A stretch of 33,010 nucleotides of DNA. It comes from Thiogranum sp. GTDB lineage: Bacteria; Pseudomonadota; Gammaproteobacteria; DSM-19610. Below are positions 1-33,010 of the stretch, piece by piece. Below the pieces are notes generated by a model. The model was not told the DNA's origin. It worked only from the letters and a program-made list of their open reading frames with translations, and searched no databases. A program made the position numbers and the translations under genes. Within the stretch, counting starts at the first letter, position 1; every line of letters starts with the position of its first letter. The DNA lies in the NCBI GenBank assembly GCA_030148805.1, contig JASBSS010000010.1:1-33010 (forward strand), given 5' to 3'.

Positions 1-2
1 AT

Positions 3-317
3 CCGCGCGGGCGGATCCTGGCGGTCGCTCCGCCGGCCGGCACGGAGCTGGAACTCCCGGGTGCGGTCTCGCTGACCGTCTCCGTCGGGCCGGCCACCGT
101 GCGCATCCCCTCGCTCCTCGGGATGGAGGAGTCGGCGGCCCGCGACACCCTCGTCGCGCTCGGGCTCGAGGTCGTCGACGTGGAGGAGGTCTTCCGCTTC
201 GGGCGGGACCAGGGACGCGTCGTCGAGCAGGAGCCCGTCGAGGGGGCCGAGGTGGAGCGCGGCTTCGGCGTGAAGCTCATCGTCGGCAGAAGAGGCGGAA
301 TGCCGCAGGATCGTTAG
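3..317 (+). CDS. PASTA-domain protein, C-terminal fragment (5' end outside window)
   Basis: The frame is open from the left edge, and translating from base 3 gives about 104 residues before the TAG at 315-317. An ATG-like start at 99 (GTG) is only internal. The visible part reads as the end of one PASTA repeat (a hydrophobic VSLTVSVG strand) followed by a complete one with the typical pattern: IPSLLGM, a helix with A..L..LGL, a VVEQEPVEGAEV turn, then VKLIVG. PASTA domains usually bind muropeptides or beta-lactams in extracytoplasmic regions of Ser/Thr kinases and penicillin-binding proteins. The parent protein is unknown. Codons end almost only in G or C (Val mostly GTC, Leu mostly CTC), unlike genes beyond about base 620. 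PASTA proteins are uncommon in Gammaproteobacteria. Confidence 0.75.
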   Translation, partial: PRGRILAVAPPAGTELELPGAVSLTVSVGPATVRIPSLLGMEESAARDTLVALGLEVVDVEEVFRFGRDQGRVVEQEPVEGAEVERGFGVKLIVGRRGGMPQDR

Positions 318-362
318 ATTCCTGCTGGCCCTCGAATCGCGGCGACACCACCCGAGCGACCC

Positions 363-929
363 ATGGATCCGAACGCATCCGCTCCCGACGTGCGCAGGCG
401 CCCATCCCGGCTGCCGTACATCCTCGCCCTCCTCTTCATGGGCGCGGTCGTGGTGGCGGCGTGGGTGGGTCGCGACAGCTACCGCCCCGTCATCGCCGGC
501 GAGGTCGCGCCGGTCTTCACGGCGACCACGCTCGACGGCACCCCGGTCTCGCTCGACGAGTACCGCGGCAAGGTCGTCCTCCTGAACGTCTGGGCCACCT
601 GGTGCCCGCCCTGCCGCACGGAACTTCCCTCCATGCAACGGACCTTCAAAGCCTTGCAGGACAAGGGATTCATGATACTCGGCGTCAATGTCGGCGAAAA
701 ATGGGATACCGTCGCGCCGTTTCTGGAGGATTTCTCCTTGACCTACCCCATCCTGTTGGACAAGGACTCCTCGGCGATGGCCGAATGGGGCATCATGGGC
801 CTGCCCACCACCTTCATTGTCGACAGACAGGGCCGCGTCACCCACCGCATCGTCGGCGGCCGCGACTGGGACGACCCCGCCTTCCGCGCCCGCCTGACGG
901 CGATCATCGATCAGCAAACGGAAGAATAA
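363..929 (+). CDS. TlpA/ResA-like membrane-anchored thioredoxin (possible chimera)
   Basis: A 188-residue thiol-disulfide oxidoreductase of the TlpA/ResA/redoxin family. An N-terminal membrane anchor lies at about residues 18-36, followed by an extracytoplasmic thioredoxin fold: APVFTATTLDGTPVSL, the redox motif WCPPC (Cys81, Cys84) and the cis-Pro segment GLPTTFIVD. Such proteins keep apocytochrome or other periplasmic cysteines reduced. The start at 363 has no clear Shine-Dalgarno. The gene converges on dsbD, which could supply electrons across the membrane. Odd point: codons up to about base 620 are extremely GC3-rich like the PASTA fragment, while those after the WCPPC motif use TTG, CAA, GAA, AAA and ATA freely. 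The switch falls just after the most conserved DNA stretch of the family. The protein is continuous and plausible, so a real gene cannot be excluded. Confidence 0.85.
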   Translation: MDPNASAPDVRRRPSRLPYILALLFMGAVVVAAWVGRDSYRPVIAGEVAPVFTATTLDGTPVSLDEYRGKVVLLNVWATWCPPCRTELPSMQRTFKALQDKGFMILGVNVGEKWDTVAPFLEDFSLTYPILLDKDSSAMAEWGIMGLPTTFIVDRQGRVTHRIVGGRDWDDPAFRARLTAIIDQQTEE

Positions 930-1097
930 CGGCCTGACGCGCGCCAGCCGCCGTGGCGAGTAGTCCGCGGCGGCCAGCGCCGTTGCTCGGCCGTTGCTCG
1001 CCTGTGGCCCTCCAGCACGGCCTGCCGTCAGGACTCTGGCGACCGTCCCGGCGCCGGGAGGGAAGACACCAGCGCCGCTGGCAGAGGCGGCCAGGGC

Positions 1098-2918
1098 TCA
1101 AAACACGGCTTTCAGATGGTCATGAAACTGTTCGGCACCCATGAACCCGATGATCCGGTGGCCGCGTTTCTCCTCGCCGCTGCGGCGGTCGAAAAACAGA
1201 ATCGCCGGCGGTCCGATGACCTGGAATTTCTTCGCCAACCGCTTGTCGGCGTCGTCCCAGGCGGTGACATCCGCCTGCAACAGCACGGCGTCTTTCAGTA
1301 GGGACTGCACGGCCGGGTCGGAGAAGGTGAACTTTTCCAGCTCCTTGCACGACACACACCAGTCGGCGTAGAAATCCAGCATCGCCGGACGGCCGGCGGC
1401 GGCCGCCGCCGCGATCTGCGTGGCGACCTCCTCGACCCCTTTCACCTTGACGAACGCCAGCGCGCCGTGATCGGCGTCACCGCCGCTCGCGCGCTGCGCG
1501 AGCGACAGGCCGCCCCCCGCACCGCCCAGCCCCAGACCGGCAAAGAGAACGACACCGTTGATCAGTAGCACCACGCCGACACCTTTCCACAATTTGCGCC
1601 AGCCACTGGCACCCGCGCCGAGGCTGTCCAGCGCGCCGAGATACACCGCCGCCACCGTGACCAGGGCGGCGCTCAGCGCCACGGTCACCCACGAGGGCAC
1701 GATCCGATCCAGCATCCAGATGGCCAATCCCAGCAGCATCACCCCGAACACCGCCTTGACGGCTTCCATCCAGGTGCCGGCCTTCGGCAGCAGTTTGCCG
1801 GCGGAGGTGCCGATGACCAGCAGGGGCACGCCCATGCCCAGACTCAGACTGAACAGCGCCAGTCCGCCCAGCACCGCGTCGCCCGTCTGACCGATGTAGA
1901 TCAGCGCGCCGGCAAGTGGCGCGGCCACGCACGGCCCGACGATCAGCGCCGAGAGAAACCCCATGACGGCCACGCCGATCAGCCTGCCGCCCTGCTGGCT
2001 GTTGCTGATCTCGGCCAGGCGCGACTGCATCGAAGCGGGCAGTTGCAGATCGTAGAATCCGAACATCGACAGCGACAGGGCGACAAACACCGCCGCGAAC
2101 GCGCCGATGGCCCAGGGGTTCTGGAACGCCGCCTGGATGTTCTCGCCCAGCAGGCCGGCGGCCACGCCGGTCAGCGTGTAGGTGATGGAAACCGAGAGCA
2201 CATAAACCAGGGAGAGCACGAACGCCTTGCGCGTGGTGATGTTCTCTCCCTGCCCGACGATGATGCTGGAGAGGATCGGCATCATGGGAAAGACGCAAGG
2301 CGTGAAGGAAAGCAACAAGCCGAAGCCGAAGAACGCCAGCAATGCCAGCGGCCGGTTGTCACCTTCCAACGAGCGGGCGATGCTGTCCTCCTGGGAGACC
2401 GGCGCGGAGACCGGCGTGGACGCTGGAGTGGACGTGGGCGACGACGCGGCGCCGCTCGCCGGCGGGCTGCCCGAAAGATCCAGTTTCACCTGCTTGCTCA
2501 CGGGCGGATAGCACATGCCCGCCTGCGCGCACCCCTGATAGGTGACCGCCAGGGTCACGGATTTTGCCGCCCCCGACCCGCCCTGCAGGGGAACGCGGGC
2601 CTCGACATTATGATGGTACACCTCCATCCTGCCGAAGAATTCATCGTTCTTCATGTCTCCCGGCGGGAGCGTCACCTTCCCCAGCCCGATATCGCTGTCC
2701 TCCACCGCGAAGTTGAAGCGCTCGCGGTACAGGTAATAGCCGGGAGCGATATCCCAATGCGCGATAATCTCGCCACCCGTGCCGACTTGCGCCGAAAAAC
2801 GAAAGGCCTGGTCCGGCGGAAGAAACTCTTCCTGTGCCGCCGACGCGCCACCCGACCAGACGATGACATACACAGACATCAACAGGCCCAGCAGGCGCCT
2901 GTTCAACGGATAGTTCAT
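1098..2918 (-). CDS. dsbD: Thiol:disulfide interchange protein DsbD
   Basis: A 606-residue inner-membrane reductase that moves electrons from cytoplasmic thioredoxin to periplasmic thiol proteins (DsbC/DsbG, TlpA-type and cytochrome c maturation proteins). All three modules are present. A signal peptide (about 1-28) leads to the N-terminal alpha domain with YQGC...MCYPP (Cys130, Cys136). A Ser/Thr/Pro/Ala-rich linker (about 150-180) follows. Next is the transmembrane beta domain with the two conserved cysteines in FTPCVFPMMP and GPCVAAPLAG. The C-terminal gamma thioredoxin domain carries DWCVSC (Cys521, Cys524). Length matches the family (about 570-620). The start is supported by a TAGGAGTAGGG ribosome site directly upstream on the minus strand. 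It lies downstream of the OsmC gene on the same strand (291 bp gap) and faces tlpA. Confidence 0.97.
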   Translation of the reverse strand: MNYPLNRRLLGLLMSVYVIVWSGGASAAQEEFLPPDQAFRFSAQVGTGGEIIAHWDIAPGYYLYRERFNFAVEDSDIGLGKVTLPPGDMKNDEFFGRMEVYHHNVEARVPLQGGSGAAKSVTLAVTYQGCAQAGMCYPPVSKQVKLDLSGSPPASGAASSPTSTPASTPVSAPVSQEDSIARSLEGDNRPLALLAFFGFGLLLSFTPCVFPMMPILSSIIVGQGENITTRKAFVLSLVYVLSVSITYTLTGVAAGLLGENIQAAFQNPWAIGAFAAVFVALSLSMFGFYDLQLPASMQSRLAEISNSQQGGRLIGVAVMGFLSALIVGPCVAAPLAGALIYIGQTGDAVLGGLALFSLSLGMGVPLLVIGTSAGKLLPKAGTWMEAVKAVFGVMLLGLAIWMLDRIVPSWVTVALSAALVTVAAVYLGALDSLGAGASGWRKLWKGVGVVLLINGVVLFAGLGLGGAGGGLSLAQRASGGDADHGALAFVKVKGVEEVATQIAAAAAAGRPAMLDFYADWCVSCKELEKFTFSDPAVQSLLKDAVLLQADVTAWDDADKRLAKKFQVIGPPAILFFDRRSGEEKRGHRIIGFMGAEQFHDHLKAVF

Positions 2919-3209
2919 TCCCTACTCCTAGTTATTTTCGTTCGCCCGGGCGCCGCATGCGGCTGGAGGGCGCTACGCTAGCCGCGCGGGCACCGGCCGC
3001 TCCCGCCTCGCGCCCTGGTCGAGCGCGCAGCGGACGGCCTGGCAAAATCGACGACGGGTCGGCGAGGGTACCGGGTTATTCGCCCGGCGCCACTGCCCCA
3101 AGCGTCCGCGTTCCGTTGCGGCCGTCTGCCGGGTGGGCACCCACGCGCTCCCGGTTGCCGGGGCTCACAAGCAAGCCGAGTATCTTAAGCAGATGCTTCC
3201 GACGACCCT
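2919..3209. other. Intergenic gap between osmC-like gene and dsbD
   Basis: This GC-rich spacer holds the dsbD ribosome-binding site at its left end and presumably its promoter. I see no good sigma70 boxes, strong hairpin or plausible small gene. Open frames here are chance products of high GC. Confidence 0.5.
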
Positions 3210-3776
3210 TTACTCGCCGTGTGCGCCGGCTTCGACGCTGAACGCGACCGGGACCGCCCGTTGCAGGATGTCCAGCACAGGCGATGTCCGGACCACGTGC
3301 GCGGCCAGCTCTTGCAGTTGCGCCGACGGCGCGTCGCTGTCGATGTGGCATTTGACCTGGATGTTCGAATAGCCAGGACGCACCTGGTCCGACAATCCGA
3401 GAAACCCATGCAAATCGATATCCCCCTCAACCTCGAAAGACACGTCATCCAACGCGATCCCCTGCGCTGCGGCGTTGTAGGCAAAGCCGACGCTGAGGCA
3501 GGAGGCCAACGCTCCCAGTACCAACTCTACCGCGTTCGGCCCCTTATTCTGACCCAACAGCACCGGCGGCTCGTCGGATTCCACCTGAAACGCAACGCTT
3601 CGCGAGGCGTCTTCCTGCCCCGCTCCGTAGAACCCCTGAATTTTGGTACTGGATCCACCCCCTCCCTTCCATTTGGTGTTTGCGCGAAACTTGAATTCGG
3701 CTATCGAGGGATCTGACTTGATGGCCTCGATGGTCGCGACCAGCTGGTCCACATTAACGCCGTTGATTGCTTTCAT
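3210..3776 (-). CDS. OsmC-family peroxiredoxin-like protein
   Basis: A 188-residue OsmC/Ohr-type protein. The family reduces organic hydroperoxides with two cysteines. Here they are Cys93 in LGALASCLSVGFAYNA, the hallmark helix, and Cys143 in QVKCHIDS. The preceding GQNKGPNAVELVLGAL segment is the usual OsmC substrate-site loop. The start at 3776 is chosen over an upstream in-frame ATG (3830) because GAGAGGAAG sits about 5-7 bases before it and the extra 18 residues are not family-like. The N-terminal 30 residues (VDQLVATIEAIKSDP) resemble the longer OsmC subfamily rather than classical Ohr. Physiological substrate unknown. A role in peroxide or thiol stress fits the adjacent DsbD, but the two genes are separated by 291 bp and need not share a transcript. 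Confidence 0.9.
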   Translation of the reverse strand: MKAINGVNVDQLVATIEAIKSDPSIAEFKFRANTKWKGGGGSSTKIQGFYGAGQEDASRSVAFQVESDEPPVLLGQNKGPNAVELVLGALASCLSVGFAYNAAAQGIALDDVSFEVEGDIDLHGFLGLSDQVRPGYSNIQVKCHIDSDAPSAQLQELAAHVVRTSPVLDILQRAVPVAFSVEAGAHGE

Positions 3777-4551
3777 CACTCTTCCTCTCTCGTGCATGCG
3801 ATGGCTTCGCACGACACCCGTTGACAGCATTCACCCGCTACCGACAGCCATTTGCTGGCGGCAGGCGGTTGCTGGTTGTTGTCCGACACCGGTTGGCGAC
3901 AGGTACAAGCAAATATGGTGCCTGGCAGGCGGCAGGCGCCCGGAGGAAAAAGCGCAACCTCTATTGGCGACGCTAAAGGGCTCTTTATAGCGAGATTTTC
4001 ACACCGAGGAGCGCGGTGATTGGACGCCGTCTGTGGGATTTGTGGACGCACGTAGTGAGAGGCTGAGCGACTCAGGTGTGTCGCCACCGCCGCAGATAAG
4101 ACCTTGGATGCGCCGCAATCGATACAATCAGACAATGCGCCGAACCGGCTGCGCCGTCGAGGCGCCGACGCGACCGTCTCGCCCTTCACGGATGCCCGCC
4201 AGCCGCAACATCGCGATTCTCCCCAAGCGTCAGTCAGATGAACCACGTGGCCGAATCGTCCCCCAAGCGCCGGCCCCGCGTCTTACGCGTCTGAGCGAAA
4301 CATTAACAATTAACTTGTTATTTTGGATTCAATGTCTCCGTTAGGGGACACCTTTTGGACTACACAAAACCGGCCGATTCTTACACCAATCCCCCGCCAA
4401 ACTTGAGAAACTTGCCTCCGGAGTCGGGGAAGCGAAGTGGACTCCAGTTCATGCGTCACTGCCCAGGCATTGCGCCGGCACGAGCGATTCATTCCGACGC
4501 CGGGACTTACAACTCACACAATGGCATTCACTTATCATCAAAGAGGTGGAG
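3777..4551. other. Long intergenic region upstream of the glycosidase gene
   Basis: 775 bases separate the divergent osmC-like and glycosidase genes. Most of it shows no coding signal. The right half holds an AT-rich island around 4298-4330 (TTAACAATTAACTTGTTATT), likely the glycosidase promoter zone, and an 18-bp imperfect palindrome at 4333-4350. No RNA gene or riboswitch was recognised. Confidence 0.5.
4333..4350. promoter_or_regulatory. 18-bp imperfect palindrome, candidate operator
   Basis: TGTCTCC-GTTA-GGGGACA forms a 7-4-7 inverted repeat with one mismatch, just after the AT-rich stretch that could carry the promoter of the glycosidase gene 200 bp downstream. No T-run follows, so a protein-binding site is likelier than a terminator. 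The binding protein is unknown. Confidence 0.35.
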
Positions 4552-6672
4552 ATGATCACGCTACACAAGAAATTCACAGCGCGGTTGGCAGCGCTGCAGC
4601 TGGTGCTACTGTCGCAGGCTTCGATCGCCGATTCGGCGAACATGGGGGTCGAGGACAATTACTTTCTCGACAGTGCGGGCGAACCCGTGTTTCTGCTGGG
4701 CTACTACAATTGGGCCTCACCGGTCGATGGTGCCTATATCGACCATCCGACCCGTTTTCAGACCCTGATCGACAATGCGGTGCGCTATGGCCTGAATTAC
4801 GTCCGGGTGAGCCTCGGGGTGAACCGCTTCACGGCCAAGACCACGCCCGCCAGCTGGAACCGTGGCGACATGCCCATCCCCTTTCTCTATGAGAACGACA
4901 AAGCGGATCTCGACCGCTGGGACCCGGAGTTCTGGGACGGACTGCGCGCGGCCCTGAGCGCTGCGCGCGAGAAGGGGGTCTATGTCCATCTGAGCCTGTT
5001 CGACAACGTGAATCTATCCGGCGGCAACGTCAAGCAGAACTACGACGACGCCTATCGTTGGAACAACTCGCCCTGGAACATTCGCAACCAGGTGCGCGAT
5101 TTCTTCGGCGACATCGACCGCGGCGCGTATGGCGCCAATGAGGACGGCGAGTTCTACGACACGCGCAACTTCCTTGACGGCGACGGCGAGAACAGACGCT
5201 CGACGCTGGGTGACTACCAGAAGCGCTATATCGACAAGGTGCTCGCCGAAACCGCCGAATTCGAGAACGTGTTCTACGAAATCGGCAACGAGCTGAAGGC
5301 CAAGACAGCCTGGCAGTCGGCGGTGCTCGATTATGTCAAGACCAGAACCGCCAAGCCGGTGACCCTGAACAACCACGTGACGCGCGACCTGGCCGGACGG
5401 GTGGCCACCCTCCCCGAGGGCCTGGATGGGTTCGCGGTACATAAAGCGGATACCGCCGCGCAGCTCAAGGAAACCGTGGATTACATGAAGACGCGCGGCC
5501 CGCGGGTGCCGGCGTGGGACGACCCGGACGGCCCGGCGCTCGGCGAAGCCGACGCCACTGAAAGCCGTCAGGCGGCCTGGTACGCGTTCACCGGCGGCGC
5601 GGCGATGTGGGCCGGATTCAGTTTCGATTATTTTTCCGACGGCGGCGGTTTCGACCCGACAAAAGCCTCCTACTATCAGAATCTCGGCGGCTTCATCCGG
5701 CATAACGCCTTGGCGCTGGGGGAGATGATGCCGCGCCACGATCTGGTGTCCAACGGCAAGGTGAACTCGCTCCTGGCGGTGCCCGGCCAACAGTATGTCG
5801 CCTACATCCTCAACGACGCCAACGCCTCGGTGGACCTGTCCGCTACCGGCGGCAGCTTCAGCGCGGTGCGCTTCGATCCGGTGAGCGCCGACTACTCCGC
5901 CGCCCAGACGCTTGCCGGTGGCCGTCGTCATGTCTTCGCCAAACCCGCCGGCGCGACCGACTGGGTGATACTGATCCGCCGCCTCGACGCGGCGAGCGAT
6001 CAGGCCCCGCAGGGAACCATCGATACCCCCGCGACCGACATCACCCTTCGCGAGGGCGAGAGTGTCCGCTTCACTGCCAGCGGCAGCGATCCGCGAGACA
6101 CCGCCTTGCGTTACGCCTGGGACTTCGGCGTCGCGGGCGGCAGCGCGCTGGAAGACCCGGACGAGGTGATGTTCGCCAACGCCGGGACCTATACGGTGAC
6201 GCTCAACGTGACCAATGCCGCCGGCGTGTCCGACCCCACCCCCGCGACGCGCACCATCACCGTGCTGCCGGCCGGAAACGACAGCGTGCTGCTGTCGCCC
6301 AACCGACCCATGCGCGCCTCGTCGGTGGAGGACGCCAGCCTGCACGCCGGCAACGCCGCCGACGGCGACCGCTCGACACGCTGGGCCAGCCGCGAAGGCA
6401 GCGACGGGGAATGGATCTGGGTCGACCTGGGCGCGCCGGCGGCGATCGATCGCGTGGTGCTCGACTGGGAGCGTGCCTACGCCCAGGCCTATACGCTGCA
6501 AGTCTCGGACGACGGCGCCAACTGGCGCACGGTGTACCGCGAGAGCGCCGGCGACGGCGATCGCGATGAAGTCCCCGTCGCCGCCACGGGTCGCTACGTT
6601 CGCATGCTTGGCGAGCAGCGCGCTACCCAATGGGGGTATTCGCTGTGGGAGTTCGAGGTCTACGGACGCTAG
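4552..6672 (+). CDS. Secreted clan GH-A-like glycoside hydrolase with PKD and F5/8C (CBM32-like) domains
   Basis: A 706-residue exported enzyme. A signal peptide spans about residues 1-27 (KK, hydrophobic stretch, ASIADSA). The catalytic region (about 30-470) has the cellulase-like (beta/alpha)8 signs: the FLLGYYNW opening, LNYVRVSLGVNRF, VYVHLSLFDN, and VFYEIGNEL, whose Asn246-Glu247 dyad matches the acid/base of clan GH-A. The second catalytic Glu is not certain; the one in PALGEADATE is a candidate. A PKD-type domain (about 484-572, RYAWDFG, AGTYTVTLNV) and a discoidin/F5/8 type C domain (about 577-706, DGDRSTRWAS, WVDLG, SLWEFEVYG) should bind glycans. ATG 4552 is preferred over GTG 4546 because GAGG lies 5 bases upstream of it. 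The substrate is unknown; neighbours suggest an acetylated exopolysaccharide. Confidence 0.8.
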   Translation: MITLHKKFTARLAALQLVLLSQASIADSANMGVEDNYFLDSAGEPVFLLGYYNWASPVDGAYIDHPTRFQTLIDNAVRYGLNYVRVSLGVNRFTAKTTPASWNRGDMPIPFLYENDKADLDRWDPEFWDGLRAALSAAREKGVYVHLSLFDNVNLSGGNVKQNYDDAYRWNNSPWNIRNQVRDFFGDIDRGAYGANEDGEFYDTRNFLDGDGENRRSTLGDYQKRYIDKVLAETAEFENVFYEIGNELKAKTAWQSAVLDYVKTRTAKPVTLNNHVTRDLAGRVATLPEGLDGFAVHKADTAAQLKETVDYMKTRGPRVPAWDDPDGPALGEADATESRQAAWYAFTGGAAMWAGFSFDYFSDGGGFDPTKASYYQNLGGFIRHNALALGEMMPRHDLVSNGKVNSLLAVPGQQYVAYILNDANASVDLSATGGSFSAVRFDPVSADYSAAQTLAGGRRHVFAKPAGATDWVILIRRLDAASDQAPQGTIDTPATDITLREGESVRFTASGSDPRDTALRYAWDFGVAGGSALEDPDEVMFANAGTYTVTLNVTNAAGVSDPTPATRTITVLPAGNDSVLLSPNRPMRASSVEDASLHAGNAADGDRSTRWASREGSDGEWIWVDLGAPAAIDRVVLDWERAYAQAYTLQVSDDGANWRTVYRESAGDGDRDEVPVAATGRYVRMLGEQRATQWGYSLWEFEVYGR

Positions 6673-6706
6673 TCGGCCCACCCCGCCGCGCGCCCCGCGC
6701 CAAGCC

Positions 6707-6740
6707 GTTCCGATCTGCGCCCGCGGGCGCGGATCGGAAC
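6707..6740 (+). terminator. Strong hairpin after the glycosidase gene
   Basis: A 9-bp outer stem GTTCCGATC/GATCGGAAC encloses a GC-only inner palindrome (GCGCCC/GGGCGC), 34 bases after the stop codon. It is followed by CCCCCCTT rather than a T-run, so it is an atypical intrinsic terminator or an mRNA 3'-stabilising element. Confidence 0.5.
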
Positions 6741-6820
6741 CCCCCTTGGACTGCCGCCAGCGTGCAAAATCCCGACCGTTTCACAAACCGGGGATTCCGT
6801 CCGGTCTTCCCGGCCCCGAG

Positions 6821-6836
6821 GTGACGACTCCGTCAC
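6821..6836. promoter_or_regulatory. Perfect GTGACG-CGTCAC inverted repeat, candidate operator
   Basis: GTGACG-ACTC-CGTCAC is a perfect 6-4-6 inverted repeat in the gap before the deacetylase lipoprotein gene, followed by an AT-richer stretch (TTAATTTATTG, about 6870) that could hold a promoter. No T-run, so an operator is more likely than a terminator. Regulator unknown. Confidence 0.35.
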
Positions 6837-7053
6837 ATTCCGGCGATGGCAAACGACGCCCCGCTGCCGTTAATTTATTGTCACCGCGGGCGACGCTTTG
6901 GGTCAGCGCTGTCGCAGATCGCAGACGCGCACGCGCTCCGGAGGTTCCGGACTGACGCTAACCCAAGGAATCGAAACACGGTTTACGAATGGCACGGTAA
7001 TTGCCGATCACTCGCATGACCTTAGCAACCCAATACCGCAGGATGATTTGAAC

Positions 7054-9006
7054 ATGGCAGCCCCCCTACCCACGACGCTGATGCGGGTTATCCGCAGCCT
7101 TCCGATTCTCTGCCTCGGCCTGCTGGCGGCCTGCGGCGGTGGGGGTGGCGACGCGGGCTCGGGGTCGACGCTACCGCAGTCGGCCGAACGGGTAGCCATC
7201 ACCGGCGCCGGCATCAAGGGACCGCTGGCCTTCGCCAACGTGCAGGTCTTCGCCCTGGACCCGGCGCACGACGGGCTGTACGACCCACAGGCCCCGTTGG
7301 CGACGGCGACGACCAACGCCTATGCCCAGATCACGGGGCTGACGGTGCCGGCCACGACCCAGCCGCCCTACGTCCTGGTGGTGGACGGCGGATCGGCGGT
7401 CGACCAGAACACCGGTCAGGCACCGGTGATCAGCAAGCTCTACACGGTGATCACGCGCGCGGCGCTGGATTCGGGCAGACCGGTGTATGCCACCCCCTAT
7501 ACCACGCTGGCCTATGAAATGCTGGCGCGAAAGGTCGCCGCCGACGGTGGCGCCCCGGCGGCGCTCGACGCCCAGCTCGGCGCGTTCAACGACGCCATCG
7601 TCAAGGCCCTGGGTTTCGGCATGCCGGCCGACATCGACGTGTTCAACACGCCGCCGATCATCAACCACCGCACCACCGATGCCGCCCAACAGCAGCAGGT
7701 AGTCGATTATCGCGCCGCGATCGAAACGCTCTCCTCCCTGCTGCATGAAATGTCGCGGACCTCGGCCAACAGCCTCAGCGCGGACGAATTGTTGCAACGT
7801 CTTGCCATCGACTTGAACGACGACGGCATCGTCGACAACCGCGCCCAGGGCGCGGTCATCGGCGGCATCGATACCGAACTGCTGGCGGGTGACCCCTCAC
7901 AACTGCAAATCGCCAACAGCCCCTATCGGGTGAAGGATATTGTCGCGTTGATCGACGATGAGCGCGCCCAGGTCGGCGACGACAGTGGCGTGTATTTCTA
8001 CAAAGACGATATGCAGGTCGCCGTTAGACCCGCCGAGCTCGACGCCGCCGACAATCCGGGAGCACCCACCACGCCAGCGGCACCAGTTACGCCCCCCGCG
8101 AGCGATCCCGCGCCCACGATCACCCCGCCGGAGACCGAGCCGGAGCCGTCGACGCCGCCGCCCGCAAGCGATCCCGTCGTGAACGTGCCGCCGGTGGCCG
8201 CGCCGCCGAATCCGCCGGTGAGCGAGCCGGCGCCGACCCCTGATCCGGCGCCGCAGCCCGACGTCGGCGCGCCGGCGCTGGTGGCGGTGCTCAAGTTCGA
8301 CGACGTCAAGCAGGTCAACGGTTTCATCAAACCCGGCTGGCAGCGCCTGGTGACCTATTTGCAGACGCGCAACATCAAGGCCGGTTTCGGCGTCATTGCC
8401 GAAACCCTGGCCACCGCCACGCCGACCTACCTGGCGTGGATCAAGACGCTGCAGGGCAGCGGTCTGATCGAGTTCTGGTTCCACGGCTGGGACCACCAGA
8501 CCTACACCAAGGACGGCGTGCGCTACAACGAGTTCGTGCGTCCCTACGCCGAACAGGCAAAGCGGCTGGCCGACTCGCAGCGCCTTGCCAGGCAGAAGCT
8601 GGGCTTCGCCTTCACCACCTTCGGGCCGCCGGGCGGCGCCGGCAAGGGCAGCTTCAACGCCGACACCCTGCGGCTGATGGCGGACGACCCCGATATCAAG
8701 ACCATGCTGTATCCGCAGGCGATGAACGCGCTCGGCCGCGAGGCTGAGGACTCGGCCAACGGCGAGTTCAAGATCCTGGACCGCGTCGGTGCCGTGAATC
8801 TCGAGGGCTCGGTCGGCGACCCGGATTTCACCCGCTTCCGCGAGGGCTTCGAGGCTAACCCCCAGCGGCGTTACTTCGTCCTTCAGGGCCACCCGGCCAA
8901 CTGGGACGACGCCCGCTTCGCCGAGTTCGAGCGCATCATCGACTATCTGGTCGCCCGCGACGCGGTCTTCCTCACCCCGCGCGAGGCCGCCGCGATCCTT
9001 CCCTGA
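7054..9006 (+). CDS. Lipoprotein with C-terminal polysaccharide deacetylase-like (CE4/NodB-fold) domain
   Basis: A 650-residue envelope protein. The N-terminus is a lipoprotein signal with lipobox LAAC (Cys27) followed by a glycine run. Residues about 45-325 form an unrecognised region starting ITGAGIKGPLAFANVQVFALD. A Pro/Thr/Ala/Glu linker covers about 330-408. The C-terminal domain (about 409-650) shows a CE4-like motif set: KFDD (Asp416-Asp417), HGWDH (His477, His481), FGPPGG and QGHP (His613). In that family the Asp and two His bind the metal that removes acetyl groups from glycans. The same domain stands nearly alone in the gene at 12174. Start 7054 is chosen for AGGA upstream and because it places a proper signal peptide; the frame is open back to 6898. 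The exact enzymatic role is inferred. Confidence 0.75.
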   Translation: MAAPLPTTLMRVIRSLPILCLGLLAACGGGGGDAGSGSTLPQSAERVAITGAGIKGPLAFANVQVFALDPAHDGLYDPQAPLATATTNAYAQITGLTVPATTQPPYVLVVDGGSAVDQNTGQAPVISKLYTVITRAALDSGRPVYATPYTTLAYEMLARKVAADGGAPAALDAQLGAFNDAIVKALGFGMPADIDVFNTPPIINHRTTDAAQQQQVVDYRAAIETLSSLLHEMSRTSANSLSADELLQRLAIDLNDDGIVDNRAQGAVIGGIDTELLAGDPSQLQIANSPYRVKDIVALIDDERAQVGDDSGVYFYKDDMQVAVRPAELDAADNPGAPTTPAAPVTPPASDPAPTITPPETEPEPSTPPPASDPVVNVPPVAAPPNPPVSEPAPTPDPAPQPDVGAPALVAVLKFDDVKQVNGFIKPGWQRLVTYLQTRNIKAGFGVIAETLATATPTYLAWIKTLQGSGLIEFWFHGWDHQTYTKDGVRYNEFVRPYAEQAKRLADSQRLARQKLGFAFTTFGPPGGAGKGSFNADTLRLMADDPDIKTMLYPQAMNALGREAEDSANGEFKILDRVGAVNLEGSVGDPDFTRFREGFEANPQRRYFVLQGHPANWDDARFAEFERIIDYLVARDAVFLTPREAAAILP

Positions 9007-9407
9007 AGCCACGCGCCGCGGTGGAACACCGCGGTCGGCGCCGTTGTATGTCACCAGGCCCGGCGGTCCCTGTCCGGGTTTGGCATGCCTTGGGTCCGAC
9101 CTGGAATTTTCCGTTCATGCTTGACCTGCCTGGACAGAGCCTGGCGGTCCCAGGCTGAGTGCGACGGTCCTGAGATCGACCTGGCGCCCTTGGCTGGGCC
9201 CTGTGGGAATTTTCGCCCGCGCTTGAGCTGTCGTGGCAGCACTTGTCCGCCGTCAGTCGAGTGCGACAGCCAACAGCGCAGCCTGACGCCTTTGACTGGG
9301 CGCGGTCGGTTGCCCGGCCGGATCTGACGTCGGCCGGTCACCTGGCATCACCCGGCCGGACCAGGCTTTAGCCGATCGGAGCTGGCGTTCGTGGGGCGCC
9401 CCCGCGT
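9007..9407. other. Intergenic spacer with degenerate ~102-bp repeat
   Basis: Space between the convergent deacetylase lipoprotein and acyltransferase genes. Its centre is two degenerate copies of a ~102-103 bp unit. Frames of 80 (+) and 96 (-) residues are open across it, but neither has a ribosome site or recognisable domain, so I do not call a gene. Confidence 0.5.
9085..9290. repeat. Degenerate direct repeat, two copies, period 102-103 bp
   Basis: Shared blocks recur at constant spacing: GGAATTTTC at 9103 and 9206, GCTTGA-CTG at 9119 and 9221, and GAGTGCGAC at 9157 and 9259. A partial third copy may begin near 9287 (CCTTTGACTGGG). On the minus strand the duplicated peptide keeps RK(F/I)P and SHS patterns with a 34-residue period. 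Confidence 0.65.
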
Positions 9408-11372
9408 TCAGGAACCGAGGTCGGCGGACTGCAACGCTGGCGCCTGCCGTACGGGGAAGAACAGCGCCTTCAAATAGCTGTGGGGATAATTGGCGAGCAG
9501 TGTTCGGGCAATCCACTCGCCGCCATAGACCGACAGATGATGGGTATCGAGATAGTTCGGCCTGCCGTGTTCGTCGCTGGCGCGGACCCGCTTACCGATC
9601 TCCTTCAGCAGTGCCTCCACATCGATAAAACGGAGCTGCTCGGTCGAGGCGTAATCTCGCAGCAGGACGTTGGCTTCCAGGTAGGAATCGTCGATTTCCA
9701 TGGTCAGCGGCGCGTCGCTTGAGTCGGTCAGCCGGTGATAGTTGAACACCTTGTCCGCGCTGGCCAGGTAGCCGTGAATGCGCCCCAACACCGCCACCGG
9801 TTTGTCCGCGGCGCGCAATTTGGCGAAGAAGTCGTCCATGGCCGCCACGCCGACGCGGTTCTCGCGGAAATAGCGCGGGGTCCACTTCTGGGCATAGAGT
9901 ATCCCGTCGTAATCGGACAGATGGCCGAAGACATACGCCCGCACGCGCTCGCATTTCTCGGTTTTCACATGCGGATAGCAGGCACCGGCCGAGGCCAGAT
10001 CCACCTGCACCCCGAGCGCGGTGCCCAGCGCGCTGACCATCTGGTAGTAGTGTTCGGCGTGCGAATTGCCGACCAGCAGGTAACGCTCGCTGGGGTGCGG
10101 CACGTCGGCGGCGTTGCCCTGACAGCCCAGGCTGACGAACGAGGGGCACTTGCTTTTGTCGATGTGGTAGAAAGCCAGTCGCGGATCGAGCTGGTCGCTG
10201 AGAAAGCGTTGCGGCATGCCCTTGGTATACAGCACCCAGGCGCCCAGTCCGGACAACAGCACGCCGGGCAGCAGAAACACGTAGACAAAGGAATGAGCGA
10301 AGGAGTTTTTCATCCGCCGCACCGGCTTTTCCACCCAATGGTAGGAAAGCGTCGACATGAGCAGCGTAAAGGCGACCACGGCGGCCACGCCCAACGGGGA
10401 AAAGGCGAAATCCGTGGGACCCCCGAAATCGAGTACGTATTTCGACAGGGCGATGGTCGGCCAATGCCACAAATAGATGGAATAGGACAGCAGGCCGATC
10501 GCCACCAGCGCCTTGACCGACAACAGCTTGTGCGCCGCGCTGCCCCGCGAGGGCGCGATCACCAGTGCCGCCAGGGTACAGGGCAGCAGCGCGCTGAAGC
10601 CCGGGAACAGCATTTCGCGATTGAACAGGACCAGACACAGCAGCAAGCCCACCATCGCCAGGTTGGAAATCATGGGATGGACACGCAAGTCCTTGTACTC
10701 GATGACCGCCACCGCCAGGGCCGCGCCGATCATCAACTCGTTGGCGCGCGTCACGAACAGATAATAGGACCATTTGGCGGCGTCCGGCCGCATGGCCATG
10801 AAGGTTCCCAGGGCGGCGGACACGGCGATCAATGCCGCGAACACCACCAGCAGCGTGACGGCGTGCGACTTTTCGAACTTGGAGCGCAGGTAGAACAGCA
10901 GCACCAGGACCAGCGGCCAGAAAATGTAGAACTGCTCCTCGACGCTCAGCGACCAGGTATGCAGCAAGGGCCACTGCTCGGCGTTGTTGGAAAAGTAATC
11001 GCCACTGCGGGCGGCGTAGTTGAAGTTGGAGATGAAAAAGATGCTGGAGATGACCGAGATGCCGAACTTGTAAAAATCATAGGGCAGCACGAGCAGATAC
11101 GCCGCCACCATGGTGACGCTCAACACCAGGAAATACGCCGGCAGGATGCGGTTGATGCGCCGGCGATAGAAATTGCCGTAGCTGAAGGTGGAACTCAGGC
11201 GTTCCCGGTAGAGGATGGTGGTGATCAGATAGCCGGAAATGGTGAAGAAAATATCCACCCCGAGAAAACCGCCGGGCATCCAGTTCTTGTTGAGATGGAA
11301 AACGAAGACGGCGAGCACCGAGACCGCGCGCAACCCGTCAATGGCGGGGTTGTACTTGAGCAGTGTGTTCAT
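9408..11372 (-). CDS. Acyltransferase-3 / SGNH fusion (OafA/OatA-type O-acetyltransferase)
   Basis: A 654-residue inner-membrane enzyme expected to move acetyl groups across the membrane and transfer them to a surface or periplasmic polysaccharide. The N-terminal acyltransferase-3 domain (about 1-385) has the family marks IDGLRAVSVL, the catalytic-type His26 in FVFHLN, GVDIFFTISGYLI, WSLSVEEQFYIFWP, and about ten membrane segments ending with LWHWP and HWVEKPVRR. The C-terminal extracytoplasmic SGNH domain (about 425-654) has GNSHA (Ser437) and DTHHLS (Asp609, His612), a complete Ser/Asp/His set. GGAGAGGGCG upstream supports the ATG at 11372. It lies between the two deacetylase-like genes on the opposite strand, so acetylation and deacetylation of one polymer is a sensible inference. 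The acceptor is unknown. Confidence 0.92.
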   Translation of the reverse strand: MNTLLKYNPAIDGLRAVSVLAVFVFHLNKNWMPGGFLGVDIFFTISGYLITTILYRERLSSTFSYGNFYRRRINRILPAYFLVLSVTMVAAYLLVLPYDFYKFGISVISSIFFISNFNYAARSGDYFSNNAEQWPLLHTWSLSVEEQFYIFWPLVLVLLFYLRSKFEKSHAVTLLVVFAALIAVSAALGTFMAMRPDAAKWSYYLFVTRANELMIGAALAVAVIEYKDLRVHPMISNLAMVGLLLCLVLFNREMLFPGFSALLPCTLAALVIAPSRGSAAHKLLSVKALVAIGLLSYSIYLWHWPTIALSKYVLDFGGPTDFAFSPLGVAAVVAFTLLMSTLSYHWVEKPVRRMKNSFAHSFVYVFLLPGVLLSGLGAWVLYTKGMPQRFLSDQLDPRLAFYHIDKSKCPSFVSLGCQGNAADVPHPSERYLLVGNSHAEHYYQMVSALGTALGVQVDLASAGACYPHVKTEKCERVRAYVFGHLSDYDGILYAQKWTPRYFRENRVGVAAMDDFFAKLRAADKPVAVLGRIHGYLASADKVFNYHRLTDSSDAPLTMEIDDSYLEANVLLRDYASTEQLRFIDVEALLKEIGKRVRASDEHGRPNYLDTHHLSVYGGEWIARTLLANYPHSYLKALFFPVRQAPALQSADLGS

Positions 11373-11647
11373 CGGTCGCCCTCTCCATGGACATTATTGG
11401 AATGAATTGAGACTTTTATTGAACTTCCCATCAGCCTCCAGTATCGGCGGCGGGCGGAAATTCTTCAAGCGCGCGGGGCCCCGGGGCCGGGGAGCCCCCG
11501 AGCACGCCGGGCCCTGAGCCGGGCCGTCGGCGACATCGCCCGCCGACCGGGCCGGATGACGGCCCTGCCCTTCCCGCCGGCCCCGGCTTGCCGGCTTCCG
11601 ACGATCGGATTATCGTACCGGCTCAGCGAGATATAAGGAGAATCGCC
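11373..11647. other. Divergent intergenic region with very GC-rich palindromic core
   Basis: Separates the acyltransferase and DUF302 genes. An AT-rich patch near 11390-11430 likely serves the acyltransferase promoter. Bases 11470-11535 are almost pure G/C with overlapping palindromes (GGGGCCCCGGGGCC, GCCGGGCCCTGAGCCGGGC) that could fold strongly. Confidence 0.45.
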
Positions 11648-12100
11648 ATGCCCCTGCACCGAATGCTGCTTGCCGTATGCCTGACGATGCTCGCCGGCAC
11701 CGTGTTCGCCGCCGACGGATTGATCCGGCTGAAAAGTCCCGACAGTGTCGCGGCGACCATGGAACGTCTGGAGAGAGCGGTCAAGCAACGCGAGCTGCAC
11801 ATTTTCGCCCGCATCGACCACAGCGCCGGCGCCGAGCGCGTCGACCTGAGCCTGCGCCCCACGCAACTGCTGATTTTCGGCAATCCCAAGGGCGGCACGC
11901 CGCTCATGCAGTGCGCCCAGACCACGGGCATCGACCTGCCGCTCAAGGCCCTGGTGTGGCAGGATGAGGCCGGGCAGGTCTGGGTCGGCTACAACGACCC
12001 GGCCTATCTCGCCCGCCGGCACAAGGCGAGCAACTGTCCCGTGGTGTTGAAGCTGCAACAGGTCCTGTCCGACATCGGCAAAGCGGCGGTCTCGCCTTGA
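11648..12100 (+). CDS. Periplasmic DUF302-domain protein
   Basis: A 150-residue exported protein. The signal peptide (about 1-20, MLLAVCLTMLAGTVFAA) ends just before a DUF302 domain: SVAATMERLERAVKQRELHIFARIDH, LRPTQLLIFGNPKGGTPLM, IDLPLKALVWQDEAGQVWVGYNDPAYLARRH. That consensus is very recognisable, but the molecular role of DUF302 proteins is not settled. The start at 11648 has AAGGAG six bases upstream; the in-frame start at 11588 is rejected because it would bury the signal peptide. The deacetylase-like gene follows 73 bp downstream on the same strand, so the two may be co-transcribed. Two cysteines remain after export (QCAQTT, SNCPVV), which could form a disulfide. Confidence 0.9.
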   Translation: MPLHRMLLAVCLTMLAGTVFAADGLIRLKSPDSVAATMERLERAVKQRELHIFARIDHSAGAERVDLSLRPTQLLIFGNPKGGTPLMQCAQTTGIDLPLKALVWQDEAGQVWVGYNDPAYLARRHKASNCPVVLKLQQVLSDIGKAAVSP

Positions 12101-12173
12101 GCACCGCGCACGGCTTGGCGTGCTGAGCCGCGCATACGCGTGAGAAGGACCGCGGTGGCAGCGTGAAATCCCC

Positions 12174-13115
12174 ATGAGTTCTCATTCAAGGTCGCTCGTG
12201 CGTCTCATCGGCGCGGTGCTGACAGCGCTGGCGACGCTGTTGCCCGCCAGCATCCATGCCGCAGGGACAAGCGCCGGGGCGCAGGTCCAGGCCGCCCTGG
12301 AACGCAACGCGGGTGCGCCCCGCGACTCGCAGCGGCCACCGCTCCTGGTGATCCTGAAATTCGACGACCTGCGGGAAGTCGACGGCCTCATGCCGCCGGG
12401 CTGGCGGCGGCTGATGGATTATCTCAAGGAGGCCGGCATCAAGGCCGCCATCGGCATCGTCGCCGACTCGTTGGCCAACCCCACGCCGGACTATCTGCAA
12501 TGGATCCAGTCCCAATACGCCCAGGGGCTGGTCGAATTCTGGTTGCACGGCTGGGATCATCTCAGCTACACCCGCGACGGCGTGCGCTATAACGAATTCG
12601 TGCGACCCTATCAGGCGCAGGCCGAGCGCCTGGCCCGGTCGCAACGGCTGGCGCGGCAAAAGCTCGGCTTCAGCTTCACCACTTTCGGTCCGCCCGGGGG
12701 GCCCGGCAAAGGCAGTTTCAACGCCGACACGCTGCGGTTGTTGGCGGCGGACCCCGATCTGCGGGTGATGCTCTACCCCACGCGCCTGGATGAAGCCGGT
12801 CGCGCCGCGATGGCGATGAGTTCAGGCAAGCTGACCATATTCGATCGCAGCCAGGGCGTGGATCTGGAAAGTCCCATCGGGGTGCCCAATTTCGACCAGA
12901 TTCGCCGCGGCATCGACCGCCACGCGCAACGGGACTATTTCGTGCTGCAGGGCCATCCCGCCCGTTGGGACGCGGCCCGTTTCAACGAGTTCGAACGCAT
13001 CGTCCGTTATCTCATCGCCCGCGGCGCCGTCTTCACCACGCCGGCGGAACTGGCCGCGCAACGGCGGCCCAGTGCGCCGCGGGCGGCCCTCAACCACCCG
13101 CCAGCGCCTGATTGA
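12174..13115 (+). CDS. Exported polysaccharide deacetylase-like protein (paralogue of the 7054 gene)
   Basis: A 313-residue exported protein. After a signal peptide (about 1-30, ending IHAAG), nearly the whole chain is the CE4-like domain also found at the C-terminus of the lipoprotein at 7054. Motifs: KFDD (Asp64-Asp65), HGWDH (Lys/Arg-rich region after it; His125, His129), FGPPGG (171-176) and QGHP (His261). The block from DGVRYNEFVRPY through KGSFNADTLRLL is almost identical in the two proteins, so they arose by duplication. There is no strong ribosome site before ATG 12174. Its last 26 bases overlap the end of the opposing SGNH hydrolase gene. Proposed role: metal-dependent removal of acetyl groups from a glycan; the substrate is unknown. 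Confidence 0.78.
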   Translation: MSSHSRSLVRLIGAVLTALATLLPASIHAAGTSAGAQVQAALERNAGAPRDSQRPPLLVILKFDDLREVDGLMPPGWRRLMDYLKEAGIKAAIGIVADSLANPTPDYLQWIQSQYAQGLVEFWLHGWDHLSYTRDGVRYNEFVRPYQAQAERLARSQRLARQKLGFSFTTFGPPGGPGKGSFNADTLRLLAADPDLRVMLYPTRLDEAGRAAMAMSSGKLTIFDRSQGVDLESPIGVPNFDQIRRGIDRHAQRDYFVLQGHPARWDAARFNEFERIVRYLIARGAVFTTPAELAAQRRPSAPRAALNHPPAPD

Positions 13116-13980
13116 GCCGGCGATAACCCGCCGCGTTCAGGTGCAGGAAATCGGCCGCGTAGGCGGCGTCCAGAAAGCCGTCGGGGCGCGCCAGCAAGGC
13201 AGCGGCGTCCACCACCCGCACCCCCGGGGCGACAAGGGTTTCCAGGAAGCCGTTGATCTGCGCCAGCGCCGCGCTGGCGGCGGGATTCCACATCCGCCGG
13301 CGCAACAGCGAGGGCTGGGCCGGGGGAAACACCGTCGTCAGCACCAACTGGATCCCGTCGGCCTGGGTTTTTTCGACCAGGGCCTGGATATTGTCCTGGT
13401 AACGCGCCACCACGGCCGCGGCCGGCGCCGCCGACAAGCCGACCAGCTTGATATCGTTGATCCCCACCTGCACCAGCAAGTGGCGCGGGCGCAACGGCTG
13501 CACGTGCGCCTCGTAGCGGCCCAGCACCTGGGTCGAGGTTTGTCCCCCGATCCCGGCGTTGACGAACTCCGAGTCCTGCCAGCCCGACGGCACCGGCCAT
13601 TGCCGGGCCCGCGAATCGCCGAAGACCATCCACTGCGGCCGTTGCGTCCGCGCGCTGCCGGGATCGATTTTGTCGAGCTCGAACGGATCCTGGCGCAGCA
13701 GAGCGATGCGGGTGTACAAGGTCTCGCTCAGGCGCCACAAATAGGCGTTGCCCGCCAGGGACAGCAGTAACAGCGCCATGAGCGCGGTCAGCGTCCACGC
13801 GCGTTTCCTGTGCTGGTGTGAAAGTGTCAAACCGGTCTTCGATAATCCGTTGGTCGCTCGCAGCGGACCTGATCGAGTCGTCGGTTGGCGGTAGAGAGCC
13901 AGCTCACCCCGCCTGGGATCCGGTACCTGCGAAGCGTTGACTGTAGCATAGGCGGGCAGATTCGTCTTCCGGCGAACCAT
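13090..13980 (-). CDS. Membrane-anchored SGNH/GDSL-family hydrolase
   Basis: A 296-residue (or shorter) protein. A transmembrane anchor spans about 62-82, then an SGNH hydrolase domain follows with all four blocks: FGDSRA (Ser123), NAGIGGQ (Gly), GIND (Asn175) and DFLHLNAAGY (Asp277, His280). SGNH enzymes are esterases, often carbohydrate O-acetylesterases. The start is uncertain: GGAGGT lies directly against the ATG at 13980, too close for normal use, and the first ~55 residues look non-homologous, so a downstream non-ATG start is possible. The gene converges on the deacetylase-like gene with a 26-base 3' overlap, and a 9-bp tandem repeat begins 13 bases upstream of its annotated start. It fits the neighbourhood's acetyl-ester theme. 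Confidence 0.8.
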   Translation of the reverse strand: MVRRKTNLPAYATVNASQVPDPRRGELALYRQPTTRSGPLRATNGLSKTGLTLSHQHRKRAWTLTALMALLLLSLAGNAYLWRLSETLYTRIALLRQDPFELDKIDPGSARTQRPQWMVFGDSRARQWPVPSGWQDSEFVNAGIGGQTSTQVLGRYEAHVQPLRPRHLLVQVGINDIKLVGLSAAPAAAVVARYQDNIQALVEKTQADGIQLVLTTVFPPAQPSLLRRRMWNPAASAALAQINGFLETLVAPGVRVVDAAALLARPDGFLDAAYAADFLHLNAAGYRRLNQALAGG

Positions 13981-14334
13981 ACCTCCACCGATGGCCCAAC
14001 TGGCCCAACTGGCCCAACTGGCTCGACTGGCTCGACTGGCTCGACTGGCTCAATTGGCTCAATTGGCTCAATTGGCTGCGTTGACTGCGTTGACTGCGTT
14101 GACTGCGTTGGCTGCGTTGGCGTATTGGCTTAATGGGGTCATGGGACATGGCGGAGGCAAAACATATGGCGCGGCCGGAATTACAGCGCACCTAGACCTT
14201 CACGATTCTTAGATATCACTTTATAAATAACAAGTAAGATACTGATAAATATTTTAATAATATAATTCAAGCCATAAAAAAACGCGCAAGATCCGGCTTG
14301 TGGCAACCGCCTCGCCGACCTATCGTTGCACCCT
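13981..14334. other. Divergent spacer: 9-bp repeat array plus AT-rich promoter region
   Basis: Left half: a 14-unit 9-bp tandem repeat. Right half: bases 14208-14285 are very AT-rich (TATAAATAACAAG, AAATATTTTAATAATATAATT), in sharp contrast to the surrounding GC, and probably hold the promoter of the Ada-like gene. No gene is called; frames through the repeat encode only Leu-Ala-Gln/Arg-type periodic peptides. Confidence 0.6.
13994..14119. repeat. 9-bp tandem repeat, 14 units in homogenised blocks
   Basis: Fourteen consecutive 9-mers in order: GCCCAACTG x3, GCTCGACTG x3, GCTCAATTG x3, GCTGCGTTG x1, ACTGCGTTG x3, GCTGCGTTG x1; degenerate units continue to about 14136. The block structure indicates successive local duplications after base changes. 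The array is immediately upstream of the SGNH hydrolase start. Confidence 0.95.
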
Positions 14335-15192
14335 ATGTCAGATTATATGCGCATCACCCGGGCGATCGAGTTCATCACTGCGAACGCGTCGAACCAGCCG
14401 ACGCTGGAGGCGATCGCGGCGCACCTGCACCTCAGCCCGTTTCATTTCCAACGGCTGTTCTGTCGCTGGACCGGGGTGACGCCCAAGCGTTATCTGCAGA
14501 CGCTGACCGTGGAGAGAGCCAAGCGGCTGTTGGCGCAGGCGCGCCCGCTGCTGCAAGTGTCCGAGTCGGTGGGGCTGAGCAGCAGCTCCCGCCTGCACGA
14601 TCACTTCGTGCAGCTCGAGGCGGTCACCCCGGGTGAGTACAAGCAGCGTGGCACGAATCTGCACATCGAACACGGGGTTTGCGCTTCGCCTTTCGGTGGT
14701 CTGTTCGTCGCCATCACCTCCCGGGGCATCTGCAAACTGAGTTTCGTCGATGACGCCGCCGAAACCCCGGAACTGGTGACTGAGTTGCGCCGCTGCTGGC
14801 CGCGGGCGACGCTGCGGGCCAACCCGGCCGCGGCGCAAGCGGTGGCCGCGGCCTTGTTCTCCCGCCGCCCCCGTCCCGACCGGCCGCTGTCGCTGTATGT
14901 CAAGGGCACGAATTTCCAGGTCAGCGTCTGGCGGGCCCTGCTGCGCATCCCGCCGGCGGCGGTGGTCAGTTACACCGAGGTCGCCGAGGCGGTCGCCAGA
15001 CCGCGCGCGGCGCGTGCGGTGGGCAGCGCCATCGGCGCCAACCCGGCGGCCTTCCTGATCCCCTGCCACCGCGTGATCCAGCAATCCGGCCGCCTGGGCG
15101 GATACCACTGGGGGGAAACGCGGCTGCAAGCGATACATGCCTGGGAATGCGCGCGGGCCGAGACGCGGGGAGGACAGGAGATCCCGGACTGA
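14335..15192 (+). CDS. Ada-like fusion: AraC-type regulator plus O6-alkylguanine-DNA methyltransferase
   Basis: A 285-residue protein. Residues about 1-100 are an AraC-type double helix-turn-helix (LEAIAAHLHLSPFHFQRLFCRWTGVTPKRYL is its first part). Residues about 110-285 are a DNA methyltransferase with the active-site motif PCHRV (Cys244), preceded by FQVSVWRALLRIPPAAVVSY. It should accept a methyl group from O6-methylguanine irreversibly and regulate alkylation-response genes. The N-terminal zinc and methylphosphotriester domain of E. coli Ada (with its Cys38) is absent, so methyl-triggered activation would have to work differently. ATG 14335 is chosen; a TTG three codons upstream is also open and no ribosome site is obvious. 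An AT-rich promoter-like stretch lies just upstream. Confidence 0.93.
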   Translation: MSDYMRITRAIEFITANASNQPTLEAIAAHLHLSPFHFQRLFCRWTGVTPKRYLQTLTVERAKRLLAQARPLLQVSESVGLSSSSRLHDHFVQLEAVTPGEYKQRGTNLHIEHGVCASPFGGLFVAITSRGICKLSFVDDAAETPELVTELRRCWPRATLRANPAAAQAVAAALFSRRPRPDRPLSLYVKGTNFQVSVWRALLRIPPAAVVSYTEVAEAVARPRAARAVGSAIGANPAAFLIPCHRVIQQSGRLGGYHWGETRLQAIHAWECARAETRGGQEIPD

Positions 15193-15324
15193 CGCGGGTG
15201 TCGCCATCGTGCGCGCCCGCTCGTGCGCTTCGCGGCGACGGTTTCCACACCGCAAGGGCACGCAGGAACTGCAGCGGATTCCCGCCGGCGGACTGGGCAC
15301 CGGTCCTGCTCCGAGGTTCGATCG

Positions 15325-15351
15325 TTGGCAATTTCCCTCACGTGGTATAAG
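15325..15351 (+). promoter_or_regulatory. Candidate sigma70 promoter for the sensor kinase
   Basis: TTGGCA (15325-15330) and TATAAG (15346-15351) are good boxes but only 15 bp apart. They lie about 95 bp before the kinase start, in a locally AT-rich stretch. Confidence 0.35.
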
Positions 15352-15444
15352 CTTAAAGAAATACTACAACCCTAGTTTGGATCCGAGTTGGATCAGGGAA
15401 ACACGGCGCCCGCGGCAGGCGCTGCAGCACGGCACGGAGGGAGT

Positions 15445-16617
15445 ATGAAGGCACCCAGTCACCCGGAGCAGCCCCGCCGGCTGCGGGCGCTGCAGCGTTA
15501 CGATATCCTGGACACCCCGGTCGAGTCGGATTTTGACGATATCGTCAAGCTGGCCTCCGAGATCTGCCAAACGCCCGTCTCGGTGATCAATTTCATCGAC
15601 GCCGAGCGGCAATGGTTCAAGGCCGAGGTCGGTCTGGGCGTGCGCGAAACCCCGCTCGAAACCTCCATCTGTTCCCACGTCATCCTCGAAGACGACTTCG
15701 TGGAGATCCCGGACACCTTGCGCGACCGGCGCATGCGGGACAACCCGTTGTGCACCAGCCAGCCAGGGTTTCGCTTTTATGCCGGCGCGTTGCTGCAAAG
15801 CGAGGAAGGTCTGCCGCTGGGCACCTTGTGCGTGCTGGATCATCAGCCGCGCAGCTTGACCAGCGTGCAACGTCACGCACTGCGGGTGCTCGCCGCGCAG
15901 GTCATGAAACAGCTGGAACTGCGCCACGCGCTCAAGCAACAGGCGATCCTGCGGCGCGAAATCGACCACCGGGTGACCAATTCATTGACCACCATCTCCT
16001 CGTTGATCCAGCTGCAACGACACAAGAGCGACACACCCGGCTTGCACGCCGCGCTGCAGGCGGTCGAAAACCGCATCCGCGCCATCGCGGTGTTGCACCG
16101 CGAACTGTGCCAGTCCGAAAGCGTCGAGTCAGTGGATCTGCGGCATTTCATGCAACGTATCGAAGGCTTGTTGCGCCAGAGCGCGGCGACCCATATCCGG
16201 CTGGACATCGACGTCGACCCGGTCGCGACCACCACCTCCCAGGCATCGAGCATCGGGGTCATCACCAATGAATTCGTCACCAACTCCTTCGCCCACGCGT
16301 TCCCGAACCAGCGCGCCGGCCACATCGAGATCCGCGGGTACCGGGACGACGACGGTCTGTTCACGCTCCGGTGCCGCGACGACGGCATCGGCTCTGGCGA
16401 CCAGACGGCGAGCGGTTCCGGACTCGGCCTGATGATCATTCGCGCCAGCGCCTCGCAGCTCGGGGGCGAATGTCAGTGGCTGGACAAGGACCGCGAGGGC
16501 TTCGCACTCACGGTCCGTTTCCCGTTGCAGGAGATTGCGCTACCGGCCACACCTGGCACCATCAGGCAGGCCGCTGCCCACCCCCACGGGGCGGCGTGGG
16601 AACAGGGACGGGCTTGA
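15445..16617 (+). CDS. GAF-domain sensor histidine kinase (HisKA_2/HWE-like)
   Basis: A 390-residue soluble kinase. A GAF sensor domain (about 5-155) begins with the typical RLRALQRYDILDTP lead and has SVINFIDAERQWFKA and FYAGALLQSEEGLPLGTLCVLD. The dimerisation/phosphoacceptor region is of the HisKA_2 type: REIDHRVTNSL, with the likely phosphorylated His175. The ATPase domain has the N-box NEFVTNSFAHAF, the G1 box RDDGIG and GSGLGLMII. There is no transmembrane segment, so it senses an intracellular cue, perhaps light, redox or a small ligand. No response regulator is adjacent. The start at 15445 is supported by GGAGGGAG a few bases upstream; the upstream in-frame ATG at 15388 is weaker. Confidence 0.93.
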   Translation: MKAPSHPEQPRRLRALQRYDILDTPVESDFDDIVKLASEICQTPVSVINFIDAERQWFKAEVGLGVRETPLETSICSHVILEDDFVEIPDTLRDRRMRDNPLCTSQPGFRFYAGALLQSEEGLPLGTLCVLDHQPRSLTSVQRHALRVLAAQVMKQLELRHALKQQAILRREIDHRVTNSLTTISSLIQLQRHKSDTPGLHAALQAVENRIRAIAVLHRELCQSESVESVDLRHFMQRIEGLLRQSAATHIRLDIDVDPVATTTSQASSIGVITNEFVTNSFAHAFPNQRAGHIEIRGYRDDDGLFTLRCRDDGIGSGDQTASGSGLGLMIIRASASQLGGECQWLDKDREGFALTVRFPLQEIALPATPGTIRQAAAHPHGAAWEQGRA

Positions 16618-16665
16618 GCACCCTTGCCAGGGTGACGGCGGGCCGGCAAGAACTTTGCACCACGG

Positions 16666-16688
16666 CCGTCTGTCTAGACGGTTATACT
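16666..16688 (+). promoter_or_regulatory. Palindrome next to a -10 box before the small gene
   Basis: CCGTCT-GTCT-AGACGG (16666-16681) is a perfect 6-4-6 inverted repeat ending one base before TATACT (16683-16688), a good -10. No matching -35 is seen at 17 bp, so the palindrome may bind an activator or a repressor. Confidence 0.4.
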
Positions 16689-16738
16689 GAGTACATCCGT
16701 AACTTCCATCGACGCTTTGAATCTGCTTGGAGTGACAC

Positions 16739-16966
16739 ATGAGCGATCTTCTGATCAAGGAAGCCAAGAAAGTCCTCGCCGGCAAGGCGGGGCGCCTGGA
16801 AGACGAGGAGCTGGAATACCTCGCGCGTGAAATCACCAAGCTTGGGTTCAAGCTCGGTTACGCCCGCGCCTATGCCGCGGGGCCCAATCTGATCCAGCGT
16901 CTGGTCCACGAACTCGAGCGCAAGGAAACCCAGCTCAACGAGATCCGTAAGACGCTCGGCTTCTAA
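16739..16966 (+). CDS. Small helical protein of unknown function
   Basis: A 75-residue soluble protein, rich in Lys, Glu and Leu and probably all-helical. The C-terminal part (LIQRLVHELERKETQLNEIRKTLGF) is coiled-coil-like. ATG 16739 has TTGGAG eight bases upstream and a -10 box with an adjacent palindrome about 50 bp before it, so it looks like a real, separately transcribed gene. No signal peptide, cysteines or recognised domain. It follows the sensor kinase by 121 bp, but its own promoter argues against strict co-transcription. Function unknown. Confidence 0.75.
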   Translation: MSDLLIKEAKKVLAGKAGRLEDEELEYLAREITKLGFKLGYARAYAAGPNLIQRLVHELERKETQLNEIRKTLGF

Positions 16967-17032
16967 CCGTCGGTACCGTAGTTCACGCATCACCGCCGCA
17001 GCGGCGTGCCTGAGGCGACTGATACGCCGGCG

Positions 17033-17136
17033 CCGATGTGCCGATGTGCCGATGTGCCGATGTGCCGATGTGCCGATGTGCCGATGTGCCGATGTGCCGA
17101 TGTGCCGATGTGCCGATGTGCCGATGTGCCGATGTG
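17033..17136. repeat. 8-bp tandem repeat (CCGATGTG), 13 perfect units
   Basis: Thirteen exact head-to-tail copies of CCGATGTG without a single substitution, between the convergent ends of the 75-residue gene and the nucleotidase-like gene. Because 8 is not a multiple of 3, any frame through it encodes an eight-residue repeat (M-C-R-C-A-D-V-P on the plus strand). Purity suggests recent or ongoing slippage expansion. Confidence 0.97.
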
Positions 17137-17147
17137 CTTGTGCGTGA

Positions 17148-17174
17148 GCCGGTCGGGCATATCGCCCGACCGGC
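17148..17174 (-). terminator. 11-bp perfect hairpin after the nucleotidase-like gene
   Basis: GCCGGTCGGGC-ATATC-GCCCGACCGGC is a perfect 11-bp stem with a 5-base loop, 25 bp beyond the stop of the minus-strand gene. No T-run on either side. It is probably a 3' end structure or terminator shared by the convergent genes. Confidence 0.55.
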
Positions 17175-17198
17175 CTCGCGGTTGGTCGATCCGCGCGC

Positions 17199-19802
17199 CT
17201 ACAGCGGGCAGTCGGGTACCGGCGTCGGCATGATGCGGGCGTCGTACTCCGGCGTTCCCGGCAAGCCCCAGGTGCTGTCGGGGGTGGACTTGCTGAAGTA
17301 ACTCGCCACGGTGCCGCACAACGGCTGCATCACCGCCAGCCCCCCATAGCTTTCACGCCCCGGCAGCGGTTTTTGCAGGCGGATGCGATGCGCCGCCGGA
17401 TTGGCCGGTCCGCGACCGCGGGCGATGTCGTACTGGATGTCCTGCGCGCTCGCCGCGGGTTCCGCCCCCGGCTCCTGCAGGTATTTCTCCAGAATCTGCG
17501 TCAGGTCGATCTCCACGCCCTTGACCACCGGGTGTCCGTCCACCCAGACGGTGTGCCCTTCGCTGTCGGTTTCCAGCGCCGGCCGGCCGCTGGCCTCGAG
17601 CCAGGCGCGGCCGGTCGCCGGGTTCATGTTCACCGGCAACAGGTAAGGCGCCTGCGGCGACAGGTCGGTGCCCGGCACCACGTCGGCGTAACCGCGCGGA
17701 TTGCAGTTGGGGCAGTTGTTGAGGGTGAACGGCGCGCGGCCGTAGAAATACCCGGCCACGTCCATCACCGGCATGTGGTTGACCCGGGTGTGGCTGGCCG
17801 GCGCGGCCTGATGCGACCAGGCGCCGGTGGTCTCGTCGATGACCAGATCGCGATACGCCGCCTGCGAACCGGCCGGCGCGCTGGCCGCCCAGGCCGGGGT
17901 CCAGTCGCCCGGGCGCCTGCCGGCGGCGACCGCCTCTTCCGAGGTGGCCGCGTCGTTGATCTGGATCTGCCTGCTGTAGGACCACTCACCGCTTACCGGA
18001 TCCTGGGTGCAGGCCTGGGACGAATCCAACTCGGTCGGCGGCAACCGGTCGCAGCTCAACGTCACCGTGATCCCGCGCGCGCGCGAGTCGCCCGGATACA
18101 CCCCCGGGGTCGGGCCGCGACGCACCCAGTAGGGATCGAAGCTCAACGTCGGGCCGCTATAGGCGAACATCCAGCCGCCCGCCCAGCCTTCGTTGTTGTA
18201 CGGGTTGGACTTGACGTTGGTGTCCATCGGGCTGGTGCTGAACACCGCCAGCGACGAGTTGTCCACCTGGTTGCGTAACTGGTTGGCGTGGATCTTCCCG
18301 GCCTTGCCGACGCGCGCCCCGATGGGCACGAAATGGTACAGATCGTTGCGCGTGATCGGCCCCGGCTGGACGTGGGTGCCATAACGGAAACCGCGCACCG
18401 TGGCCAGGTCCGAGCCCGCCCACCAACGGATGGCATCGGCGATCCAGTCGTGCGAGGTGCCCTCGATGGCCGCGGGCATGGCATCGGGGTCGCTGCTGAA
18501 CAGCGCCTCGTCGGTAAAGCCGCTGCGGTGCAGCGCCTTTTGCGTACTGCCCACCACCTCATCGAGCGAGCCGTTCAGATAGGTGTTGGCGAAGGGGTTG
18601 CGGTGGAACCCCTCGCGCAGCGCGGGGTCGGCGGCGTAGCGGGCGAACTCGGTGGTATAGGGCGCGCGTACCTGCGCGACCTTCCGGGCGATGGTCTTGT
18701 CCGCCTTGATGCCGTCGTGGATGCGGTGCGGTTTGAACTCCCACCCGCTCACCTTGCCGTCGCGCAACTCGAACCGGATCTCGCCGATCATGGTGCCGTC
18801 CTGACCCTCTTCCAGCAGCAGCGTGGTGGCCGTGCGGCTCTTGTTCGGCACGCGGATCGGGTGCACCGTCTCCTCGTGCATGTCCGAGTTGAGAATCAGA
18901 TCGATGTGGTTATCGCCGTCGAGCGCATCGAAGGTGCTGACCATCTCGATGTTGGCACCGACCTCGATCTCGGTGATCAGCACCACCAGATCGACCCGCT
19001 GGGCCCGCACCTCGGCGACAAAACGCGGCACTTCCTGCGCGCAGTCGGTGAACTCGATGCCTTCGACCACCCAGCGGCCGACCACCTGCGGTCCGCGGCG
19101 GGTGGTGCAACCGACAATGCCCACCTTGACGTCACCGACGGTCTTGATCGCGTACGGGGGCAGCACCCGCTCGCCGTTGTCGGCGTACCAGGCGTGCCAG
19201 TCGTTGTACTCCTGCGCGGTATGGACCCGCGGCAGCGTGGCCGGAATGCCGGCGGGAAACGCCGGGCTGGTCACCACCACCCCGTCGGCGTCGACGATCC
19301 GCCCGGCGCTGTCGCTGGGCGCGGTGTTGTAGAGATTGGCCGCCAGGGCGCCCCAGCGGTTGCCGACGCCCTGCTTGCCGCTGCCGGCAGCGAAAAATTC
19401 CTTGAAGCGATCCGGTCCGTAGACATATTCCCAGTTGCCGGGCGCGAACGCGTCGATGCCGAACAGATCGACCACATCGACCAGCGCCTGGCCGCGCGAA
19501 TACAGCGCCTCGCCGGACCCCTGGATGGTGTCGCCGGTGTTGATCAGCAACGAATTGCCCGCGCTTTTGCGGATGGACTGGATCTTGGTGTACATCCGCG
19601 CCAGTCCGCCTTCCAGACGTCCATCGCCGTCACTGCGCAGGTTCGGTCGGGCGATGGTGTGGCCGTGCAGGTCACCCATGTGGATCAGGGTGATCTCCTT
19701 TTCCCTGCCCGGCTTGGACCCGGATTTGTCCTTGCCCTCGGCGATGGTCGTCGTGACCGCCAGCACCAGGGCGGTAGCCGTTATCAGTGCATGCGTTTTC
19801 AT
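17199..19802 (-). CDS. Large exported SoxB/5'-nucleotidase-family metallophosphoesterase
   Basis: An 867-residue exported protein. After a signal peptide (about 1-22) comes a metallophosphoesterase domain with HMGDLHGH (Asp44, His46), NTGDTIQGSG (Asp91), PGNWEYVYG (Asn123; Trp instead of the His usual in 5'-nucleotidases, as in SoxB) and LNSDMHEE. The C-terminal 5'-nucleotidase domain is recognisable by HDWIADAIRWW, FRYGTHVQPGPITRNDLY and a HANQLRNQV element. SoxB is a di-manganese sulfate thiohydrolase of about 560 residues; this protein is about 300 longer, with an unrecognised Cys-containing region (about 590-800, including NCPNCNP). GAGGG upstream and the signal peptide support ATG 19802 over the in-frame ATG at 19952. 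No other sox gene is nearby, so nucleotidase, thiosulfate-related or other hydrolase activity cannot be decided. Confidence 0.8.
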   Translation of the reverse strand: MKTHALITATALVLAVTTTIAEGKDKSGSKPGREKEITLIHMGDLHGHTIARPNLRSDGDGRLEGGLARMYTKIQSIRKSAGNSLLINTGDTIQGSGEALYSRGQALVDVVDLFGIDAFAPGNWEYVYGPDRFKEFFAAGSGKQGVGNRWGALAANLYNTAPSDSAGRIVDADGVVVTSPAFPAGIPATLPRVHTAQEYNDWHAWYADNGERVLPPYAIKTVGDVKVGIVGCTTRRGPQVVGRWVVEGIEFTDCAQEVPRFVAEVRAQRVDLVVLITEIEVGANIEMVSTFDALDGDNHIDLILNSDMHEETVHPIRVPNKSRTATTLLLEEGQDGTMIGEIRFELRDGKVSGWEFKPHRIHDGIKADKTIARKVAQVRAPYTTEFARYAADPALREGFHRNPFANTYLNGSLDEVVGSTQKALHRSGFTDEALFSSDPDAMPAAIEGTSHDWIADAIRWWAGSDLATVRGFRYGTHVQPGPITRNDLYHFVPIGARVGKAGKIHANQLRNQVDNSSLAVFSTSPMDTNVKSNPYNNEGWAGGWMFAYSGPTLSFDPYWVRRGPTPGVYPGDSRARGITVTLSCDRLPPTELDSSQACTQDPVSGEWSYSRQIQINDAATSEEAVAAGRRPGDWTPAWAASAPAGSQAAYRDLVIDETTGAWSHQAAPASHTRVNHMPVMDVAGYFYGRAPFTLNNCPNCNPRGYADVVPGTDLSPQAPYLLPVNMNPATGRAWLEASGRPALETDSEGHTVWVDGHPVVKGVEIDLTQILEKYLQEPGAEPAASAQDIQYDIARGRGPANPAAHRIRLQKPLPGRESYGGLAVMQPLCGTVASYFSKSTPDSTWGLPGTPEYDARIMPTPVPDCPL

Positions 19803-20242
19803 TATGTATCCCTCATCTTCCTTAGGGCGCCGTGATTGGCGCTGAGAATAGATGGCAGGCCGGAAAACGCTATTCCATAGCATTATTCGATGGTGCGTGA
19901 GCGACAATCGACGTTGTTGCATGGAGGCCGATTTGTCTTCCCCCGGCGACACCCGGCCCCCGTTTCCCGGGTCGGTCGCGGGTTACACAAGGACATGGTC
20001 GCCCGGGTTACGCAAGGGCTTGGCGGCCCGGGTTACGCAAGGGCTTGGCGGCCCGGCTTGCTCAAGGACATGGCGGCCCGGGTCACCCGACCCCAGTCCT
20101 CCCGGCGCGCCGCCCCGCGGCTGGGATCCGGCGCGCTGGCAAAAAAATTGGAAGAAAACCTCCACTCTCGGCATCTACCTGTCGATAAGTCATTAGTGGC
20201 AACTAGCGCTGTAGTATTTTTGCCAATAGATGGGGGGGACCG
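19803..20242. other. Divergent spacer with 25-bp repeat
   Basis: The gap holds the upstream region of the nucleotidase-like gene, a 4-copy 25-bp repeat, and an AT-richer stretch (about 20185-20230, CTGTAGTATTTTTGCC) likely to be the promoter of the leader ORF and membrane-protein gene. No additional gene is supported. Confidence 0.5.
19983..20082. repeat. 25-bp tandem repeat, 4 units
   Basis: Four head-to-tail 25-bp units start at 19983, 20008, 20033 and 20058. Each begins TTA/TTG, has CAAGG in the middle and ends GCCCGG(G/C). The inner two units are the same except for the last base; the outer two share AAGGACATGG where the inner have AAGGGCTTGG. Confidence 0.93.
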
Positions 20243-20320
20243 ATGCTGACACCACGTCGCCAGAGGGCGTGGGTTGCCCTATGGGCGCAACCCGACCTGC
20301 CGTGGACGGCGGGCGCATGA
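20243..20320 (+). CDS. Putative 25-residue Trp-containing leader ORF
   Basis: ATG at 20243 is preceded by a G-rich run (GGGGGGGACC) that could act as a weak ribosome site. The 25-codon frame contains three Trp and three Arg. Its TGA stop (20318-20320) overlaps the ATG (20317-20319) of the membrane protein as ATGA, the usual layout for translational coupling. It is too short for family assignment and may be a chance frame. Confidence 0.35.
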   Translation: MLTPRRQRAWVALWAQPDLPWTAGA

Positions 20321-20799
20321 ACGTCCAGGCCGATTTCGCCGCGTTTCGCGCCGCCTTTTCGCGCCGCGAACGCTATCGCCTGGCGGGAAAGTTCCTTCGC
20401 TTCCATCTCTACCAGGCCATGGAGGCCTACGTCGGCATCAGCCTGCTGGCCCTGCTGTTGCTGCCCTGGCTGACGCCGCCGGTGGCCGACTGGCTGCTGA
20501 CGGGCAACATGCTGGTGGTGATGGTGGTCGCGTTCGCCCATTCCGGGCGTATGCTGCTGGAAAAACCCGGTCTTTGGCTGGCTTCCACGCTCGAGGCGCT
20601 GGGATTGTGGGGCGCCTATGAGTGGCTGTTGTCGACCTTCTTCGTCATCCCCAACTTCTGGGCCCTGTGCGCGTTCGTGTTTGTGTTGCGCTTCTGGCAC
20701 CGCGAGGAAAAAGCCCTGACTTTTCTCGCCTTCATGCGCTTCAAGGAAAACGAAAAGACCTCCCGGCTGTTGCGCCAGGGCGCTTCCCGTCAGCCCTGA
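20317..20799 (+). CDS. Small integral membrane protein of unknown function
   Basis: A 160-residue protein with a basic, amphipathic N-terminus (FRAAFSRRERYRLAGKFLRFHLYQ) and about four hydrophobic segments: about 44-60 (VGISLLALLLLPWL), 65-78 (LTGNMLVVMVVAFA), 88-105 (WLASTLEALGLWGAYEWLL) and 105-125 (FFVIPNFWALCAFVFVL). The C-terminal tail is charged and cytoplasmic. ATG 20317 is preferred over ATG 20230 because the leader ORF stop overlaps it and the membrane protein pattern starts here; an independent ribosome site is weak. It ends tail-to-tail with mocA, overlapping it by 10 bases. I recognise no family. Confidence 0.65.
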   Translation: MNVQADFAAFRAAFSRRERYRLAGKFLRFHLYQAMEAYVGISLLALLLLPWLTPPVADWLLTGNMLVVMVVAFAHSGRMLLEKPGLWLASTLEALGLWGAYEWLLSTFFVIPNFWALCAFVFVLRFWHREEKALTFLAFMRFKENEKTSRLLRQGASRQP

Positions 20800-21401
20800 A
20801 CCCGGGCCGGCCCCCCGCCGCCGACCGGGACCGCACGCAACGCCTCGGGGGTATCGATATCCATCAGCACCCCGGGATTGTCGGTCTCCACCGTGACCAG
20901 GCTGGCGCCGTCTGTCGTCAGTAGACCCCGCGCCCCCTCGTCGTCACACAGCCGCGACAACGCCGGCGCGTGGCGCGCGGCAAATCCCACCGGGTGGCCG
21001 CGCCGGCCCTGACAGCGGGGTGCCACCAAATCCGCCCCGGCGGCCAGGCGCGCGGCCAGTTGCCGCACCAGCGCCGGCGCGACATAGGGCATGTCGCCCA
21101 AGGCGATCAACCAGCCGGCGGCATCCCGCGCCGCCTGCACGCCGCAGGCGATACTGCCGCCCATGCCGCGGTGGGCGCGCGCGTTCACCACCACGGGCAT
21201 GCCTTCGGCGCGCAGCAGGCGCGCGACTTCGCCCTCGCCGTCGGCCACCACGGCGAGCGTGCGCGTCAGGGCCGCTTGCAGCCGCCGTGCGCTGGCCACC
21301 ACCAGCGGCGTGCCGTCGGCGAGCGGGTGCAGCAGTTTGTCGCCCCCGAAGCGCCGGCTGCGCCCGGCCGCCAGCAGAATGCCGACAATCGGGGCGTTCA
21401 C
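20790..21401 (-). CDS. mocA: MocA-like molybdenum cofactor nucleotidyltransferase (NTP-transferase family)
   Basis: A 203-residue nucleotidyltransferase. The N-terminal signature LLAAGRSRRFGGDK binds the nucleotide and metal; ALGDMPYV carries the catalytic Asp region, and RRGHPVGF and MDIDTPEAL complete the MobA/MocA pattern. MocA adds CMP to molybdopterin for xanthine-oxidase-type enzymes, which matches the molybdoenzyme genes directly upstream. The start is GTG 21401, whose GTGA overlaps the XdhC stop, implying translational coupling; no ATG gives a correct N-terminus. Last gene of the cluster. The neighbouring context favours MocA over MobA (GMP transfer), but sequence alone does not settle CTP versus GTP. 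Confidence 0.85.
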   Translation of the reverse strand: MNAPIVGILLAAGRSRRFGGDKLLHPLADGTPLVVASARRLQAALTRTLAVVADGEGEVARLLRAEGMPVVVNARAHRGMGGSIACGVQAARDAAGWLIALGDMPYVAPALVRQLAARLAAGADLVAPRCQGRRGHPVGFAARHAPALSRLCDDEGARGLLTTDGASLVTVETDNPGVLMDIDTPEALRAVPVGGGGPARVQG

Positions 21402-22411
21402 GCGGCGCTGACGGCGGCGCGCGCCGGGCTCCGGGCGGCGCGGTTTCGCAGACAGGTGATCTCGGCGAGAATCGAAAGGGCGATCTCCGGCGGCGCATGG
21501 CTGCCGATGGGCAGGCCCACCGGCGCGTGCAGGCGCGCCAGTTGGGCCGCGCTCAAACCGAGACTGCCCAGGCGCTCGCGGCGCGCCTGGCAATTGCGCC
21601 GCGAGCCGATGGCGCCGACATAGAAGGCCGGCGAGTCCAGCGCCGCGAGCAACGCCAGGTCGTCGAGCCTGGGATCGTGGGTCAGGGCCAGCACCACGCA
21701 GCGCGCGTGGGTGATGTGCGCGCGCACCGCGTCGTCGGGCATGCCCGCGAGGCGTTGGCAGCCCTCCAGCCCCCACGGCTGCTCGCCCTCGCGCGGGTCG
21801 CACACCAGCACCTGATAGTTGAGCATGCGCGCCATCGGCGCCACGTACGCCGCCAGATGCCCCGCGCCGATCAACAGCAGGCGCCACGCGGGGCCGAAGG
21901 TTTTTTGCACCTGGGTGGGCGCGTACTCGAATTCCGCCTCGCCGCCGCCGAGCGTGTCGAGGCCACGCGGGTGCAGACTGACTTCGCCGGTGTGCAGACA
22001 CACCCGCCGCGCCACCACCCGGTCCGACCTGATGGCCGCGAGCAGCTGTTGCAGCGGCGCGGCGCTGGCGAGCTGCTCGACCAGCAGTTCCAGCCGGCCG
22101 TTGCACGGCAGTCCCAGGCGCGTGGCCTGCTGGCGATCGATCCCGTAGTCGAGCAGCGTGGGCGAGCGCTCGCTCAGTTCGCCGGCGACGTAACGCGCCA
22201 CCAGGTCCTGCTCGACGCAGCCGCCCGACACCGAGCCGCAGAACACCCCGTCACGCCGCATCAGCATCAGCGAACCGAGCGGCCGCGGGGAGGAGCCCCA
22301 GGTGCGGACCACGGTCACCAAGGCCGGGCGGTGGCCCTGCCCGATCCAGTCGATGGCGCGCGCGAGGATTTCGCGGTCGCTGTCCTGCCGCCCTGGCGTC
22401 GGCGCACTCAA
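21398..22411 (-). CDS. xdhC: XdhC-family molybdoenzyme maturation factor
   Basis: A 337-residue cytoplasmic protein of the XdhC/CoxF family, which binds sulfurated molybdenum cofactor and inserts it into xanthine-oxidase-type apoenzymes. N-terminal XdhC/CoxI domain: [22 protein letters not shown] and [13 protein letters not shown]-terminal Rossmann domain: [47 protein letters not shown], and the closing [12 protein letters not shown]. The likely start is TTG 22411, which overlaps the TGA of the upstream large subunit (TTGA). No ribosome site is visible, so reinitiation is likely. The frame is open far upstream but there it only shadows the large-subunit gene. Confidence 0.9.
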
Positions 22412-24621
22412 GCCGACAGACTCAACGGCAGGCGGTCGAAGTCCCGGCCGGTGGCCGCGCGCAGCGCGTTGGCCACCGCCGGGGCGATCACCGGGGTGGC
22501 CGGTTCGCCGACCCCGGTCGGCGGCTGCGAGGACGGCAGGATGTGGACCTCGACCGCTGGCATCTGGTCGATCCGCAGCACCCGATAGGTATCGAAATTG
22601 CCCTGCACCACGCGCCCGTCCTCCAGGCTGATTTCGCTGGCAAGCGCGGCCGACAAGCCGTAGCCCATGCCGCCTTCCATCTGCGCGCGCACAATGTCGG
22701 GGTTGACCGCCAGGCCGCAGTCGATGGCGATCACCACCCGGTCGACACTGAAACTGTTGTCGGGGTGCACGCTGACCTCGGCGACCTGGGCGACGTAACT
22801 GTTGAACGATTCGTGCACGGCGATCCCGCGGCCGCGCCCCTGGCCCAGCGGCCGATCCCAGCCGGCCTTTTCGGCGGCCAGGTTCAGCACGCCCAGATGG
22901 CGCGGCTGTTCGCGCAACAACGCCTGGCGAAACGCCAGCGGATCGCGCCCGGCCTCGGCGGCCAGACGATCGATGAAGGTTTCCACCGCGAAGGCGGTAT
23001 GGGTGGAGCCGACCGAACGCCACCACTGCACCGGCACCGGCAGCTCGGTGGTGTGCAGCTCGACGCGCAGATTGGGGATGGCGTAAGGCAGGTTGGCCGC
23101 GCCCTCGACCGAGGTGACATCGACGCCGTCCTTGACCAGCATGCCCTCGAAGGCGGTGCCCGCGGCGATCGACTGGCCGACGATCCGCTGGCGCCAGGCG
23201 ATCGGGTTGCCGTTCTCATCCAGCGCCGCCTCCAGCCGGTGCAGATACAGCGGGCGGTAGTAGCCGGCGCGCATGTCGTCCTCGCGCGTCCACACCAGTT
23301 TCACCGGCCGCTGGCCGCCGCTGGCCTTGGCGATCTGCGCGGCCTCGACCACATAGTCCGACTGCGGGTTGGCGCGCCGGCCGAACGAGCCACCGGCGTA
23401 GAGCATGTGGATCTTCACCTGTTGCGGTTCGATACCGAACACCCCGGCGACGGCGTGCTGGTCGGGCGTCTGGTATTGATCGCCGTTCCAGATCTCCACC
23501 CCTTGCGCGGTGCGTTGCACCACGCAGTTCATCGGCTCCATGGCGGCGTGCGCCAGGTAGGGGAAATGCATTTCCGCCTCGATGCGGCGCGCCGCGCCTT
23601 GCAGGGTCCCGTCGCTGTCGCCTTCGTCGCGCGCGACACTGCCCGGTTGCCGGGCCAGCTCGCTGTAACGGGCGAAGATCTCCGCGCTGCCTTGTCGGAA
23701 CGCGCCGCTTTCGTCCCACTCGATCGCCAGGGCGTCGCGGCCTTTTTTCGCGCTCCAGAAATCGCGCGCCAGCACCGCCACGCCGGTGGGGATCTGCACC
23801 ACCTGGGCGACCCCGTCCACCTGTCTGGCTTTGCCGGCGTCGAAGCGTTTCACCTTGGCGCCGAAGCGCGGCGGGTGGGCCACCAGCGCGGTGAGCATCT
23901 CGGGCAGCTGCACGTCCTGGGTGAAGCGGGCGCTGCCGTCGGTCTTGGCCTTGCTGTCCTTGCGCGGCAGGCGGGCGCCGATCAGGCGGTATTCGTGCGG
24001 GTCCTTGAGCATCACGTCCTCGGGCACCGGCTGGCGCGCGGCATTTTCGGCCAGCTCGCCGAAGCTGGCCTGGCGCTGGCTGCCGGCGTGGCGCAGCACG
24101 CCCTCGCTGACTTCGATCTGATCCTCCGCCACGTCCCAGGCCTGGGCCGCGGCGGCCACCAGCATGGCACGCGCCGTGGCCCCGGCCTTGCGCATCTGCT
24201 CCCAGGAATTGGCCATCGAGGTACTGCCGCCGGTGCCCTGGGTGCGACCCCAGAACAGATTGTTGTAGCGCTCGGGGTCGGCCGGCGCGGCCTCCACCCG
24301 GACCTGCGACCAGGCGGCGTCGAGTTCCTCGGCCACCAGGGTGGCCAGGCCGGTGTAGGTGCCCTGCCCCATCTCCAGGTGCTTGGCGATCACCGTCACG
24401 CTGTTGTCGCCGCCGATGCGCACGAAGGCGTTGGGCGCGAAGCGGCTCTCGGCCACCACCTTGCCGCCGGCCTTGCCCGGGCCGGCCTGGGCCTGCTCCT
24501 CGGCCGGCGGCGCCTCGCGCTCGCAGCCAGCCAGTACCATGCCCAACGTGAGGCCGGCGCCGGCGCCCGCGCTGACCACCAGGAAACGCCGCCGCCCGCT
24601 ATCGATGTCGTGGTTTGTCAT
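22408..24621 (-). CDS. Tat-exported molybdopterin-binding oxidoreductase large subunit (IorB/xanthine oxidase family)
   Basis: A 737-residue molybdoenzyme subunit of the isoquinoline 1-oxidoreductase/aldehyde dehydrogenase branch. Residues 8-35 hold a twin-arginine motif (SGRRRFLVV), a hydrophobic stretch and a lipobox-like LAGC (Cys33), pointing to Tat export and possibly lipidation. Cofactor segments include [37 protein letters not shown] and, near the end, [18 protein letters not shown], whose Glu is the catalytic residue of the family. It pairs with the [2Fe-2S] subunit 13 bp upstream. TCATG... ATG 24621 has GGAGG upstream. Substrate unknown: aldehydes or N-heterocycles are typical for the family. 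Subunit naming as IorB is by similarity only. Confidence 0.9.
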
Positions 24622-24634
24622 GCCGTGACCTCCT

Positions 24635-25090
24635 CTACACCAGCGCCCTGGCGGCTTGTTGGATCGCCGCGCGGATGCGCGCATAGGTGTTGCAACGACA
24701 GATGTTGCCGCGCATGGCCTCGTCGATGTCCTTGTCGGTGGGGTGCGGGTTGCGGCTGAGCAGTCCGATCGCCGCCATGATCTGGCCCGACTGGCAATAG
24801 CCACACTGCACCACATCCAGCGATTCCCAGGCCGCCTGCACCGCCCTGGCCGGCGCCGAGTCCAGGCCCTCGATGGTGGTCACCGGCTTGGCGCCGACCG
24901 CCGAGACCGGCGTCACGCACGAGCGGATCGGCTGACCGTCGAGGTGCACCGTGCAGGCGCCGCACTGGGCGATGCCACAACCGAACTTGGTGCCGGTCAG
25001 CCCGAGACCGTCGCGCAACGCCCACAGCAGGGGCGTGTCGGGCGCGACATCCAGCGATTGAGTCTTGCCGTTGAGGGTGATTTCGATCAT
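24635..25090 (-). CDS. [2Fe-2S] subunit of molybdoenzyme (IorA-like)
   Basis: A 151-residue iron-sulfur protein that takes electrons from the molybdenum site. The plant-ferredoxin-like N-terminal domain has Cys38, Cys43, Cys46 and Cys58 ([17 protein letters not shown]...RSC); the helical C-terminal domain has Cys96, Cys99, Cys131 and Cys133 (QCGYCQSGQ and NICRCNTY). That makes the usual two [2Fe-2S] clusters. ATG 25090 is chosen because AAGGAGAG precedes it. No signal peptide of its own, so it probably rides through the Tat system with the large subunit. First gene of the four-gene molybdoenzyme set. No cytochrome c subunit, the third component in many relatives, is found here. Confidence 0.93.
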
Positions 25091-25125
25091 GCGGGACTCT
25101 CCTTGTAAAAATGTCACGGTCTCAG

Positions 25126-25146
25126 GCCGCGCCGGTCACGCGCGGC
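25126..25146 (-). terminator. GC hairpin between the OmpA-family gene and iorA-like gene
   Basis: GCCGCGC-CGGTCAC-GCGCGGC forms a 7-bp stem 30 bp beyond the OmpA-family stop. On the minus strand a T-run (ATTTTT) follows only after about 12 bases, so termination may be partial and some readthrough to the molybdoenzyme genes is possible. Confidence 0.4.
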
Positions 25147-25175
25147 GGGGCGGGCAGCGGCGGGCGGGCGCGGGC

Positions 25176-26327
25176 TCAGGGCAGACGGCGCAGCTCGACG
25201 CGCCGGTTGCTGCGCAGGCCGGCGCGGGTGTCGTTGCTCGCCAGCGGCTGGCTGCTGCCATAGCCGCGCGCGCTGATGTGCGCCGGATCGAACCCGTGCT
25301 GCAGCAGATAATCACGCACGCTGTTGGCGCGCAACTGCGACAACCATTCATTGTAGACGGGATCGCCCTGGGCGTCGGCATGACCGGCGACCTCCAGGCG
25401 GAGGTCGGGATGCTGACGCAGCACCGAGATCACGCGGTCGAGCACCCGCTGCGCGCCCGCGGTCAGCTGGTGCGAATCGTAACGGAAGTTCACCCCTTCC
25501 AGCACCAGCGTCTGCGCCGGCAGGCAACCCGTGGCATCGACCTTGGCGCCGGGCAGCGAAGGACACAGATCGGCAGCGTCGGCCACACCGTCGTTGTCGG
25601 CATCGGCGGTTGGCGCTTTGACACCGCCGCCGCCCACCTGGTCGGCGCCGGAGCCGCCGTCAGTCTTTTCCAGCGTGGAGCCCGTGTCAGAATCGCGGCG
25701 GGTGACGCTCTGGTCGGCGGTTTCAGGCTGGGCGCCGCCGGTGCCCGTTGCCGGCGTGACATCACTGTCGGCTGCGCGCCCTTCGACCTGCCCCGCGTCA
25801 ACCGTCGACGAACCGGCCGCGCCCCGCCGTTGTTGTGCCTCCAGCGCGCCCAGATCGATATCCGCCGCGGCTTTCTCCACCGAGGCCAGACGCGCCTCCA
25901 GGCTACGCAGATTGGCCAGCGCCTGAGTCAGCCGATCGATGCGCGCCACACAGGCCTGGTCGCGCTGCTGCGCCGCCGACTGGGTGTCTTCCAGTTGCGC
26001 GCGCGCCTGCTCCAACTGCTCGCGGGTCTGGTCGAGGACCGCCTGCTGACGGCCCAACTCGGCACGTAAACGCGCCATTTCGGCGTGCAGTGCGGCGACA
26101 CCGTTCGCCGACAGCCCATCGCCCGCGTCTGCGCCAGCCGCCGCCGCAGATTCGGCATTGGTGACCGGCAGGGGACGCGCCGCGCCCGCGGCAGGCACCG
26201 GGTAATAACCCGGAGGTGGCGGATAGCTGGCTCCCTCGGGTGTCTGCGAGGCCTGCGCGTGCAGCATCGGATGGCTCGGCAACAGCCCTAAAAGTGTCAT
26301 TGTTGCAAGGGTGAGATATGTACGCAT
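25176..26327 (-). CDS. OmpA-family peptidoglycan-binding protein with TSP3-like linker
   Basis: A 383-residue envelope protein. A signal peptide (about 1-25, ending LHAQA) is followed by a Pro/Tyr-rich stretch (PPPPGYYPVP), a long coiled coil (about 78-150, Leu/Gln/Glu-rich), a Ser/Gly/Asp-rich linker and a calcium-binding TSP3-like repeat (DADNDGVADAADLCPSLPGA). The C-terminal OmpA domain (about 265-383) has the peptidoglycan-binding pattern: VNFRYDSHQL, LEVAGHADAQGD, LRANSVRDYLLQHG, ISARGYGSSQPLASN and RSNRRVEL. No beta-barrel precedes it, so it probably spans the periplasm as a tether. Start 26327 lacks a good ribosome site; it lies 9 bp after the LysR stop, so translation may be coupled. 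Confidence 0.9.
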   Translation of the reverse strand: MRTYLTLATMTLLGLLPSHPMLHAQASQTPEGASYPPPPGYYPVPAAGAARPLPVTNAESAAAAGADAGDGLSANGVAALHAEMARLRAELGRQQAVLDQTREQLEQARAQLEDTQSAAQQRDQACVARIDRLTQALANLRSLEARLASVEKAAADIDLGALEAQQRRGAAGSSTVDAGQVEGRAADSDVTPATGTGGAQPETADQSVTRRDSDTGSTLEKTDGGSGADQVGGGGVKAPTADADNDGVADAADLCPSLPGAKVDATGCLPAQTLVLEGVNFRYDSHQLTAGAQRVLDRVISVLRQHPDLRLEVAGHADAQGDPVYNEWLSQLRANSVRDYLLQHGFDPAHISARGYGSSQPLASNDTRAGLRSNRRVELRRLP

Positions 26328-26336
26328 GGCGCTACA

Positions 26337-27269
26337 CTACCGCGACGGCGGCTTCGATTCCAGACAGCGCTCCCAGTAAGGCACACCAGCAAAACGTGCC
26401 TGCAGAAACTCCACAAAAGCGCGCACCCGCTGCGACAAGTGGCGGGTTTGAGGGTAAACGGCAAAGGCGTTCAGATGCTGCCAGTGGCAGTCGCTGAGCA
26501 ACGGTACCAGTTCGCCCTTTTCGATCGACCGATAACAAATAAACAACGGTTGCAGGCTGAGACCGAGCCCCTGCACCGCGGCGCGGCGCAGGAAGTCGCC
26601 GTTGTTGGCTTGCAATACCGGCTGGATACGCACCTGCGCCGGCTGGCCCTGCGCATCCAGGTAGCGCCATGCACCGGGATCGGCCAGATGGGTATAGGTC
26701 AGGCAGCGATGCGTGCTCAGCGCCTGTGGGGATTGCGGCGTGCCGTGCGCCTGCAGATAAGCCGGGCTGCCCGTCAGCACCAGGCGCACCGGGGCGATGC
26801 GCCGGGCGATCAGAGTGGAGTCCTCCAGGTCGGCGATACGGATGGCGACGTCGAAACTCTCCTGCAGTATATCCACCTGCCGATCGTTGAAATCCAGATC
26901 GAAGCGAATCTGCGGATGCAGCGCGAGAAAGTCGGTCACCGCATCGCTCAGATGCAGCAGCCCGAAGCTCAGGGGCGCCGCCACGCGCAGGCTGCCAGAC
27001 AGCGCACCGTGCTCGCTCGATACCGCCTGCTCGGTTTCCTGCCAGTCCGCCAGCAGGCGCAACGCGCGTTCGTACAGGCTGCGCCCGGTGTCGGTCAGGT
27101 CCATGCGCCGCGTGGTGCGGCGAAACAACTGTACCCCCAGGTGTTGCTCCAGGTCGGCCAGCCGGCGACTGACCGCGGATTTGGCGACACCCAGGCGGTC
27201 GGCGGCACCGCTGATGCTCCCCGCCTCGACCACGCGGACAAAACTCTCCAGGGCTTCAAAACGGTCCAT
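26337..27269 (-). CDS. LysR-family transcriptional regulator
   Basis: A 310-residue regulator. The N-terminal winged helix-turn-helix is clear (ALESFVRVVEAGSISGAADRLGVAKSAVSRRLADLE, read in two pieces), followed by LGVQLFRRTTRRMDLT and a periplasmic-binding-like effector domain (about 90-295). It resembles the large group that controls divergently placed quinone or electrophile-response genes. The start at 27269 is chosen because it matches the family's MDRFEAL beginning; an upstream in-frame ATG at 27305 falls inside the operator. It is divergent from the azoreductase-pirin pair and shares a 105-bp control region with a perfect inverted repeat. The OmpA-family gene follows by 9 bp. Confidence 0.95.
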   Translation of the reverse strand: MDRFEALESFVRVVEAGSISGAADRLGVAKSAVSRRLADLEQHLGVQLFRRTTRRMDLTDTGRSLYERALRLLADWQETEQAVSSEHGALSGSLRVAAPLSFGLLHLSDAVTDFLALHPQIRFDLDFNDRQVDILQESFDVAIRIADLEDSTLIARRIAPVRLVLTGSPAYLQAHGTPQSPQALSTHRCLTYTHLADPGAWRYLDAQGQPAQVRIQPVLQANNGDFLRRAAVQGLGLSLQPLFICYRSIEKGELVPLLSDCHWQHLNAFAVYPQTRHLSQRVRAFVEFLQARFAGVPYWERCLESKPPSR

Positions 27270-27284
27270 ATTGTTTTCCAAATC

Positions 27285-27299
27285 AGAACAATATGTTCT
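27285..27299. promoter_or_regulatory. Perfect inverted repeat in the LysR-azoR divergent promoter
   Basis: AGAACA-ATA-TGTTCT is a perfect 6-3-6 inverted repeat 16 bp from the lysR start and about 75 bp from azoR. Further half-site-like ATTGTT/AACAAT elements flank it (27269-27310). It is a likely binding site for the adjacent LysR regulator. Confidence 0.65.
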
Positions 27300-27374
27300 C
27301 AACAATAATGTTTATCCCCAGAATGTCAACAACTAGAGTACTGGTCACGCACACAGCCCAAGAGGACGACGACC

Positions 27375-28007
27375 ATGCCAGCCAGTACTCAGACCCCGAA
27401 GGTCAATGTTTTATACGTCACGGCCAGCGGCCGCTACCAGAACTCGGTCACGCGCGAACTCGGACAACAGTTTGTCGCCGCGTTGGAGCGCATCCAGGCC
27501 GAACTGAGGGTGCACGAACGCGACGTCGCCGACGGCCTGCCCTTTGTCGATGCGGACTGGATCGGCGCCAACTTCACCCCGGCCGAACAGCGCGGTGCGC
27601 AGCAACAACAAGCCCTGGCGCAATCCGATGCCCTGGTACACGAACTGATGCGCGCCGACATCATCGTAATCGCCGCGCCGGTGTATAATTTTTCCATTCC
27701 CGCCAGCCTTAAGGCCTGGATCGACCTGGTGGCGCGTGCCGGCTTGACCTTCCGCTATACCGAGAACGGACCGGTCGGGCTGTTGCAAGACAAAAAGGCC
27801 TATGTGCTGCTCGCCAGCGGCGGCACACCGATCGGCAGCGAGATCGATTTTGCCAGCGGCTACCTGCGCCACGTGCTGGGATTTATCGGTATCGATGACG
27901 TCACCCTGATCGCCGCCGACCGGCTGATGCAACAGACCGATACCGCCGTCGACGCGGCGCAACAGCAGATTGAGCGGGCAGTCGCCGAACTCAACCCGGC
28001 GGCTTGA
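27375..28007 (+). CDS. azoR: FMN-dependent NADH-azoreductase / quinone reductase (AzoR/AcpD family)
   Basis: A 210-residue flavodoxin-like enzyme that reduces quinones and azo dyes with NAD(P)H and bound FMN. Family marks: the phosphate loop region ASGRYQNSVTRELG, APVYNFSIPASLKAWIDLV, the LASGGTPIGSEIDFASGYLR segment and the LGFIGIDDV ending typical of AcpD. Length matches the family (about 200). ATG 27375 has GAGGACGACG upstream. The pirin gene starts 11 bp after the stop, so they are one operon, opposite a LysR gene. The combination fits a quinone or electrophile detoxification response. Confidence 0.95.
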   Translation: MPASTQTPKVNVLYVTASGRYQNSVTRELGQQFVAALERIQAELRVHERDVADGLPFVDADWIGANFTPAEQRGAQQQQALAQSDALVHELMRADIIVIAAPVYNFSIPASLKAWIDLVARAGLTFRYTENGPVGLLQDKKAYVLLASGGTPIGSEIDFASGYLRHVLGFIGIDDVTLIAADRLMQQTDTAVDAAQQQIERAVAELNPAA

Positions 28008-28018
28008 GGAGCACTGAC

Positions 28019-28855
28019 ATGAACATACGCAAAGCAGAACACATCATCCGTGCCAACGCCGTGCGCGAAGGCGCCGGCGTCACCGTGCACCGCACCCTGG
28101 GCACCGCGGGACTGCGCGCGCTGGACCCGTTTCTCATGCTCGACCACTTCGGGAGCGACGACCCCGACGAGTACATCGCCGGCTTTCCCGAGCACCCGCA
28201 CCGCGGTTTCATCACCCTGACCTATATGCTGGATGGCCACATGCTGCACCGCGACAGCATGGGCAACCAAGGCGATCTGAAAACCGGCGGCGTGCAGTGG
28301 ATGAAAGCCGCCAGCGGCATCATCCACTCGGAAATGCCGCAGCAGACCGCCGGCCTGATGCGCGGCTTCCAGCTGTGGATCAACCTGCCCGCGCGGGAAA
28401 AAATGAGCGCGCCGGACTATCAGGAATACGCCGCGGCCACCCTACCGGTGCACGCAGCCGACGGCTTGCGCGTGAAAGTGCTGGCCGGTCAGTACCACGA
28501 AGCCCGCGGCCCCATCCGCGACCCGCACACCGACTTGCACTACCTGGATGTCAGCCTGCTGGCCGGCGCGGACTTCGCGCACGCCCTGCCGCAGGAACAC
28601 CAGGCTTTCGTCTATGTCTTCGAAGGTGACGCCCGCCTGGCGCAAACACCCCTGGCGCAACACAGCTTCGCCGCGCTCGGCGACGGCGACAGCGTGCAAC
28701 TGCAGGCCGGCGCCAACGGCGCGCGCTTTATCCTCGTGAGCGGCCGCCCACTGGGCGAGCCCATCGTCAAGCACGGGCCCTTCGTGATGAACACCCAGGC
28801 GGAAATCGAACGGGCGTTGGCGGACTATCGTGCAGGAACGTTAGTGCAGGCTTGA
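28019..28855 (+). CDS. Pirin-family protein (bicupin; possible quercetinase)
   Basis: A 278-residue bicupin. The metal ligands of the pirin N-terminal cupin are all present: His59 and His61 (FPEHPHRGF), His103 and Glu105 (IIHSEMP). The C-terminal pirin domain includes PLGEPIVKHGPFVMNT. Some bacterial pirins act as quercetin dioxygenases, others as redox-linked regulators; sequence does not tell them apart. ATG 28019 follows GAGGAGC by six bases, and the gene is 11 bp behind azoR. The hairpin at 28889-28909 is a likely end of the transcript. Confidence 0.95.
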   Translation: MNIRKAEHIIRANAVREGAGVTVHRTLGTAGLRALDPFLMLDHFGSDDPDEYIAGFPEHPHRGFITLTYMLDGHMLHRDSMGNQGDLKTGGVQWMKAASGIIHSEMPQQTAGLMRGFQLWINLPAREKMSAPDYQEYAAATLPVHAADGLRVKVLAGQYHEARGPIRDPHTDLHYLDVSLLAGADFAHALPQEHQAFVYVFEGDARLAQTPLAQHSFAALGDGDSVQLQAGANGARFILVSGRPLGEPIVKHGPFVMNTQAEIERALADYRAGTLVQA

Positions 28856-28888
28856 AGGGAAAGGGTCGGGCAACCCGGGCGGGCACAT

Positions 28889-28909
28889 CCGGGGCCTGCG
28901 TGGCCCCGG
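28889..28909 (+). terminator. Hairpin after the azoR-pirin operon
   Basis: CCGGGGCC-TGCGT-GGCCCCGG is a perfect 8-bp GC stem with a 5-base loop, 34 bp after the pirin stop. There is no U-tract, so it is a probable but atypical terminator. Confidence 0.55.
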
Positions 28910-28950
28910 AATCCCTCCGCGGATTGAATGCCGGGAAATGACTTGTGGAA

Positions 28951-29014
28951 GCTTAAACTATAGACAACCGATGTTGCGAAACGCTTCTCGTTTGTCACCG
29001 ACCCCTTTTCTCTC
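28951..29014 (+). repeat. Dispersed repeat, copy A
   Basis: 64 bp beginning GCTTAAACTATAGACAACCG and ending in CACCGACCCCTTTTCTC. Same orientation as copies B (29436) and C (32227). It matches copy C over its whole length with a handful of substitutions. Confidence 0.9.
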
Positions 29015-29025
29015 CGGAACATCCC

Positions 29026-29373
29026 TCACTCCACCTGCACCGTGGTCACCTGACAAATATCGCCAACCGTCCGCGCGCTGTCGTCCACCGACAAGGATAT
29101 CGTCTTACCGCCGACCCACGCCGCGAGCAGGACCGAGACCAGATGCGTATCCGCTTTCAGGATATCGGCCTTTCCAGTGTTGCAGCTGGTACTCCCCCAC
29201 GCCGCGGGCGGTAGATTGACACGGACCACGTCCTGCGATGCAGGACTCGCCGGCCGGTTGCCCGAAACGGGGAAAATGTTGTTGATGACGACATTGGTTC
29301 TGAAGGCCTCGACCGCATAAGCGTTGACTGAAGCGGCGAGATAGAGCAGAAAGACAAGTGGTATTCTTTTCAT
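29026..29373 (-). CDS. Small exported protein of unknown function, between repeat copies A and B
   Basis: A 115-residue protein with a clear signal peptide (about 1-20, MKRIPLVFLLYLAASVNAYA). The mature part is beta-rich by pattern (VVINNIFPVSG, VSVLLAAWVGGKTISLSVDD) and contains two cysteines (STSCNTG, GDICQVT) that could form a disulfide. ATG 29373 is preceded by AAGGGAG. It lies between two same-direction copies of a dispersed repeat, as if carried on a cassette. Composition is less GC-rich than the core genes. No family recognised. Confidence 0.75.
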   Translation of the reverse strand: MKRIPLVFLLYLAASVNAYAVEAFRTNVVINNIFPVSGNRPASPASQDVVRVNLPPAAWGSTSCNTGKADILKADTHLVSVLLAAWVGGKTISLSVDDSARTVGDICQVTTVQVE

Positions 29374-29435
29374 GACAACTCCCTTTTCTTAACCACGTGT
29401 TTTAGGGTTTGGAATTGATTCGGGTTTCTTGACTG

Positions 29436-29482
29436 GATGTTACAAATGATTCTTGTTTGTCACCGACCCCTTTTCTGACCCC
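29436..29482 (+). repeat. Dispersed repeat, copy B (partial)
   Basis: 47 bp matching the right part of copies A and C: GATGTTACAAATGATTCTTG, then TTTGTCACCGACCCCTTTTC. The left AGCTTAAACTATAGAC part is missing. Confidence 0.85.
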
Positions 29483-29562
29483 AAGGATTGATTTAGCTCC
29501 TGTGGGGAGCTATTCTTATCCCCCATCGGAGTCACTGTCAAGTCGTCTCCGGATCATGCCCC

Positions 29563-29568
29563 TATACT
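29563..29568 (+). promoter_or_regulatory. Candidate -10 box before the XRE gene
   Basis: TATACT lies 64 bases before the XRE start codon, upstream of the 23-bp duplication. No convincing -35 element at the expected distance. Confidence 0.3.
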
Positions 29569-29585
29569 GCGGAGGTCTTAAGCGT

Positions 29586-29631
29586 CTGGAACTGGAACTG
29601 TTGATGGCCTGGAACTGGAACTGTTGATGGC
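29586..29631 (+). repeat. Perfect 23-bp tandem duplication covering the start codon
   Basis: Two identical 23-bp units (29586-29608 and 29609-29631), each starting CTGGAACTGGAACTG and ending TTGATGGC. Both contain an ATG. The ATG in the second copy is a start candidate for the XRE gene; the ATG in the first opens a 7-codon frame that stops at TGATG over the second. Confidence 0.95.
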
Positions 29632-30025
29632 AATGCAGAACGACGATTTCCGCAGGGCGCTGGGGGTGCGGCTCAAGCAGCTGCGCAAGGACAAGCGTTG
29701 GTCCCAGAAGGAGTTGGCGGCCAAGCTCGAGATCCGCTTCCAGCAGCTCAACAAGTACGAGAGCGGCCTGAACGTGCCGCCGGCCGAGATGCTGGTCAAG
29801 CTCGCCGATGCGCTGGACTCTTCGGTGGATTACCTGCTGACCGGCAACCCGGCGGAGGACAGCCCGCTCGGCAATGCCCGGCTGTTTCAGCGCTTCCAGG
29901 CGCTGGAGCGCTTCGAGCCCGACGACCAGGAGGCCGTGATCAAGCTGATCGATGCCATGATCGCCAAGCAGCGCATGGAGGCCGCGCTGGTGCCGGTGGA
30001 TGACAAACAGCGCGCCAGCGGTTAA
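29627..30025 (+). CDS. XRE-family helix-turn-helix regulator
   Basis: A 132-residue regulator. The Cro/C1-type DNA-binding domain occupies about residues 8-65 (LGVRLKQLRKDKRWSQKELAAKLEIRFQQLNKYESGLNVPP), quoted here only as the family pattern LRKDKRWSQKELA...YESG. The C-terminal part has FEPDDQEAVIKLIDAMI, common in this group. The start is ambiguous: TTG 29624, ATG 29627 or ATG 29633 are all open, and the first two sit in a tandem duplication without a Shine-Dalgarno. The toxin-antitoxin pair follows 35 bp after the stop in the same direction, so the regulator may control or belong to that module. Confidence 0.88.
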   Translation: MAMQNDDFRRALGVRLKQLRKDKRWSQKELAAKLEIRFQQLNKYESGLNVPPAEMLVKLADALDSSVDYLLTGNPAEDSPLGNARLFQRFQALERFEPDDQEAVIKLIDAMIAKQRMEAALVPVDDKQRASG

Positions 30026-30060
30026 ACATGTCTATGCAATCCACCGCGAGAGGGTGAGTT

Positions 30061-30240
30061 ATGGAACCTGCCAAAAAAGAAGCCCTGGACAGCATCGCCA
30101 AGCTGCCCGATGACGCCGACATGGACGAGATCATGTACCGGCTGTATGTGCTCGATAAAGTCCGCAAGGGCCGCGAAGCGGTCGCCGCCGGCCACACCAT
30201 TCCCCACGACGAGCTCAAGCGCGAGATCGAACAGTGGTAA
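30061..30240 (+). CDS. Antitoxin of a type II toxin-antitoxin pair
   Basis: A 59-residue acidic protein beginning MEPAKKEALDSIAKLPDDAD and ending HDELKREIEQW, a C-terminal pattern seen in small antitoxins that bind ParE/RelE toxins. GAGGGTGAG upstream supports ATG 30061. Its last 7 bases overlap the GTG start of the toxin, the classical translational-coupling layout. It follows the XRE gene by 35 bp. Confidence 0.8.
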   Translation: MEPAKKEALDSIAKLPDDADMDEIMYRLYVLDKVRKGREAVAAGHTIPHDELKREIEQW

Positions 30241-30527
30241 GGTGGTCGGCCCCCGCCAAGGCCGACCTACGCAGCATCTTCGAGTACATCTCCCGCGATT
30301 CCCCGCACTACGCCAGGAAGGTCACGCAAGAGATCGTGGCCAAGGTGGATGTGCTCAACGACCTGCCCAAGATCGGCAGGGTGGTCCCCGAGATCGGCGA
30401 ACCGGCGGTGCGCGAGTTATCGCTCTACAGCTATCGCATCCTGTATGAGATTCACACCGACCACATCGATATCCTCGCCGTTATCCATAAACGCCGCGAT
30501 GTGCGGGGGGAGGAGATTGGGCGGTGA
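30234..30527 (+). CDS. ParE/RelE-family toxin
   Basis: A 97-residue toxin of the ParE/RelE fold. Features are the WSAPAKADLRSIFEYISRDSP helix region, QEIVAKVDVLNDLPKIGRVVPE, then the beta strands YRILYEI and ILAVIHKRRDV, whose closing R-R-D pattern is typical of ParE. ParE toxins block gyrase and RelE toxins cleave mRNA; family placement nearer ParE is by pattern only. The start is GTG 30234, inside the end of the antitoxin gene. Apparently complete. Confidence 0.9.
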   Translation: MVRWSAPAKADLRSIFEYISRDSPHYARKVTQEIVAKVDVLNDLPKIGRVVPEIGEPAVRELSLYSYRILYEIHTDHIDILAVIHKRRDVRGEEIGR

Positions 30528-30552
30528 GGATGTAGGCTCTTATCTGATTATT

Positions 30553-30569
30553 TACAGCTAAATGCTGTA
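30553..30569 (+). terminator. Small hairpin after the ParE-like toxin
   Basis: TACAGC-TAAAT-GCTGTA is a perfect 6-bp stem 25 bp after the toxin stop, in an AT-richer stretch. No T-run, so a weak terminator at best. Confidence 0.35.
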
Positions 30570-30694
30570 GTGCCGCCACCGCCTTCATCCATGCTGCTGC
30601 TTATGACCTTAATCCCATTAACGCATTCACTTGGCATCAAACCCTTTTCTGACATGAGACGGGGTAAAATCAGGGTAAACAGGAGGGCTCACCG

Positions 30695-30904
30695 ATGGTC
30701 ACTGAACGCAACCATATCCGCGAACTGATCGACAAGCTCGAAGCGCTGCCGCCGGAACGCATCGCCGAGGTCGAGGACTTTATCGATTTTCTGAACAGCC
30801 GCAGCCCGGACCGGCGCCTGACCCAGGCCGCCGGCCAGGTAGCCGAGCCGAGCCTGGCCCAGGTGTGGGACAACCCGGACGACGCCGTCTATGACCAACT
30901 CTGA
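30695..30904 (+). CDS. Antitoxin of a MazF/PemK-type module
   Basis: A 69-residue protein. The N-terminal half (IRELIDKLEALPPERIAEVEDFIDFLNSR) matches the small helical DUF2281-like/VapB-type antitoxin pattern; the acidic tail (SLAQVWDNPDDAVYDQL) is the likely toxin-wrapping segment. AGGAGGG lies eight bases before ATG 30695, a strong ribosome site. The toxin ATG at 30891 lies inside this gene (14-base overlap). Because the toxin is truncated, the antitoxin is now probably an orphan. Confidence 0.85.
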   Translation: MVTERNHIRELIDKLEALPPERIAEVEDFIDFLNSRSPDRRLTQAAGQVAEPSLAQVWDNPDDAVYDQL

Positions 30905-31040
30905 GTTCGGCGACATCCTCCTGGTGCCGTTCCCGTTCACCGACCAGTCCCACGCCAAGAAGCGGCCCGCCGTGGTAATCAGCTCGACCGCCTACAACCG
31001 CGAGCGGCCCGATCTCATCGTAAGCTTCCCCGTCAAGTAG
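30891..31040 (+). pseudogene. MazF/PemK-family toxin truncated by an IS3-family element
   Basis: The frame begins at ATG 30891 and shows the conserved MazF/PemK N-terminus: FGDILLVPFPFTD, then KKRPAVVISSTAYN. After 43 native codons it runs into the insertion sequence at 31020 and stops at TAG 31038-31040, giving 49 residues against the usual ~110. The missing 3' half is not found on the far side of the IS, so this is a deletion-associated break rather than a simple insertion. The catalytic Arg in the KKRPAVV loop is kept but the second half of the fold is lost, so ribonuclease activity is unlikely. Confidence 0.88.
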
Positions 31041-31044
31041 ACAG

Positions 31045-31848
31045 CTATAAAGTAGAGTTTTCCAGCTTTTGGGTTGCATAAACGCTGGGTGGTAATCCGC
31101 CCAGCGCGTCGTGTGGTCGCAGTTCGTTGTACTCATCGATCCAGCGACTGGTTATCTCCCGCACCTCGTGCAGACTGCGGAACAGGTACAGATTGAGCAC
31201 CTCGTTGCGGTAGGTCCGGTTGAAGCGCTCGATGTAGGCGTTCTGGTTCGGCTTGCCGGGCTGGATATGCTGGATCCTCACGCCGTTGTCTGAACACCAG
31301 TCGGATAGGGCCTGGCTGATAAACTCGGGGCCGTAGTCCAGGCGCAGCACACCGGGTACGCCACGTTGTTCCTTCAAGCGCTCCAGTACGCGGATCACCC
31401 GCGGCGCTCGCAGTGAGGCATCGATCTCAATAGCCAGTGCCTCGCGGTTGTGATCATCGATCACGTTGAACGTCCGAAAGCGCGTGCCGTAGTACAGGGC
31501 GTCGCTCATGAAGTCCGCTGACCAGACCTGGTCTTGCTGCGCCGGCACCTGCAGTGGCTCTCTCGGCCGGTCCGGTAGCTTGCGTTTCGTGCGCCGGGGC
31601 TGGTTAAGGCCCAGACTGCAGTACACGCGATAAACCCGCTTATGGTTCCAGGGCTCTCCGCGATTACGCAGTGCCTTCACGTACTTCCAGAAGCCCCAGC
31701 GCGGATGGGCGTCGACCATCCCGTTCAGCGCCTCGATGACCTCGGCATCACGCGCCATCCAGTCGGTTGGTTGCCGGTAGAAGGCCCCGTGCGACAGTCC
31801 GACGCACTGGCATCCTCTACGCACCGCCAACCCGAAAGTGTCTTTCAT
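31045..31848 (-). CDS. IS3-family transposase OrfB (DDE integrase)
   Basis: A 267-residue integrase core, expected to be made as an OrfAB fusion after a -1 frameshift at the A7G run (31887-31894); the linking peptide would read ALTPQEKREAASY before the annotated ATG. The HTH_21 region (HPRWGFWKYVKALRNRG...NHKRVYRVY) is followed by the rve domain: VWSADFMSD (first Asp), LDYGPEF (second Asp; LDNGPEF is commoner) and NAYIERFNRTYR (Glu), the DDE set. The catalytic residues are intact, so the element may be active. Confidence 0.95.
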   Translation of the reverse strand: MKDTFGLAVRRGCQCVGLSHGAFYRQPTDWMARDAEVIEALNGMVDAHPRWGFWKYVKALRNRGEPWNHKRVYRVYCSLGLNQPRRTKRKLPDRPREPLQVPAQQDQVWSADFMSDALYYGTRFRTFNVIDDHNREALAIEIDASLRAPRVIRVLERLKEQRGVPGVLRLDYGPEFISQALSDWCSDNGVRIQHIQPGKPNQNAYIERFNRTYRNEVLNLYLFRSLHEVREITSRWIDEYNELRPHDALGGLPPSVYATQKLENSTL

Positions 31849-31880
31849 GTAGCTCGCCGCCTCACGCTTCTCCTGCGGCG

Positions 31881-32147
31881 TCAGAGCTTTTTTTCGATCA
31901 GATCCTTCATGGCCCGGTTCTCCAACGCCAGGTCGGCATACATCCGCTTCAGTTTGGCGTTCTCCGCCTCCAGCTCCTTGGTGCGCTTGAGATCCGAGAC
32001 ACTCATCCCGCCGTATTTGGCCTTCCAGTTGTAGTAGGTTGCATCGGATATCCCGTGCTTGCGGCAGACCTCCTTGACCTTCATGCCGGCCTCGGCCTCT
32101 CCCAAGATCGCGACAATCTGACTTTCCGTGAATCGTGACTTTTTCAT
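31881..32147 (-). CDS. IS3-family transposase OrfA (helix-turn-helix)
   Basis: An 88-residue DNA-binding protein. The helix-turn-helix spans FTESQIVAILGEAEAGMKVKE and CRKHGISDATYYNWKAKYGG, and a leucine-zipper-like segment follows (LEAENAKLKRMYADLALENRAMKDL). The gene ends at the A7G slippery run where ribosomes can shift -1 into orfB. GAGGCTCAG upstream of ATG 32147 gives a modest ribosome site. It resembles IS407-group OrfA proteins. Confidence 0.95.
   Translation of the reverse strand: MKKSRFTESQIVAILGEAEAGMKVKEVCRKHGISDATYYNWKAKYGGMSVSDLKRTKELEAENAKLKRMYADLALENRAMKDLIEKKL
31887..31894 (-). promoter_or_regulatory. A7G slippery site for -1 frameshifting
   Basis: On the minus strand the sequence reads AAAAAAAG just before the orfA stop, within the codons for the EKKL ending. 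A -1 shift joins orfA to orfB in the IS3-family manner. Confidence 0.8.
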
Positions 32148-32226
32148 CTGAGCCTCCTCGGCTAATATTGCCAGAAAGCTCTACTTGTTACCCGTCTACT
32201 AAGCGGGGACGCTTACGGGTTGTCGC

Positions 32227-32290
32227 AGCTTAAACTATAGACAGCCTATGTTGGGAAATGATTCTCGTTTGTCACCGACCCCTTTTCTCC
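32227..32290 (+). repeat. Dispersed repeat, copy C
   Basis: 64 bp from AGCTTAAACTATAGACAGCC to CCGACCCCTTTTCTCC, next to the right end of the IS (11 bp). It continues into further short CCCTTTTCTCCC-type repeats (to about 32318) that merge with a transposase remnant. Confidence 0.92.
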
Positions 32291-32426
32291 CTTTGACCCC
32301 TTTTCTCCCTTTTCTCCAGCGGGTCGGGCTTGTCGCGCTTCATGCGACGCCTGGGCTTGATCCGTAGGTACAGCTCCAACTCTCGGAAGATGGGATACAC
32401 GCGCTTGTGATAGTACGCCACCATCG
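32272..32426 (-). pseudogene. Remnant of an IS3-family OrfB transposase
   Basis: Reading the minus strand from ATG 32426 gives MVAYYHKRVYPIFRELELYL, then RIKPRRRMKRDKPDPLEKRE. This matches the NHKRVYRIYRELELNLRIKP segment of IS3-family OrfB proteins. Only about 40 transposase residues remain before the frame runs into the CCCTTTTCT repeats and stops. It has no catalytic residues. It is different from the complete IS upstream (which has NHKRVYRVYCSLGLNQPRR). Confidence 0.75.
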
Positions 32427-32636
32427 CCCAGTTTGAGCCTGTAATTGAAAATGAACTTCAATTTCGTGCGCTAATGTTGACCCTAACCAAAATGCATCCG
32501 TAGGATCATTATTTATTCCATTTGTGTACACTAAATTGAACTCGGATAAGTCTTGACTAGTGAGCACTTGAGCCGACAGCGGAGACACAATGGCTAATAC
32601 TGCCGTTATTATCAATAGTCTTCGCATACGCGTCAT
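32340..32636 (-). pseudogene. Small exported protein, 3' end replaced by transposase remnant
   Basis: ATG 32636 follows GAGGAGAG by six bases and opens a clear signal peptide (MRRLLIITAVLAIVSPLSAQ). The next part, EFNLVYTNGINNDPTDAFWL, reads like a genuine protein, but after about 60 residues (near 32440) the DNA becomes the transposase remnant read in another frame, ending at 32340. So the native C-terminus is lost. The local GC (about 42-45%) is far below the core genes, a sign of foreign origin. Function unknown. Confidence 0.6.
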
Positions 32637-32895
32637 AGATACTCTCCTCAATCACAGTTCTTGGATACCTTCCTGAATCGACAACGTAAAATTTCGAGGC
32701 AACTAGGGTAGAACTCGAGAAAAATCCAATTGGTGTCAGATGCAAAACCTCTACAATAAGGAACTTCTCGCTGCAGGGAATATCTTCTGCATGTATTCCC
32801 GGGAAGCGCGATTTCAGCGATTGCCACCCATACTTTGGAACAATCAAACTATCAAATTTTTCCACAACTGAGAGTTCCCACGGTTTCGTTGACAC
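32557..32895 (-). pseudogene. Hypothetical protein, 5' end cut by IS at the right edge
   Basis: A frame of 112 residues, AT-rich like its neighbour, with natural-looking composition (KFLIVEVLHLTPIGFFSSST, then LVASKFYVVDSGRYP). Its GTG start at 32895 lies inside the terminal repeat of the insertion sequence that begins near 32890, so the true N-terminus is missing. Its 3' end overlaps the signal peptide coding of the next gene by 80 bases, which is unusual but possible. No family recognised. Confidence 0.45.
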
Positions 32896-33010
32896 CCTGA
32901 ACTAACAGTTCAGGAGTGATTAAAGATGCCAAAACCAGGACCAAGAACGACGTACAAGTACAGTGAGGAATTCAAGGCGACGGCCGTCAAGTTGAGCCAA
33001 TTGCCCGGGG
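32890..33010 (+). mobile_element. Second IS3-family element, left end only
   Basis: Starts around TGACACCCTGAAC (32890) with a perfect CTGAACT-AAC-AGTTCAG hairpin (32897-32913), as is common at IS termini, followed by a transposase OrfA start. It runs off the window. The exact end base is inferred. Confidence 0.7.
32926..33010 (+). CDS. IS3-family transposase OrfA, 5' part (runs off the window)
   Basis: ATG 32926 has AGGAGTG upstream. The 28 visible residues contain PRTTYKYSEEFKATAVKLSQ and LPG, the N-terminal helix-turn-helix lead of IS3-family OrfA proteins. It is incomplete at the right edge. Confidence 0.85.
   Translation, partial: MPKPGPRTTYKYSEEFKATAVKLSQLPG

Follow-up and report, generated by a model that had tools for sequence, protein, structure and literature searches.

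A locus of glycosidase, deacetylase-like and O-acetyltransferase-type genes in Thiogranum, and its possible link to a distant exopolysaccharide cluster

For the stretch of Thiogranum sp. DNA analysed here (the window, 33,010 nucleotides), we found six neighbouring open frames, each matching the family that the original prediction had named (Table 1): a glycosidase (GH), two deacetylase-like proteins (CEa and CEb), an acyltransferase-3 protein fused to an SGNH domain (AT3-SGNH), a DUF302 protein and an SGNH/GDSL hydrolase. Their dN/dS values, taken against the same-genus species G014, lie between 0.09 and 0.38, which indicates that the genes are real and under constraint. Since genes lie on both strands (GH and CEa forward, AT3-SGNH reverse, DUF302 and CEb forward, SGNH reverse), the locus is not one operon by strand, and neither promoters (3 predicted versus 1.9, sd 1.2, in shuffles) nor terminators (5 versus 9.1) gave a signal. 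All the proteins had been expected to be exported or membrane-bound, and this largely stands: CEa has a lipobox, CEb and the DUF302 protein have hydrophobic N-terminal stretches, and AT3-SGNH and the SGNH hydrolase carry nine hydrophobic segments and one, respectively; the GH leader is signal-like by eye only, below every hydropathy threshold. A plasmid or phage origin was considered and rejected, CEb having no tblastn match in a plasmid collection and a pattern scan of viral contigs revealing no CE or GH relative.

Table 1. Features of the locus, in positions of the window.
Feature	Positions	Strand	Alternative start	Basis
GH: GH-A-clan, GH140-like secreted glycosidase with PKD and C-terminal CBM32 (F5/8C)	4552..6672	+	4546	PKD_4, F5_F8_type_C
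CEa: lipoprotein; unnamed module at the N-terminus, Pro-rich linker, CE4-like deacetylase domain at the C-terminus	7054..9006	+		Pfam, lipobox, motifs
CEa N-terminal module, common to EPS-cluster lyase-type lipoproteins	7138..8040	+		Alignment
AT3-SGNH fusion, O-acetyltransferase type	9408..11372	-		Acyl_transf_3 + SGNH
DUF302 protein, probable bystander	11648..12100	+		Pfam E 2e-23
CEb: secreted CE4-like deacetylase, paralogous to the C-terminal domain of CEa	12174..13115	+		Pfam, motifs, model
SGNH/GDSL hydrolase, membrane-anchored	13090..13980	-	13779 (internal, possible)	Lipase_GDSL_2 E 8e-19

In the glycosidase, Pfam recognised the accessory domains clearly (PKD_4, E 4e-13; F5/8C, E 1e-23) and the catalytic part only weakly, as Apiosidase (15 bits against a cut-off of 26.5), so that the protein is a clan relative and is not placed in the GH140/apiosidase family. 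On the other hand, a profile of the GH domain built from seven rows (GH and six relatives) matched the solved structure of the apiosidase 8t9w (E 2e-11, positions 243-428 of 436), which supports the earlier description of the enzyme as GH-A-like. Residue E222, in an NE motif, is invariant in 7 of 7 rows; at the position of E307, the candidate for the second acid, no Glu is aligned in the paralogues. The structure model of this domain, made from two alignment rows, reached a pLDDT of 39.6 and was not used. The best PDB match of the CBM32 domain was the glucanase/chitosanase 4zy9 (E 4e-36).

AT3-SGNH scored above cut-off for both of its parts (Acyl_transf_3, E 6e-27; SGNH, E 1e-21), and its Ser, Asp and His blocks were found (RAVSVLAVFVFH, GNSH and DTHHL). 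The separate SGNH hydrolase carries the motifs GDSR and DFLHL and has a weak, sub-threshold match to AlgX (14.4 bits against a Pfam cut-off of 26.5). The DUF302 gene, counted originally as a member of the locus, is probably a bystander, because its DNA sequence has matches in at least 10 of the 17 genus genomes; we rejected it as a part of the system since such a match is still found in at least 8 of the 15 genus genomes that have no CE match.

Both deacetylase-like proteins exceed the curated Pfam cut-off for Polysacc_deac_1 (30.0 bits for CEa and 30.6 for CEb, against 23.1) and carry the same three motifs: KFDD (414-417 in CEa, 62-65 in CEb), HGWDH (477-481, 125-129) and LQGH (610-613, 258-261), with a LAAC lipobox in CEa. 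Members of the CE4 family bind a metal through an Asp-His-His triad in motifs 1 and 2 and have a further His in motif 5. As judged from the alignment, all of these are kept in both domains, D64, D65, H125, H129 and H261 (CEb numbering) being invariant in 11 of 11 rows. Motif 3, usually RxPxG, reads FG[PAS]P in all 11 rows, and the absence of its Arg makes CEa and CEb atypical CE4 relatives rather than typical members. By sequence, we found no significant match of the CE domain in the PDB. The fold was modelled for CEb alone, to which the CE part of CEa (dN/dS 0.09) is 56% identical in the alignment; the model (pLDDT 81.8) shows the distorted barrel of CE4 enzymes, and its best Foldseek match is the acetyl xylan esterase 2c71 (E 4e-8). 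The putative metal site of the HGWDH domain, proposed as a check, keeps its invariant D-D and H-x3-H residues within a CE4 fold, so that this check did not refute the original proposal. The best fold matches are not all glycan deacetylases: 1z7a (Z 20.0, 3.0 A, 221 residues) is joined by the allantoinase PuuE (3cl6; Z 20.0, 2.9 A, 220 residues), and peptidoglycan deacetylases and ArnD are also listed. O-antigen and peptidoglycan are frequent substrates of AT3-SGNH fusions and CE4 enzymes of known function, and these precedents, together with the listed folds, suit a role of AT3-SGNH and the CE4 proteins on lipopolysaccharide O-antigen or peptidoglycan, with GH as a neighbour of another role. 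We hold this to be improbable, since the chitosanase-type CBM32, as well as the exopolysaccharide (EPS)-linked module and EPS co-distribution described below, point elsewhere.

The N-terminal half of CEa is, by alignment, an unnamed module that we newly recognise here. Its alignment to two PL14-type lipoproteins of an EPS cluster in the same genome gives 45 and 57%, and no Pfam family was found in its stretch at E 1. We found the module in 15 of the 369 genomes of the class. Among 20 module proteins scanned with Pfam (a scan that left out L093, L104, L107, L108, L109 and a second, cut-off fragment on L103), 13 end C-terminally in a PL14, beta-helix, chondroitinase-B or CE4 domain, and in the neighbourhoods of 25 module genes, scanned unevenly and in part hand-picked, glycosyltransferase or other EPS-type genes adjoin 16; two of the 15 genomes (G173, G079) and one further match in G055 were left out of this survey. 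One module protein, in G012, carries TSP3 repeats only, and the 11 kb contig that bears its gene has no match to the EPS proteins. In a tree of the module (27 rows over 125 columns), 6 of the 24 inner branches have good support and 9 are open; L097, L104, L107, L108 and L109 form a separate group, and the closest protein to CEa by path, apart from its orthologue in G014, is PL14b of its own genome. The module appears to be a lipoprotein part that bacteria fit with differing polymer-cutting ends. More tentatively, and as a close call that we place slightly on the doubtful side, it may mark an undescribed family of envelope lipoproteins, an interchangeable anchor to which gammaproteobacterial EPS clusters couple various polymer-editing domains (PL14, beta-helix or chondroitinase-B-like, and here CE4-like). 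In the window, the module would then stand apart from such a cluster, fused to a verrucomicrobial kind of deacetylase, whose duplication gave an anchored and a free form.

The EPS cluster lies on another contig and is Wzy-type and sulfotransferase-rich. It encodes a UDP-glucose dehydrogenase, glycosyltransferases, a chain-length protein and an SLBB export protein, with three sulfotransferase-like genes, a NodB-type deacetylase and the two PL14-type lipoproteins. The locus had been described as lacking polymerase genes, and this holds for the window, where tblastn with 13 EPS-cluster proteins (E 1e-6) found no match and hence no polymerase, export or glycosyltransferase gene; the genome itself does have polymerase, export and sulfation genes, on that other contig. 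The cluster's Wzy is present in 4 of 20 family genomes, and the module is present in exactly these 4; Wzy identity is 89-100% in the two where CE and GH are found as well and 49-51% in the other two. Moreover, the PKD-CBM32 stretch of GH recurs at 43-47% in proteins on EPS contigs of this genome (C37, C14) and of G014 (C83, C61) and in no other of the 17 genus genomes, three of which match through the PKD part only.

Conservation of the locus is narrow. GH, CE and SGNH genes are found in 2 of the 17 genus genomes, and the CE profile matched in 1 of 369 class genomes. In G014, the sole other genus genome with the genes, the set is syntenic, so that the neighbourhood test set beforehand did not refute the original proposal. 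Synteny extends far to the right, to a pirin gene, so gene order alone proves little, and we found no empty site in a relative, the flanking genes matching on different contigs. This long synteny, the use of both strands and the independence of DUF302 would fit unrelated glycan genes that are neighbours by chance and stay together in two species through recent common descent. We give this little credence, as the conserved block has its left end just upstream of GH, and as both deacetylase paralogues were kept: the CEa and CEb clades each contain both species, indicating that both copies were retained since before the species split. Furthermore, two AT3-SGNH and two GH140-like genes were found per genome in both species, and no GH140-like gene is more than about 3 kb away from an AT3-SGNH, so that the pairing is repeated at a second locus. 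Three further genomes of the class have a GH relative, and the stretches fetched from them gave no AT3 match.

The locus could also be degradative, with a foreign polysaccharide (algal, plant or chitosan-like) being deacetylated and cut for food or attachment. Degraders typically carry GH140-like domains and CBM32 of the chitosanase type, both of which are present here. Outside the genus, the closest CE relatives come from an Opitutae and a planctomycete MAG, where they adjoin fucosidase, acetyl-xylan-esterase (AXE1), heparinase II/III or sulfatase genes. We nevertheless consider such a role unlikely: an O-acetyltransferase has no obvious role in such a locus, the module ties CEa to EPS-cluster lipoproteins, and no SusC/D, TonB receptor, sugar transporter or monosaccharide pathway was found among the 16 window proteins to which the Pfam scan was confined. 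Thiogranum is probably chemolithoautotrophic, which would likewise speak against such a role.

We hypothesise instead, and think it rather probable, that this is a satellite locus whose enzymes tailor the exopolysaccharide of the cell itself by acetylation, deacetylation and trimming. The original interpretation is partly borne out, its central inference that a surface or extracellular polysaccharide is remodelled gaining support from the module and the CBM32 common to the EPS cluster. The reading draws on the module's likeness to the PL14 lipoproteins and its co-occurrence with Wzy, on the EPS-type neighbours of module genes and the recurrence of PKD-CBM32 on EPS contigs, and on the repeated GH/AT3-SGNH pairing, the intact CE4 triad and fold, the low dN/dS and the retention of both CE copies. 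Counted against it are the lack of EPS-protein matches in the window, a co-distribution resting on two same-genus species, possibly sisters, and two others, the TSP3-only protein of G012, the neighbours of the CE relatives, which suit degradation of foreign glycans, motif 3 without its Arg, PuuE among the best folds, the three class genomes that have a GH relative but no AT3 match in the fetched stretches, and the poor GH model. What the substrate is, how the steps follow one another and which activity each enzyme has are our inferences. The polymer would be made by the Wzy-type cluster; AT3-SGNH would carry acyl groups across the membrane and O-acetylate the exported chain, and the GDSL hydrolase may take them off again. 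CEa, fixed to the envelope by its lipoprotein module, and the soluble CEb would act as CE4-type metal enzymes and deacetylate the chain, and the CBM32-bearing glycosidase may then bind deacetylated amino-sugar stretches and trim them. If so, an unannotated module would predict from sequence which lyases, hydrolases and deacetylases target a cell's own EPS and not its food. This could help in reading EPS structures from genomes and in finding enzymes able to cleave sulfated polymers, and it would explain how distant genes for acetylation, deacetylation and trimming can belong to an EPS synthesis cluster.

Neither the gene combination nor the module was found described in the literature searched, whose coverage of subscription journals was thin. 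The locus resembles polysaccharide utilisation loci in its adjacent GH, CE and CBM genes, but differs in its O-acetyltransferase, and the 16 scanned proteins include none for uptake or sugar catabolism. In the Pel and PNAG systems (PelA; PgaB), one exported polymer is the target of both a CE4-type deacetylase and a glycosidase, and PgaB unites the two in one outer-membrane lipoprotein. The present set is alike in pairing enzymes of these two predicted types, and the CEb model aligns with PelA 9cgy (Z 16.7, 3.0 A, 206 residues, 9% identity). In contrast, deacetylase and glycosidase are separate genes here, the glycosidase is GH140-like and not of the Pel or PNAG families, synthesis genes were not found in the window with the 13 EPS proteins, and an AT3-SGNH acetyltransferase is added. 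In alginate and other AT3/AlgX-type systems, a membrane acetyltransferase and lyases serve one polymer, to which the acetyltransferase and lyase-type genes and the sub-threshold AlgX match of the SGNH gene can be compared; here, however, the AT3 and SGNH parts form one fused protein, and the EPS cluster has PL14 lipoproteins for its lyase-type genes and carries sulfotransferase-like genes as well.

The original prediction had placed six genes in a locus for glycan acetylation, deacetylation and cleavage, and the frame check and domain searches agree with it: all six are open frames at the positions tabulated below, with families as proposed. The genome holding the window (G000) comprises 3.78 Mb in 38 contigs. 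Among named relatives of the locus, the nearest lies on contig JASBST010000046.1 of Thiogranum sp. BWSM_146 (taken as our genome G014, a same-genus species), where the neighbourhood is conserved in identical order (GH, CEa, AT3, DUF302, CEb, SGNH, Ada, histidine kinase, 5'-nucleotidase, then on as far as the pirin gene), with protein identities of 68-92% along the block and 59% for OmpA. The left edge of the match is directly upstream of GH, where only window positions 4270-4468 align, and the left flank in G014 carries a short-chain dehydrogenase (Pfam) and a lipoprotein-like frame in place of DsbD and OsmC. Against the same-genus orthologues, dN/dS was 0.11 for GH (dS near 1), 0.12 for AT3, 0.16 for DUF302, 0.19 for CEa (0.09 for its CE part), 0.23 for SGNH and 0.38 for CEb, the loosest constraint among the genes compared, and 0.14 and 0.19 for the flanking Ada and histidine kinase genes, values pointing to selection that maintains all of them.

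Coordinates of features in the window and in stretches fetched from other contigs
Feature	Stretch	Position	Strand
GH, GH140-like with PKD and CBM32	window	4552-6672	+
CEa, lipoprotein with N-terminal module and CE4-like domain	window	7054-9006	+
AT3, AT3-SGNH fusion	window	9408-11372	-
DUF302	window	11648-12100	+
CEb, CE4-like paralogue	window	12174-13115	+
SGNH	window	13090-13980	-
Ada-like, AraC-type regulator fused to O6-methylguanine methyltransferase DNA-binding domain	window	14326-15192	
Run of HIGTSAHR repeats, short tandem array by nucleotidase gene end	window	16990-17319	-
Large 5'-nucleotidase/metallophosphoesterase (92% identity in G014, top among window proteins compared)	window	17199-19952	
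Two frames, presumably an IS3-type integrase with a small frame upstream of it	window	31045-32147	
Wzy-type, sulfotransferase-rich EPS cluster, including two PL14 lipoproteins	G000:C37 (L053, L054)	52000-82958	
Same	G000:C14 (L055)	1-7100	
PL14-Golvesin_C fusion without N-module, adjoining module gene	L103	2503-4440	
Same	L100	12539-14104	

The CE domain was found in 2/56 relatives, both of the same genus (2/17), and by profile in 1/369 class genomes; GH matched in 5/17 genus genomes (two full length, three in the PKD part only), its catalytic part in 4/369 class genomes, and the SGNH gene in 2/17. In contrast, DNA matches to DUF302 and the Ada gene occur in at least 10 and 8 of the 17. GH, CE and SGNH co-occur in the same two genus genomes, which hints at a unit only weakly, since these may be sister species. 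Two AT3-SGNH proteins were found in each of G000 and G014, and in each genome the second one was confirmed to be a fusion. Close to this second gene lies the sole further GH140-like gene detected, at a distance of ~370 bp in G000 and ~2.2 kb in G014; the G014 copy, whose alignment starts only at residue 181 of the window protein, may be incomplete. The two families thus adjoin at both loci. Three further class genomes have a distant GH relative, and the stretches fetched from them showed no AT3 match.

For the deacetylases, the HGWDH domain probably retains the predicted metal site, since the CE4 motif residues D64, D65, H125, H129 and H261 (the Asp-His-His metal triad of motifs 1 and 2, and the motif 5 His) are invariant in all 11 CE sequences of an alignment that spans Thiogranum, a Methylacidiphilaceae MAG, Opitutae and a planctomycete. 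Structural searches with the CEb model (pLDDT 81.8) place it in the CE4 fold (Foldseek 2c71, E 4e-8; Z 20.0 to 1z7a, a probable polysaccharide deacetylase, and to 3cl6, PuuE allantoinase; Z 16.7 to PelA 9cgy). CE4 motif 3 usually has an Arg; it is absent from all 11 sequences, and the group is therefore an atypical CE4 branch. In the tree, CEa and CEb of both species form separate clades (support 100/99 and 96/97), indicating a duplication older than the species split, and next to them stands the Methylacidiphilaceae protein on a long branch. Outside the genus, relatives have as gene neighbours a fucosidase, AXE1 and heparinase II/III in L012, a sulfatase in L009 and a LacI regulator in L008.

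The N-terminal 300 residues of CEa matched no Pfam family at E 1. This module recurs on two further G000 proteins (45 and 57% to CEa in the alignment), both with a PA14 insert, a PL14 domain and a lipobox, in one case in frame upstream of the called start, and both encoded inside an EPS cluster on contig C37 that is also present in G014. Domain searches there found SLBB (incomplete in the stretch), Wzz/GNVR, a P-loop NTPase (below cut-off) and Wzy_C, together with three sulfotransferase-like genes (one below cut-off), UDP-glucose dehydrogenase, glycosyltransferases and a NodB deacetylase. The CBM32s of a C37 GSDH fusion and of a GDSL hydrolase encoded at the beginning of contig C14 align at 43-47% with the PKD-CBM32 stretch of GH; C37 and C14 may be neighbours, since their ends match parts of CBM32. 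The region's 1735-aa GSDH-CBM32 protein gives a weak cytochrome match, and its giant proteins include a cadherin/FG-GAP protein and two GDSL hydrolases that carry CBM32 or fn3 repeats.

The module occurs in 15/369 class and 4/20 family genomes, the latter exactly those with the EPS-cluster Wzy. We compared 25 module genes (20 stretches from 12 of the 15 class genomes, the window, two C37 genes and one from genome G012, with the G014 orthologues and a second, truncated fragment on L103 set aside), and 16 adjoin EPS-type genes: UDP-glucose dehydrogenase (L092, L093, L099, L105, both L102 genes), SLBB-Wzz-Wzy (L106), a glycosyltransferase (L091, L098, L100, L110, and L095 with a branching enzyme) or, as weaker cases, an asparagine synthase-like gene (L094) or a DegT aminotransferase (L096); the C37 pair completes the set. 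The other nine (window, L097, L101, L103, L104, L107, L108, L109, L123) gave no EPS-type sign, with no match to 13 EPS proteins (L103 being a 4.8 kb contig) and none of these families in the hand-picked neighbours scanned (six from L097, L101, L104 and L107, one from L109). The G012 copy, which carries TSP3 repeats and lies on a contig lacking EPS matches, counts against a simple module-EPS story. In seven cases from six genomes the module gene adjoins or closely trails a UDP-glucose dehydrogenase-glycosyltransferase pair; gene and pair share a strand in five cases and are convergent in two (G000, G014). A sulfotransferase-like frame (called by eye) intervenes in L102, and a glycosyltransferase fragment and other frames in L105. 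Among 20 module proteins scanned with Pfam, eight carry PL14 (L098 below the curated cut-off), three a right-handed beta-helix, and one each chondroitinase B with two CBM32 stretches, CE4 (CEa) and GH20 domain 2; three show PA14 only, running off contig ends (L103, L105, L106), and three no glycan-active domain (L097, L110, L123). Of 27 module proteins, 23 have a lipobox-like motif in the called frame, and one of the remaining four gains it when its frame is extended. Golvesin_C on PL14 proteins is possibly another anchor for EPS lyases.

The closest solved structure to the CBM32 of GH is the glucanase/chitosanase 4zy9 (E 4e-36), which we take to be the Paenibacillus IK-5 protein. PMC12154041 describes the IK-5 chitosanase CBM32 as binding chitin, chitosan and cellulose. 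Given this hint and the UDP-glucose dehydrogenase, sulfotransferase-like genes and PL14 of the cluster, the most economical guess for the substrate would be a sulfated polymer that bears uronate and partly deacetylated amino sugars. On balance, we lean towards reading the window genes as a satellite locus that edits an exopolysaccharide produced by genes elsewhere in the genome. Taken singly, the enzyme families are all known; the literature searched, with few subscription journals, listed neither the arrangement nor, most notably, the shared module with its exchangeable ends.
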